From positions 1-64,000 of the forward strand of contig CASFCH010000008.1 in NCBI GenBank assembly GCA_949293315.1: 64,000 bases of DNA, read 5' to 3'. Position 1 is the stretch's first letter, and each line of letters starts with the position of its first letter. This DNA is from an uncultured Oscillospiraceae bacterium (lineage in GTDB: Bacteria > Bacillota > Clostridia > Oscillospirales > Acutalibacteraceae). Made by a program: the position numbers and the translations under genes. The notes beneath the pieces were generated by a model. That model was not told where the DNA came from and searched no databases. It worked only from the letters and a program-made list of their open reading frames with translations. Positions 1 through 64,000 of the stretch are shown here, in pieces.

Positions 1-236
1 CCCGTAGGGAACGCTGCCCTCAGCGTTCCGTTGTACAGATTGGCGGTTTGCAGAATGGCTTATGAAAAGAATGAAATTGAAAATTCTCTTAAAGCCAGTC
101 TTTCCCTTTTGCACAAGAGTTTCCGGCACACAAATACGTGATCGAATGGTTACTGGTTGACCGCCGGAGGCTTTTTCTTCCCATCGGCCTTGCTTTCGGA
201 ACGCCGAGGGCGGCGTTCCCTACGAGGATTGTACAG
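1..236. repeat. MITE-like dispersed repeat, copy A
   Basis: Non-coding unit of about 230 bp whose ends are imperfect inverted repeats: it begins GTAGGGAACGCTGCC and ends in a GGCGTTCCCTAC form. Close copies lie at 58456 and 58766, with the same internal landmarks (ATGAAATTGA, a CTTTCCC tract, a TGTACA just past the right end). No transposase reading frame is present. The unit starts at the window edge, so the left boundary may be cut. Open frames across it are by-products of its GC-rich composition. Confidence 0.8.
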
Positions 237-252
237 ACTTTTTCCGTGTATC

Positions 253-415
253 CCGCAAAAAGTTGATCGCGATGCGAAGGCGTCGTGAGCGCGCTTGCAA
301 GCGAACAGACGCAGCAAGCGGTACTTTTTGCGGCAAGGAGGAGCGACGGAATAAGCGCGGAATGATGTTCCAGCGGAACGGCGTTCCAAGCGATATGCAG
401 TCCGCGACGACGCGG
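253..415 (+). repeat. Second dispersed repeat family, copy 1
   Basis: Holds an inverted pair CCGCAAAAAGT (253-263) and ACTTTTTGCGG (323-333), followed by AGGAGCGACGGAAT, ATGATGTTCCAGCGGAAC and GATATGCAGTCCGCGACGA. The same landmarks occur on the opposite strand at 36391-36549. It directly abuts MITE copy A, so this corner is a composite of two repeat types. No gene is supported between 1 and 598. Confidence 0.7.
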
Positions 416-521
416 CGGCGTTCCCTTCAGGATTGTACAGGCTTGCGGCCCGTGCCTCGTCGTCTGCTTTTCCAAGGACGGCGAGCTGTTTTACCGACCC
501 TTCCAATCATGGAAAATCCCC

Positions 522-546
522 CCTGTGCCACATAGGCAGCAGAGGG
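522..546 (-). terminator. Possible terminator of the surface-protein gene
   Basis: Read on the minus strand, an imperfect C-rich/G-rich hairpin is followed by ATTTTCC, about 50 bases past the stop codon of the surface-protein gene. The stem is imperfect and the T-tract short. Confidence 0.35.
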
Positions 547-598
547 GAATTTCCAAGGATTTTATGGGATGAATTGCAAAAGGTAAAAGGCTAAATCA

Positions 599-2155
599 TT
601 AGTGCTCTCTCTTCTTTGCGAGAACAAGGACTGCACCGGCCGCAAGTACGCCTGCGCCCGCGACGACTGCGAACATCGCGTCGCCCGTGCCGGGGTTGGT
701 GTTGTCACCGGCATCCGTTGTGGGCTCCGTGGGATCGGTCGGCTCGACCGGCTCTTCCAGAACGCCCAGAAGCGTCATGATCGTCTCCATTGTGCCGAGC
801 GGGCCAGCCGCCTTCAGCTGATCGAGAAGGCCCGAGATCGTCGGAATCATTCCGGTGATCATCTCGACGGTCTCCGCATCCAGACCGGCACTCTCAAGAA
901 GGCTGGGAATCATCGGCAGCGCACTCTTGAGCATATTATAGTTGCTGTCATTGGCAAAGATGTTGTCATACAGATAGTTGTACGCAACCATCAGCACGTC
1001 CGCGCTGCTGTCCACGCCCTCATCCGCGATGGAGGCGATCAGCTCATTGATCGAGCTCAGCTTGATCATCGCCGTGCTCTCCTCGCCGTCAGCCACAACG
1101 GCCACAAAAGTGCTCAGATCCGGAATGTCAACAAGGCCGCCGAAAGCGCCGGTAGCACCGTTGAGGATGGAGTTGACGACACGATCCAGATCCAGAACCT
1201 GCTCCATAACGGGATTGCCCTCTTCATCTTCCACAGGGTTCCCCTCTTCGTCCACAGCCTGCTCTGTTCCGTCAATCGTGTTCGCTGCAAGGGCAGCTCT
1301 GATCCAATCAGCAGTACTCTTAACCTGATCAAGAACACTTGAAGCCTCGGGAATCAAATTTTTAAGTGCAAGTGAGAGGCCAAACACATTGCTGCTAATC
1401 CTATCACACAGGTAATCGGTAGCTTCCAAAATCTCTGCCTGATTATTGCTGTAAGTGCGAATAAGGCCCAAAAGTTTATTAACTGTATCAGGGGCAATCA
1501 ACTTAACAATACCCATTAGATAGGTGGTCACATCCTGCGCAAATTGCTCAGGATCTGCCTTAGCAGATTTCAAAATGTCCACCAGATTGTTATCACCACA
1601 TTCTGCACCAAAAATTTTAATTAACGCATCAAGTGCCTCAAGAGACGCCCCAGCCATTGATGCAACTTTGTCAAGTATGGTGACAACTGTAGTCCCAGCT
1701 GAAATTTCCATATTCAGCAGGCCTTCAAGCGCCGTAGGAAGATACTTCTCCAAATTGGCAACCAGATCATTTGCCGATGCCACAGCAACCGGATGCTCGG
1801 CCAGATAGGCCTTCATGGTCTCCGTATTGATCCCACCGGAGAGATCCTTGAACAGGTCGGCATCTATGCTCTTCCAGAATTCCGGCGTGGCAAAATCACC
1901 GCCGATCCCAGCCAGAAGGCCAAAGACCTCGGCAAAAACAGTACTGCCGTAATTGGCCCAAACCAGGCTGTCCAGTGCGCCGTCCGCCATAGTGACCAGT
2001 TCGGCGACCTTCTCCTCCGTCACACGCTCGTTATACGTCGGCGTGTAGGCGGGCTCTTTCTCCTCAGCAGCGGAGACCGCGAACGCAGCCGCCGTGGCCG
2101 AGAAAGCCATCGTGAGTGCAAGAGCCAGACCCACGATTCTCTTACCCTTTTTCAT
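599..2155 (-). CDS. Cell-surface protein with signal peptide and sortase-like C-terminal anchor
   Basis: 518 residues. A Lys-rich start and hydrophobic run ending near AVSAAEE form a signal peptide. The C-terminus has a Pro/Thr linker, NPGTGD, a hydrophobic helix and KKREH, the layout of a sortase-sorted wall protein. The body is helical and rich in Ala/Leu/Asp, and no named domain is recognised. The segment resembling YNYLYDNIFAND near residue 400 recurs in the 966-residue protein at 54523-57423 (NYLFDNLIANET), so the two are paralogues over their C-terminal parts. RBS AAAGGAGG lies just upstream. DNA at about 1310-1770 is clearly AT-richer than its flanks, which suggests a mosaic gene. Function is unknown; adhesion or an S-layer-like role is only a guess. 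Confidence 0.85.
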   Translation of the reverse strand: MKKGKRIVGLALALTMAFSATAAAFAVSAAEEKEPAYTPTYNERVTEEKVAELVTMADGALDSLVWANYGSTVFAEVFGLLAGIGGDFATPEFWKSIDADLFKDLSGGINTETMKAYLAEHPVAVASANDLVANLEKYLPTALEGLLNMEISAGTTVVTILDKVASMAGASLEALDALIKIFGAECGDNNLVDILKSAKADPEQFAQDVTTYLMGIVKLIAPDTVNKLLGLIRTYSNNQAEILEATDYLCDRISSNVFGLSLALKNLIPEASSVLDQVKSTADWIRAALAANTIDGTEQAVDEEGNPVEDEEGNPVMEQVLDLDRVVNSILNGATGAFGGLVDIPDLSTFVAVVADGEESTAMIKLSSINELIASIADEGVDSSADVLMVAYNYLYDNIFANDSNYNMLKSALPMIPSLLESAGLDAETVEMITGMIPTISGLLDQLKAAGPLGTMETIMTLLGVLEEPVEPTDPTEPTTDAGDNTNPGTGDAMFAVVAGAGVLAAGAVLVLAKKREH

Positions 2156-2200
2156 AGATCGTTTTCCTCCTTTTTAATGATCATCCTTGGGTATGGTACA

Positions 2201-2229
2201 ATTATAACACCGGCACAGTTCACTTTCAA
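2201..2229 (-). promoter_or_regulatory. Promoter of the 518-residue surface-protein gene
   Basis: On the minus strand, TTGAAA (2224-2229) and TATAAT (2201-2206) are separated by 17 bases, about 45 bases upstream of the start codon. The rest of 2230-2440 holds nothing else I can support. Confidence 0.75.
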
Positions 2230-2440
2230 TAAAGAATATGTATTCAGTACACCAAATTGAAATAAACTCATCTTTTTCATCGGTTTCATACAGAAAGAAT
2301 ATTCATTCATCTGATCGACTGCAGCTCAAAAATAGTTCGCCGCAAGGACTGACCCGGGCCTCCACACGATCGAAAACGGCGTACTTTGCGGCCTCGGGCG
2401 GGTCTGTTTTCAAGCCGTTCCCCGCCATTTGCTGAAAACG

Positions 2441-2482
2441 AAAAAGCCGTGCGCATCCGGAGGGGATGCGCACGGCAAAAAA
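2441..2482 (-). terminator. Terminator of the rpsF-ssb-rpsR operon
   Basis: Perfect 13-bp stem GCCGTGCGCATCC (2446-2458) with its complement at 2464-2476, five-base loop. A T-tract follows in the minus-strand direction, 20 bases beyond the rpsR stop codon. Confidence 0.9.
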
Positions 2483-2500
2483 TCGTATTTGGGTGCAGGA

Positions 2501-2746
2501 TCAGTCGCTCGTGTACGGGAGCAGGGCGACGTGACGCGCACGCTTGATGGCCTGTGTGAGCTCGCGCTGATGATATGCGCAGGTACCCGTCACACGGCGC
2601 GGCAGGATCTTGGACCGCTCGGAGATGTATTTGCGAAGGCGCGGGATATCCTTGTAGTCGATATTCTCCACCTTCTCCACACAGAAGGAGCAGACCCTCT
2701 TGCGTCCCTTCCTGTTCGGACGCCTGTCGTCTCTATCGTAAGCCAT
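2501..2746 (-). CDS. rpsR: 30S ribosomal protein S18
   Basis: 81 residues, the usual S18 length. It has the conserved core around [25 protein letters not shown] and [26 protein letters not shown]. It pairs with S6 on the platform of the small ribosomal subunit. The CxxC motif of the zinc-binding S18 type is present (CSFC). Last gene of the conserved rpsF-ssb-rpsR operon, 50 bases after ssb, with a strong terminator behind it. Confidence 0.98.
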
Positions 2747-2796
2747 GCTGGTAAGCCTCCTTTTGATAAATTCAATCCGCCCGCAGCGGGCGGCAG

Positions 2797-3243
2797 TCAG
2801 AACGGGAGATCGTCCTCGTCATCCGGCAGCTCCTCAAAATCATCGGCGCCCGCCGTCTGATAGGATGCCGTCTGACGCGCGGCGGGCTGATAGCCGCCGT
2901 CCGGGGAGCCGGTCCCGCTCTCCGCCTTGGAGCCGCAGAAGCTGACGTTATTCGCCACGATTTCCACAGCCACGCGGTTGTTGCCGTTCTTGTCCTGATA
3001 TTTCCGGGTCTGGATCGAGCCCTCGACGGCGATCATGGAACCCTTGTGGAAATAGCGGGTGACAAATTCGGCCGTCTGGCGCCATGCGACCACATTGATA
3101 AAATCCGTCTGCCTCTCCTGCCCCTTGGGGGTGTAATTGCGGTCCACCGCAACGGAGAAGGAGGTCACACTGATGCCGGACTGGGTGGTTTTCAGTTCCG
3201 GGTCCGCCGTGAGACGGCCCATGATAATTGCGCAGTTGAGCAT
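2797..3243 (-). CDS. ssb: Single-stranded DNA-binding protein
   Basis: 148 residues. The N-terminal OB fold starts [18 protein letters not shown] and continues through [20 protein letters not shown] and [18 protein letters not shown] flexible linker rich in Gly, Ser, Gln and Ala ends in the acidic tip DDEDDLPF, the docking tail for replication and repair partners. It coats ssDNA during replication and recombination. The place between rpsF and rpsR is the ancestral one for the housekeeping SSB. Confidence 0.98.
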
Positions 3244-3263
3244 TTAAAAACCCCCTCGCCCTC

Positions 3264-3551
3264 TTATGCCTTCGCCGTCACGAGCCAGCGGAGAACGCCG
3301 TCCGTGATCTTGAGCACGCGCTCAAGCTCCGCCGGAAACTCCGGGGCGGAAGCAAAGCTGTAGAGGACATAGAAGCCGTCCTCCTCGTAGTTGATCGCGT
3401 AGGCGAGCTTGCGCCGGCCCCACTCGTCAACACTCTCGAGCGCGCCGTGCTTCTCAATGAGCGCCTTGAACTTCTCCTCCAGCGCCTGAGCGTTCTCCTC
3501 GCCGTTCTTGACCGAGAAGACTACCATTGCCTCGTACTTGTTCTGTGCCAT
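3264..3551 (-). CDS. rpsF: 30S ribosomal protein S6
   Basis: 95 residues from the ATG at 3551, chosen because AAAAGGAGGTG lies just upstream; an in-frame start at 3605 would add 18 residues not typical of S6. The sequence begins MAQNKYEAMVVFS and carries WGRRKLAYAINYEEDGFYVLYSF, the standard S6 core. It forms a heterodimer with S18 in the 30S subunit. The 75-base leader before it contains a GCTGCCC/GGGCGGC hairpin with a CCGG, which could be the S6:S18-binding autoregulatory motif; that reading is weak. Confidence 0.97.
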   Translation of the reverse strand: MAQNKYEAMVVFSVKNGEENAQALEEKFKALIEKHGALESVDEWGRRKLAYAINYEEDGFYVLYSFASAPEFPAELERVLKITDGVLRWLVTAKA

Positions 3552-3626
3552 GTCTTTGCACCTCCTTTTGGACTTTGGCCGCCCTGACCGGGCAGCAAGG
3601 ATCACCGCAAATTTGCAGTGCTCTTA

Positions 3627-3655
3627 ATTATACCAATCCGCTGGAAATTTGTCAA
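3627..3655 (-). promoter_or_regulatory. Promoter of the rpsF-ssb-rpsR operon
   Basis: Consensus-grade promoter on the minus strand: TTGACA (3650-3655), 17-base spacer, TATAAT (3627-3632). The -35 box overlaps the stop codon of the upstream zur gene, so the two units are packed with no spare DNA. Confidence 0.92.
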
Positions 3656-4062
3656 CCCTTTTGCTCCCCGTGCCGGCGGCGGCACTCGGGGCAGGTGCCG
3701 AAGAACTCCATGCTGTGCCCGGAGATGGAAAAGCCCGTCTCCGCGGCCAGCTTATCCTTCAGCTCCTCGAATGGGCACTCCGGGATCTCCACGGATTTTT
3801 TGCACTCCACACAGGTCATATAGTGGCGGTGGCGGGAGGCCAGCTCATACCGCCGCACGCCGTCGTCCCCCGCGATTGCACGGACGGTCCCCCCGGCCGC
3901 GAACGCCTCCAGATTGCGGTACACGGTGGTCAGCGCGAGACTGGGGAAATCGCCCCGCGCCTGTGCGAACACCTGCTCCGCCGTCAGGGGAACGGAGGAC
4001 TCCTGAATGATCTGTAAAATACATTTTTTCTGCGGCGTCTGCCGCTCTCTCGCCTGTGCCAC
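3652..4062 (-). CDS. zur: Fur-family metalloregulator, probably the zinc repressor Zur
   Basis: 136 residues, GTG start with GGGGAG seven bases upstream. The N-terminal winged helix includes TAEQVFAQAR and LALTTVYRNLEAF. The C-terminal dimerisation part has HRHYMTCVEC, a His-rich metal site, and two CxxC pairs (CVEC and CPEC) that hold structural zinc. It is divergent from a complete znuACB operon with a perfect palindrome between them, which favours Zur over Fur or PerR. It probably represses the uptake operon when zinc is plentiful. Confidence 0.9.
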   Translation of the reverse strand: MAQARERQTPQKKCILQIIQESSVPLTAEQVFAQARGDFPSLALTTVYRNLEAFAAGGTVRAIAGDDGVRRYELASRHRHYMTCVECKKSVEIPECPFEELKDKLAAETGFSISGHSMEFFGTCPECRRRHGEQKG

Positions 4063-4134
4063 AGCCGTTCTCCCCTTTCCGACGGTCTTCTACCCGTTAT
4101 TATTACGCATTTTGAAAAAAAAATCAAGCGGCCC

Positions 4135-4164
4135 TTGACCTGTCCTCCCGTTTTGTGTTATGCT
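4135..4164 (+). promoter_or_regulatory. Promoter of znuACB
   Basis: TTGACC at 4135-4140 and TATGCT at 4159-4164, spacing 18. The Zur palindrome begins at the last base of the -10 box and covers the likely start site. Confidence 0.65.
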
Positions 4165-4186
4165 TATTGCAAATGATTTGCAATAA
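4164..4186. promoter_or_regulatory. Zur operator (perfect 23-bp palindrome)
   Basis: Two perfect 11-base arms, TTATTGCAAAT and its reverse complement, around a single central G at 4175. The size, symmetry and TTGCAAAT...ATTTGCAA core fit a Fur-family box. It lies between the divergent zur and znuA genes and overlaps the znuA promoter. Confidence 0.9.
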
Positions 4187-4246
4187 AGTCTCAGAGACTA
4201 TGACGTGCCCCAGGGACGTCGCAGCTCCAAATAGGGAAATCAGGTT

Positions 4247-5188
4247 ATGATGATGCGACTGAAAAAATTTTTCTTCACGGCGGCGGCGTGTCTGACGGCC
4301 GCAGCACTGCTGTTCTCCTCCTGCTCCGGCGGGGCGGAAAAAAAGAAGAGCGCCCAGATCGTCACCTCCTTTTATCCGGTATACGTTCTCACGCGCAACC
4401 TCACCGACGGCATTGACGGCCTGACGGTGGCCAACATGACACAGAGCCGCGGCGGCTGCCTGCACGACTATCAGCTGCTGCCGGGCGATATGCGGCTGCT
4501 GTCCACCGCACAGCTGCTGATCATCAACGGCGCGGGGCTTGAGGCGTTTCTGGAGCAGATCACCGGGCAGCTCCCGGAGCTGAAGGTCTGCGATTCGAGC
4601 ACCGGGGCGTCCATTCTCTCCGGCGAAGGGGAAGCCCACGCGCACGGGGCGGGCGAGGCGCACGGGCATGACCACGGCGATAACGCGCACATCTGGCTGA
4701 GCATCACCAATGCGATGACTCAGGTGCAGAATATCTCCGACGCCCTGATCGAGACCTTTCCCGAATACCGAGATCGGTTCGAGTCCAATACATCCGATTA
4801 TCTGGCGCGCCTGAAGGCGCTGCAGGATGAGATTCACACGCTGCTGGCCCCCTATCAGGGGGCGCAGGTCGTCTCCTTCCACGAGGGATTTGACTACCTG
4901 ATGGCGGAATTCGGCCTGACGATCGTCCACGAGGTGGAGACGCACGACGGGGCGCAGCCCTCGGCACAGGAGCTGGCGCACGTGACAAGGGAGGTTGAGT
5001 CGGAGGGGATCCGGCTGCTCGCCATCGACGCGGACGAGCCGCCCGTGTCTGCGGAGGTGCTCGCGCGGGAGACCGGCGCCGTCATCTGTCCGCTCTCCAC
5101 GATCGTCAGCGGCGGCGGTGATCTATCCAGCTATGAAAATGCCATGCGGCAGAACGCGCAGGCAATCGCGGAGGTGCTCGGCTCATGA
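4247..5188 (+). CDS. znuA: Zinc ABC transporter, substrate-binding lipoprotein
   Basis: 313 residues with an N-terminal lipoprotein signal (LLFSSC|SGG lipobox). This is a cluster A-I metal-binding protein: it opens IVTSFYPVYVLTRNLTDGI and has a His-rich flexible loop (EAHAHGAGEAHGHDHGD) before the HIWLS metal-ligand motif. Further ligands are likely in SFHEGFDYL and the late Asp of IDADEPP. The His-rich loop marks zinc rather than manganese specificity. It captures Zn outside the membrane and hands it to ZnuB. Its stop overlaps the znuC start (ATGA). Confidence 0.95.
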   Translation: MMMRLKKFFFTAAACLTAAALLFSSCSGGAEKKKSAQIVTSFYPVYVLTRNLTDGIDGLTVANMTQSRGGCLHDYQLLPGDMRLLSTAQLLIINGAGLEAFLEQITGQLPELKVCDSSTGASILSGEGEAHAHGAGEAHGHDHGDNAHIWLSITNAMTQVQNISDALIETFPEYRDRFESNTSDYLARLKALQDEIHTLLAPYQGAQVVSFHEGFDYLMAEFGLTIVHEVETHDGAQPSAQELAHVTREVESEGIRLLAIDADEPPVSAEVLARETGAVICPLSTIVSGGGDLSSYENAMRQNAQAIAEVLGS

Positions 5189-5940
5189 GACATCAGAATG
5201 AATTACAGCCCTGCGGATGCGGGCTGTGCAGTGTGGAAATCAACCATCTTGGCGTCCGGAGGGGACGCGATACGATCGTGGAGGACGCGAGCTTTACCGC
5301 GCGGTGCGGGGAACTGACGGCGCTGATCGGCGTCAACGGCGCGGGTAAGACGACGCTGCTGAAAGCGATCCTCGGGGAGATCCCCCATACGGGCGAGGTG
5401 ATCTACGCCACCCACGACGACCGGCGGCTGCACCGGATCAATATCGGCTATGTCCCGCAGAAGCTCGACTTTGACGCGAGCTCCCCGGTGAGCGTGGAGG
5501 ACTTTCTGCTCGCGGGGCGCACGGCGCTCCCCGTCTGGCTGTGCGGGCGGAAGGGCGACCGCGCCGCCGTCCGGGAGGCGCTGGCGCTGTGCGGCGCGCA
5601 GGGGCTGGAAAAGCGGATGCTGGGCGACCTGTCGGGCGGAGAGCTCCAGCGCGTGATGCTGGCGCAGGCCCTCCACCCCACGCCGGAGCTGCTCATTCTG
5701 GACGAGCCCGTCTCCGGTGTGGACAACGTGGGGTCCGAGCACTTTTACCGCCTGATCCGGGAGCTGATCGATCGGACGCATATGGCGGTGCTGATGGTGT
5801 CCCACGATCTGGACCTGATGCGCCGGGAGGCGGACCACGTCGTCCTGCTCAAGCGGCGCGTCATCTGCAGCGGCACGCCGGAGGAAGTCTTTTCCTCCGG
5901 AGCATTCCGCACCATGTTTGGAGGTGGAGCGGATGCTTGA
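5185..5940 (+). CDS. znuC: Zinc ABC transporter, ATP-binding protein
   Basis: 251 residues with the full ABC ATPase set: Walker A GVNGAGKTT near residue 50, Q-loop VPQKLDF, signature LSGGELQR, Walker B ELLILDEP and the switch His in MVSHD. It powers zinc import together with ZnuB. The N-terminus carries an extra stretch with CGCGLC before the ABC fold, which could bind metal; this is unusual but short. It overlaps znuA by four bases and znuB by eight. Confidence 0.95.
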   Translation: MRHQNELQPCGCGLCSVEINHLGVRRGRDTIVEDASFTARCGELTALIGVNGAGKTTLLKAILGEIPHTGEVIYATHDDRRLHRINIGYVPQKLDFDASSPVSVEDFLLAGRTALPVWLCGRKGDRAAVREALALCGAQGLEKRMLGDLSGGELQRVMLAQALHPTPELLILDEPVSGVDNVGSEHFYRLIRELIDRTHMAVLMVSHDLDLMRREADHVVLLKRRVICSGTPEEVFSSGAFRTMFGGGADA

Positions 5941-6724
5941 ATTCCAGTTTATGCGCTACGCCCTGCTGGGCATCCTGCTGATCGCCCCGATGATGGGCAT
6001 GCTCGGCACCATGGCCGTGAATAATAAGATGGCCTTTTTCTCCGACGCGCTGGGCCACTCCGCCCTGACCGGCATCGCGCTGGGCGTGCTGCTCGGCATC
6101 CATAACGAGCTGCTGAGCATGGTGGCGTTCGGCATCTTCATGGCGCTGGTCATCACGCGCGTCAAGGGGGCCCGCTCCGCGAGCACGGATACGATCATCA
6201 GCGTCTTTTCCTCGGCGGCGATCGCCTTTGGGCTGGTGATCCTCTCCCGGAACGGAGAGTTTTCCAGTTACTCGCGCTATCTGATCGGCGACATCCTGAG
6301 CATCAGCGGCAGTCAGCTGATCCTGCTGGCCGTCACGCTGGCGGTGGTCACGGTTCTCTGGGCGCTGCTGTACAACAAGCTCATGCTGCTGAGCATTAAC
6401 CGCGATCTGGCGGCCAGCCGCGGGGTGCGCACGGTGCTGGTGGAGAACATCTTCGTGGTGATGGTCGCCGTCGTGGTGATGCTCTCCATCCAGTGGGTGG
6501 GCATCCTGCTGATCAACTCCCTGCTCATCCTTCCGGCCGCCGCGGCGCGCAACATCGCCCGCTCCTCGCGCAGCTACCTGTGGATCTCCGTCGGAATCGC
6601 CATGGGCTGCGGCGCAGTGGGGCTTGCGCTCTCCTATGCCGTGAACACCTCCGCAGGCGCCACGATCGTCCTGATCTGTGCGGTCGTCTTTATGGTCACT
6701 TACTTCTGCCGGCGCAGGAAATAA
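5933..6724 (+). CDS. znuB: Zinc ABC transporter, permease
   Basis: 263 residues from the ATG at 5933, chosen because GGAGGTG sits at 5920-5926; an upstream TTG at 5918 is unlikely. It has about eight hydrophobic helices of the ABC-3 family, with FFSDALGHSALTGIALG near the N-terminus and LLINSLLILPAAAARNIARS late in the protein, both typical of metal permeases. It forms the membrane channel of ZnuABC. It overlaps the znuC end and is followed by a strong terminator. Confidence 0.95.
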   Translation: MLEFQFMRYALLGILLIAPMMGMLGTMAVNNKMAFFSDALGHSALTGIALGVLLGIHNELLSMVAFGIFMALVITRVKGARSASTDTIISVFSSAAIAFGLVILSRNGEFSSYSRYLIGDILSISGSQLILLAVTLAVVTVLWALLYNKLMLLSINRDLAASRGVRTVLVENIFVVMVAVVVMLSIQWVGILLINSLLILPAAAARNIARSSRSYLWISVGIAMGCGAVGLALSYAVNTSAGATIVLICAVVFMVTYFCRRRK

Positions 6725-6730
6725 AACGTT

Positions 6731-6757
6731 CGGCCGCCCGCGGGGCGGCCGTTTTTT
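6731..6757 (+). terminator. Terminator of znuACB
   Basis: Stem CGGCCGCC (6731-6738) with GGCGGCCG (6744-6751), followed by six T, seven bases past the znuB stop. Confidence 0.93.
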
Positions 6758-6827
6758 GTAAGCAGGTGGCATTCCCGCGCAAAATCGTTTATAATGGTAG
6801 AGAAATCTGCTGCGGAGGTGCTCTTTT

Positions 6828-7946
6828 ATGGCCAACATCCTGGACTATCTGCGGTGGCGGGGCGATATCCCGCTCGCCCAGTCCCCCTTTAATGATGTGG
6901 ACAATCTGATCCTCGCACGCCTTTCCTATATCAAATTTGACGGCATTGTCCCGGAGGAGATCGGCCCCATGGGGATCGAGATCGGCAGGGCGGTCGCTCT
7001 CCTGCGCGATCCGGCGCCGGGCAACCCCTTCTCCGTGCATTACGACCCGCTCTCGGATGACGACAAAGCGCTCCTCTCCCTGCTGGAGACGAGCGAGCGC
7101 TTCAGCAAGATGATCCTGACCGGCTATGTCAACGACTTTGACCCCGACGCCGAAAAGCAGTTCTCCTCCCTGACGATCCTGCCCGGGGACGCGACGGCCT
7201 ATATCGCCTTCCGCGGCACGGACAACACCATCGTCGGGTGGAAGGAGGACTTCAACATGTCCTTTACCACGCCGGTCCCGGCACAGACGGAGGCCGTCCG
7301 TCACCTGAAGACGGTCGCCCCGCTGCTCGGGCTCCCGCTGCGCGTGGGCGGCCACTCCAAGGGCGGCAATCTGGCGGTCTACTCCGCCTCCTTCTGCCCG
7401 GAGGAAATCCAGAAAAAGATCATCTGCGTCTATAATAACGACGGCCCGGGGCTGGATCAGAACACGATCTCGAAGGACGGGTACCAGCGGATGAAGGACA
7501 GGATCATCACCTTTGTGCCGCAGTCGAGCATCGTGGGCATGATGCTCGAGCACGAGGAGGATTATATGATCGTCCACAGCACCCAGACGGGTATGGCCCA
7601 GCACGATCCCTACTCCTGGGAGGTGCTGCGCTGCGACTTTGTCACCGACGGGCGCCTGACCAACGGCAGCCGCTTTATCGATCGGACGCTCAAGGGCTGG
7701 GTCGCCGAAGTGGACGCGGAAAAGCGCAAATTCTTTATCGATACGCTGTATGAGATCATCAGCTCCACCGATGCGAAAACGGTGCGGGAGTTTTCCGCCT
7801 CCTGGGGCAAAAATGCCCTGACCTTTGCCAGGGCATACAAGAACATGGACGAGGAGACGCGCACCATCCTGCGCGAGGTTGTCGCCGCTCTGATCCGCAC
7901 GGCCCGCGAAAATCTGACGCTCCCGTCCATTCCCGTAAAAAAATGA
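6828..7946 (+). CDS. DUF2974 (Mbeg1-like) alpha/beta-hydrolase-type protein
   Basis: 372 residues. It opens MANILDYLRWRGDIPLAQSPFNDVDNLIL, the hallmark start of the DUF2974 family. A lipase-like core has IAFRGTDNTIVGWKEDF and GGHSKGGNLAVY, the nucleophile elbow GxSxG written as GHSKG. Ser of GHSKG, a following Asp (NNDGPG) and a late His are plausible catalytic residues. No signal peptide, so it is cytoplasmic. The substrate is unknown; members are common in Firmicutes. It stands alone between two terminators. Confidence 0.85.
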   Translation: MANILDYLRWRGDIPLAQSPFNDVDNLILARLSYIKFDGIVPEEIGPMGIEIGRAVALLRDPAPGNPFSVHYDPLSDDDKALLSLLETSERFSKMILTGYVNDFDPDAEKQFSSLTILPGDATAYIAFRGTDNTIVGWKEDFNMSFTTPVPAQTEAVRHLKTVAPLLGLPLRVGGHSKGGNLAVYSASFCPEEIQKKIICVYNNDGPGLDQNTISKDGYQRMKDRIITFVPQSSIVGMMLEHEEDYMIVHSTQTGMAQHDPYSWEVLRCDFVTDGRLTNGSRFIDRTLKGWVAEVDAEKRKFFIDTLYEIISSTDAKTVREFSASWGKNALTFARAYKNMDEETRTILREVVAALIRTARENLTLPSIPVKK

Positions 7947-7988
7947 GCTTGCACACAGCCTGTTTAAAAGCTGACGCTTCCGCTCCAA

Positions 7989-8023
7989 GGGCGCCCCGGA
8001 TAAAAAACCGGGGCGCCCGTTTT
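7989..8023 (+). terminator. Terminator of the DUF2974 gene
   Basis: Perfect 11-bp stem GGGCGCCCCGG (7989-7999) with its complement at 8008-8018, followed by GTTTTC. The A-run in the loop lets it also serve the convergent minus-strand gene. Confidence 0.85.
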
Positions 8024-8034
8024 CACCCATGAGG

Positions 8035-8217
8035 TCATTTTTCCCGCGGCGGCTCCTCCTGCTCCGCCATATCGTTGATCGCATATTCGCAGCACTGGAC
8101 GACAAGCTGATTGAAGGAAATATCATTGCGGTCCGCAAGCTCCTGAAGGCGGTCGATGAGCGGATCCGGCATGCGGATGGTCTTATTGGAGCGCTGCGGC
8201 TTTTTGATTTCAAACAT
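8035..8217 (-). CDS. Small ribbon-helix-helix protein
   Basis: 60 residues. It reads MFEIKKPQRSNKTIRMPDPLIDRLQELADRN and then DISFNQLVVQCCEYAINDM. The strand KTIRMPD followed by two helices with the FNQLVVQCCEYAI pattern is an Arc/MetJ-type RHH DNA-binding fold. RBS GAGGTGAGG is close upstream. It may be an antitoxin-like or stand-alone repressor, but no toxin gene is adjacent. Its start faces the TetR gene across an intergenic inverted repeat. Confidence 0.75.
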   Translation of the reverse strand: MFEIKKPQRSNKTIRMPDPLIDRLQELADRNDISFNQLVVQCCEYAINDMAEQEEPPREK

Positions 8218-8272
8218 GTCCTCACCTCTGCACCTTTCAGTTTAGTGCATGGGAAGAGAAAAAAATATACGT

Positions 8273-8303
8273 AATTTTGCAGGGAATTTTTTCCTGCAAA
8301 ATT
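8273..8303. promoter_or_regulatory. Inverted repeat between divergent regulator genes
   Basis: Perfect 11-bp arms AATTTTGCAGG (8273-8283) and CCTGCAAAATT (8293-8303) around nine bases. It lies between the RHH gene start and the TetR gene start. It could be the operator for either regulator, or an RNA hairpin. There is no T-run after it, so a terminator is less likely. Confidence 0.6.
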
Positions 8304-8371
8304 GCATATAGAACACAACCCGTATTCGGGATTATAATAATCCTGACCTTTTTGGGAGGGAGGGATGTCCG

Positions 8372-8989
8372 GTGGCCGTCTGCCGTGGAAAATCGAGAGA
8401 CGAGCATCAGCGGGAGGATTCCATCCGGCGGATTCTCGCAGCGGCGATGAAGCTGTTCGCGACAAACGGCTATGCCGCCACAACCATGCAGATGATCGCC
8501 GGAGAAGCACATCTGGTGCCCAGCGCGATCTATTACTACTTTTCAGGCAAGGAGGGGCTGCTGGAGGAACTGCTCAACCGGGAGATCGCGGCGATCGAGC
8601 GGACCCTGACCGCCGGGCTTTTGTACCATCTGCCGCAGGAGGGCGCCGCGGGCTTTCTGGATCATATGGCGGCGTGCGTATGTGCGCACCGGGAACGCCT
8701 TGCGCTGCTGTGCCAGCTGGTCCAGCTGCGCTGTGTGCCGGAATACTGCCGCAGCAAGCTCGAGATCCTTCGGCTGATCGGCGAAATCATCCGGGATCAC
8801 TTACCCGATCCGGTCACGCAGGAGGCCCTTTATAAAGTCATGACCGATTTTACGGGCATCGCTGTCTTTTATGCCGTCTCCGGCCGGCGCGATATCTTTG
8901 AGGAACAGGTGACGGCGTTAAAGCAAACCGGGGTGGCGCTGTCGTTCCCGCGGCCGATCTCTCAGGTCTCTGTCAAAGCAACTATTTAG
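8372..8989 (+). CDS. TetR/AcrR-family transcriptional regulator
   Basis: 205 residues from a GTG at 8372, preceded by GGGAGGGAGG. The N-terminal HTH is typical: DSIRRILAAAMKLFATNGYAATTMQMIAGEAHLVPSAIYYYFSGKEGLL, with the recognition helix near VPSAIYYYF. The C-terminal ligand/dimer domain (residues 65-205) is mostly helical with no recognised effector. The adjacent divergent RHH gene and the inverted repeat at 8273 suggest local autoregulation. No obvious efflux or enzyme partner lies beside it. Confidence 0.9.
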   Translation: MAVCRGKSRDEHQREDSIRRILAAAMKLFATNGYAATTMQMIAGEAHLVPSAIYYYFSGKEGLLEELLNREIAAIERTLTAGLLYHLPQEGAAGFLDHMAACVCAHRERLALLCQLVQLRCVPEYCRSKLEILRLIGEIIRDHLPDPVTQEALYKVMTDFTGIAVFYAVSGRRDIFEEQVTALKQTGVALSFPRPISQVSVKATI

Positions 8990-9005
8990 GATTCCTTATA
9001 GCGCC

Positions 9006-9046
9006 GGAGCCGGGCGGTCACGCAGATCCGTCCGGCTCCTTTTTTT
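9006..9046 (+). terminator. Terminator of the TetR gene, overlapping the convergent kinase end
   Basis: Stem GGAGCCGGGCGG (9006-9017) with CCGTCCGGCTCC (9028-9039), one wobble, then seven T. The right arm and T-run lie inside the last codons of the convergent histidine kinase gene. Confidence 0.85.
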
Positions 9047-11561
9047 CAATCAGCTTTTCAAGTGTACGGTACAGCAGCCTGAAGTCGATGGGCTTGGATA
9101 TGTGCGCGTCCATCCCGGCCTTTGCCGTCGCGGCGACATCCTCGGCGAAGGCGTTGGCCGTCACCGCAATGATTGGGACCCTGCCGGCATCCGGCCGCTT
9201 CAGGCGGCGGATGTGTTCGGCCGCTTCACAGCCGTTCATCTCCGGCATCTGCATATCCATGAGGATGGCGTCAAAGGTAAACGGTTCCGACTCCCGGAAT
9301 CGTTCCAGAACTTCCCTGCCGTTCCAGGCCTGTGTCACCTCGACGCCGTTCATGGACAGCATCTCGGTTGCGATCTCCATATTCACCGCATTGTCCTCGG
9401 CGAGCAGGATATGCAGCCCCTTCATGGAGAAGGGCGCGTGCCGCCCGCCGCTTTTTTCCTGCTCGGGCGCGTTTTCGCCGCGGACGGCCATCAGGGAGAG
9501 CACGACGGTAAAGGTGCTCCCCTCCCCCGGTGCGCTCTCCACCGATATCTGCCCGCCCATCTGGTCCACCAGGCTCTTGACAATCGCCATTCCCAGTCCG
9601 GTGCCCGCCACCTGCGGAGTCCCAAACCGCGTCTCACGGGCATAGGGCTCGTAGAGCTTTTCCAAAAATTCCGCGGACATCCCAATCCCCGTATCCGATA
9701 CCACCAGCGTATAGGCGTCGTAGTCTCCGGCCTTCGCCTGCGTCAGCGAGAGCGCGATCCTGTCCCCGGGAGCAGTAAATTTAAATGCATTGGAGAGCAG
9801 ATTGTTGAGGATTTGGTTCAGGCGGAACGGATCCCCCAGAACGATCGTATCGAGCACGTCGATTGTGACGGCAAACGCCTTTTGCTCCCGCTCCGCCTGA
9901 TGGCGGAAGGTGTCGGCGCACTCCTCCACACACTTTTTCAGGTCAAACCGGCGGTTATTGAGTACCAGCTTGCCCTGCTCCAGACGGGACATGTCCAGGA
10001 TCTCGTTGATCAGTTCGAGCAGCTGGCGGCTGGAACGATCGATTTTCTCCAGATAGCCCGCCGTTTTTTCCGGATCCGCCACCGTTCCGGATGCGAGTTC
10101 GGTCAGGCCGATGATCGCGTTGAGCGGCGTGCGCATATCGTGCGACATGCTGCTGAAAAACGCCTGCTTGGACTGCTCGTTCTGCCGCGCAGTCTTCAGG
10201 GACTCCTCCAGCAGCCTGCGCTCCTGGAGCTGCCGGCGCTTCTCCTGATCCACCTCCCGGAAGCAGAGCACGACCTCCTCCGGCTGAAGCGATTCGTCAA
10301 ACAGCACCCGGATATTCACCCATCGGTATTCCTCTCCGAACCGGCGCAGAAAATCCCCGCCGAAGTTGCGCACCCGGCGCTGCACCAGATGGCGGATGCT
10401 CTCAAGGGAAAAGCTCTGCATATACTCATCGCGCGTCTCCTCCTCGAGCACCTCGCCCATGACGGCCAGAAGCTGCGCGTACTCCCCCGCCGGCCCGATG
10501 CGGCCGCGGATGTAGTCAGAGCCCTTAATCATCTCATACGTGCCCTTTGCCACGTCTACCCGATAGAGCGCATAGTAGGAATTGCCCAGCACGCGGACGG
10601 TCTCATTGGTGCGCTCCATCTTCCGGCGGACCTTTAAATCCTTCCAGCTCATCAGGCCGAACGCCAGCAGCACAATGGCAAAAACGATCGCAAACCCCCT
10701 GGTGAGCACCTGCAGATCCGCCAGAATGCTGGTGTAGGGAATAGTCACTACCGCCATCCAGTCATTGGGCATGTAGCTGTAATACACCCCCCGCCGTTCT
10801 CCATCCAGATCGACGACGCTCGCATCATACCGCTCATGCTCCCCGCGCTGGATCTCCTCTAAAAGCCTGTGCACATAGGACTGCATCTCGTCGTCCGAAC
10901 GCTCCATGTCGGTCTGCCGGTACATCAGCGTACCGTTGCCGTCGCACAGATAGAGCGAGGCCCCGTCGGGCAGCTCCAGGGACTGCAGCGTGAAGAGGAA
11001 GTTCTCCGGAAAAATGTCAAACGCCAGCACATCGTCTGTGCCCCTGCACCGCTGGGCGATGGTGATCACCTCCCGGTGATAGACGGCGTCCGTATAGACG
11101 TTTGTAAAAATTGCCGTGCCGTCCGCCTCCAGCGCCGGGCGATACCACTCCGTCCGGGTAAAATCATACCCCGCGTCGCCCTCCCACGGGTTGGCCGCCA
11201 CGATCTTCCCATCGATGACGCCATAGGGATCCACGGCATCCTCGCCGAGCACCTCCAGCACACTGCGGAAGTAGGTCTGCGCCCAATCGCCGATTTCGGC
11301 ATCGGAGCTGCCGTTCTCCCGGTGTGCCGCCAGCGTATCGGTGCCGTAGGCCAGCAGCGTCTCATAGACGGTGAGGTTTTTCCCCTCCTCGGACACGCAG
11401 TCCTCAGCCAGCGCCGTTCCGATTTCCTGTGAATTTTTCAGCAGCGCCGTGCGCAGCACCTGATAGCTGACGAGCATGACCGTAATCAGCACGACGAACA
11501 GAATGGCGCTCCTTCCGATGCCGCGCATCATGGTGCGGCGCTTTTTTCCGGATGACGTCAC
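9018..11561 (-). CDS. Membrane hybrid histidine kinase with receiver domain
   Basis: 847 residues, GTG start after AAGGAGGGAT. Order: TM helix about 14-35; extracytoplasmic sensor about 36-290 of double-Cache type (TEWYRPAL, PNDWMAVVTIPY); second TM; a PAS-like segment about 330-450; HisKA with the phospho-accepting His in SSMSHDMRTPLNAIIG; HATPase with VVSDTGIGM and GTGLGMAIVKSLV; C-terminal REC about 712-840 with the acceptor Asp in DAILMDMQMPEMNG. Hybrid kinases normally need an HPt shuttle. A stand-alone HPt gene sits at 29140-29493 next to a REC-HD-GYP gene, so a phosphorelay to c-di-GMP turnover is plausible. The sensed ligand is unknown. Confidence 0.93.
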   Translation of the reverse strand: MTSSGKKRRTMMRGIGRSAILFVVLITVMLVSYQVLRTALLKNSQEIGTALAEDCVSEEGKNLTVYETLLAYGTDTLAAHRENGSSDAEIGDWAQTYFRSVLEVLGEDAVDPYGVIDGKIVAANPWEGDAGYDFTRTEWYRPALEADGTAIFTNVYTDAVYHREVITIAQRCRGTDDVLAFDIFPENFLFTLQSLELPDGASLYLCDGNGTLMYRQTDMERSDDEMQSYVHRLLEEIQRGEHERYDASVVDLDGERRGVYYSYMPNDWMAVVTIPYTSILADLQVLTRGFAIVFAIVLLAFGLMSWKDLKVRRKMERTNETVRVLGNSYYALYRVDVAKGTYEMIKGSDYIRGRIGPAGEYAQLLAVMGEVLEEETRDEYMQSFSLESIRHLVQRRVRNFGGDFLRRFGEEYRWVNIRVLFDESLQPEEVVLCFREVDQEKRRQLQERRLLEESLKTARQNEQSKQAFFSSMSHDMRTPLNAIIGLTELASGTVADPEKTAGYLEKIDRSSRQLLELINEILDMSRLEQGKLVLNNRRFDLKKCVEECADTFRHQAEREQKAFAVTIDVLDTIVLGDPFRLNQILNNLLSNAFKFTAPGDRIALSLTQAKAGDYDAYTLVVSDTGIGMSAEFLEKLYEPYARETRFGTPQVAGTGLGMAIVKSLVDQMGGQISVESAPGEGSTFTVVLSLMAVRGENAPEQEKSGGRHAPFSMKGLHILLAEDNAVNMEIATEMLSMNGVEVTQAWNGREVLERFRESEPFTFDAILMDMQMPEMNGCEAAEHIRRLKRPDAGRVPIIAVTANAFAEDVAATAKAGMDAHISKPIDFRLLYRTLEKLIEKKEPDGSA

Positions 11562-11736
11562 TGCGATCCCTCCTTATTTCCCGGTCAAATCCCTCTCCCG
11601 ACAGGGCGGAATAAACCGCTCTGCCCGGCGGCCCGGCCGTCCTATGGGAAAAGCGCCCCAAAATCCGGCAGCGGCAACTGCCTCCGGACTTTCGGAGCGC
11701 CCCTTTTCCCAAAAGCGGGCCCATTTTACATTTTGA

Positions 11737-12897
11737 TCAATAATTCCAGTAATAATCCGTGTAGGAGCGGTCCGGATGCTGTTCGTCGCGCGCGATGAAC
11801 ACAGGGGCCGTATCCTTCCACTGCTGTGCGATATACGCATCCGCCCAGATGGTGGAGCCGAGCGGCAGGTTGACGGACAGGCTTTCCAGCGGCGGATTTA
11901 CCACCTGCTCGATCCCCGTCTGCTTATTGTAGTCGCCCTTTGTAAAATGGAAGCGGTAGGCCATAAAGCAGGAGTTGACGTCCGTGCGCAGGACCGGGTC
12001 CCCCTTGGGCAGCACAAAGGTGTGCGTGCTCTCATCGTAGCTGCGCTCATCATACCGGTCGGAAACACGCACCTTGTACACGACTGTTCCGCACAGGCCG
12101 TTCCCGTCATCGTCATATGTATCATTCTCCCAGTTGTTGGAGCACATCTGGAAGTAGTAGGTCTTCCCGATCTCAATCCGGAGAGAATCGCCGCTGCTGT
12201 AGATCGTTCCGTCTCCGAAACGGACAGACATCCGCTTGGGCGTCACGATGCCAAGCGTAATCGTCTCCCCGGTGCCCGTCCCCGAATCGGGCGTCTTTTG
12301 CCACTGCGCATAGAGCGTCACGTCGTGAACAGAGCCCGTGGAGAAATCGACTCCATTGACCACGTTGCCGGCCTGATAGGCCGTACCGGTGCCGTCGGGC
12401 GCCGTGTTCCATCCGGTGAACGTATACCCCGCACGCGTAAAGCCGTTTTCCATCGCATAGGCCGTGCTGTACATGTGATACCTCGCGCCGTCGGCAGTCG
12501 CCCCCTGCGCATCGGAGGCATTGGCATCATACGTCACGGAATACGTGGGCAGAACCACGCCGTGCACGCGCCAGCCGCCGCCCGCGTTGACGATCTCATA
12601 CCACACAACGGTCTGATCCTCCCCGACGGGATAGGACGGTTTGCGCACCAGATGGTCCTCAACGCCATCCAGACTGTAGCAGGGCTCCGCCTGCGTCAGA
12701 TAGGAATTGGTGACAAACTCGAAGCCGGTGCTGAGATCCGCGCCATCCTCAAGATGGGTCGGAACCCCGTCCGTGCGGATGTAGGCCTTTGCCAGGACCT
12801 GCCCCGCCTCCGCGGCGGAGGCGGGCATTGCGCCGACCGCACAGCAGATCAGCAGCGCCGCCGTGGTGATCAGCGCCAAAAACTTGCGAAACTTCAT
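11737..12897 (-). CDS. Secreted protein with InlB B-type repeat, c-di-GMP riboswitch-controlled
   Basis: 386 residues with a clear signal peptide ending near MPASAAEAG. An InlB B-repeat (Listeria-Bacteroides repeat, Flg_new type) spans about residues 125-200: YSVTYDANASD, then GFTRAGYTFTGWNTAPDGTG and a final VTLYAQWQK. The rest is beta-rich, with many Tyr and Asp, and matches nothing I know. No sortase tail or TM helix follows, so it is probably released or held by other wall polymers. A GEMM-I aptamer fills its leader, so its output should follow c-di-GMP. It lies just after the large exopolysaccharide operon; an adhesin or matrix-protein role is inferred. Confidence 0.85.
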   Translation of the reverse strand: MKFRKFLALITTAALLICCAVGAMPASAAEAGQVLAKAYIRTDGVPTHLEDGADLSTGFEFVTNSYLTQAEPCYSLDGVEDHLVRKPSYPVGEDQTVVWYEIVNAGGGWRVHGVVLPTYSVTYDANASDAQGATADGARYHMYSTAYAMENGFTRAGYTFTGWNTAPDGTGTAYQAGNVVNGVDFSTGSVHDVTLYAQWQKTPDSGTGTGETITLGIVTPKRMSVRFGDGTIYSSGDSLRIEIGKTYYFQMCSNNWENDTYDDDGNGLCGTVVYKVRVSDRYDERSYDESTHTFVLPKGDPVLRTDVNSCFMAYRFHFTKGDYNKQTGIEQVVNPPLESLSVNLPLGSTIWADAYIAQQWKDTAPVFIARDEQHPDRSYTDYYWNY

Positions 12898-12932
12898 AAA
12901 AAAAACTCCTCTCTAATTTTACGTTAGATAAA

Positions 12933-13018
12933 GGAGCAGTCTGGCAACCATAGCTCCCCTCATGCGGGGAACCTTAGGCCCATGATTTTGCGTCCTGCCA
13001 TTTCTGACAGTTTGCCTT
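12933..13018 (-). ncRNA. Cyclic-di-GMP-I (GEMM-I) riboswitch, copy 1
   Basis: On the minus strand the aptamer core reads GGCAAAC, a GAAA-capped P2 stem (CTGTCA/TGGCAG), GGACGCAAA, then GGGCCTAAGG with a P3 arm CCCC/GGGG, ATGG and TTGCC. GGCAA pairs with TTGCC as P1. The tetraloop and CCTAAGG receptor are both present. Right after it, CTCCTTT can pair with AGAGGAG, the ribosome site of the 386-residue gene, and eight T follow. The platform may therefore mask the RBS or act as a weak terminator. The sign of control is not settled. Confidence 0.9.
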
Positions 13019-13060
13019 TTTCACTTTATTTCAAAAATTACAGGTGCATTTCCGATTAAA

Positions 13061-13069
13061 ATTATATCA
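13061..13069 (-). promoter_or_regulatory. Extended -10 promoter of riboswitch copy 1
   Basis: Minus-strand TGATATAAT (extended -10), about 45 bases upstream of the aptamer. No good -35 is visible, which fits extended -10 promoters. The remaining DNA to 13164 shows no clear terminator for the upstream operon. Confidence 0.6.
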
Positions 13070-13164
13070 TAGTCTCCCGCAAATATATGAACGAACTGTT
13101 AACTTTCCCCCTCCCCGAAGAGTGAAAGCAAACGCTGCCAAAACGCTCTCCGGGGAGGCGCGTA

Positions 13165-14220
13165 TTACCGCTTTTGATACTTATGCAGCAGATCCAGGAT
13201 ATGCTGGCCGCGTACATCCGCCTTTTCCCCGCCCGATACGGCGGCCGAATCCCCGGCGGGAGCAGGCTGTACATCCTGCTGCACAGGTTGAGGCCGGGCC
13301 TCCGCGGGCTGCGGGTCGGGTTCGGACGCTGCGGCCGCGGCAGCTACCCGCAAATCCGGCGTTTGATCCGGATCGGGTGCGCCGGCTCCCGATACCGTGG
13401 GGGCGGCCGTCGCCTGCGCATCCGGGATCGGTTCCGGCTCCGGCTGCGGCGCCGCTTCCACCGCCGGAGGGACATCGGATGCGGTCACAGGACCAGACGG
13501 CCGGATCTCCGCCGTCTGGCGGGCCGGCTCTGCGGGGCGGATGGGCGCCGTCGGTTCGGACTGCGCACCGGCCGGGAAAGACGTACGCGCAGGGCGGCGG
13601 GAACGGTTTAAACTGTCCAGGTAGAGCCCGGCGCTCTGTTCATAGGCCGCCTGAATCTCACAGATTTCGGCATGGGTCGCCTGCCGGACGCGGTCAAATC
13701 CCGCATAGGCGCCGTCAAGTCCGCCGACATTTGCGGAGAGCTCCCTGAGCCGGTCAAGGATCGCCTGCGTCTGATCGTTGATCTGGGCGACCGCATGGAC
13801 AATCTGATCCGATACGCCGGAAAAATCGCGCTGGGCGGCCGCCAGATCCGACCGCGCCCGCTGGGCGGCCGCATCCACATCGGACAGGAACTGATCCACA
13901 TGCTCCCGCGGGGACAAAACCACATCCCGTCCATTTTCAAACGCCTTGATATAGATGTGGCCGATGGATTCCTCCGCGCTCTTCTTTCCGCTCTGCTCCG
14001 TGGCGATCCGCTCATACGCCCGGTTCACCCGGTGCAGCTCGGCCTCACGCGCCGTCAGGCGCGCCTGCAGATCATCGGCGGCCCGACGCGCCTCGCTCAA
14101 CTGCCGCTCCAGCTCCGCGCAGCGCGACGTGGCCGCGTTCATCTGATTTTCCAGCTCGGAGAGGCGCTGGTCCACATCGGCCACCCGATAGCCGCGAAAG
14201 GCTTTTCTCAATTCACTCAT
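13165..14220 (-). CDS. DivIVA-like coiled-coil protein with Pro/Ala/Glu-rich tail
   Basis: 351 residues. The N-terminus FRGYRVADVDQRLSELENQMN resembles the DivIVA/GpsB membrane-binding head. A coiled coil runs over about residues 18-75 (AELERQLSEARRAADDL and on), further helices over 90-205, and a low-complexity tail rich in Pro, Ala, Glu and Gln to the end. No TM helix, so cytoplasmic. RBS AGGAGG at a good distance. It is the last gene of the exopolysaccharide operon, 72 bases after the preceding one. DivIVA-type proteins mark curved membrane or poles, so it may position the synthase complex; that is inference. Confidence 0.75.
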   Translation of the reverse strand: MSELRKAFRGYRVADVDQRLSELENQMNAATSRCAELERQLSEARRAADDLQARLTAREAELHRVNRAYERIATEQSGKKSAEESIGHIYIKAFENGRDVVLSPREHVDQFLSDVDAAAQRARSDLAAAQRDFSGVSDQIVHAVAQINDQTQAILDRLRELSANVGGLDGAYAGFDRVRQATHAEICEIQAAYEQSAGLYLDSLNRSRRPARTSFPAGAQSEPTAPIRPAEPARQTAEIRPSGPVTASDVPPAVEAAPQPEPEPIPDAQATAAPTVSGAGAPDPDQTPDLRVAAAAAASEPDPQPAEARPQPVQQDVQPAPAGDSAAVSGGEKADVRGQHILDLLHKYQKR

Positions 14221-14292
14221 ATTCCGTAACCTCCTGATTCCGTAACCCTGGTAAACAAGGCAACAATCATTTATATCAAACGGACGATCCCG

Positions 14293-16455
14293 TTATTCCA
14301 TCAGGCCCTCCAGTGCCTTCCGGACGATCGCGTATGATTTTTTCAGCCGCGTGTGGAAGGAAGAGCGTTCCTTCGTCGTATAGCCGATATCCGCCAGCGG
14401 GATATCGGAGGCGCCCGGAACGCCGAGCCCGATCCGGATCCCCGGAATATCCGTCATGGTCACGCCGCCCGCGCTGTAGAAGTCCGCCAGACAGACGCCC
14501 ACGGTGCTGTTCATCACATTGAGCAGGTACCACGGGATGCGCACCTCGATCACCTGATCACGGCAGTAAAAATCGGCCAGCGAGCAATACGCCTCACTGT
14601 CGGGATCCGCGATGCCATAGGTCAGCAGGCCGCTCTCCGTATACTGCGGATCGATGACCTCCCCGGTCAGGGGCAGCACGATCTCATTGGAGAGAAACTG
14701 ACGGATCGGATTGTAGATCCCGCTGCCGGGCTGTTCAAACCGGCTGTCCCGCTCAAACACGCCTCGCTCACAGGCATAGGTGTAGTAGAACAGATCCTTA
14801 TAGGCGTCGGTGAGCAGGCGGGTTCCCTCCTCCCCATCAATCACCAGGAGGAAGTCCGCCGCCCCGGTAAAGGAGACGTCATATGCCGGCGCAGCAGAGC
14901 TCCCCTGCCCCGTGATCTGAATCGGGATCAGGATCGTGTCCTCTCCAAAGTGCAATCCATCCGTTTCGATCTTCAGATAGAGATATCCCTCATCCCACAT
15001 GGCGGAGACGGTATTCCCGCCGTACGACGCCACAGGCGCGGCATTTCCCCACTCCTGCGCCAGTCCGTCGATCAGGCAGACGTCGCACTCCCCCGGCTCC
15101 ATTGCGAGCAGGCCATAGCCCTGCTCCGCGGACTGCACATTCGGCGTGCGTGCGGCCGGATCATCCGGCGCATAGGAGACGGTGTTCCAGGTCTGCTTGA
15201 ACCACTCATCCTGCCAGGAGAAGATCAGGGAGCCCGCATAGCCCTCCCGGGCGATGGCCTCCATCATTTTCACGATGGCCTCCCCTTGCTCCTCCTCCGT
15301 CATGCCGCCCTGATCGATCCCCATGGCCGACCGGTGGGCGGCGCCGCGGCTGGTAGAGGTGCCAAACTCCGCAACGAGCACGGGGACGCTGTACTGCGTG
15401 CGCAGATCGGCCAGATAGGCCGCATAGGGGTCCGCCTGGCCCGACTCGTCCGGCTGCAGATACTCCGGCTGATAGTTCATGAACTCCGGATAATACGGGT
15501 AGACGTCCACCGCGGCAAAAAGTCCGCTGTAATACTGCCCGGTCGCCCGGATGGCCTCCGTATGGACCGAGACCCGGTCCTCCTCCTCAAACGGCTCATT
15601 GGTGTGCGTGAGCGTATCGGTGGTGGCCCAATTCAGGAAAGAGACCGGCGTCTGTGCGGAATAGGTCTGCGTCTCATAGTCAATGAGCGTGTCCCCCACC
15701 TCGCACAGGAAGCTCTCAAACGCGCCCGCCTCTTCGGTCGTCGTGAGGTATTCCCCCGTATATCCGGCATGTGCGGTCTGGGCGTTCGTCCGTTCGACAA
15801 AGCCGGGATCCCACTCCAGCCCCAGGATGTATCCGGCCACATACGGGGATACGTCGTGGGCGTAGACGGCGTTTTTGATCTGCCCGTAATCGGTATAGTC
15901 GCTGTTCCCGTGGATGATATCCAGCGTCTCGCGGGCCGCCCGCTTGAAGGCGTCCACGATCCGCCCGTTGTCGTAAAAGGCGTGGTCGCCGTTGTACATC
16001 TCCTCCTCGCTGAACCAGATGCCCTGGACCAGATAGAGAGGCTCCTGTGCGGCGGCGTTGTGATCGTAGAGCGCCGTATAAAACTGCGGGGGCATCACGG
16101 TGAACACCCGTACGGTATTGGCATGCAGGTCGGCGATCTGCGTCAGCCACTCCCGGTACGTCTCATAGGAGACGTTGGGATTGGCCAGATCGGTCGTCGC
16201 CTCCGTCAGGCCCATGTTGACGCCTTTGAGGTAGATGCGCTCCCATGCATCGCCCTGCTCCGTGTAAAAATACGGGTCCACGGCGCGGAAGTGAAGGGTC
16301 ACGCCGCCGCTGTCCACGGCCGGGATCGTCGGGGCGCCGTCCGGATCCGAAGTCTCTGCGGGGGACCCTGACGGCAGCAGCACCCGGGCCAGAACCGCCG
16401 CCAGCACGACCAGTGCGGCCAGGGCCGAGAGGAGGATCACATTCTTTTTGGACAA
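14293..16455 (-). CDS. Membrane-anchored glycoside-hydrolase-like protein (GH clan A type), paralogue 3
   Basis: 720 residues, TTG start two bases after the previous stop with GAAGGAG upstream. An N-terminal TM anchor (residues about 5-27) puts the rest outside. The (beta/alpha)8-type domain of about 75-450 has WERIYLKGVNMG, NTVRVFTVMPPQFY, YILGLEWDPGF with Glu214 as likely acid/base, VPVLVAEFG with Glu363 as likely nucleophile, and SLIFSWQDEWFKQTWN. The C-terminal third is beta-rich and resembles the same region of the 735-residue neighbour. It probably cuts or trims the exopolysaccharide made by the operon. The substrate is not known. Confidence 0.8.
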   Translation of the reverse strand: MSKKNVILLSALAALVVLAAVLARVLLPSGSPAETSDPDGAPTIPAVDSGGVTLHFRAVDPYFYTEQGDAWERIYLKGVNMGLTEATTDLANPNVSYETYREWLTQIADLHANTVRVFTVMPPQFYTALYDHNAAAQEPLYLVQGIWFSEEEMYNGDHAFYDNGRIVDAFKRAARETLDIIHGNSDYTDYGQIKNAVYAHDVSPYVAGYILGLEWDPGFVERTNAQTAHAGYTGEYLTTTEEAGAFESFLCEVGDTLIDYETQTYSAQTPVSFLNWATTDTLTHTNEPFEEEDRVSVHTEAIRATGQYYSGLFAAVDVYPYYPEFMNYQPEYLQPDESGQADPYAAYLADLRTQYSVPVLVAEFGTSTSRGAAHRSAMGIDQGGMTEEEQGEAIVKMMEAIAREGYAGSLIFSWQDEWFKQTWNTVSYAPDDPAARTPNVQSAEQGYGLLAMEPGECDVCLIDGLAQEWGNAAPVASYGGNTVSAMWDEGYLYLKIETDGLHFGEDTILIPIQITGQGSSAAPAYDVSFTGAADFLLVIDGEEGTRLLTDAYKDLFYYTYACERGVFERDSRFEQPGSGIYNPIRQFLSNEIVLPLTGEVIDPQYTESGLLTYGIADPDSEAYCSLADFYCRDQVIEVRIPWYLLNVMNSTVGVCLADFYSAGGVTMTDIPGIRIGLGVPGASDIPLADIGYTTKERSSFHTRLKKSYAIVRKALEGLME

Positions 16456-16457
16456 AA

Positions 16458-18665
16458 TCAGTTCAACTCCTTCAGCGCTTCCTGCAGGACGTAGTAGGAC
16501 GGTTTGAGCCGTTCATGATAGGACGGCATCGTCCACGCCTCGTAGTCATACACGCCGCTGAGTGAGACGGCGCTGCCGCTGCGCATCACGCCCAGCCCCA
16601 CGTGCATCCCGCCGAAGTCCTCGGGCGCGATGCTCTGTGCGTCATAGAGATCGCTCATGATCTGCTTTCCGGACGGATCCATAAAATTGAGCAGCTGCCA
16701 GGGGATCCGGATCTCCAGCACGCCTGTCTCCGCGCTGTAGATAAAATCAGACAGCGACTGGTAGTCTTCGCTCTCCGGATCGCCGTTGCCGTAGGAGAGC
16801 TTCCCCGTCTCATAGCTGCTGAAGGGAATTGTCTGGTTGGTGGTGGGGATCGTCATCTCATACCCGGTGCACAGCCTCATCTGATTGAAGCGCCCGCTGT
16901 TTTGGACTGTATTCGCACTCTCCTCGGCGATCATCTTATACTGTTCCCCATAGAGGAAGTAGAAGGAGTCATAGTAGGCGTCCACCACAATGCGGGAGTT
17001 TTCCGCCCCGTTGATCCACAGGACAAAATCGGCCTCGCGGTCAAAGGCGGCGCCCGTATCGTTCATCCGGCTGTTCCCCTGTCCGGAAATCGTGTCAATG
17101 GGGATCAGGAGGGTGTCGGTGTCAAACTGATAGCCATAGTCCGCGTTCAAGCGCACCATAAAATAGACATACCGCTCATCGCTTGCCATGTACAGGTCGC
17201 CGCAGTCGGCCGACGCCACGCGGTCGCCGTCCGCCCACTCATCGGCCTGGCCGTCCAGAACGCACACCGTATCCACAGCGCCGGGGTCGAATGCCAGCAC
17301 GCCGAAGCTCTGCTCGGACGTCTGAATGTTGGACCAGTAGGGGCGGGCGTCCGCGTCGTCGAGCGCCTCGTTGTTCCAGGTGCGCTTGAACCACTCGTCC
17401 TGCCAGGAGAACATGATCGCGCCCGCATAGCCGCAGTCGTGGATCGAGCGGTACATATCGGCGAGCATATCGCCCTGCTCCGTCTCATCCACACCGCCCT
17501 GATTATAGCCCATGACGCTTGTGTGCGTCACGCCGCGGCTGGTGGGCACGCCGAATTCCGCAATGAGGATCGGCATGGTGTGCACCGACTTGAGCTCCTC
17601 CAGATAGGCCTTATAGGTATTCACCTTCCCATCCTGGTCGACATAATCGAGATAGTCGGTCTGGTAATTCATGGAGTCCGGATAGTAAGGGTACACGTGG
17701 TAGGAGGCAAACAGGTTGGACTTGTAGGCCGCCCGGCTCCGGATGCTCTCGGTGTTGAAGGTGACCAGATCCTCATCCTCATACGGCTCCTCGGGGTGGG
17801 AGAGCGGATCCGTGGTGACCCAGTTGGAAAAGGCCACCGGGCACTGGATGCCATACTGCTCGGTCATGTAGGCAATGACCTTGTCCCCCGCCTCGCAGAA
17901 GAAGGCCTCCAGCGGCGTGGAGCCAAAGGTGTACAGATACGTCCCCTCATACGTATCCCGCTCCGGATTGGCCTCATTGGTGGCCTGGACAAACTTTGGA
18001 TCATTTTCAATCCCCAGGATCCACCCCGCGAACCACTTGGACACATCCGCCGTATAGGTGCCGGAGGCAAAACCGGCCCGCTCCTCGAGCACGGCGTTGC
18101 CCATGATCACATCCACGCAGTTGAGCGCGTCCTGAATAAATTCATTTTTGATCTTGTCATTTTCGGCGTACACATCGCCGTAGGTGGCGATATCGTCCTC
18201 ATCCATCCAGACGCCCTGGAAGAGGTACAGCGGGTGCTCCGCCTGACTGTTGTAGTCATACAGCGCCTGGTAAAACTGCGGCCGCATGGTGGTGTACACG
18301 CGCACGCAGTTGCAGTTCATGTCCGCAATATAGCCGAACCAGCGCAGGTAGTCCTCATAGCTGATGGTCAGCTCGCCGGGGAACAGGCCCGGCTCGCCCG
18401 CGCCGATATTGACGCCCTTCCAGAACACCTTTTCCCATTCTCCGCTGTCCCGGGAATAGACATAGAAATTCTCCCCCTCCGCTTTCACGCGGTAGGAGAT
18501 CCCATCCTCATTGACGTAGTCCAGCGTGTCCACCGTATTGGTCTCCTCCGTCTGATCGCCCCCGAAGGAGATCCTGTGTATCCCGATGATCTCCAGCCAG
18601 CCCATCTGGACCATGAACGCCAGAATGAGCAGCACGCTTCCCACATATATCAGCCATTTCTTCAT
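16458..18665 (-). CDS. Membrane-anchored glycoside-hydrolase-like protein (GH clan A type), paralogue 2
   Basis: 735 residues. An N-terminal TM helix (about 4-27) is followed by an extracytoplasmic domain. Motifs match the neighbour at 14293: WEKVFWKGVNIG, NCVRVYTTMRPQFYQALYDYN, WILGIENDP with Glu220, MPILIAEFG with Glu370, and AIMFSWQDEWFKRTWN. The two Glu spaced 150 residues apart fit retaining clan GH-A enzymes. The start overlaps the glycosyltransferase stop by four bases (ATGA), so the two are translationally coupled. Duplication of this gene within one operon is unusual. Role: processing of the nascent polymer, by inference. Confidence 0.8.
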   Translation of the reverse strand: MKKWLIYVGSVLLILAFMVQMGWLEIIGIHRISFGGDQTEETNTVDTLDYVNEDGISYRVKAEGENFYVYSRDSGEWEKVFWKGVNIGAGEPGLFPGELTISYEDYLRWFGYIADMNCNCVRVYTTMRPQFYQALYDYNSQAEHPLYLFQGVWMDEDDIATYGDVYAENDKIKNEFIQDALNCVDVIMGNAVLEERAGFASGTYTADVSKWFAGWILGIENDPKFVQATNEANPERDTYEGTYLYTFGSTPLEAFFCEAGDKVIAYMTEQYGIQCPVAFSNWVTTDPLSHPEEPYEDEDLVTFNTESIRSRAAYKSNLFASYHVYPYYPDSMNYQTDYLDYVDQDGKVNTYKAYLEELKSVHTMPILIAEFGVPTSRGVTHTSVMGYNQGGVDETEQGDMLADMYRSIHDCGYAGAIMFSWQDEWFKRTWNNEALDDADARPYWSNIQTSEQSFGVLAFDPGAVDTVCVLDGQADEWADGDRVASADCGDLYMASDERYVYFMVRLNADYGYQFDTDTLLIPIDTISGQGNSRMNDTGAAFDREADFVLWINGAENSRIVVDAYYDSFYFLYGEQYKMIAEESANTVQNSGRFNQMRLCTGYEMTIPTTNQTIPFSSYETGKLSYGNGDPESEDYQSLSDFIYSAETGVLEIRIPWQLLNFMDPSGKQIMSDLYDAQSIAPEDFGGMHVGLGVMRSGSAVSLSGVYDYEAWTMPSYHERLKPSYYVLQEALKELN

Positions 18666-20089
18666 GTGCTTTTCCTTTCAACACGGGCATTGAATTCCCT
18701 GCGCTGGATCCTGCCCCAGCTCCCCTTGTATTTGCGGTACCGGATCATGCCGCCGAAGCGGAACAGCGTGATGAGCTGGCGGTACCCGAAATTTTCCAGG
18801 ATCGCATACAGGGACAGCTTCATCGCCTGACGGGACGACATACAGCCCTTGCGCGTATTCTGCTCCAGGATAATACCTCCCACAGAGAGCATGATGCCCA
18901 GAATCGTCGCCATACAGAAATAGAGGATAAAAAAGTACAGGTTCAGTTCCCCGAGCAGCAGGGACAGCGGGATGATGAAGTATCCCAGCGTCTCCACCGC
19001 CGCTCCGAGGTACTCAAACAGCCAGCTGTACGGGAGCGAGACCAGCCCCACGGACCCGAATACGGGATTGAAGGTCATGAGGAGGTGCGATCTGAGCGTA
19101 TCGAACAGGCCGATCTGCCACCGCCGCCGCTGGACCTGCAGGTCCCGCAGGCTCATGGGCCCCTGCGTCCAGCAGATGGCCTCCGGGCAGAATTTGACCG
19201 TGTACTTGCGCCTGTGCGTGCGCATAAACCGATGGATGCGCACCACGATCTCCATATCCTCTCCGATGGTGTTGGTCTTATAGCCGCCGGCATCGATGAC
19301 AACCTGCTTATTGAACACGCCGAACGCGCCCGACACGATCAGCAGCGCCTTGCCCCAGGCGAGCCGCCCCGCCAGAAAGGAGCGGAAGTACTCCACGATC
19401 TGGAAGCGCTCGACCATCCGCTTGGGCAGCTCGAACCGCTTCCACCGGCCGTCTTCGATCAGGGAGCCGTTTGCAATGCGCACAAATCCGCCCGCCACGA
19501 CCGTGGTCGTGTCCTTGAGGAATTCGTTGCCCAGAATCAGCAGCGCATCGCGCTCAATACGCGAGTCCGCGTCCAGGCAGGCGTAAAGCGGGTAGCGCGA
19601 CAGATTGATCCCCGCGTTGAGCGCGTCCGACTTGCCGCCGCTCTCCTTATCGACATAATAGAGGTTCGGATAATCGGCGTTATAGTAGACCCCCAGCACC
19701 TCCTGCGTGGGAATTTTCACCTTGACCGCGCCCTCGATGGGATACAGGCCAAACGCCTCGATCATATTGCGGTGGGTGCCGTCGGTCGAGCCGTCGTTGA
19801 CGACGATGACCTCAAACTCGGGATAGTCGAGCCTGAGCAGATTTTTGACATTGTTGACGATGTTTTCCTGCTCATTGTGCGCCGGTATGATCAGCGAGAT
19901 CGGCAGCAGATTCTGAGAATCCGCGTACCGCATATAGTCCTCGGAAATTTTCTGCTTATCCTGCCGGCGTACCCGGACAAACGCGATGATCAGCTGAATC
20001 AGATAGATCACGCTCAGCAGCAGGGTATAGGCCATGCAGAAATAGTTAAAGAAGTGAATGAAGAGGCGCACGATATTCAGTATTGTCAT
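18662..20089 (-). CDS. Processive family-2 glycosyltransferase (polysaccharide synthase)
   Basis: 475 residues. One or two TM helices near residues 10-36, then a cytosolic GT-A domain with LPISLIIPAHNEQENI, VVNDGSTDG (Asp99), LDADSR (Asp173, Asp175), IGEDMEI (the GED motif, Asp278) and QRRRW (320-324), the D,D,D,QxxRW set of processive synthases. A C-terminal membrane bundle of about four helices (330-440) forms the likely polymer channel. No PilZ domain is visible, so c-di-GMP would act on expression rather than directly. Overlaps both neighbours by ATGA. A beta-linked hexose or N-acetylhexosamine polymer is the natural guess. Confidence 0.9.
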   Translation of the reverse strand: MTILNIVRLFIHFFNYFCMAYTLLLSVIYLIQLIIAFVRVRRQDKQKISEDYMRYADSQNLLPISLIIPAHNEQENIVNNVKNLLRLDYPEFEVIVVNDGSTDGTHRNMIEAFGLYPIEGAVKVKIPTQEVLGVYYNADYPNLYYVDKESGGKSDALNAGINLSRYPLYACLDADSRIERDALLILGNEFLKDTTTVVAGGFVRIANGSLIEDGRWKRFELPKRMVERFQIVEYFRSFLAGRLAWGKALLIVSGAFGVFNKQVVIDAGGYKTNTIGEDMEIVVRIHRFMRTHRRKYTVKFCPEAICWTQGPMSLRDLQVQRRRWQIGLFDTLRSHLLMTFNPVFGSVGLVSLPYSWLFEYLGAAVETLGYFIIPLSLLLGELNLYFFILYFCMATILGIMLSVGGIILEQNTRKGCMSSRQAMKLSLYAILENFGYRQLITLFRFGGMIRYRKYKGSWGRIQRREFNARVERKST

Positions 20090-21186
20090 TGAAGGGCACC
20101 CCCGTTCATTTTTACCTGTTTGTACAGCGCGCTCTTGACGGCGTCCGCCGCGTACTTATCGTACCCGCCGAGCACCTGCTCCACATAGACCAGATCCTCG
20201 TCGATCTGAACGATGGCCTTTGCCGCGGCGCTGCGCACCCACCACTCCTCATCCTGCGTGGCGTGTACCAGCGCCTCAAGCGCGGTGGGGGTCGCGATTT
20301 TTTCCAACCCGGACACCGCGGCAAGCCGTACGATCCAGTTTTTGTCATTGAGGGCGACGGCCATCGTATGCTCATACTTCGGGTCCCCAAACTGTGCGAG
20401 CGCCTTCACGCACGCGATCTTGAGATTCCCGTCCCGGCTGTCCATACCGTCCATATAGAGCCCTGCAAGCGCCTCCAGCCGGTCACCGGTGTAGGCCTTG
20501 ACGGCGGTGGCGCGGATGTAGTCGTCACACGTCTCATACAGGCGCCGCACCATCCGCACACGGTCCCCGCTGTAGGCCTGAAGCAGCTCCAGAAGCACCC
20601 GGTGGGAGTACCGCCGGTTTGTCTCGCACTTTTGCGCAAAGGCCACCACGGATTCCTCGTCCCCCAGCTCGGAGAGCGCCATGGCCGCGTTGTACACCAG
20701 ATCCGTATGCTTATCATCGAGCAGCGGGCGGATCTCCTCAATCTTTTCCCGGGCCATGAAGTCCGCCAGGCGGCGCGCCGCATAGCTCTTCTCATACCGG
20801 TTCCCTTTTTCAAGCCGCTCGGTGTAAAACGGAACGGGATCGAGCCGTTCATACAGCCGCCCCAGCGATGCCTGCTTTTCCTCCGGAAGATCAGCGGACA
20901 TGCGCATGAGCTGGATAAACTGAATGACCGCCTCATCCTTTTTAACCGGGTCCTCCCCGATATACGCAAAGAGCGCGTCCAGCTCGGCCTCACGGGAGGA
21001 GAGCGTGGGCGAATACAGGAAGGCCTCCAGCATGGCGTGAATGCGGGCGTTGATCTCCCCCTTCTGGAGATCGGCCTCCTCGTTCTTTCGGGACAGGATA
21101 TACAGCCACAGGTACTCAAAGCACAGCGCCAGAATAAAGATCAGCACCAGAATGGCCGCTAAAATTTCATAGGAAAATTCTACCAT
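20086..21186 (-). CDS. Membrane-anchored HEAT-repeat protein
   Basis: 366 residues. An N-terminal TM helix (about 8-30) is followed by alpha-alpha hairpins, including EKSYAARRLADFMARE, DLVYNAAMALSELGDEESV, DYIRATAVKAYTGDRLEAL, NLKIACVKALAQFGDPKYE, WIVRLAAVSGLEKIATPTALEAL and EWWVRSAAAKAIVQIDED, the pattern of HEAT/PBS-lyase-type repeats. Such arrays bind other proteins. Its stop overlaps the start of the glycosyltransferase, so it is probably a scaffold or regulatory partner of the synthase on the cytosolic face. Confidence 0.85.
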   Translation of the reverse strand: MVEFSYEILAAILVLIFILALCFEYLWLYILSRKNEEADLQKGEINARIHAMLEAFLYSPTLSSREAELDALFAYIGEDPVKKDEAVIQFIQLMRMSADLPEEKQASLGRLYERLDPVPFYTERLEKGNRYEKSYAARRLADFMAREKIEEIRPLLDDKHTDLVYNAAMALSELGDEESVVAFAQKCETNRRYSHRVLLELLQAYSGDRVRMVRRLYETCDDYIRATAVKAYTGDRLEALAGLYMDGMDSRDGNLKIACVKALAQFGDPKYEHTMAVALNDKNWIVRLAAVSGLEKIATPTALEALVHATQDEEWWVRSAAAKAIVQIDEDLVYVEQVLGGYDKYAADAVKSALYKQVKMNGGALQ

Positions 21187-21226
21187 GTATTCGCCTCCCT
21201 TCCTGTTTCGGAATCATGCGGAGAAT

Positions 21227-24200
21227 TTAACCGTTCCCCTGGGAGAAGTACCGGCGCAGAATCTCACACGCCGCCTTTTCCCGGATGTCATAGGTGATTT
21301 CCTGCGCCGTCCACGGCGTCAGATCCAGCCGTTTATAGCCGGCAGACTGCTTCGTCTCCGGGAAAATGTACACCGTGTCCATGTTCTCCTTATTGCCCAC
21401 AAGGACGGAGAAGATCATGCCGTCGGTGGCCATCGTCTTCAACGTGCCGTTTTCCGCCCCGTTGATCACAAGCGCGGAGGCGGGATCGGCAAAATTCAGC
21501 ATCGCCCACGGGATCCGGATAAAGAGCGTGACGCCCGCCTGATAAAAGTGGGTGTTCGACTCCGTAAAGTTCCCGTAATGGAGCACGGACACCAGATCAT
21601 AGCTGGCGGTATAGCTCTCCGCGGAGTCATACTGCCCCGCGCTGCGGTTGTAACTGTGGGCCACGTACAGGGAGGCGGACGTCCGGCTGTCGAACTTGAC
21701 GACGTATTCCATCCCCGATTGACTGTTGGCATAGTACGCCGCGTCGTAGTAATATTCGCCGTCGTTGCGCTGATAGGTGTCCAGTCCGATGATCAGCTCA
21801 TTGAGATCGTAGTCAATATCGGAGCGCATCAAAAGCGTCAGATAGACGTACGTCTCATTATAGGATACCTGCATCTGCTGCATCACGCTCGCCTCGCTGC
21901 TGTCCACCAGCTGCATGGCGACTTCGGACGGCATGTGGGACTCCACCGCCACTACGCCGGTCGTCTCCGCCCGGTCCGTGGGGTTCTGCCACAGCCCGCC
22001 GTCGGACAGGGGCAGCGTGTACGCCTCCGCCTCCAGGGAGGAGGCGCTCCAGTTGTCATTCAGGTCCGCGATCAGCATCCCCATGTATCCCTGATCGTCC
22101 GCCGCGCGCAGCATCCGCACGATGCCGTCGCCCTGCTCCTGCTCGCTCAGGCCGTTGACGGAGCTCTCCTGTCCAAACATGTCGGAATTGGTGGAGAGGC
22201 CGGCCCGGTCGATCAGCACGGGCCCGCTGCACAGCGCCCGAACGGAGCCGATATAGCCGCCCCAGGAAAAGCTCCCAATGTTGTCGGAATAGGCGCCGGC
22301 AAAGGACTGCTCGTCATTGAGCAGGGCCGCGTCGTCCGATCCCAGCGAATAGGAGGTGAAATACAGCTGCGCCGCATCCTCCGCCGGCGCCAGGTTGGAC
22401 AGGTTATAGGTCGTACGGCCCTCCGCCACCCAGGGGGCGCCCGTCAGGCGCTCCGCGCCCGAGCAGACGCTGACCGGCTGCATGCAGCCGTAGGTGCTCT
22501 GCATGTAATTGAGGGCATAGTCACACAGCTCCGCCGCCAGCGCTTCCACGCCGTTGGCCGCAGAACTGATATAAGTCCCGGAATAGGACCTGCCCTGCCC
22601 CTCTCCGGCCATCAGGGCGTCCACTGCCGGATCATTCAGGCGGGGATCGACGATATAGGCGATGACATACGGGGATACATTGTAGGCATAGGTGGCCGTC
22701 TCCCGCGTCCCGTTCCCCTCGATCTCCCCGCTGCCGTGTACGGCGGCGATCGCGGCGGCGATATTCGCCTTCACCGCGTCCAGATTCTCAAGCGTCTGAG
22801 CGGGCTCAATGGAGGGCGGCGTCATGATGCCCTGAATCAGATAGATCGGATTTTCCGCAGATTGATTGTACTCGCCCAGCGCGCGGTAAAATTCAGGCGG
22901 AAGCAGGTCGTACGCGCGCACACAGTTGCCGCCCATATTGCCGAGCGACTGGATCAGAGCCGAATAGTAGGACGCATCCCTTGTGTAGTGGTACCGCTCG
23001 TCCCCGGGGGCCTCCCCGTTGATATTAAATCCCTTCAGGTCAAAATCCTGCCAGGAGCCGTCCGCGAGCACCTCAAGCCCGTCCTCGGTCACGCGCGCGT
23101 TCTGCTGTTCTTCCTCCGCCTGATCCGCCACAGGATTTTTCAGCGTATCTTTTAAAATCTGTTTCATCAGCGGCTCATAAAAGCGCCAGTAAAAGTTGGT
23201 GACATCCCCATCCCTGTCAAAGGCGAGCAGACGGAAAAACACATCGGCAAACATGAAGTTGGAGATCTGCCGCTCGGTGGTATAGTCGTTAAAATCGCCG
23301 GCAAAGTAATAGGCGGGGGCCTCGCCCTCCTGCTGCCGACGCGTGACGGCGGCAAAGGTCGTCGTGTCGGAGACGGCGGCCAGTTCCTCCGCCCCGGTGG
23401 CGTTTACATTGAAGGAGTAGGTGGCGATCACCTGCGTACTGCTGTCCGCCTCGATGAGCTCAAACCAGTTGTAGTAGTTGAGCGAACGGCGGCCGAATTC
23501 CTCCCGATACTCATCCGTGATGGAGATCTTCAGCAGATTTTTGCTCTCAAAATCCGTCTTTTCCTCCAGGACGAGGATATCGCCGTCCCGGGAGACCAGC
23601 AGGATGCCGGGGCCAGAGCAGTTCCACTCCTGCCCATATTTGGCGCGCCACATATCGGGCGCCCAGTAGGGGACGTCGGTCAGATCCTGCAGATCGTAGA
23701 TATAACGCCCCACCCATCCGGTGGTGGAAATGCCGAAAAGCGATTCCAGCTCCGTGCGCACCGCATCGTCCGTGGCGGTGGTCAGGATATCCTGCTCCCC
23801 GATGACGACGGAGCCCGAGGAATGGCACAGGGAGATCTCGTTCATCTCCTCGGCCGTGATGCCGCGATCCTCATAGATCTCCACGCCGTAGGTATCGGAG
23901 AGATACAGCAGATCGGGGATCTCCTCCAGATCGGTCAGGGAGTTGCTGCCCGTGATCCGGTCATTTTCGTCAAGTTTGGGACCATAGTAGTCGGCCGTGT
24001 GGTCATAGGCCTTTCCGGTCTCCGGATTGACGATCTTCATATAATCCATCAACCAGTACAGGCCGACGTGCTTGCGGTAATTGTTGGATACATCGCCCTG
24101 ATAGGACCAGCTGTCGGCCGCCGTGGCGGGCACCGTCTTATCCACCACGGCCACGGAGAGCTCCCGCCTGGGCATGAGGAGCCAGACGATAAAGGAGCAC

Positions 24201-24274
24201 GCCACCAGCGCAATGATGCACAGCGGGATCAGAAAATAGGGCTTGAGCAGATATTTGGCTTTAAATTTTTTCAT
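21227..24274 (-). CDS. Large membrane-anchored protein with degenerate GH-like domain, paralogue 1
   Basis: 1015 residues. TM anchor about 13-34. Residues 40-370 form an unassigned extracytoplasmic domain (LSVAVVDKTV, DLLYLSDTYGVEIY, VVIGEQDI); its Rossmann-like strands recall glutaminase or deacetylase folds, but I cannot place it. Residues 400-800 match the two GH-like proteins downstream: LKGFNINGEA, GGNCVRAYDLLPPEFYRALGEYN, YVIAYIVDPRLNDP. The Glu of the GIENDP motif is replaced within IVDPRLNDP, and the nucleophile Glu of IAEFG aligns with Arg690 of IDRAG. It is thus probably not a glycosidase but a polymer-binding or structural relative. Confidence 0.8.
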   Translation of the reverse strand: MKKFKAKYLLKPYFLIPLCIIALVACSFIVWLLMPRRELSVAVVDKTVPATAADSWSYQGDVSNNYRKHVGLYWLMDYMKIVNPETGKAYDHTADYYGPKLDENDRITGSNSLTDLEEIPDLLYLSDTYGVEIYEDRGITAEEMNEISLCHSSGSVVIGEQDILTTATDDAVRTELESLFGISTTGWVGRYIYDLQDLTDVPYWAPDMWRAKYGQEWNCSGPGILLVSRDGDILVLEEKTDFESKNLLKISITDEYREEFGRRSLNYYNWFELIEADSSTQVIATYSFNVNATGAEELAAVSDTTTFAAVTRRQQEGEAPAYYFAGDFNDYTTERQISNFMFADVFFRLLAFDRDGDVTNFYWRFYEPLMKQILKDTLKNPVADQAEEEQQNARVTEDGLEVLADGSWQDFDLKGFNINGEAPGDERYHYTRDASYYSALIQSLGNMGGNCVRAYDLLPPEFYRALGEYNQSAENPIYLIQGIMTPPSIEPAQTLENLDAVKANIAAAIAAVHGSGEIEGNGTRETATYAYNVSPYVIAYIVDPRLNDPAVDALMAGEGQGRSYSGTYISSAANGVEALAAELCDYALNYMQSTYGCMQPVSVCSGAERLTGAPWVAEGRTTYNLSNLAPAEDAAQLYFTSYSLGSDDAALLNDEQSFAGAYSDNIGSFSWGGYIGSVRALCSGPVLIDRAGLSTNSDMFGQESSVNGLSEQEQGDGIVRMLRAADDQGYMGMLIADLNDNWSASSLEAEAYTLPLSDGGLWQNPTDRAETTGVVAVESHMPSEVAMQLVDSSEASVMQQMQVSYNETYVYLTLLMRSDIDYDLNELIIGLDTYQRNDGEYYYDAAYYANSQSGMEYVVKFDSRTSASLYVAHSYNRSAGQYDSAESYTASYDLVSVLHYGNFTESNTHFYQAGVTLFIRIPWAMLNFADPASALVINGAENGTLKTMATDGMIFSVLVGNKENMDTVYIFPETKQSAGYKRLDLTPWTAQEITYDIREKAACEILRRYFSQGNG

Positions 24275-26529
24275 CGCGACTCATCCTCTGACAGTATACG
24301 TTCCCGCAGAGCCAGCAGCGCATCCGCGCAGCTGAGGAACGCATCGGCTATGGCCGGATCAAACAGGATGTCTCTCTGCTCCGCGATATATCGCTTGACA
24401 TCCTCCGCCGCCCAGGGCTCCTTATAGCTGCGCCTGGACAGCAGTGCGTCCACCGCATCCACTACCCGCACCAGCCGCGCCGCCGGATCGATCTGGCCGC
24501 CCTGCAGTCCCAGATAGCCCGACCCGTCAAAATTCTCATGGTGTTCCAGCGCAATCATGGCCGCCGTCTCAAAGAACGCGCCCTTTTGCAGGGAGAGGAT
24601 ATTGTATCCGACCTGCGTATGCTGCTTCATCTGCTCCAGCTCCGGCGGATCCAGCGCACCCTCTTTTTCCAGAATACTCTCCGGCACGGCGATCTTGCCG
24701 ATATCGTGGGTCATGGCCGCCAGCGAAATCAGCCTGGCGCGCTCCTCCTCCATGCCCAGCTCCATGCACAGCTCGTAGGAGAGGGCGGAGACAATAATCA
24801 GGTGACTCCGGGTGGATCTGCTTTTCTGCTCGACCACCGTCGCCAAATTGATGAAAAGCTCCTCCTGAATGTCGCTCACATCGTGCCGCAGGCTGAAATT
24901 CTGATAGACGGTGGAGAGATTCAGGAATGCGGCCTTCATAATATTTTCAGTCTCGGCTCCGACGCCGTACAGAATATTTTCCAGGTGGATGACCGCACTG
25001 TGGCTGTCCTGCTGGAAGAGCATATCCGCAGAGGTCCTGCCGATGAGAATCTTTTTCTCCTGACGGTCCAGGTGCTCATAAATCACCTGATAATCACATT
25101 TCTCCACCTGTCCGTCGTTATAAATCTCCTCAAATTCATCGCCGGCGCGCACCCCGATGCTCGCATGCACATCGACCGATTCCCCGCCGAGCTCCGCATT
25201 TTTCTCAATGATACCGGACAGGCTGCGGGCAATCTCGATCAGGAAAGGCCGCTCCTCCTTCTGCCGGAGCGCCTCCGAGATCAAATTGGCGACGTCCTCA
25301 AGCCATGCGCTGTCCGCGCGCATCTGCTGCACGCGCTCCTGCTTTTTCACGTCCAGATAGACGACCTGCCGGCAGTAGATCACAAACATCACCACACACA
25401 TTAGGGCGATGCTCCCGTAGAAGAGATAGCCGGACATGAGCCCAAGCCCGAGGAACAGGCCGCACGTATTGTAAAGGCCCACCAGCGCCGCATAGATCAG
25501 CAGTCCGCGCATCGCCCCCATATGGGGCGTCTCCTCCGAAGCGGCGTCGGCAAAGACGCCATTGGCCCGGATGGCGATAAACAGCTGGGCCGCCGTCATG
25601 ACCACCGCCGCCACACGCACCGCCCAGGCGGTCTGGAACAGTGGGATCAGCGCGCAGACAATGGCCGCCGGAATCCACACCGCCGCATGGCGCAGCGCTC
25701 TGCCGTGGCAGGATAGAATGGTCGTATAGACGAGCATCATCAGAAGCATCTGCGTCAGCAGCTGCACGGGGAACCAGTACGGGGCCGTCAGCAGCGCCGT
25801 TGCCTGGGCGTAGGTATAGAGCATGCCGGCTGCGCCGCCGCAGAGGACCGTGACGGACAGCAGCAGCAACCGCCGGATGTGGCCGCTTCTCCCGGCCAGG
25901 CACAGCCCCAGCACAAAGAGGCCGGCCCCCAGCAGAATCAGCGACAGGGACACGCCGAATCCAATATATTGGGAAAAACTCTCAAAAGCGGAGATTTCCG
26001 CCGGCTCCACATAGGCCTCCAGTGAAAACGCGAGCGGCGCATACAGGTAGACGTCCAGCTCCCGCGCCTCGCCCCCGGGCACCGTTATGCTCTGATAGCT
26101 GCCGCCTGTGAAGCTCTGCGTGCCATAGCCGTTATCCAGCACCTGCTCGCCGTCAATCTCCACGCGCAGGGGATTGTGGGCCGTCCGGAGCACCAGCCGA
26201 AAATCCTCGCGGGAGGCCGGCAGGGTGTACTGCAGCCGCATATAGGGGGCGCCGAACGCCTTAGATACACGATTTTCACCGGTGGCCTGCTGATAGGAGG
26301 AGAGATCCCCTTCGATCGCCCCGGAATCGGCGGCGCAGACAAACCGCCAGTCCGTGATCGCGTTCTCCCGGGCAGGCAGAAGCGTCTGGCCCATAAAGTG
26401 GATGAGAAACGTCCCCACGAAGAGCACCACTGCGACGATGATCGCCGTGCGTGTTCTCCCGGGCATATTCCGTACCCTGCGCTCGACCGTTTTCCGGCGG
26501 GCGCCGGGGGTCTCCTTTTTACGCGGCAT
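24271..26529 (-). CDS. Seven-TM receptor with cytosolic HD-GYP domain
   Basis: 752 residues from the ATG at 26529, preceded by GGGAGAA; longer starts at 26535 and 26547 exist. Order: TM helix; extracytoplasmic beta-sandwich of about 50-185 resembling 7TMR-DISM ligand domains; seven TM helices of about 190-400; a linker domain of about 410-560; HD-GYP of about 565-745 with AAMTHDIGKIAVPESIL, MKQHTQVGYNIL, LEHHENFDGSGYLG and RVVDAVDAL. GYP is changed to GYL, but the HD and HHE metal ligands remain, so c-di-GMP hydrolysis is likely still possible. It overlaps the next gene by four bases. A c-di-GMP-degrading gene inside a c-di-GMP riboswitch operon suggests negative feedback. Confidence 0.88.
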   Translation of the reverse strand: MPRKKETPGARRKTVERRVRNMPGRTRTAIIVAVVLFVGTFLIHFMGQTLLPARENAITDWRFVCAADSGAIEGDLSSYQQATGENRVSKAFGAPYMRLQYTLPASREDFRLVLRTAHNPLRVEIDGEQVLDNGYGTQSFTGGSYQSITVPGGEARELDVYLYAPLAFSLEAYVEPAEISAFESFSQYIGFGVSLSLILLGAGLFVLGLCLAGRSGHIRRLLLLSVTVLCGGAAGMLYTYAQATALLTAPYWFPVQLLTQMLLMMLVYTTILSCHGRALRHAAVWIPAAIVCALIPLFQTAWAVRVAAVVMTAAQLFIAIRANGVFADAASEETPHMGAMRGLLIYAALVGLYNTCGLFLGLGLMSGYLFYGSIALMCVVMFVIYCRQVVYLDVKKQERVQQMRADSAWLEDVANLISEALRQKEERPFLIEIARSLSGIIEKNAELGGESVDVHASIGVRAGDEFEEIYNDGQVEKCDYQVIYEHLDRQEKKILIGRTSADMLFQQDSHSAVIHLENILYGVGAETENIMKAAFLNLSTVYQNFSLRHDVSDIQEELFINLATVVEQKSRSTRSHLIIVSALSYELCMELGMEEERARLISLAAMTHDIGKIAVPESILEKEGALDPPELEQMKQHTQVGYNILSLQKGAFFETAAMIALEHHENFDGSGYLGLQGGQIDPAARLVRVVDAVDALLSRRSYKEPWAAEDVKRYIAEQRDILFDPAIADAFLSCADALLALRERILSEDESR

Positions 26530-26587
26530 AAGCATTTCTCCCGTCACTCATAGTCTCAAATAAAACAGTGTCTCTCCTTCGGCCGGA

Positions 26588-27295
26588 TCAGGTCATGGCG
26601 GCCAGATAATAGCCGCTGTCCCCCTGGCGCAGGGTGAGGACCGTTGATCCCGCCGCCTGCGTCTTCCCCGCATCCGAATAGTACTGGACCTCCAGCGTGT
26701 AGGCGCCGCCGCCCGCGTCCCGCAGTGTGGCCGCCGCGTATACCTCGGCGCTGTAATCGGGCTGCCACATCTCAAAATACCCGGCGCCGGGCACGTACAG
26801 ATCGCTCTCCTCCACATTTTGGGGGCAGGAGCCGAACAGCCGGGTCACCTGTGCGCGGATCTGCTCCACGGTCGCCTGCCGGTAGGTCATGGCGGCGGGC
26901 GCCAGATCCACCAGACAGCCGGTGCCCGCATACAGGTAGCAGAAGGCGTACTGCACCGCTACGCTCACCGGCAGCTCCTCCACAGAGGAAAAGGAATCTA
27001 TCGCCATAAAGTGCTGCAGCTCATATCCCTGCTTGACATAGCGAAGGGGCTCCATCCCTGCGGGAATATCCGTCTGGAGGGAGACGGCAATCCCCTCCTC
27101 CTGGACAGGCTGCGCCGATCCGGACTCCGCCCGGTCCGCGCCGGCCAAGGGCTCGTGCTCCTGCGTCTGCGCGCCCTCCACGGTCTGATAGCCGCGCCCC
27201 TGCGTAAAGTAGACGGCCAGGCCAATACACAAGGCCACCGCCAGCACACAGGCCACGGCAATCCCTATGTTCTTTTTACTGACAATATTCCGCAT
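26588..27295 (-). CDS. Membrane-anchored extracytoplasmic protein, first gene of the operon
   Basis: 235 residues. TM anchor about 9-30, a Glu/Gln/Ala-rich linker to about 70, then a compact domain with LQHFMAIDSFSSVEELPVSVA, CYLYAGTGC, MTYRQATVEQIRAQVTRLFG and the beta-rich end TLEVQYYSDAGKTQ and STVLTLRQGDSGYYL. No family recognised. RBS GGAGGGG before the ATG. It is the first reading frame after the c-di-GMP riboswitch and terminator, 58 bases ahead of the HD-GYP gene start. An accessory role in polymer export or surface assembly is inferred from position only. Confidence 0.75.
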   Translation of the reverse strand: MRNIVSKKNIGIAVACVLAVALCIGLAVYFTQGRGYQTVEGAQTQEHEPLAGADRAESGSAQPVQEEGIAVSLQTDIPAGMEPLRYVKQGYELQHFMAIDSFSSVEELPVSVAVQYAFCYLYAGTGCLVDLAPAAMTYRQATVEQIRAQVTRLFGSCPQNVEESDLYVPGAGYFEMWQPDYSAEVYAAATLRDAGGGAYTLEVQYYSDAGKTQAAGSTVLTLRQGDSGYYLAAMT

Positions 27296-27343
27296 GCGGA
27301 CCCCTCCCCGGCGGCTTCTGAAAAGGCGCCGTTTTTCGGCAAC

Positions 27344-27390
27344 AAAAAAAGCTGCGAACTGTTGCGGAGCTTTTCCTCAACAGCTGCAGC
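27344..27390 (-). terminator. Riboswitch-associated intrinsic terminator
   Basis: On the minus strand a stem is built from GCTG..GCTGTTG and CAACAGT..CAGC, followed by seven T. It starts at the 3' end of the GEMM aptamer and ends about 50 bases before the operon start codon. This is the expected place for a transcriptional expression platform. Confidence 0.88.
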
Positions 27391-27462
27391 CAGACGAGCG
27401 TAGTAGTGGAACCACCTTAGCCTCTCGACTTTGCGTCCTTGATTTTCATCAAGTTTGCCAAA
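27385..27462 (-). ncRNA. Cyclic-di-GMP-I (GEMM-I) riboswitch, copy 2
   Basis: Minus-strand core: GGCAAAC, a P2 stem TTGAT/ATCAA capped by GAAA, GGACGCAAA, CGAG...GGCTAAGG, GTGG/CCAC inner arm and a returning CTCG. All invariant GEMM-I blocks and the GAAA tetraloop/receptor pair are present; P1 looks short. The terminator at 27344-27390 overlaps its 3' edge. It governs the 14-kb exopolysaccharide operon. Because the 3' strand of the aptamer shares bases with the terminator stem, a c-di-GMP ON switch is the simpler reading, but this is not proven. Confidence 0.88.
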
Positions 27463-27526
27463 TTCGATTCAAACCGATATTCTGTTTCCCCAGATATCCG
27501 CTGCATGCGGCGGGGAATGTAAAAAC

Positions 27527-27555
27527 AGTATAAACAATCCAACCGCCTTTGTCAA
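27527..27555 (-). promoter_or_regulatory. Promoter of the c-di-GMP-regulated exopolysaccharide operon
   Basis: Minus-strand TTGACA (27550-27555), 17-base spacer, TATACT (27527-27532). The start site would lie about 60 bases before the GEMM-I aptamer. It sits between the end of the GGDEF gene and the riboswitch, so the operon has its own strong promoter. Confidence 0.88.
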
Positions 27556-27594
27556 GCGGTTTCCCGTAAATTCCAGCGGGGACACGGGACGGGA

Positions 27595-29103
27595 TCAGAC
27601 CGTCTCATGCCAAAACGCCTGATTCCCGCCGCGTCTTTTGGCCTCGTACAGGGCGCTGTCCGCCGTTTCGTACAGACGGGCATAGGACCACCCCGGAGGA
27701 GCCATTGCAATGCCGACGCTGCATCCGGTATGGATATGAACGCCGCTGCATTCCAGCACGGGTACACGGCGGACGATCTCATCCGCATAGCGGCGCACAT
27801 CCATCCCGCCGCCCGTGGGGAACAGTACGGCAAACTCATCGCCGCCGACCCTGCCCACGCGCGCGCCCGCCGGAGCGATCTCCCACAGCAGATTCGCCAC
27901 CGCTTTGAGCACCTGATCGCCGGCGGGATGGCCGTATGTATCGTTGATATTTTTAAAGTCATCCATATCCACAACGAACATGGTCATCCGCTCGCCGTCA
28001 TGCAGATCCTGAATCTTTCGCTGTCCATAGCTCTCAATAGCCGCCTTGTTGAACGTGCCGGTAAAGGCATCTATCTGCACCTCGCGCTCAAGCTGGATAA
28101 GGCGCGCCTTTTTATCCGTGATATCTGCCAGCATCCCGATGGCGGAAGTGGGCTCCCCGCTCTGGTCGGCCTGTGCGATCACTGTCAGCTCAAACCAGCG
28201 CCTCTCTCCCGTTTTCAGCGGCAGATACAGCTCCATCTTCTGATGTTCCCTGCCGGCACGGACATCCTCCATGCACCTGAGAATCTCCCGGCGCTGCTCC
28301 GGCGTCAGCGCGCGCGCTGTACCGATAAAGGTCTCAAACTCCTGAATCATTCCGGGGAACCCGAACATCTCCTCCCAGCCGCCGGACATCCGCATCCACC
28401 GGTTGCGGATATCCCATTCAAAGGTGATAAACTGCTCGTTTTTCCGGATGAGCTCGTACTGCTCCTGGCTCAGCTGGAACTGGTGCCTGCTCTCCTCAAG
28501 CGCCTGATTCATATGCTGGATCTCGCGCTTCTGCCGCAGCTCCGTGCACAGGTGGCGGTAGCGCACGATATATACGGCCGCACACAGGATGGCGGTGATG
28601 GTAAAATTGATCACCTCGCCCGAGGAACCCGCCCGCCACAAAAACAGCACAAACAGCAGGTAATTGCCCCACAGGTTGCACATGGCATACACCGGACGCA
28701 TGGTGACCAGTGTGGAAAACGCCACCAGAGAGGTGACAACCATGATATTCCCCACCGCGCTGGAGCGATAGATGTCATACATATTAAATACGGTCTGCCA
28801 TAACACGATCACGCCGGCCGCCGTCATGTGCAGATAGTAGCGCTGTACCGTGCTGATTTTGAGCAGCAGATCCGCCAGCAGAAAAACGGCGCACGCCGCG
28901 GCAAGAAAAACATAAAAGCCGAAATAGATGCGATTGTTCAGCGTACCCAGACCCGAATCGGAGAAAAACAGCACGCGTATGATGTTGAAAAGCTCCACCA
29001 GGATAGTTCCACCGCAGATCACCCGCAGCAGCATACGGTTGAGCCGCACGGCCTCCTGTATGAAATCCATGCGCATGTTTTCTGAAAATGAACTCCGCAC
29101 CAT
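27595..29103 (-). CDS. Membrane diguanylate cyclase with PAS and GGDEF domains
   Basis: 502 residues from the ATG at 29103 (AAGGGG upstream; a GTG at 29106 is also possible). The N-terminal half has about six TM helices (residues 20-190), then a coiled linker, a PAS domain of about 210-330 (FITFEWDIRNRWMRMSGGWEEMFGF) and a GGDEF domain from about 340. The active site VGGDEFAVLF is intact, with the usual DDFKNINDTYGHPAGD metal/substrate motif. No RxxD inhibitory site is seen at the normal spot, so product inhibition may be absent. It makes c-di-GMP next to a promoter read through a c-di-GMP riboswitch. Likely co-transcribed with the HPt and REC-HD-GYP genes. Confidence 0.93.
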   Translation of the reverse strand: MVRSSFSENMRMDFIQEAVRLNRMLLRVICGGTILVELFNIIRVLFFSDSGLGTLNNRIYFGFYVFLAAACAVFLLADLLLKISTVQRYYLHMTAAGVIVLWQTVFNMYDIYRSSAVGNIMVVTSLVAFSTLVTMRPVYAMCNLWGNYLLFVLFLWRAGSSGEVINFTITAILCAAVYIVRYRHLCTELRQKREIQHMNQALEESRHQFQLSQEQYELIRKNEQFITFEWDIRNRWMRMSGGWEEMFGFPGMIQEFETFIGTARALTPEQRREILRCMEDVRAGREHQKMELYLPLKTGERRWFELTVIAQADQSGEPTSAIGMLADITDKKARLIQLEREVQIDAFTGTFNKAAIESYGQRKIQDLHDGERMTMFVVDMDDFKNINDTYGHPAGDQVLKAVANLLWEIAPAGARVGRVGGDEFAVLFPTGGGMDVRRYADEIVRRVPVLECSGVHIHTGCSVGIAMAPPGWSYARLYETADSALYEAKRRGGNQAFWHETV

Positions 29104-29139
29104 CACTGCCCCTTTCCGAAAAAATTGCAGTTTTGGGCT

Positions 29140-29493
29140 TCAGCGCCCGGCTGCGGCCGCGCACACCGCCTCATACACCTGCGTGACGGACGGCATCATC
29201 GCCCGCGCCGCATCCCAGCTGCCGCCGCGCAGCAGCTCCACCTGATCGCTCACCAGGCGGTACAGCCGGCCCATGGAAAGATTGCCGCACACCCCCTTGA
29301 GCGTGTGGGCCGCGCGGAATGCGCCCTCCCGGTCTTCCCGCTCCATGGCCTGCACGAGTTCCCCATAGGACGGATCCTCCGGAAACCGCAGCAGCATCCG
29401 CTCGAGCAGCGTCTCATTGCCCATAAAGCGCTCGAGCGCATCATCGACGGATATGCCGCACGCCTCCAGCGCTCTTTTCCTCTCCTGCGTCAC
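29140..29493 (-). CDS. Stand-alone HPt phosphotransfer protein
   Basis: 117 residues, GTG start overlapping the stop of the response regulator (GTGA). All-helical, with the phosphorylatable His in FRAAHTLKGVCGNLSMGRLYRL, the classic HPt motif. It would shuttle phosphate from the receiver of a hybrid kinase to another response regulator. The hybrid kinase at 9018-11561 is the only one in the window. The partner is probably the REC-HD-GYP protein encoded immediately before it. Confidence 0.92.
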   Translation of the reverse strand: MTQERKRALEACGISVDDALERFMGNETLLERMLLRFPEDPSYGELVQAMEREDREGAFRAAHTLKGVCGNLSMGRLYRLVSDQVELLRGGSWDAARAMMPSVTQVYEAVCAAAAGR

Positions 29494-30578
29494 GTTTCCG
29501 GACCCCCTTCATAAAATCTGCGCAGCTGCGGCTCCGCACCGAAAAAGCAGCGCAGCAGCCGCGGATTAAAGGCGCCGCACGCGCCCTCGCGGATCATTTT
29601 GAGCGCCGTCTCCGGCGAATAGGCATCCTTATATACACGCCTGCTCACAAGCGCGTCATACACATCGGCCAGGGAGACGATCTGCGCCCAGACGGAGATC
29701 TCCTCCCCCCGCAGGCCGTCCGGATAGCCGCGGCCGTCCCACCGCTCATGGTGGTGCCGCGCAATATCATAGGCATAGGCGAAAGCCGCGTGATCCCGCA
29801 TCTGCGGGATCCGCTGCAGCAGCAGCCCGCCCTGTACGGTGTGGGATTTCATCACCTCAAATTCCGCCGGCGTCAGCTTGCCCGGCTTGTTGAGGATCGC
29901 ATCCGGGATGGCGATCTTCCCCACGTCGTGCATGATGGCCGCCAGAGAGATCTGCGTGATCTCCTCCGCAGTGAGGCCGTCCCCAAGCTCCGTACAGGTG
30001 AGCATGTGATGCGTAATATCATGAATACGCCGGACATGGCCGCCTGATTCCCCGCTGCGGAATTCAATGGCCGTGGAGAGCGCCTCGATCATCCCCATAT
30101 TCAGCTGGATGATCTGCTGCGCCTGCTGAAAGATCTCCGTCTGCTGCTGCTCCACCTGGCTGCGCAGACTTTTCCGTGCGCGGAAGAGCTCGATGACCGA
30201 TTCGATCCGGCGCTGGACAACGAAGGGGATCACCGGCTTGGCGATCACGTCCATCACGCCCAGCGAGTAGGCCTCCCGGAGGGTGCGATCCTCCGCCTCC
30301 GACGTGATGAGGAAGACCGGGATCCGTTCCAGCCAACCCAGCGCCTGCATCCTGCGCAGGACTTCCATCCCGTCCATCACCGGCATGACAACATCCAGCA
30401 GCACTGCGCAGATCTTGCCGCCATTTTTCCGAAGTCTGTCCATGGCCTCCCGGCCGTTCTCCGCCTCTTCGATGCGATAATAGGGCGAAAAGATATTGGC
30501 CAGCACGGCGCGGTTGATTTCACTGTCATCTACGATGAGAATGGTCTCTGTCCGCCCGTCCGGTATCAATGGGCACAC
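29490..30578 (-). CDS. Response regulator with REC and HD-GYP domains
   Basis: 362 residues by the GTG at 30578; a TTG at 30569 has better distance to the G-rich ribosome site, so the true start may be three codons later. REC domain of about 10-130 with ETILIVDDSEINR, the acceptor Asp in VLLDVVMPVMDG and IAKPVIPF. A coiled linker leads to HD-GYP of about 165-350 with GHVRRIHDIT, AAIMHDVGKIAIPDAIL, MKSHTVQGG, RHHHERWDGRGYPDGL and SLADVYDALVS. All metal ligands and the GYP motif are intact, so it should hydrolyse c-di-GMP. Phosphorylation via the adjacent HPt would tune this. Confidence 0.94.
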   Translation of the reverse strand: MCPLIPDGRTETILIVDDSEINRAVLANIFSPYYRIEEAENGREAMDRLRKNGGKICAVLLDVVMPVMDGMEVLRRMQALGWLERIPVFLITSEAEDRTLREAYSLGVMDVIAKPVIPFVVQRRIESVIELFRARKSLRSQVEQQQTEIFQQAQQIIQLNMGMIEALSTAIEFRSGESGGHVRRIHDITHHMLTCTELGDGLTAEEITQISLAAIMHDVGKIAIPDAILNKPGKLTPAEFEVMKSHTVQGGLLLQRIPQMRDHAAFAYAYDIARHHHERWDGRGYPDGLRGEEISVWAQIVSLADVYDALVSRRVYKDAYSPETALKMIREGACGAFNPRLLRCFFGAEPQLRRFYEGGPET

Positions 30579-30701
30579 CCCCCGCCGGTTGAAATTTGTC
30601 CTTTGTACACACCTGGAAATTCCTTTTTAAGTAACAACTATTATATCACCTGTTTTAAATAATAACAAGTATTTTATCACTTTGCCATTATAAGTAATAA
30701 A

Positions 30702-30717
30702 AACCAATATACTGGTT
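30702..30717. promoter_or_regulatory. Possible operator of the XRE regulator
   Basis: Inverted repeat AACCA-N6-TGGTT spanning a TATACT-like -10 box, 17 bases ahead of the XRE start codon. The flanking AT-rich DNA (30625-30700) has three AAGTA-type repeats and separates the XRE gene from the divergent signalling cassette. Confidence 0.45.
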
Positions 30718-30733
30718 GAGTGGGGTGATAAAA

Positions 30734-31066
30734 ATGATAGGAGAACGTCTGGCCGAAATCCGCAAGGACCATCACGATACGCAGGCCGATCTGGCCCGCC
30801 GCCTGGGGGTATCCCTGCCCTGCGTGCGGGCCTGGGAGCAGGGGAAGAGCTCCCCCGGGCATGAGATGCTCGTGGAGATCTGCCGTCTGTACGGGATTTC
30901 CGCCGACTTCCTGCTGGGGCTTTCCGATGTGGATCCTGCCTACGAGCGGCGGCGGAAGTCCCTGCGCCTGACGCAGCGTGAACAGACCGCGCTGCGCGAT
31001 TTTGAAGCCTACCTGCTGTGGAAGCGGAAGCATTCCTCAGAAATATCGAAAAATTCCGCCAAATGA
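30734..31066 (+). CDS. XRE-family DNA-binding regulator
   Basis: 110 residues from the ATG at 30734 (GGGGTG upstream; an in-frame TTG at 30716 is less likely). A Cro/C1-type HTH covers residues 1-62: IGERLAEIRKDHHDTQADLARRLGVSLPCVRAWEQGKSSP, ending in YGISADFLLGLSD. The basic C-terminal part is short. It is divergent from the REC-HD-GYP/HPt/GGDEF cassette and shares its intergenic region, so it may regulate that cassette as well as itself. Confidence 0.85.
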   Translation: MIGERLAEIRKDHHDTQADLARRLGVSLPCVRAWEQGKSSPGHEMLVEICRLYGISADFLLGLSDVDPAYERRRKSLRLTQREQTALRDFEAYLLWKRKHSSEISKNSAK

Positions 31067-31090
31067 TTCCATCCGGGCGGCATAAAGCCG

Positions 31091-31135
31091 GGGACGGACA
31101 GCCCTCTCTACGGGCTGTCCGTCCCGGTCGCGTTT
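31091..31135 (+). terminator. Terminator of the XRE gene
   Basis: Perfect 14-bp stem GGGACGGACAGCCC (31091-31104) with its complement at 31112-31125, seven-base loop, and a GTTTT run shortly after. Confidence 0.75.
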
Positions 31136-31161
31136 TGGCGGCGCTTCCCCCGATGCAAATA

Positions 31162-31192
31162 CACGGCCCCGGGCAAATTGCCCGGGGCCGTG
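31162..31192. terminator. Hairpin between convergent genes
   Basis: Perfect 13-bp stem CACGGCCCCGGGC (31162-31174) with its complement at 31180-31192, loop AAATT. It lies 30 bases past the GH3 stop codon. The T-tract is poor, but place and strength suggest termination of the minus-strand GH3 transcript. Confidence 0.6.
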
Positions 31193-31222
31193 AAGCGGAA
31201 GAACTATTTTTATGTATCCCAC

Positions 31223-33673
31223 TCAGGAGAGCATCTTTGGCAGCTTGGCCGCCTGCTTTGCCAGATTTTTCAGCAGATCGCACACGGCGGCGCCGGAACT
31301 TTCATCGTTGAGGATTTTTAAAACATCGTTGCACATCTCCTCATTGACGATACCGCTGGTCATCATCATCAGCTTGCGCACAGGCATCTCCTTAACGATA
31401 GATTCCGCCATCTCACTGTCGCCTACCAGCCCATCCAGCGGGATGCGCTGGACTACGGCGGAAACCACCTTGTTGATCCTGCTGCCCCAGCGGGTACCGT
31501 CCGCATCGGCCAGTGTGCTGTTGGCGTCAAATACTGTACCCTCCGGCAACGCCTTGGGAGGCACCTCGTACCCGATCAGCTTTTCAAACTCCGCATCCGA
31601 CACATTCTGCACATCACCGCTGTAATAGCTGGGCAGTTCGGCGGAACGGTCGCGGATCTCCACCGGATGGGCCGGATGGATCTTCACGCTGCCCTTGAGG
31701 CGGATATCGCGGCTGGAGGCCGCCACCAGAATGTGATAGACGCCGTCCTCCACATTCCAATCTCCCAAATCGGTATCATAGTAGGCAAAGGCGCGGCGGT
31801 CCAGCGTGACGGTGACCTGCTTCTCCTCCCCCGCCTTCAGGAACACCTTTTCAAAGCCCTTGAGCTCCCGCGGCGCCTTATAGACGGTGGACTCCGCATC
31901 GGAGACATAGACCTGGGCGATCTCCGCGCCGTCCCGGTCCCCGATATTTTTCACCTTAAAGCTCACCTTCAGCTCCCGCTGATCGTCCATCTCGCGGGTG
32001 GAGAGCTTCAGGGCGGAGTACTTAAACTGCGTGTAGGAGAGCCCGAACCCGAACGGGAACCGGACCTCCTTCTGTATTTTGTCGTAGTAGCGGTAGCCGA
32101 CGTAAATCCCCTCGCGGTACAGGGCGGTGCGGCCCTCGCCGGGATAGTTGCCATAGCACGGCGTATCCTCCAGGCACAGCGGATACGTCTCCGCAAGTTT
32201 GCCGCTGGGATTCGCCCGGCCGGTCAGCAGGTCCGCCGCCGCGGCGCCGCCCGCCTGGCCGCCCAGATAGGTGTTGAGGATCCCCTTGACTGAGTCGGCC
32301 CATGCCATCTCCACGGGGGAGCCGCCCGCGAGCACCACAGCCACATTCGGGTTTGCCTGCGCCACGGCGCGGATCAGTTCCTCCTGATTCTGCGGCAGAC
32401 GCATGTGCGCGCGGTCGTATCCTTCGGACTCGTAAGACTCCGTCAGCCCGACGAAGAGCAGCACCTTGTCCGCCTGCTCCGCCGTACGGCAGGCGATCTC
32501 CACCAGGCCGGCGTCCGGCTCATCGGTGCTCTTATAGTATCCCGGGGAATACGTCACGCTCAGGCCGGCGTCGATCAGACTGTCAAAGGCATTGTCCAGG
32601 CGGGTGGGGTTGATCTTGGAGCTGCCGGCCCCCTGATAGCGCGGGGACCGGGCCAGCGCGCCGATCACGGCTACCTTCTCCCCCGGGGAGACGGGCAGGA
32701 TCCCATCGTCGTTTTTCAGCAGCACCATGGATTCGCGCGCGATCTCACGCGCCAGCGCGTGGTGGGCATCGCGGTCATAGTCCGCACCCGCGTTTTTCTC
32801 CAGCGTTTCCGCCGCGCGGTAGATCAGATCGAGAATCGCATCCACGGCCTCATCGAGGACCTTTTCCTCCAGCTCGCCGCTGCTTACCGCGCGGACCAGC
32901 TTGGCGTCGTTGATGCCGTCGCACGCGGGCATCTCCAGATTCTGCCCGGCCTCGATCCCGCGCACACGGTCGTTCTCCGCGCCCCAGTCCGTCACAACGA
33001 TGCCCTTAAAGCCCCACTCCTTCCGCAGGATATCGTCGAGCAGCCGCTTATTTTCGGCACAGTAGACACCGTTTAAAAGGTTGTAGGCGGCCATGACCGT
33101 CCACGGCTGCGCCTGACGCACCGCCTTCTCAAACGGGGCCAGATAGATTTCGCGCAGCGTGCGCTCATCCATGACGGAGTCGGAGATATCCCGCCGTGTC
33201 TCCTGGCTGTTTGCCGCGAAGTGCTTGAGTGAGGTTCCGACACCCTTGGACTGTACACCGTTTATATAGGCCGCCGCCATCTCGCCGGCGAGATAGGGGT
33301 CCTCGGAGAAATATTCAAAATTCCGCCCGCACAGCGGGGAGCGCTTGATGTTGGTGCCCGGGCCGAGAATCACGCTCACGCGCTCCGCGAGCGCCTCCTC
33401 GCCGAGCGCCTCGCCCATGCGGCGGAGCAGATTCCGGTCCCAGGAGCTGGCCGTGGTGACGGCCGTGGGGAAGCAGGTGGACGGAACGCTCTCATTCAGG
33501 CCCAGATGGTCGCCCTTGCCCTGCTGCTTGCGCAGGCCGTGCGGGCCGTCCGACACCATGACGGACGGGATCTCCAGCCGCTCCACGCCCTTTAAATGCC
33601 AGAAGTCCAGCCCGGAGCATAACCCCGCCTTCTCCTCCAGCGTCAGTTTGCTGATGATATCCTCGTGTTTCAT
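31223..33673 (-). CDS. Glycoside hydrolase family 3 (beta-glucosidase-like)
   Basis: 816 residues. The GH3 N-terminal barrel has VMVSDGPHGLRKQ, LGPGTNIKRSPLCGRNFEYFSEDP, LKHFAANSQETRR and the nucleophile Asp in GIVVTDWGAEND (near residue 235). The C-terminal alpha/beta sandwich contains VIGALARSPRYQGAGSS and LAGGSPVEM. A fibronectin-III-like tail includes GFEKVFLKAGEEKQVTVTLD. No signal peptide, so it acts in the cytoplasm on imported oligosaccharides. The layout (barrel, sandwich, FnIII) is that of BglX/BglB enzymes. It follows a carbohydrate-esterase-like hydrolase by 39 bases, so a two-gene sugar unit is likely. Exact sugar preference cannot be read. Confidence 0.93.
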   Translation of the reverse strand: MKHEDIISKLTLEEKAGLCSGLDFWHLKGVERLEIPSVMVSDGPHGLRKQQGKGDHLGLNESVPSTCFPTAVTTASSWDRNLLRRMGEALGEEALAERVSVILGPGTNIKRSPLCGRNFEYFSEDPYLAGEMAAAYINGVQSKGVGTSLKHFAANSQETRRDISDSVMDERTLREIYLAPFEKAVRQAQPWTVMAAYNLLNGVYCAENKRLLDDILRKEWGFKGIVVTDWGAENDRVRGIEAGQNLEMPACDGINDAKLVRAVSSGELEEKVLDEAVDAILDLIYRAAETLEKNAGADYDRDAHHALAREIARESMVLLKNDDGILPVSPGEKVAVIGALARSPRYQGAGSSKINPTRLDNAFDSLIDAGLSVTYSPGYYKSTDEPDAGLVEIACRTAEQADKVLLFVGLTESYESEGYDRAHMRLPQNQEELIRAVAQANPNVAVVLAGGSPVEMAWADSVKGILNTYLGGQAGGAAAADLLTGRANPSGKLAETYPLCLEDTPCYGNYPGEGRTALYREGIYVGYRYYDKIQKEVRFPFGFGLSYTQFKYSALKLSTREMDDQRELKVSFKVKNIGDRDGAEIAQVYVSDAESTVYKAPRELKGFEKVFLKAGEEKQVTVTLDRRAFAYYDTDLGDWNVEDGVYHILVAASSRDIRLKGSVKIHPAHPVEIRDRSAELPSYYSGDVQNVSDAEFEKLIGYEVPPKALPEGTVFDANSTLADADGTRWGSRINKVVSAVVQRIPLDGLVGDSEMAESIVKEMPVRKLMMMTSGIVNEEMCNDVLKILNDESSGAAVCDLLKNLAKQAAKLPKMLS

Positions 33674-33712
33674 TTGGTCCTCCGCTTATATTTATGATTC
33701 AATTTAATTCAA

Positions 33713-34570
33713 TCAGAATCCATAGTGCAGCAGCCAGCGGTTGCACAGATCGCCCCACACACAGGCCAGATCGTCAGCCTTTTCGCCCCGATCCGCCAGC
33801 CCCTGCCCGTGATCCCCGTAGGGGAACAGGTGCATTTCAACGGGGGTATTCAGCTTCTGCTTGAGGGTGCGGCACAGGTCGAGCGCGGTCTGATAGTTGA
33901 TCAGTCCGTCGCTCATGGACTGCCAGATGAACGCCGGCGGGAACTGCATCCCGTCCCTGTAGACAAATTCAAAGTACTTCATGATATTGAATCCGTCGTC
34001 ATCGTCGTCAAAATCCTCCGCGCTGACGAAATTGACCGCCGCATAGCCAAGCACAGCCGCATTCGGCCGGGAGGAGACGCGCTCCACCGGGTCCGCCGCG
34101 CCGGGATCTCCGTCGTCGCCGAGGAAACAGGCCATCGCGGCCAGATTGCCGCCCGCGGAAAAGCCCTCCACGCCGATCTTATCCGGCAGGATGCCGAATT
34201 CGTCCGCGTGATAGCGCAGATAGCGCACGGCGCGCTTGGCGTCGCCCACAATGGTGGCATGCGCGTAAGGGATCACGCGGTAGTCGAGTACCGCGGCGTG
34301 GATGCCGGCCTCATTGAGCTTTTTGGCCACCGGTTCGCCCTCATGTACCGCCTTGTGCGTATAGGAGCCGCCCGCCATCACCACCACGCATCCGCGCGGC
34401 TGCTCCGCATTGGAGCGGAAAAAGGTGATCGATGGCTTGCGCTGCCCCAGGCTCTCGTCGTAATCCGGGACCTCGCCGTCGTACAGCGGGATCTGCTCAT
34501 ATTTCGCGAGCATCTCGCGCCACGGCTTATCCGCGTCCACCACTCCGAAAATATCCACCATGCCTTCCAT
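33713..34570 (-). CDS. Alpha/beta hydrolase, acetyl-xylan-esterase-like
   Basis: 285 residues from the ATG at 34570 (AGGTGAGG upstream); a longer frame to 34636 lacks a ribosome site. The hydrolase core starts GCVVVMAGGSYTHKAVHEGEPVAKKL with the nucleophile in VEGFSAGGNLAAMACFLG (GxSxG). A late Asp (WQSMSDGLI) and His (FPYGDHGQGLA) complete a triad. This is the Aes/BD-FAE style of small esterases acting on acetylated or feruloylated sugars. Located directly before the GH3 gene on the same strand. A TATAAT-like -10 lies at 34625-34630. Confidence 0.87.
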   Translation of the reverse strand: MEGMVDIFGVVDADKPWREMLAKYEQIPLYDGEVPDYDESLGQRKPSITFFRSNAEQPRGCVVVMAGGSYTHKAVHEGEPVAKKLNEAGIHAAVLDYRVIPYAHATIVGDAKRAVRYLRYHADEFGILPDKIGVEGFSAGGNLAAMACFLGDDGDPGAADPVERVSSRPNAAVLGYAAVNFVSAEDFDDDDDGFNIMKYFEFVYRDGMQFPPAFIWQSMSDGLINYQTALDLCRTLKQKLNTPVEMHLFPYGDHGQGLADRGEKADDLACVWGDLCNRWLLHYGF

Positions 34571-34671
34571 AAACCTCACCTGTCCTTTGCCACAAGAATC
34601 AAATCGCGCTGCTTTTGTCATTATATTATAAAACACGCCTTAATTCAAGGGACAAATTGTGAAAGTTGCGT

Positions 34672-36009
34672 TCAGCTCTCCGCTTCCTCCGCACTGCTTA
34701 GATCCTCCGCGAGCGTATCCGGGAGCCCGAGGAGCGCCTGCGCGCGTTCGGGGTCGATCTCGCCGGCGTTTTTCAGCTTGCGGCTGATGAGCGTGTTGCG
34801 CTTGAGCGCGTCGTCGATGGTGCCGCCGGCCTCGTCGATCTTTTTGCGTGCCTTTTGCAGCAGGCCGCCGAACTTCTCATACTGGAGCTTGACCGCGCCG
34901 AGCAGATTGCGGATCTCCGTGGCCTTTTCATTGATCGTCACGGCGCGGAATCCGATGGCCAGGGAGTTGAGCAGCGCGGTGATCGTCATCGGCCCGGCGA
35001 GCATGATGTTCTCCCGGATCAGCTGCTCCGGCAGCCCGCTGTGGGAGGACGCGATCTCCGCATAGAGCCCCTCCGTGGCCAGGTAGAGGATGGCAAACGG
35101 CGTGGTATCCGGCACGTGGATGTACTCCCGGACGGCCCTGGCCTCCTCTTTCACGCGCTGTTCAAGCGCCTTTTTGCACTGCTCCACGGCCGCCGCATCC
35201 CCGCGGTCGGCCGCGTCGCACAGGCGGGCGTAGTCCTCCATGGGGAATTTGGAGTCGATCGGCAGATAGGTAAAGCGCCCCGAGCCGTCGCTCTCCGGGA
35301 TGCGCACGGCGAACTCCACCCGCTTGTTCGAGCGCCGGTTGGTCGCGACATTTTTATCGTACATGTGCGGGATCGTCTGCTCCAGCAGGCCCTCGAGCTG
35401 CACCTCCGCCCACGTGCCGCGCGCCTTGACGTTTGTCAGCACGCGGTTGAGGGAGTGAATATTGGTGGTGACGCCGCTCGAGAGCTCCCGCATCTCGCCC
35501 AGAGACTTATTTACGCTCTCGAGCTGCGCCGCGACCGTCTTGAAGGAGGTGTCCAGCCGCTCGTTGAGCGTGGCGGTCAGCTTCTCATCCACGGTGGCCC
35601 GCATCTGCTCGAGCTTTTGCTCGTTGCTCTGCGTCATGCGCGCCACGGACTCGCTCAGGGCCGCGCTCTGGCGGCGGGCGTTCTCCGCGTTGTCGTTCCG
35701 GATCCCGGCGAGGGCCTGACTGAGCGTATCCGTCATCTGCTTGAGCTCGCGCGAGGTATCCTGCCGCTGCTCCTGAAAGCGGTGGGCATTCTCGTTCCGG
35801 CTGGTGGAGAACTCCCGCCCGAGCGCGTCGATCATCTGGCGGGACTGCTCCCCCAGCGCGGTGAGCTCCCGCTCCAGCCGGGCGATCTGCTCCTGATCCC
35901 GCTGCGCCGCAGACCGCTCGCGCCGCCGGGCGCTCCGGTCCAGAATCAATAGGACGACTGCGGCGGCGGCCAGAACAGCCGCCGTCAGGGATAAAATTTC
36001 TGCAATCAC
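34672..36009 (-). CDS. rmuC: DNA recombination protein RmuC
   Basis: 445 residues. An N-terminal TM helix is followed by a long coiled coil (residues about 30-190, many Arg/Glu/Gln). The RmuC nuclease-like domain has NVKARGTWAEVQLEGLLEQ, VEFAVRIPESDGSGRFTYLPIDSKFPMEDY, TPFAILYLATEGLYAEI and GPMTITALLNSLAIGFRAV. It limits inversions at short inverted repeats; the mechanism is linked to a PD-(D/E)XK-like fold. Length and domain order are normal. Ends in an acidic tail. Confidence 0.95.
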   Translation of the reverse strand: MIAEILSLTAAVLAAAAVVLLILDRSARRRERSAAQRDQEQIARLERELTALGEQSRQMIDALGREFSTSRNENAHRFQEQRQDTSRELKQMTDTLSQALAGIRNDNAENARRQSAALSESVARMTQSNEQKLEQMRATVDEKLTATLNERLDTSFKTVAAQLESVNKSLGEMRELSSGVTTNIHSLNRVLTNVKARGTWAEVQLEGLLEQTIPHMYDKNVATNRRSNKRVEFAVRIPESDGSGRFTYLPIDSKFPMEDYARLCDAADRGDAAAVEQCKKALEQRVKEEARAVREYIHVPDTTPFAILYLATEGLYAEIASSHSGLPEQLIRENIMLAGPMTITALLNSLAIGFRAVTINEKATEIRNLLGAVKLQYEKFGGLLQKARKKIDEAGGTIDDALKRNTLISRKLKNAGEIDPERAQALLGLPDTLAEDLSSAEEAES

Positions 36010-36029
36010 TGTTTTACTCCTCCCGGGGA

Positions 36030-36374
36030 TCAGAAGTTGCTGCCGTTAAAGCCCCAATTCTCCACTTCCTCGTACTTGACGTACACGCGGCCGGGGTCGA
36101 TGGCGAACACGTCATGCACGGCTGCGGTGATCTTCCCCGTCAGGGTATCGAACGCCGCGGGCGACGCGTGGCCGTAGATCTTCACCTCGATAAAGGCGGC
36201 CGGGGTATCGCCGTCTCCCTGGAAATAGACGTCCAGCCCGTCGCTGATCACGACCATCAGCCACGCCTCGCTCTTGCCGGGGATGGTGCGGATATCCTGG
36301 CCCAGACGTGCCTTGAGCGCGTCTTTCTGTTCCTTGGTCGCTTTCACGCTTGTTTTCACTTCGATACAGGGCAT
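36030..36374 (-). CDS. Tautomerase-family protein (MIF-like)
   Basis: 114 residues from the ATG at 36374, where AAAGGAGGAAT lies just upstream; a 22-residue longer frame only reads into a dispersed repeat. After removal of Met it starts Pro-Cys-Ile-Glu-Val, supplying the catalytic Pro1. The line SEAWLMVVISDGLDVYFQG and the MIF-type end VKYEEVENWGFNGSNF fit phenylpyruvate/dopachrome-tautomerase relatives. It likely forms a trimer in the cytoplasm. The physiological substrate is unknown. Confidence 0.87.
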   Translation of the reverse strand: MPCIEVKTSVKATKEQKDALKARLGQDIRTIPGKSEAWLMVVISDGLDVYFQGDGDTPAAFIEVKIYGHASPAAFDTLTGKITAAVHDVFAIDPGRVYVKYEEVENWGFNGSNF

Positions 36375-36390
36375 TGAAATTCCTCCTTTA

Positions 36391-36549
36391 TTCGTCGCGG
36401 ACTGCATATCGTTCGGAACGACGTTCCGCTGGAACATCATTCCTCACTCATTCCGTCGCTCCTCATCTTCCGCAAAAGGTCACGCTTGCTCCGACGGCTC
36501 AGTTGTAAACGCCTTCACACGTCTCCGCCGCGCTACCAACCTTTTGCGG
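36391..36549 (-). repeat. Second dispersed repeat family, copy 2
   Basis: Opposite orientation to the copy at 253-415. Inverted pair CCGCAAAAGGT (36470-36480) and ACCTTTTGCGG (36539-36549), then the shared blocks GGAGCGACGGAAT, ATGATGTTCCAGCGGAAC and GATATGCAGTCCGCGACGA on the minus strand. It ends about six bases before the ribosome site of the tautomerase gene, so the element may supply its leader or promoter. Confidence 0.75.
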
Positions 36550-36857
36550 TTTTAAAGTCTGCACGAATTTTTTATTTTGTACAAAGCCGTAATAGGGCGG
36601 GCGGCTTTAGTATAAACTTTCGGGGTGGAAGTGAGCGTTTTTGCGGAGCAAAATGAAACCATTCTGTTTGTTTGAGACGGCGAGAGCCGTCGAGTTCAGA
36701 ATGTGTTTCAAGCAAACGGACTGTGACGAGGATTTAAACTTCCCGCCGCGAAGATCCGTTGTGCGGGGGTCAAGGGGGATTCCCCCTTGCGATTTCTTTC
36801 GTCGATTTCTTTTTCGCAAAAAAAATCGACACTCGTTTAAAAATCGATCAAAGGGCT
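36550..36857. other. Non-coding stretch with hairpins between repeat and nadE
   Basis: No gene supported. Two inverted repeats stand out: CAAGGGGG/CCCCCTTG (36771-36789, loop of three) and GTCGATTT/AAATCGAC (36801-36808 and 36823-36830) with A/T-rich loop. The latter, 28 bases past the nadE stop, may end that transcript. The rest has no visible signal. Confidence 0.55.
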
Positions 36858-38783
36858 TTATTTCCCCATCTGCCTCTTCAGCTCTTCCAGATCCGCCAGC
36901 CAGACAGCTGAACAGGCGTCGCCGGGCATCCGCCAGTCGCCGCGCGGGGAGAGGGACACCGATCCGATCTTCGGCCCCTCCGGCAGGCAGGAGCGCTTGA
37001 ACTGCTGGGTAAAGAACCGGCGGTAGAACGTCTCCAGCCACTTCAAGATGGTTGCGCCATCATATGTGCCGTCAAAGGCATACTGTGCCAGCCGGTAAAT
37101 CTTGTGCGGCGCAAAGCCCCAACGCACCGCATAGTAGAGGAAAAAGTCGTGCAGCTCATAAGGGCCTACAAGCTCCTCCGTCTTTTGTGCGATTTCGCCG
37201 TCCCTGGCGGGCAGCAGTTCCGGGCTCACGGGCGTATCGAGGATATCGTTTAACACCGCGCCCAGCGCACCGCCCACGCGGTCGGCCTCATACTGCACCA
37301 GATAGCGCACCAGCGTCTTGGGGACGGAGGCGTTCACCCCGTACATGGACATGTGGTCGCCGTTATACGTCGCCCAGCCGAGCGCCAGCTCGGAGAGGTC
37401 GCCCGTGCCGATGACGATGCCGCCCGTCATATTGGCGATATCCATGAGCACCTGCGTGCGTTCGCGCGCCTGCGCGTTCTCAAAGGTGACGTCATGGTTG
37501 GCGGAGTCAAAACCGATATCCCGGAAGTGCTGATCCACACTCGCCTTGATGTCGACCACGCGCAGATCCGTTCCCAGCAGCTCGCACAGCTTTTCCGCGT
37601 TAGACTTGGTGCGCGCCGTGGTGCCGAAGCACGGCATGGTGACCGTCTTGATCAGCTTCCGGTCGCGGCCGAGCAAATCCATCGCCCGCACGCTCACCAG
37701 CAGCGCCAGCGTGGAGTCGAGCCCGCCGGAGATCCCGATCACTGCCGTGGGGTTCCCAATGTGGCGCAGCCGCTTGGCGAGCGCGTGCGTCTGCATATCG
37801 AGGATCTCCGAGCAGCGTTTTTCGCGGTCGGCGCCGCCGGACGGGATAAACGGATGGGCGCTGACGGGGCGCGTCAACTCCGTCTCGCGCAGTTCCAGTG
37901 CAAAGCCGATCTTCTCATAGCCCGCCGGGCACTCGCGCGGGAAACCGGTGATCCGCTCCCGCTCATAGGTGAGCTTTTCCACATCCGCCTCGGAGAAAAT
38001 TAGGCCGCTCTGATACGGGACGCTCTCCGCGAGGACAGTCCCATTCTCACAGACAAAGCTTCGGCCGGAAAAGACCATATCGGACGTGGACTCCCCACAC
38101 CCGGCGTCGGCATAGGCGTAGCAGCTGACCGTCTTGGCGGAGTGGGTATTCACCAGCTCGCGCCGGTATGCATCTTTCCCGACAGCCTCGTTGCTCGCAG
38201 ACAGATTCAAGAGCACCGTCGCGCCCGCCGCCGCATGGTACAGGGAGGGCGGGAACACGCTCCACACGTCCTCGCAGATCTCCACGCCCACTTTAAGCAT
38301 GGGGAGATTTTCACAGCAGAAGATGAGTTTATTGCCGAACGGGATCGCCTTCCCGCCGATCGTAATCGTGCGGTTCTCCGCCGGCGCGGGTGTAAACTGC
38401 CTGCGCTCGTAGAACTCGCCGTAATTGGGCAGGTGCGTCTTGGGCACCACGCCGAGGATCTCCCCGTCAAAGCAGACAGCGGCGCAGTTGTAGAGCTTGC
38501 CGTTATTGACAAGCGGCACACCGACCGCCACGAGTAGATTCAGCCCTTGCGTTGATACGGCAATCTCCTTGAGCGCTTCATAGGCCGCCGACCGCAGGGC
38601 GCTCTGTAAAAAGAGATCCCCGCACGTGTAGGCCGTCACCGCCAGCTCCGGCAGCACAAGCACATTCGCCCCCGCCGCCGCGGCCTCCCCGATCATCCGA
38701 ATGATCTGTTCCTTATTATACTCGCAGTCCCCGACCCGCACGTCCGGCGATCCGGAAGCAATTTTGATAAAAGAGTCGCGCAT
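36858..38783 (-). CDS. nadE: Glutamine-dependent NAD(+) synthetase
   Basis: 641 residues from the ATG at 38783 (GGGGGGAGC upstream); a longer frame would run through the tRNA gene and is rejected. An N-terminal nitrilase-type glutaminase covers about 1-280: the Glu in LVLPELAVTAYTCGD, the Lys in VVPKTHLPNYGEFYERR and the Cys in VGVEICEDVW. A C-terminal ATP-PPase synthetase has GISGGLDSTLALLV, GTTARTKSNAEKL and GTGDLSELALGWATYNGDHMSMYG. It makes NAD from deamido-NAD with ammonia from glutamine. Length fits the two-domain class. Confidence 0.96.
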   Translation of the reverse strand: MRDSFIKIASGSPDVRVGDCEYNKEQIIRMIGEAAAAGANVLVLPELAVTAYTCGDLFLQSALRSAAYEALKEIAVSTQGLNLLVAVGVPLVNNGKLYNCAAVCFDGEILGVVPKTHLPNYGEFYERRQFTPAPAENRTITIGGKAIPFGNKLIFCCENLPMLKVGVEICEDVWSVFPPSLYHAAAGATVLLNLSASNEAVGKDAYRRELVNTHSAKTVSCYAYADAGCGESTSDMVFSGRSFVCENGTVLAESVPYQSGLIFSEADVEKLTYERERITGFPRECPAGYEKIGFALELRETELTRPVSAHPFIPSGGADREKRCSEILDMQTHALAKRLRHIGNPTAVIGISGGLDSTLALLVSVRAMDLLGRDRKLIKTVTMPCFGTTARTKSNAEKLCELLGTDLRVVDIKASVDQHFRDIGFDSANHDVTFENAQARERTQVLMDIANMTGGIVIGTGDLSELALGWATYNGDHMSMYGVNASVPKTLVRYLVQYEADRVGGALGAVLNDILDTPVSPELLPARDGEIAQKTEELVGPYELHDFFLYYAVRWGFAPHKIYRLAQYAFDGTYDGATILKWLETFYRRFFTQQFKRSCLPEGPKIGSVSLSPRGDWRMPGDACSAVWLADLEELKRQMGK

Positions 38784-38888
38784 AAAAGCTCCCCCCGACA
38801 ATGTCCTTTGTTTTACTATTCTACCACACTTTGCCCCCGCGCAAAAGAGAAAAGCAGAAACTGATAAAATAAAAGCGAAATTTTTATG

Positions 38889-38917
38889 TGGACATCGCCG
38901 CCGTTTTGTGGTACAAT
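38889..38917 (+). promoter_or_regulatory. Promoter of the tRNA-Arg gene
   Basis: TGGACA (38889-38894), 17-base spacer, TACAAT (38912-38917), ending 28 bases before the mature tRNA 5' end. Confidence 0.7.
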
Positions 38918-38945
38918 GACTTGTGCAATTCAAAATGATATATTT

Positions 38946-39022
38946 CCGCCCGTGGCGAAGCTGGATATCGCAGTGGATTCCGATTCCAAAGGACGGGGGT
39001 TCAAATCCCTCCGGGCGGGCCA
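38946..39022 (+). tRNA. tRNA-Arg (anticodon CCG)
   Basis: Full cloverleaf of 77 bases with encoded CCA. Acceptor CCGCCCG (38946-38952) pairs with CGGGCGG; D stem GCGA/TCGC; anticodon loop TTCCGAT, anticodon CCG; T arm GGGGG-TTCAAAT-CCCTC; discriminator G. One mismatch closes the anticodon stem. It decodes CGG, a codon that should matter in this GC-rich genome. A terminator follows four bases later. Confidence 0.95.
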
Positions 39023-39024
39023 GA

Positions 39025-39054
39025 AAAAAGCAAGCCGCACGGCTTGCTTTTTTC
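39025..39054 (+). terminator. Terminator of tRNA-Arg
   Basis: Stem AAGCAAGCCG / CGGCTTGCTT with a two-base loop, preceded by A and followed by T runs, so it could act in both directions. Confidence 0.92.
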
Positions 39055-39056
39055 AA

Positions 39057-39233
39057 TGAAATAAATCCCTGTCGGGATTTGTGAAATATGCCTGCGGCAT
39101 ATGAAATCGTTTCGCGATGAAATACGCTGCGGCGTATGGGGATTTATTTTATTTCACTTTCCGCGCCAGCGGAAAATTTCATGTTCCATCGGGAACATTT
39201 CATGCGGCGCAGCCGCATTTCATCGAATAAATC
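39057..39233. repeat. Symmetric array of seven short hairpins spaced by GAAAT/ATTTC
   Basis: Seven small palindromes in about 160 bases: AAATCCC/GGGATTT (39063-39080), ATATGCC/GGCATAT (39086-39102), ATCG/CGAT (39106-39118), ATACGC/GCGTAT (39122-39137), TTTCCGC/GCGGAAA (39158-39175), ATGTTCC/GGAACAT (39181-39198) and ATGCGGC/GCCGCAT (39202-39218). Loops are three to five bases. The first four are separated by GAAAT and the last three by ATTTC, so the array is itself an inverted repeat about a centre near 39145. It ends just before a four-helix-bundle gene. No ordinary gene or terminator explains it. Confidence 0.9.
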
Positions 39234-39260
39234 GTAACAATCTCCGCAGAGGTGATCCCG

Positions 39261-39608
39261 TTGAAAGAAAACAAGCTTGCCGATTTATCCATGGACTTTT
39301 CCGTTCAAGTCATAAAACTTTGTGAACGGATTAAAGGTCATTATTCCTTAGTAAATCAGTTGGAGCGCTCAGCCACCTCTATCGGGGCAAATATCCGCGA
39401 GGCGAACTATGCACACGGCAAGCCTGATTTCATCGCAAAGCTTCAAATCGCGCTGAAAGAATGTTATGAAACAGAGTACTGGATCGAGCTGTTTGTGAAA
39501 TCCGGGATAGCGGATCGTGAAACAGTCAAAGGTCTCTATAACCAGTGCGGAACCATTCGCAGAATTTTAATCTCCTCCCTCAACACCGCAAAGGGAAATG
39601 AAAAATAA
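39261..39608 (+). CDS. Four-helix-bundle protein (S23 / 23S rRNA intervening-sequence family)
   Basis: 115 residues from a TTG at 39261 with AGAGGTG upstream; a GTG at 39252 is the alternative. The sequence has FSVQVIKLCERIKG, SLVNQLERSATSIGANIREANYAHGKPDFIAKLQIALKEC and ETEYWIELFVKSGI, the signature of the S23/IVS-encoded four-helix-bundle family, which forms pentamers of basic bundles. First found within intervening sequences of 23S rRNA, it also occurs at other sites. Its function is unsettled; nucleic-acid binding is suspected. The hairpin array directly upstream hints that array and gene form one unit. Confidence 0.9.
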   Translation: MKENKLADLSMDFSVQVIKLCERIKGHYSLVNQLERSATSIGANIREANYAHGKPDFIAKLQIALKECYETEYWIELFVKSGIADRETVKGLYNQCGTIRRILISSLNTAKGNEK

Positions 39609-39700
39609 TCAAAAGTCCCTATATATCATGAGTGAAAAATTTTTCTCCCACAACGAGTAGTTGAAACCGCATTTTCAACTCGATATAGGCACCCGTTCCG

Positions 39701-39892
39701 CTATTTTCCGAACACGGCCGGCGTATTGCCGGAGGCCTTGCCGCAAATCGATCGCTGGACGGCAATCGTCGCCAGCGTATCGCCCAGCTGTGTAAAAAGC
39801 GCCGCAGCCATCCCAAGTTCGTCATCCGAAAGGCCGCTCGCGAGCACATTCGCGAGCGCCGTCACACCGGTTGTCAGTTCGCACGGATTCAT
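39701..39892 (-). CDS. DUF6774-type small protein
   Basis: 63 residues. RBS GAGGTGAT before the ATG. The core TALANVLASGLSDDELGMAAALFTQLGDTLATIAVQR matches a short family found widely in Oscillospiraceae and relatives (DUF6774). It has one amphipathic helical pair, no TM helix and no catalytic motif. Function unknown. It stands alone and is convergent with the four-helix-bundle gene. Confidence 0.75.
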   Translation of the reverse strand: MNPCELTTGVTALANVLASGLSDDELGMAAALFTQLGDTLATIAVQRSICGKASGNTPAVFGK

Positions 39893-40040
39893 CGTATCAC
39901 CTCACTATTAAAGTATGCGCCCGGCACGCGTCTGGGAAGTGCCAAAGATTGTGCCAAAAATCCATATCCGTCATTGTACTCCCGGGGGCACAATGTTATA
40001 ATGAAAAAAACATCAAAACAGTTTGCGGAGGGAAAATCAG

Positions 40041-40406
40041 ATGATTACGAAAATCTATGAGACGCCGGACGGCGATCTTCGGGCGACGGTGGAGGAAAAC
40101 GGGGAGTATGTCAACTACATTCCCTGCCCGGAATTAGTCGTCGATGTGCTGGGGGATGGTTTTATCGCCGATGCGCGCGCGGGCTTTCTGGAGGCGCCCC
40201 TGTATGACCGCAATCCGGAATTTGCCGCCTCGGAGGAGGAGAAGGCGAGTACCCTGATCGCGGCATTCGGGGACGAGATCGTGCTCTATCCCAGCCGGAT
40301 GGGCGAGTATGCGCAGGAAATCTTCGCCCTTGATCTCGGGGACGAAATGTGGGCGGACCTGCTGGAGCGCGACACCGGAGCGGGCGTCCCCGTCGAGTTG
40401 GACTGA
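40041..40406 (+). CDS. Conserved-looking hypothetical protein
   Basis: 121 residues from the ATG at 40041 (GGAGGGAAAATCAG upstream). It starts MITKIYETPDGDLRATVEENGEYVNY, is strongly acidic, and ends LLERDTGAGVPVELD. No TM helix, signal or known motif. The good ribosome site and coding composition support a real gene. It precedes the NUDIX gene by about 50 bases and may share its transcript. Confidence 0.65.
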   Translation: MITKIYETPDGDLRATVEENGEYVNYIPCPELVVDVLGDGFIADARAGFLEAPLYDRNPEFAASEEEKASTLIAAFGDEIVLYPSRMGEYAQEIFALDLGDEMWADLLERDTGAGVPVELD

Positions 40407-40457
40407 CTGATTCCGTTCGCCATAATTGTGACTATATCGCATTGAGGTGGCATCCAA

Positions 40458-40910
40458 ATGAGAGAGCGCGAACGCGTTATTCTGACCAATATGTGCATGA
40501 TCTGTAACGGGGATGAGATCCTCGTACAGGACCGCGTGGCCCGCGGTTGGCCGGGCGTGACATTCCCCGGCGGCCATGTGGAAAAGGGCGAATCCTTCGT
40601 CCGCTCTGTGATCCGCGAGGTCAAGGAGGAGACGGGGCTGGACATCTCGAATCTGGAGCTGTGCGGCATCAAGCAGTGGATTCAAAAGCGCGGCCGGCGC
40701 CGCTATATCGTGCTGCTGTATCGGACGAGCCGGTTCAGCGGGGAGCTGAAGTCCTCCGAAGAGGGAAAGGTATTTTGGATCAAGCGCGCCGACCTGAACC
40801 GGTATCAGCTCGCCCCCGGGTTTGAGGTTATGCTGCGCGTGTTTGAAAACGACGGCCTGTCCGAAGATTATGAGACCTTTGACGGCGCGTGGCGTTCCGA
40901 AACCCTATAG
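40458..40910 (+). CDS. NUDIX hydrolase (8-oxo-dGTP diphosphatase-like)
   Basis: 150 residues. The Nudix box GGHVEKGESFVRSVIREVKEETGL lies at about residues 40-63 with all conserved Gly, Glu and Arg positions. The start VILTNMCMICNGDEILVQDRVARGWPGVTFPGG resembles MutT/YtkD-type 8-oxo-dGTP diphosphatases. It removes oxidised or surplus nucleoside diphosphate compounds. The RBS region GAGGTGG precedes the ATG. Confidence 0.88.
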   Translation: MRERERVILTNMCMICNGDEILVQDRVARGWPGVTFPGGHVEKGESFVRSVIREVKEETGLDISNLELCGIKQWIQKRGRRRYIVLLYRTSRFSGELKSSEEGKVFWIKRADLNRYQLAPGFEVMLRVFENDGLSEDYETFDGAWRSETL

Positions 40911-41030
40911 AGCGAAAAAAGGGGCGTTTAACAGGTGGGATCACTTTTCAATACGCATCCAAATAACACCTTGAAAACTGCTATACGAGAAAAAAATCCC
41001 CTTTTAGGGACCTCTTTCAACAGGCTGTCA

Positions 41031-41066
41031 CCCGCCGGGCTCAATGGGGCCGGCGGGTATTTTGAT
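41031..41066 (+). terminator. Terminator after the NUDIX gene
   Basis: Stem CCCGCCGG (41031-41038) with CCGGCGGG (41050-41057), followed by TATTTTGATT. The rest of 40911-41165 has no supported gene. Confidence 0.65.
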
Positions 41067-41165
41067 TCCCCGCTCCCCTGCCCGACGCATTTGCGAACGG
41101 CAGGTACATACCGGCGCGTTCACCTGGAAATATTTTAAATACAAATAATCATCGGAGGAATCGCC

Positions 41166-42257
41166 ATGCAGATCAAGGAATACGAACAAATTTCAAACTG
41201 GCCTGCGGGGTGCAGCGCCCTGAGCTGGGAGACACAGGACGGCAAACACCTGTGGGGCCGGAATCTGGACTACAACCGTCTGGCGGAGGAGACGCGCATC
41301 TGCTACGTTCCGCGCGGGACATCCTACGCCGCCTATGTCTCCGATTCGGAGCATGGCGCCGCGCCGGGACGCACGTTCACCTCGGCCTATGCGGCGGCCG
41401 GGACAGGGCTGTCCATTCTGCCGGACTGCCCCATATTGTATGAGGGGATCAATGAAAAGGGGCTGATGGGCGGCCAGCTCTATTACCGCGGGTTTGCGCA
41501 CTATTCCGATGCGGCCGCCCCCGGCGCCTCCCCCCTTCAGCCCCCGTTGGCAGTCTATCACCTGCTGGCCCAGTGCGCCTGCGTGGAGGAGGTCGTCCGG
41601 ATGCTCCGGCAGGATTTCACGCTGACCGGCACCGAGCTGTTCGGCGCCGTGCCGCCCCTCCACTGGGCGTTTTCCGACCGGTCGGGGGAGATGGTCATCA
41701 TCGAGCCGGATCGGGACGGCCTCTCCATCTACCGGAACACGATCGGCGTGATGACCAACAGTCCGAGTTACTCCTGGCACCGGATGAATCTCCTCAACTA
41801 CGCCGGGATCCGGGATCTGGACTATGACACCGTGGCGGTGTGCGGGGAAAAGCTGCAGCAGTGTTTCTCCGGCAGCGGAGCCCAGGGGATGCCCGGCGAC
41901 TGGAGCTCCCCCTCCCGCTTCGTCCGGCTGGCGCTGCTGAAAAAGTACGCCGTGCGCGGGGAGGACGAGGTGCAGGGGATCACGAATCTGTTTCACCTGC
42001 TCGGGAGCGCCGCGTTCCCGCTCGGCATGGTCCGCGTGACCGATCAGGGCCCCTCCTCCGCGCTGGATCAGGCGGGCCTGCCCTTTGACTACACGATCTA
42101 TACCGCCGCCATGTGCGCGGAGTCCCTGCGCTTTTACTGGACGACGCACGAGAACGGTCGCATCCAGTATATCGACCTGAACGATCTGGCCCCGGCGGGG
42201 AAAGCGCGGCAGTTTGATCTGGGAAGGCAGGCGGACTTCGTGTGCCGCTCCAGATAG
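41166..42257 (+). CDS. Choloylglycine hydrolase family protein (bile-salt hydrolase / penicillin V acylase type)
   Basis: 363 residues. An Ntn-hydrolase core begins at Cys16 (GCSALSWETQDGKHLWGRNLDYN). Family catalytic positions can be matched: Cys16 nucleophile, Arg and Asp in GRNLDY, Asn in INEKGLMGGQ, Asn in VMTNSPSYSWH and Arg in SRFVRLALL. Classic BSH proteins have the Cys right after Met; here 15 residues precede it, so a propeptide must be removed. RBS CGGAGGA upstream. No signal peptide. It splits a linear amide bond, perhaps bile-salt conjugates, N-acyl amino acids or acyl-homoserine lactones; which one cannot be told. Confidence 0.88.
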   Translation: MQIKEYEQISNWPAGCSALSWETQDGKHLWGRNLDYNRLAEETRICYVPRGTSYAAYVSDSEHGAAPGRTFTSAYAAAGTGLSILPDCPILYEGINEKGLMGGQLYYRGFAHYSDAAAPGASPLQPPLAVYHLLAQCACVEEVVRMLRQDFTLTGTELFGAVPPLHWAFSDRSGEMVIIEPDRDGLSIYRNTIGVMTNSPSYSWHRMNLLNYAGIRDLDYDTVAVCGEKLQQCFSGSGAQGMPGDWSSPSRFVRLALLKKYAVRGEDEVQGITNLFHLLGSAAFPLGMVRVTDQGPSSALDQAGLPFDYTIYTAAMCAESLRFYWTTHENGRIQYIDLNDLAPAGKARQFDLGRQADFVCRSR

Positions 42258-42332
42258 AGCCAATTAAAATTGTACGGCAGGGGCGCTTATGCTATAATGA
42301 ACTGGAATTTTTTCGTACAAGGGGGAAGCGTT

Positions 42333-43130
42333 ATGAATGATCTTTCCAAAAACGCGGCGCGCTTTTACGGCTTTGCCGACATATACGATCAGGCGCGGCC
42401 GCGCATGCCGCACGATCCCGTTGCGATCATCTGCCGCTATCTGGGCCATCGGCCGGAGCTGGTTGTGGATCTGGGGTGCGGCACCGGCCTCTCCACGCTG
42501 GCGTGGAGCGGGAGCTGCGGCCGGGCGATCGGCGTGGAACCGAGCGGCGACATGCTGGCCGTCGCCCGCCAAAAGGCGGATGATTCCCGCTCCTTCATTC
42601 AGGCCTATGCCCATCAGACGGGGCTGCCGGACGCGTGCGCCGACGCTGTGATCTGCTCGCAGTCCTTCCACTGGATGGACCCCGCGCTCACGCTGGCGGA
42701 GGTAAACCGCATTTTAAAGCCCGGCGGCGTCTTTGCCACCGTGGACTGCGACTGGCCGCCCGTGTGCACCTGGCAGGCGGAAAAGGCCTACTGCGCCCTG
42801 TTCGAACGCGTGCGCGGGCTGGAGAAAAGCGATCCCGATCTGCGCGAGCAATATGTCCGGTGGGAAAAGAGCGGCCATCTGGACAATATCCGGGGCAGCG
42901 GCTATTTCCGCTACTGCCGGGAACTGGTGTTTTTAAGCCGGGAGACGGGCAGCGCAGACCGGCTGATCGCCCTGAGCCGCAGCCAGGGCAGCCTGCAAAA
43001 TATTTTAAAGCGCAAACCCGCGCTGATCGCGGACGCGCTGGCACAGTTTGAATCCGACATCCGCAGGCTGTGCGGCGGGGAACCGTTCGAAATGGACTTC
43101 TGCTACCGCATGCGCATCGGCGTCAAGTAG
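42333..43130 (+). CDS. Class I SAM-dependent methyltransferase
   Basis: 265 residues from the ATG at 42333 (AAGGGGGAAG upstream). Motif I VVDLGCGTGLSTL, then the acidic EPSGDML, SQSFHWMDPALTLAEVNRILKPGGVFATVDCDWPP and a 'methyltransferase 11' style layout. The acceptor is unknown; members resemble UbiE/MenG-like small-molecule methyltransferases. Its own promoter probably lies in 42258-42320 (TATAAT-like at 42293). Confidence 0.87.
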   Translation: MNDLSKNAARFYGFADIYDQARPRMPHDPVAIICRYLGHRPELVVDLGCGTGLSTLAWSGSCGRAIGVEPSGDMLAVARQKADDSRSFIQAYAHQTGLPDACADAVICSQSFHWMDPALTLAEVNRILKPGGVFATVDCDWPPVCTWQAEKAYCALFERVRGLEKSDPDLREQYVRWEKSGHLDNIRGSGYFRYCRELVFLSRETGSADRLIALSRSQGSLQNILKRKPALIADALAQFESDIRRLCGGEPFEMDFCYRMRIGVK

Positions 43131-43413
43131 CAGGACGGCGGAATTGTCAGGCGTTACGGGATGCACCGGTGGACGGGGGAATTCACAACAACGTCCGCAG
43201 GAGGGATTCCCCTGTGCATCCGCCCCCGCAAATGTGCGCTCCGCGGCATCGAAAAATGCGGGCTCCCGATTCGCTTCATGCAGCTGCGCCCTTCGAAAAC
43301 GGCTGAGCACCGCCGTGCCCCCTGCAAAACTGATGATTACAGCACTGTCTTTTTATGGGCTGTTACCATCCTGATCAAAAGGGAGGAGATGCCTCCCGTA
43401 TACCCCGGAGCAT

Positions 43414-43443
43414 TTGACCGTACCCCGGTGCGTGTGATATAAT
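43414..43443 (+). promoter_or_regulatory. Promoter of the VanZ-family gene
   Basis: TTGACC (43414-43419), 18-base spacer, TATAAT (43438-43443), about 30 bases before the start codon. I see nothing else in the 340-base gap 43131-43471. Confidence 0.75.
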
Positions 43444-43471
43444 TCTGTCCACATATGCGGGAGGTGTAACG

Positions 43472-44059
43472 ATGTTCCTACATGAAATTTTTTCCGTGCT
43501 CCTCTACATTCTGGCCGTTGATCTGATCTACGGGATCATCCGGCTGGTGCGGCGCAAGAGGGGAAATCGCCTCCCATGGATGCAGGAGCTGCTCCGATTG
43601 CTCCTGATCACTTATCTGGTCGGAGTGGCTGGCGTGCTGCTGCTGCCCCAAATCGATGCGGGATTTTTAAATTCCGGGGAACCGTATTTGGATTTTATCT
43701 TCCCCGAGCGCCCCGAGGATTCCGGGGCCAATTGGACCCCGTTGCGCACGATTGGGGAACAGATCGGGATGATTTTGGGCGGCAATCCGAACGGGATCAT
43801 CAACCTGCTGGTCAACTGCTGCCTGTTCGTCCCGTTCCCGGTGCTGCTGGGGCTCTGCTTCCCGCAGATGAAATACCGGTACCGCTTCCTGATCCCCTTC
43901 ATCACCATCCCGGTGTGCGAGGCGATCCAGCCCTTCTGCGGCCGGTCCGTGGATATTGACGACGTGATCCTCAACACGGTAGGGGTGCTGGTCGGGCTGC
44001 TCATCAGCGCCCTGATCGACCGGCTGTGGATACGAAAACAAAAGACGAAACAAACGTAA
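43472..44059 (+). CDS. VanZ-family membrane protein
   Basis: 195 residues. About five TM helices. The VanZ-like centre NLLVNCCLFVPFPVLLGLCFP, then CEAIQPFCGRSVDIDDVILNTVGVLVGLLISALI, is typical, with conserved Glu, Arg and Asp residues in the helix ends. VanZ gives low-level teicoplanin resistance in enterococci; most homologues have no tested role. Gly-Gly-Ala-Gly-type resistance genes (vanA/H/X) are absent here. Confidence 0.88.
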   Translation: MFLHEIFSVLLYILAVDLIYGIIRLVRRKRGNRLPWMQELLRLLLITYLVGVAGVLLLPQIDAGFLNSGEPYLDFIFPERPEDSGANWTPLRTIGEQIGMILGGNPNGIINLLVNCCLFVPFPVLLGLCFPQMKYRYRFLIPFITIPVCEAIQPFCGRSVDIDDVILNTVGVLVGLLISALIDRLWIRKQKTKQT

Positions 44060-44064
44060 ACGAA

Positions 44065-44100
44065 AACCCCGGAAGCTCCCTCATGAGAGCTTCCGGGGTT
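44065..44100. terminator. Bidirectional terminator between VanZ gene and the PFL cluster
   Basis: Perfect 14-bp stem AACCCCGGAAGCTC (44065-44078) with its complement at 44087-44100, flanked by A and T. It ends the plus-strand VanZ transcript and the minus-strand PFL operon. Confidence 0.85.
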
Positions 44101-44115
44101 GATCTGTTATGGAAC

Positions 44116-44364
44116 TTACATCTCCGTGTGGAACGTGCGGGAGATGACCTCGTCCTGCTGCTCCTTGGTCAGCTTGATGAAGTTGACCGCGTAGCCGGAG
44201 ACGCGGATGGTCAGCTGCGGGTACTTCTCCGGGTGCTTCTGCGCGTCGAGAAGCGTCTCCTTGGAGAAGACGTTGACGTTCAGGTGATGGCCGCCCTCTT
44301 CGGCGTAGCCGTCGAGCATGGAGACCAGGTTGTCAATCTGCTGCTGTGTTGCACTCATGTTCAA
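44116..44364 (-). CDS. Glycyl-radical domain protein of split pyruvate formate-lyase
   Basis: 82 residues. It is the C-terminal piece of a pyruvate formate-lyase as a free protein: [20 protein letters not shown], then [36 protein letters not shown]. The radical site is Gly57 in RVSGYA. Autonomous GrcA/YfiD proteins rescue damaged full-length PFL, but here no full-length PFL exists: the large subunit upstream lacks this domain. It must therefore act in trans as an obligate part of the enzyme. RBS AAGGAG. The PflA activase is at 53626. Confidence 0.93.
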
Positions 44365-44417
44365 AACTCCTTTGCAGTAAAATAAAATCGGAATATCAAG
44401 ATTGCAGGCTCTGGGCG

Positions 44418-44624
44418 TTATTCGTCGCGGTCCAGCCCCTCGTGGAGCGTGGGCGTGCAGCAGGCCATATTATTGCCCTGGCAGACGACGGAATTCGTCG
44501 TTTCCACGCTCTTGACGCGCCCGCTCGAATCGCCGTCCACGGTCACATTCATGTGTCCGCCGCCCTTTGCCATGAACTGATCAATGGTATGAATCAGATC
44601 GTCGATTGTCTGTTTGTTATCCAT
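44418..44624 (-). CDS. Small Cys-containing companion of split PFL
   Basis: 68 residues. The first half, [23 protein letters not shown], imitates the entry helix and GGxHxNV strand of the glycyl-radical domain (compare [18 protein letters not shown] in the 82-residue gene). It then diverges and has no RVSGYA motif. A Cys cluster follows: Cys48, Cys55 and Cys56 within [12 protein letters not shown]. The ATG overlaps the TAA of the large subunit (TAATG), so translation is coupled. Function is unknown: assembly factor, radical shuttle partner or inactive spare domain are possible. Confidence 0.8.
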
Positions 44625-46687
44625 TATGCTTCACTGTCCGTTGTATCAAGATCGAGCTCCGCGTCCACGTCGATATCTCCGGCGAACACGGCCATATCCT
44701 TGCCCAGGGCGCCCGGGATGATGGAGAACGTGTTGGAGATGCCGTCCTGTGCGGCGCTGAAGGGCAGCTTGGCGACGGAGGCCAGGCTCGCCACAGCGCC
44801 GTGGGAGTCGCGGTGGTGCATCGGGTTCGCGCCCGGGGCAAACGCCTCGCCGCCCTTGCGGCCGTCCGGCGTGGAGCCGGTGTTCTTGCCGTAGACCACG
44901 TTGGAGGTGATCGTCAGGATGGAGGTGGTCGGGATGCCGCCGCGGTAGGTGTGGTTGCCGCGCACGTAGCTCATGAAGGTGTTGACGATGTCGACGGCGA
45001 TCTGATCCACGCGGTCGTCATCGTTGCCGTATTTCGGGAAGTCGCCCTCCACCTCGTAGTCGACGACGACGCCGTCCTCATCGCGGATGCACTTGACCTT
45101 GGCGTACTTGATCGCGGAGAGGGAGTCCGCCACGACGGAGAGGCCGGCGATGCCGGTGGCAAACCAGCGGGTGACCTTCTTGTCGTGCAGGGCCATCTGC
45201 AGCCGCTCATAGCAGTACTTGTCGTGCATGTAGTGGATGATGTTCAGCGCGTTGACGTACACCTGCGCGAGCCACTTCATCATGTCCTTGTACTTGTCCA
45301 TGACGTCGTCGTAGTCCAGATAGTCGCCGACGACGGGGCGGTACTTCGGGCCGACCTGCTTCTTGGTGATCTCGTCCACGCCGCCGTTGATGGCGTACAG
45401 CAGGCATTTGGCCAGGTTGGCGCGCGCGCCGAAGAACTGCATCTCCTTGCCGATGCGCATGGAGGATACGCAGCAGGCGATCGCGTAGTCGTCACCGTGG
45501 GTCACGCGCATGAGGTCGTCGTTCTCATACTGGATGGAGGAGGACTCGATGGAGGTCTTCGCACAGAAGCGCTTGAAGTTCTCCGGCAGGCGAGTGCTCC
45601 ACAGCACAGTCAGGTTCGGCTCCGGGGAGGTGCCGAGGTTCTGCAGCGTGTGCAGGTAGCGGAAGGACATCTTGGTGACCATGTGACGGCCGTCGATGCC
45701 GATGCCGCCGATGGACTCGGTGACCCACTGCGGATCGCCGCTGAAGAGCTCGTTGTACTCGGGGGTGCGGGCGAATTTGACCAGGCGCAGCTTCATGATG
45801 AAGTGGTCGACAAACTCCTGAATCTGCTCCTCGGTGTACACGCCGTTCTCCAGGTCGCGCTGGGCGTAGATATCCAGGAAAGTAGAGGTGCGGCCCAGGC
45901 TCATCGCCGCGCCGTTCTGCTCCTTGACTGCGGCCAAGTAGCCAAAGTACAGCCACTGGATGGCCTCTTTGGTGTCCTTCGCCGGGCGGGAGATATCGTA
46001 GCCGTAGATCTCGCCGAGCTTTTTCAGCTCCTGCAGCGCGCGGATCTGCTCGGAGAGCTCCTCGCGCTCCCGGATCACGTCGGAGTACATGATCACGCGG
46101 GTGGTGTCCTTCTGATGCTGCTTGTCCTCGATCAGGCGGTCCACGCCGTACAGCGCCACGCGGCGGTAGTCGCCGATGATGCGGCCGCGGCCGTAGGCGT
46201 CCGGCAGGCCGGTGATGATGTGGCTGGAACGGCAGGCGCGCATCTCGGGGGTATAGACGTCGAACACGCCGGCGTTGTGGGTCTTGCGGTGGGTGGTGAA
46301 AAACTCCTTGACCTCGGGGTCGATCTCGTACCCGTTCTGGGCGCACGCCTTTTCCGCCATGCGGATGCCGCCGTAGGGCTGCAGGGAGCGCTTGAAGGGC
46401 TTGTCGGTCTGGAAGCCGACGATCGTCTCCAGATCTTTATTCAGATAGGCGGCCGGGTGGGAGGTGATCGTGGAGATCACTTTGGTATCCATATCCAGCA
46501 CGCCGCCGGCCTCCCGCTCTTTTTTGGAGAGCTCCATCACCTGCTCCCAGAGCTTGTTGGTGTTCTCCGTCGGGCCCGCCAGGAAGGAGTCATCCCCGTC
46601 ATAGGGGGTGTAGTTCTTCTGGATAAAATCGCGTACATTGATCTCTTTCTCCCACACGCCGTGGGAGAAGCCCTGCCATTCGTTCAT
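44624..46687 (-). CDS. pflB: Pyruvate formate-lyase catalytic subunit lacking its glycyl-radical domain
   Basis: 687 residues; full PFL is about 760. It starts [22 protein letters not shown] and carries [10 protein letters not shown] with the catalytic Cys405-Cys406 pair, [22 protein letters not shown] and [17 protein letters not shown], where the protein should continue into the radical domain but stops after an acidic tail. The missing 80 residues are encoded separately at 44116-44364. The reaction is pyruvate plus CoA to acetyl-CoA plus formate under anaerobiosis. A strong promoter is upstream. The split is clean with no sign of a frameshift, so it is an evolved arrangement. Confidence 0.95.
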
Positions 46688-46767
46688 TGGGTACCTCCTC
46701 GTGGAACTGGCCGCCGCTGATGCGGCGTAATTACTGCTTATTGGCTGCTTTCATATTACCTGACATC

Positions 46768-46797
46768 ATTATAAAAGATTATGCACGGTAAAGTCAA
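46768..46797 (-). promoter_or_regulatory. Promoter of the split PFL operon
   Basis: Minus-strand TTGACT (46792-46797), 18-base spacer, TATAAT (46768-46773), about 80 bases before the start. The region 46798-47013 shows no gene or clear site. Confidence 0.8.
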
Positions 46798-47013
46798 TAA
46801 TAATTCCTAATAAAAAACTGGGGATTTCCAAGGAATCTTTTATGGATAAATCTGCGGCACTGCAAAGATATGGTATTCTGTTCAGGATCGCACCCAATAT
46901 GTTGTAAATTTTTTGAATTTTTTCTCCGTCTGCGCACCGGCAGAAAAACCAGAACAAAGGACAAATCAATTAAAAACGCAGTTCTATTTCTGTACAGATT
47001 TGCCACACGTTTT

Positions 47014-47043
47014 GACAAAAAACCCCGCGCACACGGCGCGGGG
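47014..47043 (-). terminator. Terminator of the following membrane-protein gene
   Basis: Stem CCCCGCGC (47023-47030) with GCGCGGGG (47036-47043), then a T-run on the minus strand, 16 bases past the stop codon. Confidence 0.85.
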
Positions 47044-47059
47044 AAAGGAGGAAAAAGAT

Positions 47060-47737
47060 TTATGCATCATTCGGGCGCCGCCTCAGCGCACGGCGGTACA
47101 GCACAGTATCCATTCCCATGAACAGAACTGTCAGCGCCAGGGAGGCTGTCATCAGCCAGGTCTCCGCCGGCCCGCCCGGGGCGGATACACCGTAGTCCCC
47201 CGCTGCAAACGGGCCAAAGCACAGCACAAACAGTGTCAGATATCCGGGGATGCCGACCCAGGGGGAGAGCATGATGCTCGCCGGCTTTTTCCGCCGCGCC
47301 AGCCGGAGGGCCAGCAGCGTCAGGAAGAGAACGACGGTCATCAAAAACGGCAGGGTATACAGGACGGCGGCAAGGGCGGTATAATTCGCATTCACCATCA
47401 CGCCGACATAGCACGCGGCGGGGAGAACGATTGCGGAAGCTGTCAGTCCGTAAAGAAGAACGCCGCCGAAGCGGGTGAGCGCATACTGCTCCCGCACCGC
47501 CACTGCCAGAAAGAGAAGGATGGACACAAAGGCGGAAAATACGGGGATCATCATCCAGAATGTAAAGGTCCGATTGAACGGACTATTCACCGCGTAAGAT
47601 GCCGGTGCGCCATACTGCGCATTGACACCAGCGCGGATCATCTGGCCGATAAAGCACCCCACGGCGGAAACGGCGGCAAGGATTGTGGTCCCTCTCATCC
47701 AGCGGTAACGGAACGGGGGGTGTTCGAGGCGTGTCAT
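47060..47737 (-). CDS. Six-TM membrane protein of unknown function
   Basis: 225 residues from the ATG at 47737 (AGGGAGATGT upstream); the longer frame to 47833 lacks a ribosome site. Six hydrophobic helices: TTILAAVSAVGCFIGQMI, WMMIPVFSAFVSILLFLAV, VLLYGLTASAIVLPAACYVGV, ALAAVLYTLPFLMTVVLFLTLLALRL, GIPGYLTLFVLCFGPFAAG and LALTVLFMGMDTVL. No motif I know. Highly basic C-terminus (YRRALRRRPNDA). It stands alone. Confidence 0.75.
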   Translation of the reverse strand: MTRLEHPPFRYRWMRGTTILAAVSAVGCFIGQMIRAGVNAQYGAPASYAVNSPFNRTFTFWMMIPVFSAFVSILLFLAVAVREQYALTRFGGVLLYGLTASAIVLPAACYVGVMVNANYTALAAVLYTLPFLMTVVLFLTLLALRLARRKKPASIMLSPWVGIPGYLTLFVLCFGPFAAGDYGVSAPGGPAETWLMTASLALTVLFMGMDTVLYRRALRRRPNDA

Positions 47738-47916
47738 GGAGACATCTCCCTTCCTGCGTTTTGGGACGGCCTTGCCGGAGAGGAGGCCGTCGTCCTCTCC
47801 GGTGCTCCCAGCGTACCACAGCCGCGGGCGCAAATCAAGGAGAGTGACAGGACTGGAATCTTTTGTAATTGAATTGAAAGCACCTGTTACCGTTTTGAAA
47901 GAAAAAGAGACGCCCT

Positions 47917-47953
47917 AAAAAAGCACAGGCGCCGCGGCAGGGCGCGGCGCCTG
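47917..47953 (-). terminator. Terminator of the TM2-domain gene
   Basis: Stem CAGGCGCCGCG (47926-47936) with CGCGGCGCCTG (47943-47953), then TTTTTT on the minus strand. Confidence 0.9.
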
Positions 47954-47978
47954 AAAACATTTTGATCCGCCTCACGCG

Positions 47979-48362
47979 TTAATTGCTGATCGGCAGACCG
48001 TTCCCGTCCTTAAAGGACCCGACGGCGATCGTGATAATATCGACCAGCCAGCCGATACCGCAGCAGCCGGCTGTGAGCAGCCAGAGAATCCCGGTGCCGA
48101 TCTTACCCGCATAGAAGCGGTGGACCCCCAGCTCCCCCAAAAAGATGCACAGCAGGAGGGTGGCAATTTTGCTCTTTGATGAGACTGCCGGAGCGTAAGC
48201 ACCCGCATAAAAATTATTCTGGTAAATTGGCTGCTGCGCATTTCCGGCGGGCTGCTGATATCCGCCTGCCGCCTGCTGCTGATTTACGGCAGAATAATTT
48301 TTGCCGCAGTAAGGGCAAACATCCCCCTCAAAGGCTGCGCCGCATTGTTCACAAGTCCGCAT
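47979..48362 (-). CDS. Zinc-ribbon plus TM2-domain protein
   Basis: 127 residues. An N-terminal zinc ribbon CEQCGAAFEGDVCPYCGKNY (two CxxC), a Gln/Tyr/Ala-rich spacer of about 25-55, then a TM2 domain with IATLLLCIFLGELGVHRFYAGKIGTGIL, the LGxxGxHRFYxG hallmark, and the second helix CCGIGWLVDIITI. TM2 proteins are small two-helix membrane proteins of unknown role. RBS AGGAGGAATG. Confidence 0.9.
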   Translation of the reverse strand: MRTCEQCGAAFEGDVCPYCGKNYSAVNQQQAAGGYQQPAGNAQQPIYQNNFYAGAYAPAVSSKSKIATLLLCIFLGELGVHRFYAGKIGTGILWLLTAGCCGIGWLVDIITIAVGSFKDGNGLPISN

Positions 48363-48407
48363 GATAAATCATTCCTCCTCCAATATTCAAGTGATAGTTA
48401 GAGCATA

Positions 48408-48545
48408 TCATGACCTTTTACAAAAATCAACAGGAATCGCCCAAAAGTCCCACTTTAATTTACATCCATCCCCGCATATTCCGCCGTTGCGGATGGGGGC
48501 GTTCAGATCACAACTGCCCGCTGTCACAATATTATAATACTTCAT
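48408..48545 (-). CDS. Possible small Cys-containing peptide
   Basis: 45 residues starting MKYYNIVTAGSCDLNAP, with Cys at 12, 24, 28 and 42 and a Gly-rich centre GGICGDGCKLKW. GGGGGAA lies nine bases before the ATG. There is no terminator, promoter or neighbour evidence, and no family match that I can name. It may be a precursor-like peptide or chance. The 300-base gap 48363-48665 otherwise holds only the terminator. Confidence 0.3.
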   Translation of the reverse strand: MKYYNIVTAGSCDLNAPIRNGGICGDGCKLKWDFWAIPVDFCKRS

Positions 48546-48614
48546 CTCAAATTCCCCCAACCGCATTCGAGCAATCTCTGCTCCAAGCTTACTGCGGATG
48601 GGGTGAAAAGTCAA

Positions 48615-48648
48615 TAAAAAAGCGCTCCCGGTGTGCGGGAACGCTTTA
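48615..48648 (-). terminator. Terminator of trpB2
   Basis: Minus-strand stem AAAGCGTTCCCG/CCGGGAGCGCTTT with loop CACA, followed by a T-rich run, about 20 bases past the stop. Confidence 0.85.
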
Positions 48649-48665
48649 GAAAATTATCGGATGAA

Positions 48666-50057
48666 TCAGATCCCCTGATTCTGCGGGATATCCGGCAGGG
48701 AGTCAAAGCCCTTCTGGAGATCGGCGTCCGTGGGGATATAGTCACTCATGGAGCCGCTCAGATAGGATTCATAGGCCGTCATGTCAAAGTAGCCGGTGCC
48801 CGTCAGGCCGAAGAGAATGGTCTTGGCCTCGCCGCTCTCGCGGCACTTGACCGCCTCGTCAATCGCGCCCTTGATGGCGTGGGCGGACTCCGGTGCGGGG
48901 AGGATCGTCTCCCGCTTGGCAAAGAGCACAGCCGCCTCAAACACCTTGGTCTGCTCGTAGGCGACGGCTTCCATGTACCCGTCGTGGTACAGCTTGGAGA
49001 GGATGGGGCTCATGCCGTGGTAGCGCAGGCCGCCCGCGTGGTTGGCCGCCGGGATGAACCCACAGCCGAGCGTGTACATGCGCGCGAGCGGCGTGACTTT
49101 GCCCGTATCGCAGAAATCATAGGCGTATTTTCCGCGGGTCAGGGAGGGGCAGGAGGCCGGTTCCACCGCCACGATACGCGGATTTTTCACGCCGCGCAGC
49201 TTGTCGGCCATGAATGGGGCGATCAGGCCGCCCAGGTTGGAGCCGCCGCCTGCGCATCCGACAACTACATCGGGATATTCGCCCAGCTGTTCCATCGCGA
49301 TCTTGCTCTCCAATCCGATGATGGACTGGTGCAGCAGTACCTGATTGAGCACGGAGCCGAGCACATACCGCTTGGTCCCGCCGCTCTTGACGGCCGCCTC
49401 CACGGCCTCGGAGATCGCGCAGCCCAGGCTGCCGGACGTGCCGGGGTTCTCGGCCAGGATCTTCCGCCCCACCTCGGTCAGTTCGGAGGGGGAGGGGGCG
49501 ATGGAGGCATCGAATACGTTCATCACGGCCTTGCGGAAGGGCTTTTGCTCATAGGAGCACTTGACCATGAATACGTCGCAGCTCAGGCCGAAGTAGGAGC
49601 ACGCCTCGCTGAGGGCCGTACCCCACTGGCCCGCTCCCGTCTCGGTCGTCACGCCGGCCAGGCCCTGCTTTTTGGCGTAATAGGCCTGCGCCACGGCGGA
49701 GTTGAGCTTGTGAGAGCCGGAGGTGTTGTTCCCCTCGAATTTATAGTAGATTTTGGCCGGTGTTTTCAGCGCCTTTTCCAGCTCATACGCACGGATGAGC
49801 GGGGAGGGGCGGTACATTTTATAGACGTTCTGGATCTCCTCCGGGATATCGACATATTCTGTCGCTGCGTCCATCTCCTGATGGGCGAGCTCCTCGCAGA
49901 AGATCGGGTACAGATCCTGTTCGGCCATCGGCTGGAGTGTCCCGGGGTTGAGCATGGGATCGGGCTGCTCCTTCATGGCGGCGCGCAGGTTGAACCACTG
50001 CTGCGGCATCTGGTCCTCGGTCAAATACAGTCGGTGTGGAATTTTGCTCATGTTCAT
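48666..50057 (-). CDS. trpB2: TrpB2-type tryptophan synthase beta-like enzyme
   Basis: 463 residues. The ATG at 50057 is listed, but a second ATG at 50051 fits the AAGGAG spacing better. A PLP fold with YRPSPLIRAYELEKAL, KFEGNNTSGSHKLNSAVAQAYYAKKQG (the PLP Lys in SHKLN), ETGAGQWGTALSEAC, VVVGCAGGGSNLGGL and FGLTGTGYFDM marks the longer TrpB2 form. It condenses indole with serine, usually without a TrpA partner. No trp operon genes are adjacent. A T-box leader with a Trp-type specifier precedes it, so it responds to uncharged tRNA-Trp and probably salvages indole. Confidence 0.94.
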   Translation of the reverse strand: MNMSKIPHRLYLTEDQMPQQWFNLRAAMKEQPDPMLNPGTLQPMAEQDLYPIFCEELAHQEMDAATEYVDIPEEIQNVYKMYRPSPLIRAYELEKALKTPAKIYYKFEGNNTSGSHKLNSAVAQAYYAKKQGLAGVTTETGAGQWGTALSEACSYFGLSCDVFMVKCSYEQKPFRKAVMNVFDASIAPSPSELTEVGRKILAENPGTSGSLGCAISEAVEAAVKSGGTKRYVLGSVLNQVLLHQSIIGLESKIAMEQLGEYPDVVVGCAGGGSNLGGLIAPFMADKLRGVKNPRIVAVEPASCPSLTRGKYAYDFCDTGKVTPLARMYTLGCGFIPAANHAGGLRYHGMSPILSKLYHDGYMEAVAYEQTKVFEAAVLFAKRETILPAPESAHAIKGAIDEAVKCRESGEAKTILFGLTGTGYFDMTAYESYLSGSMSDYIPTDADLQKGFDSLPDIPQNQGI

Positions 50058-50107
50058 ACACTCCTTTTAATGATGATTTTTGGTTCAGGAACGGGGAGAA
50101 GGGTATG

Positions 50108-50398
50108 AAAAAAGCCTTCGTCCCCAAAACTACATTTCTGGGACAAAGGCGCTAGCTTCCTCTGCGGTACCACCCGGATTGATATGCCGATTGTTCGGCA
50201 TACCCGCTCACTTTCCCGCGTCCATCGGAACGCAGGCTCCCCTGATAACGGGCGGAGTCCCCGTCGCACTACTGAGGCCTAAGGCCCGTTCGTTCTGCCC
50301 TCGGAAGCCCATTCCCGGCGCCGCCGTCTGCCACGCTCCCACCATGCCGCGGCTCTCTGCGAGACTTTGATTCGCCGGTACTCTTCTTCTTCATCGGT
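50108..50398 (-). ncRNA. T-box leader, likely tRNA-Trp specific
   Basis: Minus strand: a stem-I region with an AGAGA bulge near 50365, a candidate specifier UGG at 50311-50309 (context GAA-UGG-G), the T-box GGGUGGUACCGC (50175-50164), and a terminator with GCCUUUGUCCC/GGGACGAAGGC ending in six U (about 50150-50108). The terminator's left arm follows the T-box as in antiterminator competition. It controls trpB2, which fits the UGG specifier. Confidence 0.93.
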
Positions 50399-50420
50399 TT
50401 TGATTATTTAATTGATTACT

Positions 50421-50449
50421 ATAATAAAGTACGCAGAATAATTTGTCAA
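50421..50449 (-). promoter_or_regulatory. Promoter of the T-box/trpB2 transcript
   Basis: Minus-strand TTGACA (50444-50449), 17-base spacer, TATTAT (50421-50426). Confidence 0.85.
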
Positions 50450-50463
50450 GCACTTTTTAAAAT

Positions 50464-50679
50464 TTATTCTGATCCTGAAATTTCCACATCCAGAAACACG
50501 CGGGAGCCGGTCGCGCCGCGCTGTCCCTGATATTTTCCATGGTAGGGGTTCCGGGCCGGAACGTCCATCTGTGCAAAGACAAGCTGCCCCATGCGCCGCC
50601 CCGCGCACAATTCAGTGGCGCATCGGTTGGCGTTGAACAGCTCCAACGTGATCTCCCCCCAGAGCAAATGTGTTTCAAA
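50464..50679 (-). pseudogene. dCTP deaminase C-terminal remnant
   Basis: About 70 codons that read EITLELFNANRCATELCAG, RRMGQLVFAQMDVPA and KYQGQRGATGSRVF, matching the last third of dCTP deaminase (the ITLEL, GQLVF and YQGQRGPTxSR blocks). The N-terminal two-thirds with the catalytic Glu are gone; the frame begins at the end of the upstream MazG-like gene with no ribosome site. It is likely a deletion remnant fused to its new neighbour. Confidence 0.75.
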
Positions 50680-50682
50680 ATT

Positions 50683-50991
50683 TTATTCCTTGTATTCCAG
50701 AAATAGTCGCTTTTCAAATCCGCCGCGTTCGGCCCGCTTCTTTGAGCGCACGGCGTACAGTTCTTCAACGGAATGGCCGCGTGTTGTGCAGATCGCCTCC
50801 AAGACCTCCAAAATATCAGCCAGTTCCTCAAGTTCCTTGCTCTCCTGATACTCGGCCGTCTCCTCGGTGAGCTTTTTGTCCAGCTCGCGCAGATAGTCTT
50901 CATCGTTCAGGATGGAGAAGTGCGCCCGTTCCCCGTTGTGCGCCATGATGTCCGGGATGCGGTCCCGGACGAGCTTTTTATAAACTTTCAT
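50683..50991 (-). CDS. MazG-like nucleotide pyrophosphohydrolase-type protein
   Basis: 102 residues. KLVRDRIPDIMAHNGERAHF at the start, then LTEETAEYQESKELEELADILEVLEAICTTRGHS, the EExxE...ExxD pattern of the all-alpha NTP pyrophosphatase family (phosphoribosyl-ATP diphosphatase/MazG-like). It probably removes non-canonical nucleotides. RBS AAAAGGAG. It overlaps the upstream NUDIX gene by 14 bases and is followed by the dCTP deaminase remnant, so this is a nucleotide-cleaning cluster. Confidence 0.85.
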   Translation of the reverse strand: MKVYKKLVRDRIPDIMAHNGERAHFSILNDEDYLRELDKKLTEETAEYQESKELEELADILEVLEAICTTRGHSVEELYAVRSKKRAERGGFEKRLFLEYKE

Positions 50992-51415
50992 CGGAATAGA
51001 CTCCTTTTGTTTCCAAAACCTTTTTGACTTTTTCTATCAGGTACGGTTGAATATCCGGGTAGGTCCACTCATCCGGCAACTGGTCGAACGGCCCTACCTC
51101 GGCAATTTCAAAGTCCGGCAACGTCCCCATCTCGTCAATTTTGGCCCAATACAGCATCCCGTAGGTCTCTGTATCCGGGGTGACGACAGAGTAGGCACAT
51201 ACCGGTTGCAGTCGGAAGTGAAGGGCGCCCGTCTCCTCCCAGAGCTCGCGCCGTGCAGCGGCGTCAATATCTTCGCCCGGCTCCCGATGACCGCCGGGGC
51301 ACTCCCAAGTGTGTCGCTCCCGGTGCCGGACCAGGAGCCATTGATTCTGATATTGGGCGCAGATGACGGCAAACCGAAGCAGCGAATCATCTGCGTGTTC
51401 ATGGAAACGAACCAT
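50978..51415 (-). CDS. NUDIX hydrolase
   Basis: 145 residues. Nudix box GGHREPGEDIDAAARRELWEETGA at about residues 40-63. N-terminal FAVICAQYQNQWLLVRHRERHTWECPGG is typical of MutT-like enzymes acting on nucleoside or sugar phosphates. The exact substrate cannot be told. Same strand and overlap with the MazG-like gene; 14 bases after the GNAT gene. Confidence 0.88.
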   Translation of the reverse strand: MVRFHEHADDSLLRFAVICAQYQNQWLLVRHRERHTWECPGGHREPGEDIDAAARRELWEETGALHFRLQPVCAYSVVTPDTETYGMLYWAKIDEMGTLPDFEIAEVGPFDQLPDEWTYPDIQPYLIEKVKKVLETKGVYSDESL

Positions 51416-51429
51416 GCAGAGGCTCTCCT

Positions 51430-51891
51430 TTAAACTTTATTTTCCCACACGAGCAGCAGCTCGGATTCCCCGGTGGCGGCGTCAATCTGTTCCGCCGCAC
51501 GGGTAAACCCCTCCCGGAGGTAGAAGCGCACGGCGCGGTCGTTCTTCCGGTAGACGTGCAGCTTTAGCAGCGGATGCAGCCACTTCGCATGGTTGAGCAG
51601 GGCTTTTCCAATGCCATGTCCGCGGGACTGTTCGGCGACAAAGATCCCGGCGATGTAGTCCCCGTCTGTGATCCCGATAAAGCCGCAGACCGCCCCGCCG
51701 GCCGCGCATACCCACATTTCCGATTGGGGGAACAGCGCACGGACCAGTTCCACACGTTCCGTCCAGTAAACGGGATCAATAAAATCGTGCGCCTGCAGAT
51801 TGGCCTCCAGCCAGATCTGCAAAGCCGCATCCACATCATCCGGCCGCAGCGGGCGGATCAAACGCTCCTGCGGCGGTGCCTTCTCCCCCAT
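51430..51891 (-). CDS. GNAT-family N-acetyltransferase
   Basis: 153 residues. Acetyl-CoA-binding motif VAEQSRGHGIGKALLNHAK, after GFIGITDGDYIAGIF; the end KLHVYRKNDRAVRFYLREGFTRAAEQ is motif B of GNAT enzymes. It resembles the YjaB/PhnO-like group with small-molecule or peptide targets. RBS GAGAGGTGG. First gene of the small minus-strand cluster. Confidence 0.87.
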   Translation of the reverse strand: MGEKAPPQERLIRPLRPDDVDAALQIWLEANLQAHDFIDPVYWTERVELVRALFPQSEMWVCAAGGAVCGFIGITDGDYIAGIFVAEQSRGHGIGKALLNHAKWLHPLLKLHVYRKNDRAVRFYLREGFTRAAEQIDAATGESELLLVWENKV

Positions 51892-51981
51892 TGGCCACCT
51901 CTCCCAACCGATTCTTAAATCCTATTGTAGCGGTTCATCCTGGAAATTTCAAGAGAGACGCGCCCAACGCGCCGCCCCCGT

Positions 51982-52010
51982 TTGACCGCCTCGGGAAAGT
52001 GTGATAGAAT
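51982..52010 (+). promoter_or_regulatory. Promoter of the kinase-like gene
   Basis: TTGACC (51982-51987), 17-base spacer, TAGAAT (52005-52010), about 43 bases before the start codon. Confidence 0.75.
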
Positions 52011-52052
52011 GGCGTTGAAAACGAATCTCGATGCGGGAGGCTGAGGTGCGCG

Positions 52053-52958
52053 ATGGATTTTCAAAAGCACGCCCGTCTGAACCGGCTGAAGAATGTCCTC
52101 ACTGAAAATCATATTGCCTGGGATTCCGTTCGGCAGATCAATCAGGGATTTTACGGGTATGTCTGCCTCGCGGAGCACGATGAAAAGCGCCTGATCGCAA
52201 AGGTCTATAAGCAGGGCGGCTGCATGGAGCGTGAGGCCCGGCAGCTCGAGATGCTGCGCAGGCACGCGCTGGTCCGCGTCCCCGAAATCATCGCGGAGCT
52301 CCCCAAAAGTGCCAACGGCCGCTTTGATATCCTGCTGATGGAGTACCTGCCCGGCGTCAATGCCGGCGGGATTAAAATCAGGGATGCGGCGCGCCGGGAG
52401 CGGTTTGCCGACCAGGTCGTCGATAACCTGCTGGCGATCCATGCGGTCACGGGCCCCGAGGGATTTGGGGACTATGTCACCGAGGAATTTTCGTCCAGCT
52501 GGGAGGCATATTATCACAGCCTGATCGCCCCCATGCATCGGGCGCTGACGCGCTCTAAAATCAGCCGCAAAATCGCCAATCTGGCCGACGAGCTCTATGA
52601 TCGCTTCGCCCAATTTTTCACCAATCCCGTGCGGGAGAGCTGTCTGATCCACGGGGATTACAACCTGTGGAACCTGATGGCCGATCCGCTCACGGAGCAG
52701 TTGACGGGGATGATCGACCCGTTCGGCTCCTGCTTTGCCGACCGGGAGCTGGAGCTCTTTCAGCTGGAGAACAGCAACGGCAGCTATTATCATTTGCTGG
52801 AAAACTACGCAAAAAAGGCGCCGCTGAGCGACAGCTTTGAGGCCAAAAAGTATTACTACCGCTTCTGGGACGACGTCAAGCACTACCTCAACGTGGGGTA
52901 CTGCGATAAGAACGCCTTTCTGCGCTATGGCGGGAAGGCGCTGGAACTGCTGAAATAG
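52053..52958 (+). CDS. Aminoglycoside phosphotransferase / fructosamine kinase-like protein
   Basis: 301 residues. Protein-kinase-like fold of the APH type: an N-terminal lobe with GYVCLAEHDEKRLIAKVYKQGG, hinge LLMEYLPGVNAGG, the catalytic loop LIHGDYNLWNLMADP (HGDxxxxN) and the metal-binding GMIDPFGSCFADRELELF (the DFG-like IDP). This combination is closest to fructosamine-3-kinase and other small-molecule kinases. It is not a classic resistance enzyme by sequence. The substrate is unknown. A GNAT gene follows at 19 bases. Confidence 0.83.
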   Translation: MDFQKHARLNRLKNVLTENHIAWDSVRQINQGFYGYVCLAEHDEKRLIAKVYKQGGCMEREARQLEMLRRHALVRVPEIIAELPKSANGRFDILLMEYLPGVNAGGIKIRDAARRERFADQVVDNLLAIHAVTGPEGFGDYVTEEFSSSWEAYYHSLIAPMHRALTRSKISRKIANLADELYDRFAQFFTNPVRESCLIHGDYNLWNLMADPLTEQLTGMIDPFGSCFADRELELFQLENSNGSYYHLLENYAKKAPLSDSFEAKKYYYRFWDDVKHYLNVGYCDKNAFLRYGGKALELLK

Positions 52959-52977
52959 CAAAGGGCGGTGAAAATCC

Positions 52978-53475
52978 ATGTACCAATACCGGCAGGCTAC
53001 GCCGGAAGACCTAGAGCGCCTGTGGACCGCGAGCATTGCCGAGCACCGCGGCGATCCCCGCTATCCCGCATGGAAAGAAGAATTTATCCACTACAATCAG
53101 ACCGGTATGGGCGCGACCTTTGCCGTGATCCACAACGGGTGCCCCATCGGCGAGGGGACGCTCCTCTTCTCCCCGCAGTGCAGCGCCATCCGGGGGCGGA
53201 CACATCTGGCCGACGGGCGCCGTACCGCCAATATCAACGCCCTGCGAATCCGAAAAAAGCACGAGGGGAAGGGCCACATCTCCGCACTGGTCCGCATGAT
53301 GGAGCAGTACGCCGCCGAACAGGGCTATACCCGCCTGACGATCGGGGTTCAGGCGCGGGAGACGCGAAATCGGGCCATCTATCTGCACTGGGGATACGAT
53401 GCACTCGTGACGGCCGAGCGGGAAGAGGGCGAGCTGATCTTATACTACGCAAAAAATCTGAACGGGGAAAAATAG
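52978..53475 (+). CDS. GNAT-family N-acetyltransferase
   Basis: 165 residues. GNAT fold with INALRIRKKHEGKGHISALVRMMEQYA (the R/QxxGxG/A acetyl-CoA loop written KHEGKGH) and GVQARETRNRAIYLHWGYDALVTAE. RBS AAGGGCGG. Downstream of the kinase-like gene and probably in one transcript. The target is unknown. Confidence 0.85.
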   Translation: MYQYRQATPEDLERLWTASIAEHRGDPRYPAWKEEFIHYNQTGMGATFAVIHNGCPIGEGTLLFSPQCSAIRGRTHLADGRRTANINALRIRKKHEGKGHISALVRMMEQYAAEQGYTRLTIGVQARETRNRAIYLHWGYDALVTAEREEGELILYYAKNLNGEK

Positions 53476-53569
53476 AGCGGATGCGCCGCCGGAATATCCC
53501 GCGGGTACGCCGTTTTCCCGTCAGACCTTTTAACGGGATTCTTTTTTTGGTATAATAAGGGATGGGAAA

Positions 53570-53591
53570 CCGCGGGGACCTTCCCCCGCGG
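53570..53591 (+). promoter_or_regulatory. Leader hairpin in front of pflA
   Basis: Perfect 8-bp stem CCGCGGGG (53570-53577) with CCCCGCGG (53584-53591), six-base loop, between a TATAAT at 53551-53556 and the pflA start. It could stabilise the message or be a protein site. There is no T-run. Confidence 0.4.
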
Positions 53592-53625
53592 CGTATGATA
53601 ATATCGGGATCAGGGGGTGCGTTTC

Positions 53626-54408
53626 ATGATCGGTTATATCCATTCCACGGAGAGCTTCGGCACGGTGGACGGGCCGGGGATCCGCTTTGTCATCTTCATG
53701 CAGGGGTGCCCCATGCGCTGCCTGTACTGCCACAATCCGGACACCTGGCGCACCGGCGGCGGCACGCCTGCGACTGCGGAGGAACTGCTGGAGCAGTACG
53801 CCAAAAACGCCCCCTTCTACCGGGAGGGCGGCATTACGGTGACCGGCGGCGAACCCCTGCTTCAGACGGAGTTTGTCACGGAGCTGTTTACGCTGGCCAA
53901 AAAGAAAAATATCCACACCTGCCTGGACACCTCCGGCATCACCTTCCGCCGCGATCACACGGAAAAGCTCGACCGATTGCTGGACGTGACGGACCTTGTC
54001 ATGCTCGACATCAAGGAGATCGACGATGAAAAGCACCGAGAGCTGACCGGTCATTCCAATGCGTCGATCCTCGACTTTGCACGGTATTTGGACGAGCGCC
54101 ATCAGGCGGGCAAAAAGCTGACCGTGTGGATCCGGCACGTGATCGTGGAGGGATACACGGACGACCCCGAGGAGCAGCGGCGGCTGGGGGAATTCATGGC
54201 GACGCTGCGCAACGTGAAGGCGCTGGATGTGCTCCCCTACCACACGATGGGCGTTAACAAGTATAAAGAGCTCGGCATTCCCTATCCGCTGGAGGGGATG
54301 CCCGCGCTGGACAAGTCCGTGGCCGCTCAGGCGCGCAAGAACATCCTCAAAGCCTATCGGGCGGAGCGCATCCGCCGGCAGGAGGCGGAGCAAAAGCCCC
54401 GCTCCTAA
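53626..54408 (+). CDS. pflA: Pyruvate formate-lyase activating enzyme
   Basis: 260 residues from the ATG at 53626 (AGGGGG upstream). Radical-SAM motif CPMRCLYCHNP (CxxxCxxC) near residue 30, then TVTGGEPLLQ and HVIVEGYTDDPEE. It places the radical on the glycine of the PFL radical domain, here on the separate 82-residue protein at 44116. Encoded 7 kb from the PFL genes on the other strand, though often adjacent in other genomes. Strong TATAAT at 53551 without a clear -35. Confidence 0.95.
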   Translation: MIGYIHSTESFGTVDGPGIRFVIFMQGCPMRCLYCHNPDTWRTGGGTPATAEELLEQYAKNAPFYREGGITVTGGEPLLQTEFVTELFTLAKKKNIHTCLDTSGITFRRDHTEKLDRLLDVTDLVMLDIKEIDDEKHRELTGHSNASILDFARYLDERHQAGKKLTVWIRHVIVEGYTDDPEEQRRLGEFMATLRNVKALDVLPYHTMGVNKYKELGIPYPLEGMPALDKSVAAQARKNILKAYRAERIRRQEAEQKPRS

Positions 54409-54442
54409 AGCACGCCGCCGTCGATTTTCTAAGAATAGACAT

Positions 54443-54477
54443 GAAAAGGTCCTCTGCACAGTGCAGAGGACCTTTTC
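54443..54477. terminator. Bidirectional terminator
   Basis: Long perfect inverted repeat of AAAAGGTCCTCTGCAC and its complement, meeting almost without a loop. A and T flanks suit termination of pflA and of the convergent surface-protein gene. Confidence 0.88.
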
Positions 54478-54522
54478 CGGGTTAAAGGTTATATAAAAGG
54501 AAGAAAACGCATTTAAACCAAC

Positions 54523-57423
54523 TTAGCGGGAGTACTTCCTGCCGCGGTGCAGGAGGACAAGCGCCGCGCCGGAGAGCGCAAACACCGCCGCCGCGGAGGC
54601 AAGCACTGCGTCGCCCGTATCCGGGGAAGCCGTTGAGCCGTCCCCCGGACTTGTATTTCCACCTTCGGCGGGCGGTGTGGAGGGATCGGGATTGACCTCC
54701 GGCAGGAAGGAGATGATTAGGCCGTCCACGCCCTGTCCGCGAAGCTCGCCGATCAGGGAATCGACGATCGGCAGATAGGTCCCGACGCCCTCGATGCCGC
54801 TGAGCAGACTGCGGACCTCATTCCAGTTGGTCTCATTGGCAATGAGGTTGTCAAACAGATAGTTCGCAGCCAGCATAAACGCCGCAGGCTTATCGGCCTG
54901 AACATCCACGCGGTGCAGATTGGTGGACGAGACGCTGTCCGCAAGGACCGCCGTACCCGCATGGGCGAGCGCGGACCAGTCGATCGCAGAGAGTTCAAAC
55001 GACGTATCCTCACCGAGAAGGGTCGGGATCAGGGAGGAGATCAGGCCGTTCAGGCCGTTCGCGCTCAGATCGAGACTGCCCGTCAATCCGGAGAGCAGGC
55101 TGCTGGTGCCCAGCGCCGCCTTCACACTGCTGTCGAGCGTGCCGCTGTCCACCAGATAGGCCAGACGGGGCAGGAGCGTGAGCAGTTCGTTGAGCGGCGC
55201 AGCCGCAATCTTTTCAACGAGGGAGAAAATCGGCCTGAGGATCGGCAGGACCGCCGCATCCATCTGCTCGCCCTTCGTCCCCGCCGCAAAGAATGCGTCG
55301 GAATACGCCTCGGAGGAGATCACGCCCTCCAGGCCGAGGCCCTCGAGCACCGGGATCAGGTATTCATAGGCGCCGTAGGTGTAGTTGCCGTCCTTTTCCA
55401 CCGTGTTGGGCATATAGAGGATCGGCCCCACAACGCCGCCCATCGGGCCAACGCCCGTCAGCAGATCCACCATCGGGCGCAGCATGGCGGCAAGCGCGTT
55501 GATAAAGCCTTCCTGATCGCCGTCCTGGAAGCCCCAGTCGCCGTTTGCAAAGGCAAGCTGCGCATAGCCGGCCGTGGCGTCGTTCCCCGCTGTAACAAGC
55601 GCATCGATCTTTGCCTTGGCGCCGGCGAATTTCTCCTCCGTCAGCCAGCCGGAGAGCTCAGACGGCTTGACCGCATCTTCGATCACCTCGCCCACATTGA
55701 TTGCCATCCCCATCGCGTCCACCGACAGATCGAGCGATCCGAGCGTGTGGTAGAGCCCCAGCACGGTGGCGAGCGCCTGATTGGTATACACGGTTTCGGT
55801 GATATAACCGTTCAGGCCGCCGGCGGCACCGATCTCGGGCACCAGGCTGTTGAGCGCGCCAAGGAGCGTATCCTCCAGCGCATCGATGATGTACGTCTGG
55901 ATATTCTCGGGCGTAGCTGTCTCATAGTCCGGATAGGCGACCTCCGTCGGCTCCCAGGAGGCGATCTCCTCCTCAAACGCGTCGTCGGAGGGGACGTTGG
56001 CCGGATGCTCCGGCGTGTAGGCGCACAGCACATCGTAATATTTCCAGTTTTCGCTGTCGGGCATATTGTACTTAAACGCATTATTCACAGCCTTATACAG
56101 CGTCTGTGCCTGCGCAATCTGCTCGTTGGTAATATGCTCCATGTCAAGGCCGTTGATGTAGGCGGTAAACGCGTCATAGGCCTCCTGATTCGCCGTGACC
56201 AACACATTTTTAAGAACGGTGGAATTCAGGGAGCTCAGGCCGTAATTACTGTACACCCATGTGGAGCCGTTATAATACGGCGCATAGTAAAAACCGGAGA
56301 TCCCGCCCAACGCAGTGACGGCAGTTTTCACAAAGGAGGTCTCCGCCGTGATCTCATTATACTGCGCCACAGCGGCCGCCGCCTTTTCCGTGCGCTGGTT
56401 CTCGCGGAAATCCACAAACGCCTCGTACATATCAAGCCAGACGTTCATCGCCGGAGCGAGTGCGCTGCCGTCGGCCGCCAGCTTCTCCATGACGGCAAGA
56501 TAGTGATCAGCCTGATGATTCGCCTTCTCCTCGTTGGCCTCCTGATAGGCCTTTGCAGCCTCCAGATAGGCGCGGTAGTCCTCCTCGTACATCGCCGTGT
56601 TGGCCGGCGCCTTGGGATTGGCCGGTATTTCGCCGTCCCAGGGCGTCTGGACCTCCAGCGCCTGACCATAGGTCGCGACCAGATTCTTGACATAGTTGGC
56701 GTTCGGGTTGGTATTGGCAAAGTACGGCGCATAGAACCGCTCGTTATCGCTCGTATACATGGTATTCAGGCCGCCCAGGTATACCAGCGTGTCCAGATCC
56801 AGATCTGCAAGCGCATCGACCGTGTTCCCCAGATGCGTGACCACCCGGCTCAGCTGATCCGCCGTCAGCTTCTCGAGGGCCGGCTTCTGCCCGGCGCTGC
56901 CGGAGCCGCTGCCTGCGGGCACGATCCCCTCGACCGCTTCCCACAGGTACGTATCGGCAAATGCAACCGCCGCGTCGCGCTCCCCGTGTGCGCCCAGCTC
57001 CGCCGCAAGGCCCTCCATGACCTTTTTGCGGTCCGCAACCTGGATCGCCGGTGTCTTTTCCGCATCAGGATTGGCATCCCGAACGTCCACATATGCCTCG
57101 CGGTTGATGTAATTGGTCAGGAATTTGACCATCATCGTGGCGTCAAGCGCGTCGCGGTCCTCTGTGGGAACCGCCTTGTACGCGCTTACCGCCGTGTTGT
57201 ACAGCGCGACCTTGGCGTCGTATTTCTCCTGATTGGCTGCGGTCGGATCGGCCGCGATGTTTGTCGTGTCGGCATTGACGGCCGTGATTGCCGCCGCCGC
57301 ATCGGCCACGGGATCCGCCGCAAGCTCCTGCGCGAAGGCCGTAAGCGCGCCTCCCGCAGCGGAGAGCACCATGGCCGTGGAAAGCAGGATGCTAAGTCCC
57401 CGTTTCCATCTTCTTGTCTTCAT
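54523..57423 (-). CDS. Large cell-surface protein with sortase-like anchor
   Basis: 966 residues. A signal peptide (MKTRRWKRGLSILLSTAMVL to AFAQELA), an N-terminal helical region with repeated DAxAAIxAVNAD-like motifs, long helical stretches with Tyr/Asn-rich turns, and a C-terminal Pro/Ser/Gly linker, SPDTGD, a hydrophobic helix and RGRKYSR. The segment NYLFDNLIANETNWNEVRSLL pairs with the C-terminal part of the 518-residue protein at 599-2155. No enzymatic motif. Both proteins probably belong to a lineage-specific surface family. Start supported by AAAGGGG. Confidence 0.85.
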   Translation of the reverse strand: MKTRRWKRGLSILLSTAMVLSAAGGALTAFAQELAADPVADAAAAITAVNADTTNIAADPTAANQEKYDAKVALYNTAVSAYKAVPTEDRDALDATMMVKFLTNYINREAYVDVRDANPDAEKTPAIQVADRKKVMEGLAAELGAHGERDAAVAFADTYLWEAVEGIVPAGSGSGSAGQKPALEKLTADQLSRVVTHLGNTVDALADLDLDTLVYLGGLNTMYTSDNERFYAPYFANTNPNANYVKNLVATYGQALEVQTPWDGEIPANPKAPANTAMYEEDYRAYLEAAKAYQEANEEKANHQADHYLAVMEKLAADGSALAPAMNVWLDMYEAFVDFRENQRTEKAAAAVAQYNEITAETSFVKTAVTALGGISGFYYAPYYNGSTWVYSNYGLSSLNSTVLKNVLVTANQEAYDAFTAYINGLDMEHITNEQIAQAQTLYKAVNNAFKYNMPDSENWKYYDVLCAYTPEHPANVPSDDAFEEEIASWEPTEVAYPDYETATPENIQTYIIDALEDTLLGALNSLVPEIGAAGGLNGYITETVYTNQALATVLGLYHTLGSLDLSVDAMGMAINVGEVIEDAVKPSELSGWLTEEKFAGAKAKIDALVTAGNDATAGYAQLAFANGDWGFQDGDQEGFINALAAMLRPMVDLLTGVGPMGGVVGPILYMPNTVEKDGNYTYGAYEYLIPVLEGLGLEGVISSEAYSDAFFAAGTKGEQMDAAVLPILRPIFSLVEKIAAAPLNELLTLLPRLAYLVDSGTLDSSVKAALGTSSLLSGLTGSLDLSANGLNGLISSLIPTLLGEDTSFELSAIDWSALAHAGTAVLADSVSSTNLHRVDVQADKPAAFMLAANYLFDNLIANETNWNEVRSLLSGIEGVGTYLPIVDSLIGELRGQGVDGLIISFLPEVNPDPSTPPAEGGNTSPGDGSTASPDTGDAVLASAAAVFALSGAALVLLHRGRKYSR

Positions 57424-57523
57424 GCACTTTTAACCCCTTTCAAAATAATTTGGAACGATGTGGAGAATGCAAATTCTGCAATGTGGTCTGTTTTTTATGA
57501 TTCTCCGTTCTCCAACATATGTA

Positions 57524-57552
57524 ATTATAATCAGCCGAAAGTCTCATGTAAA
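57524..57552 (-). promoter_or_regulatory. Promoter of the 966-residue surface-protein gene
   Basis: Minus-strand TTTACA (57547-57552), 17-base spacer, TATAAT (57524-57529), about 100 bases before the start. Confidence 0.75.
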
Positions 57553-57611
57553 TTGATCTTTTATCCAATCTTTGTTTTTTGATTTTAGAAAAAATTCCGC
57601 CGTTTGAAACT

Positions 57612-57646
57612 AAACGGTCTGTTTTTATTAAAAGACCGTTCGGTCT
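57612..57646. promoter_or_regulatory. TetR-type operator cluster
   Basis: Perfect palindrome AGACCG-TT-CGGTCT at 57633-57646 plus an upstream half AACGGTCT (57613-57620) that pairs with AGACCGTT. GACCGNNCGGTC is a common TetR-family box. It sits 85 bases ahead of the TetR gene at 57732 and between it and the surface gene promoter. Confidence 0.75.
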
Positions 57647-57731
57647 GTTTTTTCATCTTTACATTGCCCGCGGGATCCCTTATAATGAACCACAGAAGGC
57701 ATCCCCGCCATGTGAAAAGGAGGCGCTCACC

Positions 57732-58364
57732 ATGACGCAGGAGGAACGCAACGAAAAGAGTCTGGAGGAAATTTTGAATGCGGGTATTCGGGAATTCGGC
57801 CTGTACGGGTACAAAAAATCCTCGCTGAACCGGATGTGCCTGAACAGCGGGATTTCAAAGGGGAAGCTCTACCACTATTTCAGCGATAAGGTCTCCCTGT
57901 TTTACGCATGCCTGTACAAGGCCTATGGGGATTTTATCGGCTTTATGGATGCCTACCGCCCTGAACCATCGATCTCCCTGGAGCTGAATCTGCACAACTT
58001 TTTCCATCGCCGTCAGTATTTTTTCTACGAGCACCCCTACTATCCGCGCCTCTTTTTTGCCGCGCTGCCATGGTCCAATCCGCCCGGAGATCCCACAGCG
58101 GAGATCAAGGAATATCTGCGGCAATATTCCGACTGTATCCAAAATATTTTAAAGCAGATTTTCTCCCTGTACGCCGACTCCTTAAACACGGATATGGATC
58201 TGGCGATCGAGGTGGTGCACATCGCCGTCAACCGGATCCAGTTTGACCACGGATTTCCCAAATGGGATCCGGAAAATCCGTCGGAGGAGCTGCTCAACTC
58301 CAATCTATGGCGCTTTGACCGGCTGATCCACCTGCTGCTGTACGGCGCGCTGAAAAAGGAATAA
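57732..58364 (+). CDS. TetR/AcrR-family transcriptional regulator
   Basis: 210 residues from the ATG at 57732 (AAAGGAGG upstream); a longer frame to 57579 would cross the operator and is rejected. HTH: KSLEEILNAGIREFGLYGYKKSSLNRMCLNSGISKGKLYHYFSDKVSLFYACLY. The C-terminal domain is helical and aromatic-rich. The perfect GACCG-type palindrome just upstream suggests autoregulation. The divergent surface-protein gene shares the intergenic region and may also be a target. Confidence 0.9.
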   Translation: MTQEERNEKSLEEILNAGIREFGLYGYKKSSLNRMCLNSGISKGKLYHYFSDKVSLFYACLYKAYGDFIGFMDAYRPEPSISLELNLHNFFHRRQYFFYEHPYYPRLFFAALPWSNPPGDPTAEIKEYLRQYSDCIQNILKQIFSLYADSLNTDMDLAIEVVHIAVNRIQFDHGFPKWDPENPSEELLNSNLWRFDRLIHLLLYGALKKE

Positions 58365-58370
58365 AAAAAC

Positions 58371-58394
58371 AAAGGGCTCCCGGCGAGCCCTTTT
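58371..58394 (+). terminator. Terminator of the TetR gene
   Basis: GGGCTC (58374-58379) with GAGCCC (58385-58390), then TTTT, seven bases past the stop codon. Confidence 0.8.
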
Positions 58395-58455
58395 CCCTTG
58401 TATCGTCTGTAAATTTGCAGGGAACGCCTTCCTTTACGCGCCCGTTCCGGTGCGC

Positions 58456-58686
58456 CCCGTAGGGAACGCTGCCCTCAGCGTTCTGCCGTATAGATGGTCG
58501 GTTCGCAGGATGGCTTATGACAAGAATGAAATTGACCCCCCTCAAATCCAAATCTATTCCTTTACACAAGGGTCCCCGACACCTGAATACGAGGCCGGAG
58601 GGCTCGGTCGACAGCCGGCGGCCTTCTGCTTCCCGTTGGCTCCGCTTTCGGAACGCCGGGGGCGGCGTTCCCTACGAGAGTATGTA
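58456..58686. repeat. MITE-like dispersed repeat, copy B
   Basis: Same ends as copy A: starts CCCGTAGGGAACGCTG and ends GGCGGCGTTCCCTACGAG, followed by TGTACAG. The inner part is diverged but keeps the ATGAAATTGA landmark and a GCTTTCGGAACGCCG block. About 230 bases, no coding capacity. Confidence 0.85.
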
Positions 58687-58765
58687 CAGATTTCGGGCGG
58701 CGTGTGATCAGATCCGGCTTTTGCACAGGGCAAATTTATGGCGCATGTTTCCTTTTTGCACCATC

Positions 58766-58967
58766 CCCGTAGGGAACGCTGCCCTCAGCGTTCCGCCGCA
58801 CAGATGGTCGGTTCGCAGGATGCACATAAAAAAGATGAAATTGAAAATTCTCTTAAAACCAATCTTTCCCTTTGCACATGGATACCTGCACGCGAATGCG
58901 TGGCCGGGGGAGATTCGGCTGACAGGCGGAACCTTTTTCTTCTCGCCGTTCCCTACGAGGATTGTAC
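58766..58967. repeat. MITE-like dispersed repeat, copy C
   Basis: Begins CCCGTAGGGAACGCTG, ends CCGTTCCCTACGAGG, followed by ATTGTACA. Slightly shorter than A and B through loss in the right arm. It lies 80 bases after copy B in the same orientation, so the pair looks like tandem insertion. No gene is supported between 58395 and 59069. Confidence 0.85.
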
Positions 58968-58990
58968 AATCTCCCTCCCTGTACCTTAAA

Positions 58991-59012
58991 GGCCCCCTTG
59001 TGTAAAGGGGGC
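58991..59012 (-). terminator. Possible terminator of the GPH transporter gene
   Basis: Stem GCCCCCTT/AAGGGGGC with a short loop, read on the minus strand and followed by CTTTA. It lies 58 bases past the stop codon. Confidence 0.6.
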
Positions 59013-59069
59013 TGTCATACGAATTCTGTACCCGGCTGGCGGGAGTTCCGGAGAACAGCCGCCCGTGCC

Positions 59070-60509
59070 TCACACATCTCCCGCAGCACCGGTCCCCCGC
59101 CGCTGCGCCAGCTCCCGGCGCATGCGATCGCGCTTTTCCCCGACGAGATCGTAGAAGAAAAACGGGATGGCGCTGAGCAGATAGATCACACCGGGCACAA
59201 GGGCAAAAATCGTCCAGATCCTGAACTCAACCGCAGTGCTCTGCGGGACGCGCGCGCTGTCCGGCGAGGTCGCATAACCGATCAGGGAGAGGAGCGCGGA
59301 GCCGATCGACTGCACGATCGTGCCGCCGATCTTGACCGTGGTGATCCGCAGGGAGAAGCTGACGCCCTCGCTGCGCTTGCCGGTCGTCCACTCGGAGTAG
59401 TCGGTCGCGTCGGCGAGCATCTCATTCTGAATAATGCTCACCGGAGCGGAAATCAGGCCGAAGACCGCGTTCTGCACCATCAGCACCGGCACCATCACCA
59501 CGGCGGACTGATACCACCGCAGGCCGATCCCGAATGCCAGAAGCCAAGATATCCCGACCAAAACAGCACTGAGGATGGAGAACTGCCGCGCGTCAAACCG
59601 GCGGCGGATCCGCGGCAGCAGCGCATAGGAAAAGCACCAGGTGATCATGGATGGGATACTCACCAGCACCCCCATGCTGGCATATCCGAGCACATCGATA
59701 AAGTAGTAGTTCTGGAGCACGCCGCCCACACCGGCCAGGGAGCGGATCAGACCGGAGAGCACGATCAGCCGCAGTCCGGGGTTGTGCACCAGTTCCCGGG
59801 CGCTCTCACGAAAGCTCGATCCCTCCCGGGACTGCTCCACCCGCTCCCTGCAGCAGATCCCTGCCAGGGAAAATAATCCGATCCCTATAATCCCGGCCGC
59901 CAGACCCAGGATCAGGAACACGCCGCGCATTTCCAGCTTCGCCGGATTGGCCGCGGAATAATCCATCAGGAGCGGCGCCAATATCAGCGGGATCGTGCTG
60001 CCGATGTTTTGGGATATATTGTTGAATGTAAGCACCCGGCTGCGGTCCTGTTCGTTCGGCGAGATCGCCGCGGAAAGCCCCCAGTAGGAGACATCCGTGA
60101 TCGTGTAAAAAATCTCCCACGCAAAGTAGGTGATAAACATCCACGCAATTTTAGACGGCGCGAAGGCCGACGGATCATCGATCAGGTACGGCCCGATAAA
60201 GAGCAGAATCGTAAACACCGCGAGCGGCGCCATAAAGATGCGCAGGTATGGGATCATCTTGCCGTGCTTCGTCCGCGTGCGGTCGATCACCATCCCGGCC
60301 AGCGGATTGTTGACGATATCCCAGATGCCCTCGATGAAGAGCATCAGCCCGACCACGCGCGGGTCGATATGGAACACGTTGATGTAGAAATACATCAGAT
60401 AGCTGGTCGCCAGCGAGTATCCAAACACCTGCCCGCCGCCCGCGAGCCCATAGGCGGCGGCCTCCCCATTTCCCACGAGTCTGCCATCCGCCAAAGAACG
60501 ATGTGCCAT
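59070..60509 (-). CDS. GPH-family sugar:cation symporter (MFS)
   Basis: 479 residues, 12 hydrophobic helices. The N-terminal LVGNGEAAAYGLAGGGQVFGYSLATSYLMYFYINVFHI and DIVNNPLAGMVIDRTRTKHGKMIPYLR (the DxxNPxxGxxxDRTRTKxG signature) are diagnostic of the MelB/GPH group. It imports a glycoside or glucuronide with a cation. RBS GGAGGGAGA. The ArsR-like regulator next to it on the same strand lies upstream and probably controls it. The sugar is unknown. Confidence 0.9.
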   Translation of the reverse strand: MAHRSLADGRLVGNGEAAAYGLAGGGQVFGYSLATSYLMYFYINVFHIDPRVVGLMLFIEGIWDIVNNPLAGMVIDRTRTKHGKMIPYLRIFMAPLAVFTILLFIGPYLIDDPSAFAPSKIAWMFITYFAWEIFYTITDVSYWGLSAAISPNEQDRSRVLTFNNISQNIGSTIPLILAPLLMDYSAANPAKLEMRGVFLILGLAAGIIGIGLFSLAGICCRERVEQSREGSSFRESARELVHNPGLRLIVLSGLIRSLAGVGGVLQNYYFIDVLGYASMGVLVSIPSMITWCFSYALLPRIRRRFDARQFSILSAVLVGISWLLAFGIGLRWYQSAVVMVPVLMVQNAVFGLISAPVSIIQNEMLADATDYSEWTTGKRSEGVSFSLRITTVKIGGTIVQSIGSALLSLIGYATSPDSARVPQSTAVEFRIWTIFALVPGVIYLLSAIPFFFYDLVGEKRDRMRRELAQRRGTGAAGDV

Positions 60510-60531
60510 GATTCTCCCTCCTCACGGGATC

Positions 60532-60560
60532 ATCATAGCACATCATTTTATATATGTCAA
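60532..60560 (-). promoter_or_regulatory. Promoter and likely operator of the GPH transporter gene
   Basis: Minus-strand TTGACA (60555-60560), 17-base spacer, TATGAT (60532-60537). Immediately upstream (60561-60593) are AT-rich inverted and direct repeats such as CAAATATTTG and TTGACAAA, suitable for binding the adjacent ArsR-type regulator. Confidence 0.8.
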
Positions 60561-60588
60561 ATATAATTTTACATTTATCAAATATTTG

Positions 60589-61599
60589 TCAAGTAAATTG
60601 GTCCGCTAATAACTCCGCATACCGCTTGACCTGTTCGGGAACCAGCCGGAAATAGATCCGCTTTTGATTCTCCGACCCCGGTGCGAGCGCGACCAAACCG
60701 CTCTGAATCAACACATCCGTATGGTGCATCACCGTGGCCGGGGAGAGACCCAGCTTTTCGGCGATCTCCCGGTTATAGCAGGGCTTTTCCCGCAGCAGGG
60801 TCAAAATGTCCAGCCGGCTGGGGTCGCTGAGCGCCTTGGAGACATTCAGCAGGAGCTTGCGCTCCTCTTCGGCATTGGAACGCTGCGGGACGGCGATATT
60901 ATAGATTCCGCAATAGCAGATATCCCCCATCATCCAGGAGGAGTAGACGGTGAAAAAGACCGGATAGATTTCCCGCACCGGTGCATCTTTAGAGAACAGC
61001 GAGTGATCCAAAAAGTAATCCGGACGCCAGTACCGATCCATAAATCCCCGAACCTCCGGCCGTACGGCCTCCCATGCCATCTCCGCCGCCGGAATATTTT
61101 TCCGCACCAGCTCCGCCAGCTGTGGAAAATACTGCTCCGGCTCCCGGCAGAGGGCGGCAAAGCCCGCACTGCACTGATCCTGCTTCAGGTAGCTCTCCAG
61201 CGTGCAGTCGCAGCCCGCCAAATCGATCAGAACCAGCCCGCTGTCCCAGATATACTGATAGGCCTGCTCCAGCAAATCACGAAGTTTGCCGCGCCCCCAT
61301 TCGGTAGCGCGGTAAAGCAGCCCTCGATCGAGTAAAAAGCACGCCCCGAGCAGGACATATTCTCCGATGGGGAGGGCACCGAAAAATCTCCATGCGTCGG
61401 AAAGCTCTCGATACCGGCGGAACTCCTGCACGTAGCGCTCGTAGAGACGCAGGCGCGGCTGTGTTTCCGGCTGCCGCATCAGCTCCTCCCCCCAGAGCGC
61501 CGCCTCCAGCGGGCGGAGCTCCTGAAAATTGGATTCAATATACAGCAGCCCCAGCGTCTCAAGCATCATCAGGGGCGCGCGATGTACGATTGGCGTCAT
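60589..61599 (-). CDS. ArsR-type winged-helix regulator with long N-terminal domain
   Basis: 336 residues from the ATG at 61599 (GGAAGTGAT upstream; a GTG at 61611 is the alternative). A C-terminal winged helix of about 250-336: LLLNVSKALSDPSRLDILTLLREKPCYNREIAEKLGLSPATVMHHTDVLIQSGLV, typical ArsR/SmtB. The N-terminal 240 residues are helical, aromatic-rich and lack metal-site Cys pairs, so the effector is probably organic. It sits just upstream of the GPH sugar transporter on the same strand. Confidence 0.85.
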   Translation of the reverse strand: MTPIVHRAPLMMLETLGLLYIESNFQELRPLEAALWGEELMRQPETQPRLRLYERYVQEFRRYRELSDAWRFFGALPIGEYVLLGACFLLDRGLLYRATEWGRGKLRDLLEQAYQYIWDSGLVLIDLAGCDCTLESYLKQDQCSAGFAALCREPEQYFPQLAELVRKNIPAAEMAWEAVRPEVRGFMDRYWRPDYFLDHSLFSKDAPVREIYPVFFTVYSSWMMGDICYCGIYNIAVPQRSNAEEERKLLLNVSKALSDPSRLDILTLLREKPCYNREIAEKLGLSPATVMHHTDVLIQSGLVALAPGSENQKRIYFRLVPEQVKRYAELLADQFT

Positions 61600-61665
61600 A
61601 CAATGGATCACTTCCGTCGAATATTTCTATCTTCATTTTATCCGATCCATCATAAAAGTGCAAGC

Positions 61666-61690
61666 AAAAGGGCGGGAAAACTCCCGCCCG
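61666..61690 (-). terminator. Terminator of the SDR gene
   Basis: GGGCGGGA (61670-61677) with TCCCGCCC (61682-61689), followed by TTTTG on the minus strand. Confidence 0.85.
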
Positions 61691-61709
61691 ATCTGTATTT
61701 TTATTCGGC

Positions 61710-62717
61710 TCACATCGCCGCTGCCGGACGCCTTTTCCGCGTCAGCCAGCGGACGGTGTCGGCCACCGTCATGCGCAGGTCGCGCGGCCTGTAGCCCAGC
61801 TCCATGGTCGCCTTATCGTGGGAGAAGCGATCATTGCTGGTGAGCGTATACAGGGAATACCTGGTATAGAGCGGACGCTCCTTCCGGATCTTTGCCACGC
61901 CCTCCAGGATCGGGGCGCCGGCCTTGGCCATCCACATCGGCAGCACCGGGAGCTTGCGGCCGCCGCAGACACGGCGCGTCATATCGAGCACATCTTTCAC
62001 CTCATAATGGCGGTTGGAGAGAATATAGCAGTTCCCCTTCTTGCCGTGGTCGACCGCAGACAGGCAGCCCTTGGCCACATCGCGCACATCGACGAAGTCA
62101 TAGCCGCCGCGCACACATGCGGGCAGGCGCTTTTTAATATAGTCCCCGATCAGCTGGACCAGGTGGTTCCCCTCGTCGTCATAGGGGCCGATGATCCCGG
62201 AGGGATGGACAACCACCGCATCGAGGCCCTCCTCCCGTACGGCGGCCAGCACGGCCGCCGTGGCCTCCGCCTTCGTCTTGGCGTAACCGCCGTGGACCTT
62301 ATCCGGGGAAAAATCGTACGTCTCCTCCAGCACGCAGCCCTTCTCCCCCTCCGGGATGGCGTGGACGGAACTGACATAGACGAGCCGCTTGACCCGGTAT
62401 TCCTCACACAGGGCGACGATATTTTTGGTCCCGTTGACATTGACATCATACACGCGGGGGGAGACATGCTCGGAGATATCGATCATCCCCGCCGTGTGGA
62501 TCACGACGACCTCACACCCGTCCGTATGCTCAAACAGCGGGCGGAGCGTCTCTTTCCTGCGCACATCGCCCTGATAGTAGGTGATATTGTCGCGGTCCTG
62601 CACACGGGAACCGGTGAGCACAAAGCCGCGCACCTCGTCCTCCCCGCCGCGCAGCATCCGCACGAGCGTGCCGCCAAGATGGCCGTTGGCGCCTGTGATG
62701 ATATAGATTCTGCCCAT
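61710..62717 (-). CDS. NAD-dependent epimerase/dehydratase (extended SDR)
   Basis: 335 residues. Nucleotide-binding GANGHLGGTLV at the start, YQGDVRR, NVNGTKNIVALCEEY, YVSSVHAI and the catalytic Tyr/Lys in GGYAKTKAEA. Extended short-chain dehydrogenase of the dihydroflavonol-reductase/sugar-epimerase type. The C-terminal substrate part is variable and ends LTRKRRPAAAM. The substrate is not known. Divergent from a TetR gene with overlapping promoters, so it is the obvious target of that repressor. Confidence 0.87.
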   Translation of the reverse strand: MGRIYIITGANGHLGGTLVRMLRGGEDEVRGFVLTGSRVQDRDNITYYQGDVRRKETLRPLFEHTDGCEVVVIHTAGMIDISEHVSPRVYDVNVNGTKNIVALCEEYRVKRLVYVSSVHAIPEGEKGCVLEETYDFSPDKVHGGYAKTKAEATAAVLAAVREEGLDAVVVHPSGIIGPYDDEGNHLVQLIGDYIKKRLPACVRGGYDFVDVRDVAKGCLSAVDHGKKGNCYILSNRHYEVKDVLDMTRRVCGGRKLPVLPMWMAKAGAPILEGVAKIRKERPLYTRYSLYTLTSNDRFSHDKATMELGYRPRDLRMTVADTVRWLTRKRRPAAAM

Positions 62718-62736
62718 TTATGATACACCTCTCAAC

Positions 62737-62781
62737 ATTATACGACACCGTGTTGATTTTGTTCTTCAACTGTAGTATAAT
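62737..62781. promoter_or_regulatory. Divergent promoter/operator between SDR and TetR genes
   Basis: Plus-strand TTGATT (62753-62758), 17-base spacer, TATAAT (62776-62781) for the TetR gene; minus-strand TATAAT (62737-62742) for the SDR gene. Between them lies ACAC-C-GTGT (62745-62753) inside a CAACA...TGTTG inverted repeat, a plausible TetR site that would block both. Confidence 0.6.
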
Positions 62782-62884
62782 CAATATCAGCGCAAGAATC
62801 AACCCTGAATTATTAATAAAATGTAAAATATCTTAATGAATTCTAAAAACTTTTTTTCATTTGGAGGCGATCCCCATCAAGCAG

Positions 62885-63457
62885 ATGACCAACGACCACC
62901 GCACACGCGTCACGCAGATGATGATCCGCAAGGCCTTTACCGATCTGATGAGCAGGAAACCGATCGAGAGCATCACCATTGCAGAGCTGTGCAAACAGGC
63001 CAATATCAACCGCAGCACCTTCTATAACCATTATAAGGATATCTATGATCTGCGGGACCGGATGGAAACCAGCCTGAAAACGGAATTCTATCAGGCGCTC
63101 AAGACCATCCTTGTGGACGAGCCCGTCTCCGCCAGCCCGGTAAAAATCACGGCCAAGCTCTTTGAATGCATTCAAAAAAACGCGGACATGTGCTCGGTCA
63201 TTCTGGGAAGCTACGGCGACAAAAAGTTCCTCGACGAGCTGATCCAGATTGGGCGCGAATTTGTGATGAAGAGCTATCACGTCTACTTTGTCAACGCCTC
63301 GCCCAAACAGATTGAATATTTTTATGCCTTCGTCAGCTCCGGGATCGTCGGTCTGCTCCAGCGGTGGCTGGACGAAGACCTGACGATGCCCCCTGAGGAA
63401 ATCGCCAAAATGGCGGAAAGCCTGATGCTCCAGGGCGCCGGATATCTGAAACAGTAG
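62885..63457 (+). CDS. TetR/AcrR-family transcriptional regulator
   Basis: 190 residues from the ATG at 62885. The HTH reads MIRKAFTDLMSRKPIESITIAELCKQANINRSTFYNHYKDIYDLRDRM; the C-terminal domain is of the TetR_C_8 type (CSVILGSYGDKKFLDELIQ). The start is uncertain: GGAGGCGAT (62863-62871) is too far from that ATG, and the only codon at normal spacing is ATC at 62876, or a TTG at 62861 that would overlap the ribosome site. Divergent from the SDR gene, its probable target. Confidence 0.85.
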   Translation: MTNDHRTRVTQMMIRKAFTDLMSRKPIESITIAELCKQANINRSTFYNHYKDIYDLRDRMETSLKTEFYQALKTILVDEPVSASPVKITAKLFECIQKNADMCSVILGSYGDKKFLDELIQIGREFVMKSYHVYFVNASPKQIEYFYAFVSSGIVGLLQRWLDEDLTMPPEEIAKMAESLMLQGAGYLKQ

Positions 63458-63549
63458 TCCGCCGCAAGCGGCGCGGCGCCCCGTGCCCGGAGCGCGCGCT
63501 TTCCCGGCTTTGCCTTTTAATATTCCCCGGAAAACGATCCATGCAGCAG

Positions 63550-63583
63550 CCGTCCCGCGCCAAAACGGGGCGGCTTTTTTGCG
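63550..63583 (+). terminator. Terminator downstream of the TetR gene
   Basis: CCGTCCCG / CGGGGCGG stem with one wobble and an A-rich loop, followed by TTTTTT. Confidence 0.75.
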
Positions 63584-63745
63584 CCTATTGCCCGCCCAGC
63601 GCGTCGTGCTTGAGAGGTGTTTCATTTTTAAATCTGTCCGCTGTGTGTTGCCTCCTGATGTTATTTATCGGCATATATCGTATTGTTCAACAAACATCGC
63701 GAGAGATTAGTTTCGATATCTTTCGTCAAAATACTATTTTTATTG

Positions 63746-63774
63746 TTGTCAACAGGGCTCCAATGTGGTATAAT
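63746..63774 (+). promoter_or_regulatory. Promoter at the AT-rich right edge
   Basis: TTGTCA (63746-63751), 17-base spacer, TATAAT (63769-63774). The DNA from about 63620 onward is much richer in A/T than the rest of the window. Confidence 0.8.
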
Positions 63775-63856
63775 ATATACAAATATTCATTTGATTATTG
63801 ATAATATATATAATCAATATACTAATTAAGCACTAAATGGAAAACACTTATTGTCT

Positions 63857-64000
63857 ATGAAAAAACCGGAGTCCGAGTATCACTTACAATGGAAGTCGAA
63901 CATGAAAGAATACATTGCGCATATCAGGCCATTAAACAGCGGACAGGTACAAGTACATGCAGTAAGCAGCCACTGTCGAAGCACAGCAAAACATGCCCAA
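63857..64000 (+). CDS. Partial gene, possible N-terminus of a Cas3-type HD protein
   Basis: Open to the window end, 48 codons. The ATG at 63902 (GGAAG upstream) may be the true start, giving MKEYIAHIRPLNSGQVQVHA and then VSSHCRSTAKHAQ. The Y-I-A-H-I-R opening, a gap of about 10 residues, then a 'V..H...TA..A' helix resembles the beginning of Cas3'' HD nucleases, in which the next segment would hold the HD motif. That part is outside the window. The AT-rich composition suggests a transferred unit. The call is a resemblance only. Confidence 0.45.
   Translation, partial: MKKPESEYHLQWKSNMKEYIAHIRPLNSGQVQVHAVSSHCRSTAKHAQ

Follow-up and report, generated by a model that had tools for sequence, protein, structure and literature searches.

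In C. perfringens, the locus NELoc-2 has been listed gene by gene as VTC, "tubulin/FtsZ", CotH, a hypothetical protein of 685 aa, HEAT and GT2 (PMC2879425); the locus is disease-associated in papers and its GT2 is called a chitin synthase, without a polymer machine having been proposed. Other described systems invite comparison, namely the Gram-positive Pel loci pelDEADAFG (PMC7112168), the PgaC/IcaA PNAG synthases, the cellulose synthase BcsA-BcsB, the clostridial ccsZABHI genes (PMC7710045) and the mixed-linkage glucan synthase RiGT2 of Romboutsia ilealis (PMC10374906). Here we describe an operon of an uncultured Oscillospiraceae bacterium of the gut, found in a stretch of 64,000 nucleotides (hereafter the window), which likely encodes a synthase-dependent exopolysaccharide system with c-di-GMP-dependent expression and with a HEAT subunit in place of PilZ and BcsB; its sugar, linkage and activity are not established.

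Gene content and relation to named systems

The operon is composed of eight minus-strand genes lying in the same direction from 27295 to 13165, behind a promoter that starts 40 bases past the stop codon of an upstream GGDEF gene, a GEMM-I riboswitch and a terminator. The features are as follows.

29490..30578, minus strand: V, response regulator carrying a canonical HD-GYP domain; apart from B, no other HD-GYP was found in the genome
29140..29493, minus strand: W, HPt-like protein, assigned on sequence and neighbourhood only
27595..29106, minus strand: U, membrane PAS-GGDEF diguanylate cyclase, just upstream of the operon
27527..27555, minus strand: sigma-70-like promoter, TTGACA-17-TATACT, 11/12 consensus matches
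27382..27469, minus strand: GEMM-I (c-di-GMP-I) aptamer of the operon, RF01051, 68.8 bits, E 2e-11, found again at genome scale
about 27344..27391, minus strand: intrinsic terminator of the operon leader, whose 5' arm begins with the invariant 3' GGCUGC of the aptamer
26588..27295, minus strand: A, single-pass membrane-anchored protein, 235 aa, function not assigned, orthologues in five type I loci (defined below)
24271..26547, minus strand: B, HD-GYP protein with seven TM segments, 758 aa, predicted c-di-GMP phosphodiesterase (HD_5, E 3e-24)
21227..24274, minus strand: C, 1015 aa, membrane-anchored N-terminal domain and dead GH domain, catalytic Glu pair lost
20086..21186, minus strand: D, membrane-anchored HEAT-repeat protein, 366 aa, predicted cytosolic GT2 subunit (HEAT_2, E 2e-32; fusions)
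18662..20089, minus strand: E, processive GT2 polymerase, 475 aa (Pfam GT2 and invariant motifs)
16458..18665, minus strand: F, clan GH-A enzyme anchored in the membrane, either hydrolase or transglycosidase, 735 aa, E220 and E370 kept
14293..16455, minus strand: G, F paralogue (41% identity), 720 aa, catalytic pair kept as in F
13165..14220, minus strand: H, coiled-coil protein with a DivIVA-like N terminus, 351 aa, no TM segment; match weak, under all cutoffs
12932..13026, minus strand: second GEMM-I, ahead of the next transcription unit, 68.8 bits, same place in loci L034-L038 and L042
12898..12937, minus strand: terminator-like hairpin of the second riboswitch, also sequestering the ribosome-binding AGGAG
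11737..12897, minus strand: I, secreted Listeria-Bacteroides-repeat protein behind the second GEMM-I (Flg_new, E 4e-9), with an N terminus resembling a signal peptide

The original prediction of one promoter, a GEMM-I element and a terminator before eight packed genes is upheld by the open reading frames, the aptamer score and the terminator, as are its ATGA overlaps, which span 4 bases at the B/C, D/E and E/F junctions; F and G are separated by 2 bases and the remaining intergenic gaps measure 40-72 bases. HD-GYP, HEAT and GT2 are the Pfam domains that score above cutoff in the operon; the GH-like proteins and protein A have no Pfam match above cutoff, and no sugar-nucleotide pathway gene is present among the eight.

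The GH-HEAT-GT2 core recurs across Bacillota and also in Deinococcus. Paenibacillus cellulosilyticus, for example, has a locus (L097) that combines a GEMM-I element with GH, C-like, HEAT and GT2 genes. Among the genomes surveyed, 21/295 from the order and 23/398 from the phylum carry the GH family, and within 6 kb of it a GT2 gene was found in 47 and a HEAT gene in 46 of the 58 loci read. In Clostridia the core stands behind GEMM-I in two layouts, type I being that of the window operon and type II, with 22 loci, reading VTC-DUF4956-CotH-GH-HEAT-GT2; the window core aligns with the type II loci. A GEMM-I element lies upstream of all nine type I loci whose upstream region is intact and of 13 of the 22 type II loci; none was found in the other 9, nor beside most loci without accessory genes. 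Conversely, 17 of the 22 GEMM-I elements detected in 14 genomes sit at a HEAT-GT2 locus. The original prediction had proposed that a conserved HEAT-GT2-GH block behind GEMM-I elements in other Clostridia would support a distinct system, and such a block occurs in many families. Its description of the operon as undescribed-looking fared less well: the type II gene order matches that listed for NELoc-2, in which "tubulin/FtsZ" has the place and size of DUF4956 and the 685-aa hypothetical protein those of the GH. This likeness was taken from the gene table of the paper, and the sequences were not compared. With respect to NELoc-2, the HD-GYP protein, the pseudo-GH C, a second GH and the DivIVA-like gene replace VTC, DUF4956 and CotH in the window operon, none of these three being detected by Pfam among its eight proteins. 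As a polymer-making system, the core has no description in the open PubMed Central literature searched.

The claim that the gene set matches none of the Bcs, Pel, Pga, Alg or Ccs layouts held: none of their components turned up among the eight genes, nor did PilZ anywhere in the genome. Gram-positive Pel loci have the CotH-VTC-DUF4956 accessory module in common with the type II relatives, as well as c-di-GMP and an exopolysaccharide, whereas the eight window proteins include no PelF, PelG or PelD (Pfam, NCBIfam) and their polymerase is a processive membrane GT2. BcsA-BcsB resembles the window operon in its processive GT2, operon hydrolase and link to c-di-GMP, but the operon described here has no PilZ (nor was one found elsewhere in the genome), no BcsB and no GH8. 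With ccsZABHI the operon shares a Gram-positive GT2 and an extracellular clan GH-A enzyme, but not the GH5, MBOAT and DHHW acetylation genes (Pfam), and its GT2 is not a BcsA orthologue. RiGT2 is likewise a clostridial GT2 that makes exopolysaccharide without BcsB; it was rejected as the named system because it has a C-terminal PilZ domain, needed for its activity. No HEAT partner is reported for it (PMC10374906). A zetaproteobacterial stalk cluster (PMC8250860), considered on account of CotH, contains a GT2 gene and a BcsB-like one without any HEAT gene and is a different system; Xanthomonas and lipocone papers mentioning HEAT repeats proved unrelated.

The polymerase, its predicted HEAT partner and the hydrolase family

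Protein E fulfils the criteria of a processive membrane GT2, namely the D, DxD, ED and QxxRW motifs followed by C-terminal TM segments, and the motifs D, DxD, ED and QRxRW are invariant across 26 homologues. It stays below cutoff for all PNAG, cellulose and chitin GT2 models, so that profiles do not fix the substrate: PgaC_IcaA is the closest NCBIfam model, yet reaches 126 bits where 422 are required, and neither a deacetylase nor a GH153 partner is recognised in the window set; CelA reaches 32.8 bits against 699. As E lies far under every equivalog cutoff, the donor sugar remains open. Gene fusions, HEAT-GT2-(C N-terminal domain) in L063, HEAT-GT2 in L090 and GH-HEAT in L067, suggest that HEAT, GT2, the N-terminal domain of C and the GH work in one complex. 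The reading of the locus as a polymer machine is supported; the polymer itself is unidentified, and its secretion and the membrane topology are inferred.

Proteins F and G satisfy the clan GH-A criteria of a TIM barrel with a Glu pair on strands 4 and 7, the pair having been located by motif and alignment without superposing active sites. E220 and E370 are invariant in an alignment of 35 GHs. The family has no sequence match in Pfam, NCBIfam or PDB; F and G stay under the Pfam gathering score for GH72 and GH113. Its fold is that of clan GH-A, with matches of Z 23-28 to GH157, GH2 and GH5 chains and a top structural match to GH157 (Z 28.1, 15% identity), but nothing was returned by a profile search of PDB sequences. 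In C both catalytic glutamates are gone in 11/11 orthologues. Pfam, NCBIfam and PDB gave no match for C, and its structure model is poor (mean pLDDT 39) and unusable, so no fold is claimed for the N-terminal domain and any role for C is a guess.

Could the locus be catabolic or remodelling, with F and G breaking down a glycan of the host or its diet beside an incidental GT2? The proximity of the fold to GH157 beta-1,3-glucanases, and a sister species tied to the poultry gut (going by the record name), would speak for it. We consider this very unlikely: the operon has no transporter or binding protein, and the GH is usually accompanied by GT2 and HEAT, up to the GH-HEAT fusion of L067.

A second alternative is harder to dismiss and remains possible. 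Instead of a released matrix, the GT2-HEAT pair might make a surface glycan of the capsule or spore kind, bound to the wall or placed at septa or poles, with H targeting division sites and F and G attaching the glycan as transglycosidases. In its favour are the DivIVA-like gene within the operon, weak matches of family members to the GH72 (glucanosyltransferase) profile (best E 4e-5), and the membrane anchoring of every extracellular part of the machine. Against it, regulation by c-di-GMP, shared with a secreted repeat protein, suits matrix production, and the DivIVA-like label given in the original prediction turned out to be weak (15.8 bits against a Pfam cutoff of 28, E 0.014). H is conserved in seven type I loci and missing from type II and bare loci. 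The exopolysaccharide reading is retained as the likelier.

Probable control by c-di-GMP

Two elements, in the operon leader and ahead of the next unit, pass the RF01051 gathering cutoff of 35 bits. The operon leader folds with z = -3.3 relative to shuffled sequences, and a terminator led by GGCUGC (or GCUGC) is present in 8/8 type I and 6/6 type II leaders looked at, three of the eight type I leaders having been judged by eye from folding output. Because the 5' arm of the terminator holds invariant aptamer bases, the ligand-bound aptamer would compete with the terminator, which is the layout of an ON switch; the overlap itself is shown, while c-di-GMP binding, the change in termination and hence the direction of the switch are inferred. 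That the overlap takes in few bases of the aptamer core counts against this reading. OFF switches do occur among clostridial GEMM-I elements, with cases known in Clostridioides, and on this precedent c-di-GMP might instead promote termination, the machine being active at low c-di-GMP. This seems unlikely given the invariant aptamer bases inside the terminator arm of every operon leader examined, and exopolysaccharide made at low c-di-GMP would be unusual. The ON reading is preferred.

The original prediction overlooked the second GEMM-I (13026-12932), directly downstream of the operon and ahead of I, and made no use of the upstream gene at 27595-29106, the sole GGDEF found in the genome. In total, the genome, an incomplete assembly (97.5%, 89 contigs), yielded 1 GGDEF, 2 HD-GYP and 2 GEMM-I, all inside this cluster, and neither EAL nor PilZ domains were found in it. 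A GEMM-II search gave no match, but its control matched nowhere either, so absence is not demonstrated. B meets the HD-GYP test with HDxGK while its GYP motif reads GYL, and its phosphodiesterase activity is predicted only.

The ON-type leader and the lack of PilZ lend indirect support to the idea that c-di-GMP sets expression rather than activity. Such expression-only control is not proven since the GT2 BgsA binds c-di-GMP without PilZ (PMC5567048). By analogy, c-di-GMP might also, or mainly, act on the enzyme itself by binding a site not yet recognised, either in the HEAT protein or at the C terminus of the GT2; the HEAT subunit does occupy the usual position of PilZ, and two genomes encode it as a fusion with GT2. 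We regard this as improbable, as HEAT sequences are poorly conserved between loci (13-22% identity outside type I), unlike a ligand site, and the HEAT-GT2 pair is also present in haloarchaea, which are not known to have c-di-GMP.

Proposed mechanism and significance

On the expression-control reading, we propose the following sequence as the probable one. The genes with their motifs and fusions, the aptamers, their overlap with the terminator and the conservation are read directly from sequence, while the direction of the switch, the topology, the secretion of a polymer and every step from polymerisation onwards are inferred. The upstream GGDEF protein U would synthesise c-di-GMP, whose binding to the GEMM-I aptamer would keep the 3' GGCUGC from the terminator and allow read-through into the eight genes. 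The membrane GT2, with HEAT on its cytosolic face, would polymerise and extrude a probably beta-linked polysaccharide; outside the cell the anchored clan GH-A enzymes F and G would trim or remodel the chain, which the dead paralogue C may bind or guide close to the exit. B would bring c-di-GMP down, closing a negative feedback loop, H may position the machine on the cell, and the second GEMM-I would turn on the secreted repeat protein I, a possible matrix component.

A bolder reading, which we advance tentatively and hold to be slightly less probable than its negation, is that HEAT-GT2 forms the core of a polysaccharide synthase class that is both separate and widespread, a HEAT subunit in the cytosol taking the place of partners of the PilZ/BcsB type. 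In Clostridia this core would be under c-di-GMP-I riboswitches and accompanied by an unclassified GH-A family with a conserved dead paralogue, the whole detectable c-di-GMP circuit of the genus serving one machine. Polymer production has not been shown for any member of the HEAT-GT2 group. If this reading is true, one more synthase class would join the few known in Gram-positive bacteria, and the disease-associated NELoc-2 of C. perfringens, listed since 2010 without function, would gain a mechanism. The hydrolase family lacks a curated sequence model, and its dead paralogue raises the question of the job of a spent glycosidase in a synthase. Finally, with one cyclase, two phosphodiesterases and two riboswitches within about 19 kb, the c-di-GMP network of this bacterium is small enough to be traced from signal to polymer.

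The operon and its leader

The operon is real and conserved. In our assembly (2.37 Mb, 89 contigs, 97.5% complete), eight ORFs occupy 27295 to 13165 of the minus strand, three of their junctions overlapping by 4 bases and no gap exceeding 72 bases; they encode an anchored protein (A), an HD-GYP protein (B), a putative pseudo-glycoside hydrolase (C), a HEAT protein (D), a GT2 (E), two glycoside hydrolases (GH; F and G) and a DivIVA-like protein (H). Their leader comprises:

Minus strand, upstream of the eight-ORF run: promoter TTGACA-17-TATACT
Minus strand, upstream of the eight-ORF run: GEMM-I (c-di-GMP-I riboswitch) aptamer, 68.8 bits
Minus strand, upstream of the eight-ORF run: strong terminator

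Since the 5' arm of the terminator begins with the aptamer's GGCUGC, whose CUGC part is invariant in 17 aptamers, bound aptamer and terminator would compete, an ON-switch logic that we infer without measurement; a GGCUGC-led (or GCUGC-led) arm also occurs in all eight leaders examined from type I loci (the layout of this operon) and in the six type II leaders examined. Regulation of the operon by c-di-GMP is likewise inferred. Directly downstream of the operon, a second GEMM-I of equal score (12898-13026 including its hairpin, minus strand) precedes a secreted repeat protein gene, and its hairpin takes in the ribosome-binding AGGAG just before the ATG. This element, which is conserved in six relatives, could control termination, translation or the two together. 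Elsewhere in the window, a tRNA gene with a Gut-1 sRNA (RF01706) 34 bases 3' of it occupies 38946-39128 (plus strand).

A c-di-GMP circuit around the locus

Searches of the genome returned one GGDEF, two HD-GYP and two GEMM-I, all five lying between kb 12.9 and kb 30.6 in the window, and found neither EAL nor PilZ. The sister species Candidatus Onthovicinus excrementipullorum (genome G001, locus L038) likewise keeps its only GGDEF and both of its GEMM-I elements at this locus. When positions were compared in 14 GEMM-I-bearing genomes, 17 of 22 elements lay at the core locus, and 10 of these genomes had none elsewhere. The circuit thus looks closed around the locus, unknown receptors and missing contigs not being excluded, and negative feedback is a likely inference because the operon encodes its own HD-GYP protein. 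The locus is flanked by a hybrid sensor kinase (9018-11561, minus strand) and by an HPt protein with a response regulator-HD-GYP (29140-30578, minus strand); it is conceivable that these form a phosphorelay feeding c-di-GMP turnover.

Distribution and layouts of the GH-HEAT-GT2 core

The GH family (F, G and homologues) was found at all three taxonomic levels searched: order (21 of 295 genomes), class (28 of 391) and phylum (23 of 398). Among 58 loci, a few of which are one genome appearing under two names, a GT2 lies within 6 kb of the GH in 47 and a HEAT gene in 46. Three layouts recur:

Type I: HD-GYP, C, HEAT, GT2, GH, GH; DivIVA-like often added
Type II: VTC, DUF4956, CotH, GH, HEAT, GT2; EAL sometimes
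Third layout: GH-HEAT-GT2 without further genes

All nine type I loci whose upstream region is intact have GEMM-I in front, as do 13 of the 22 type II loci. In Paenibacillus cellulosilyticus (L097) GEMM-I is followed by GH, C-like, HEAT and GT2 genes, and Deinococcus radiophilus carries consecutive GH, HEAT and GT2. HEAT-GT2 occurs with a YaiO or TPR protein in Mesorhizobium and Erythrobacter and alone in a haloarchaeon; no GH was found at these loci. A response regulator was seen with these alphaproteobacterial and haloarchaeal pairs (L098 4922-7383, L100 4971-7371, L099 4895-7392), whose GT2s share 39-40% identity with that of the window. The type II cassette (VTC, DUF4956, CotH, GH, HEAT, GT2) on a Planococcus maritimus plasmid (L096) lies near a Qat anti-phage gene. 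Two Paenibacillus share similar TIM-barrel-like secreted proteins adjoining GH genes (L041 12190-13071, minus strand; L097 1281-2378, plus strand), the latter gene being the first behind GEMM-I.

A 1378-residue protein of one genome joins HEAT and GT2 to the C N-domain; a second genome has a HEAT-GT2 fusion and a third a GH-HEAT fusion, from which it seems likely that HEAT, GT2, GH and the C domain belong together. Combined with transmembrane segments, these fusions suggest that HEAT and the GT2 catalytic domain are cytosolic and the GH and C domain outside, a topology inferred from hydropathy and positive charges.

Polymerase, hydrolases and relation to known systems

D99, DAD173-175, ED277-278 and QRxRW320-324 of the GT2 are invariant in 26 homologues; its nearest named model is PgaC/IcaA (126 bits, cutoff 422), and it scores 33 bits against the cellulose synthase model (cutoff 699). 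F and G, 41% identical to each other, have no above-cutoff sequence match in Pfam, NCBIfam or PDB. The structure model of F (pLDDT 75.6) is a clan GH-A barrel whose best match is a GH157 beta-1,3-glucanase (Z 28.1), followed by GH2 enzymes (Z about 25), and the catalytic pair E220 and E370 (F numbering) is invariant across 35 GH proteins. A beta-glucan product remains only a possibility, suggested solely by resemblance of the hydrolases to GH157 and GH72; donor sugar and linkage are undetermined.

Both catalytic Glu are absent in 11 of 11 orthologues of C, which is therefore, judged by its sequence, a conserved pseudo-enzyme. Remoter proteins of its two-domain build retain one or both. The Planococcus type II GH (L096 2811-4880, plus strand) lacks the nucleophile, so catalytic Glu loss happened more than once. 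The C-like protein of P. cellulosilyticus (L097 4767-7868, plus strand) keeps the nucleophile and has lost the acid/base Glu; it reads as a half-decayed stage of the pseudo-enzyme. In four Bacillota loci (L076, L077, L078, L079), stand-alone proteins join the C N-domain to a GH, with no GT2 or HEAT gene nearby; the nucleophile is kept in those of L076, L077 and L079, whose residues were read.

The operon's gene set lacks parts that define each of the Bcs, Pel, Pga, Ccs and RiGT2 systems; the original prediction had matched the set to none of the first four layouts. An exopolysaccharide is the most likely product, polymer production being inferred; this role is supported by the VTC-DUF4956-CotH module of the type II relatives, the one that accompanies Pel loci in Gram-positive bacteria as their accessory module (PMC7112168). 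We consider the operon a probable variation on synthase-dependent systems, its unusual parts being the HEAT subunit and the unclassified GH-A family.

The prediction that the operon was undescribed held only in part. The type II list agrees with that of NELoc-2, a disease-associated Clostridium perfringens locus (PMC2879425; again PMC11677781), in gene order and sizes only, without sequence comparison, so the cassette itself had already been seen. Those papers label its GT2 either a glycosyltransferase or a chitin synthase whose relevance is unclear, and neither proposes a polymer machine. What appears to be new, undescribed in the open literature searched, is the reading of GH-HEAT-GT2 as a synthase class, together with riboswitch control; if a HEAT-GT2 complex were proven biochemically, this type of operon could constitute a separate synthase class.
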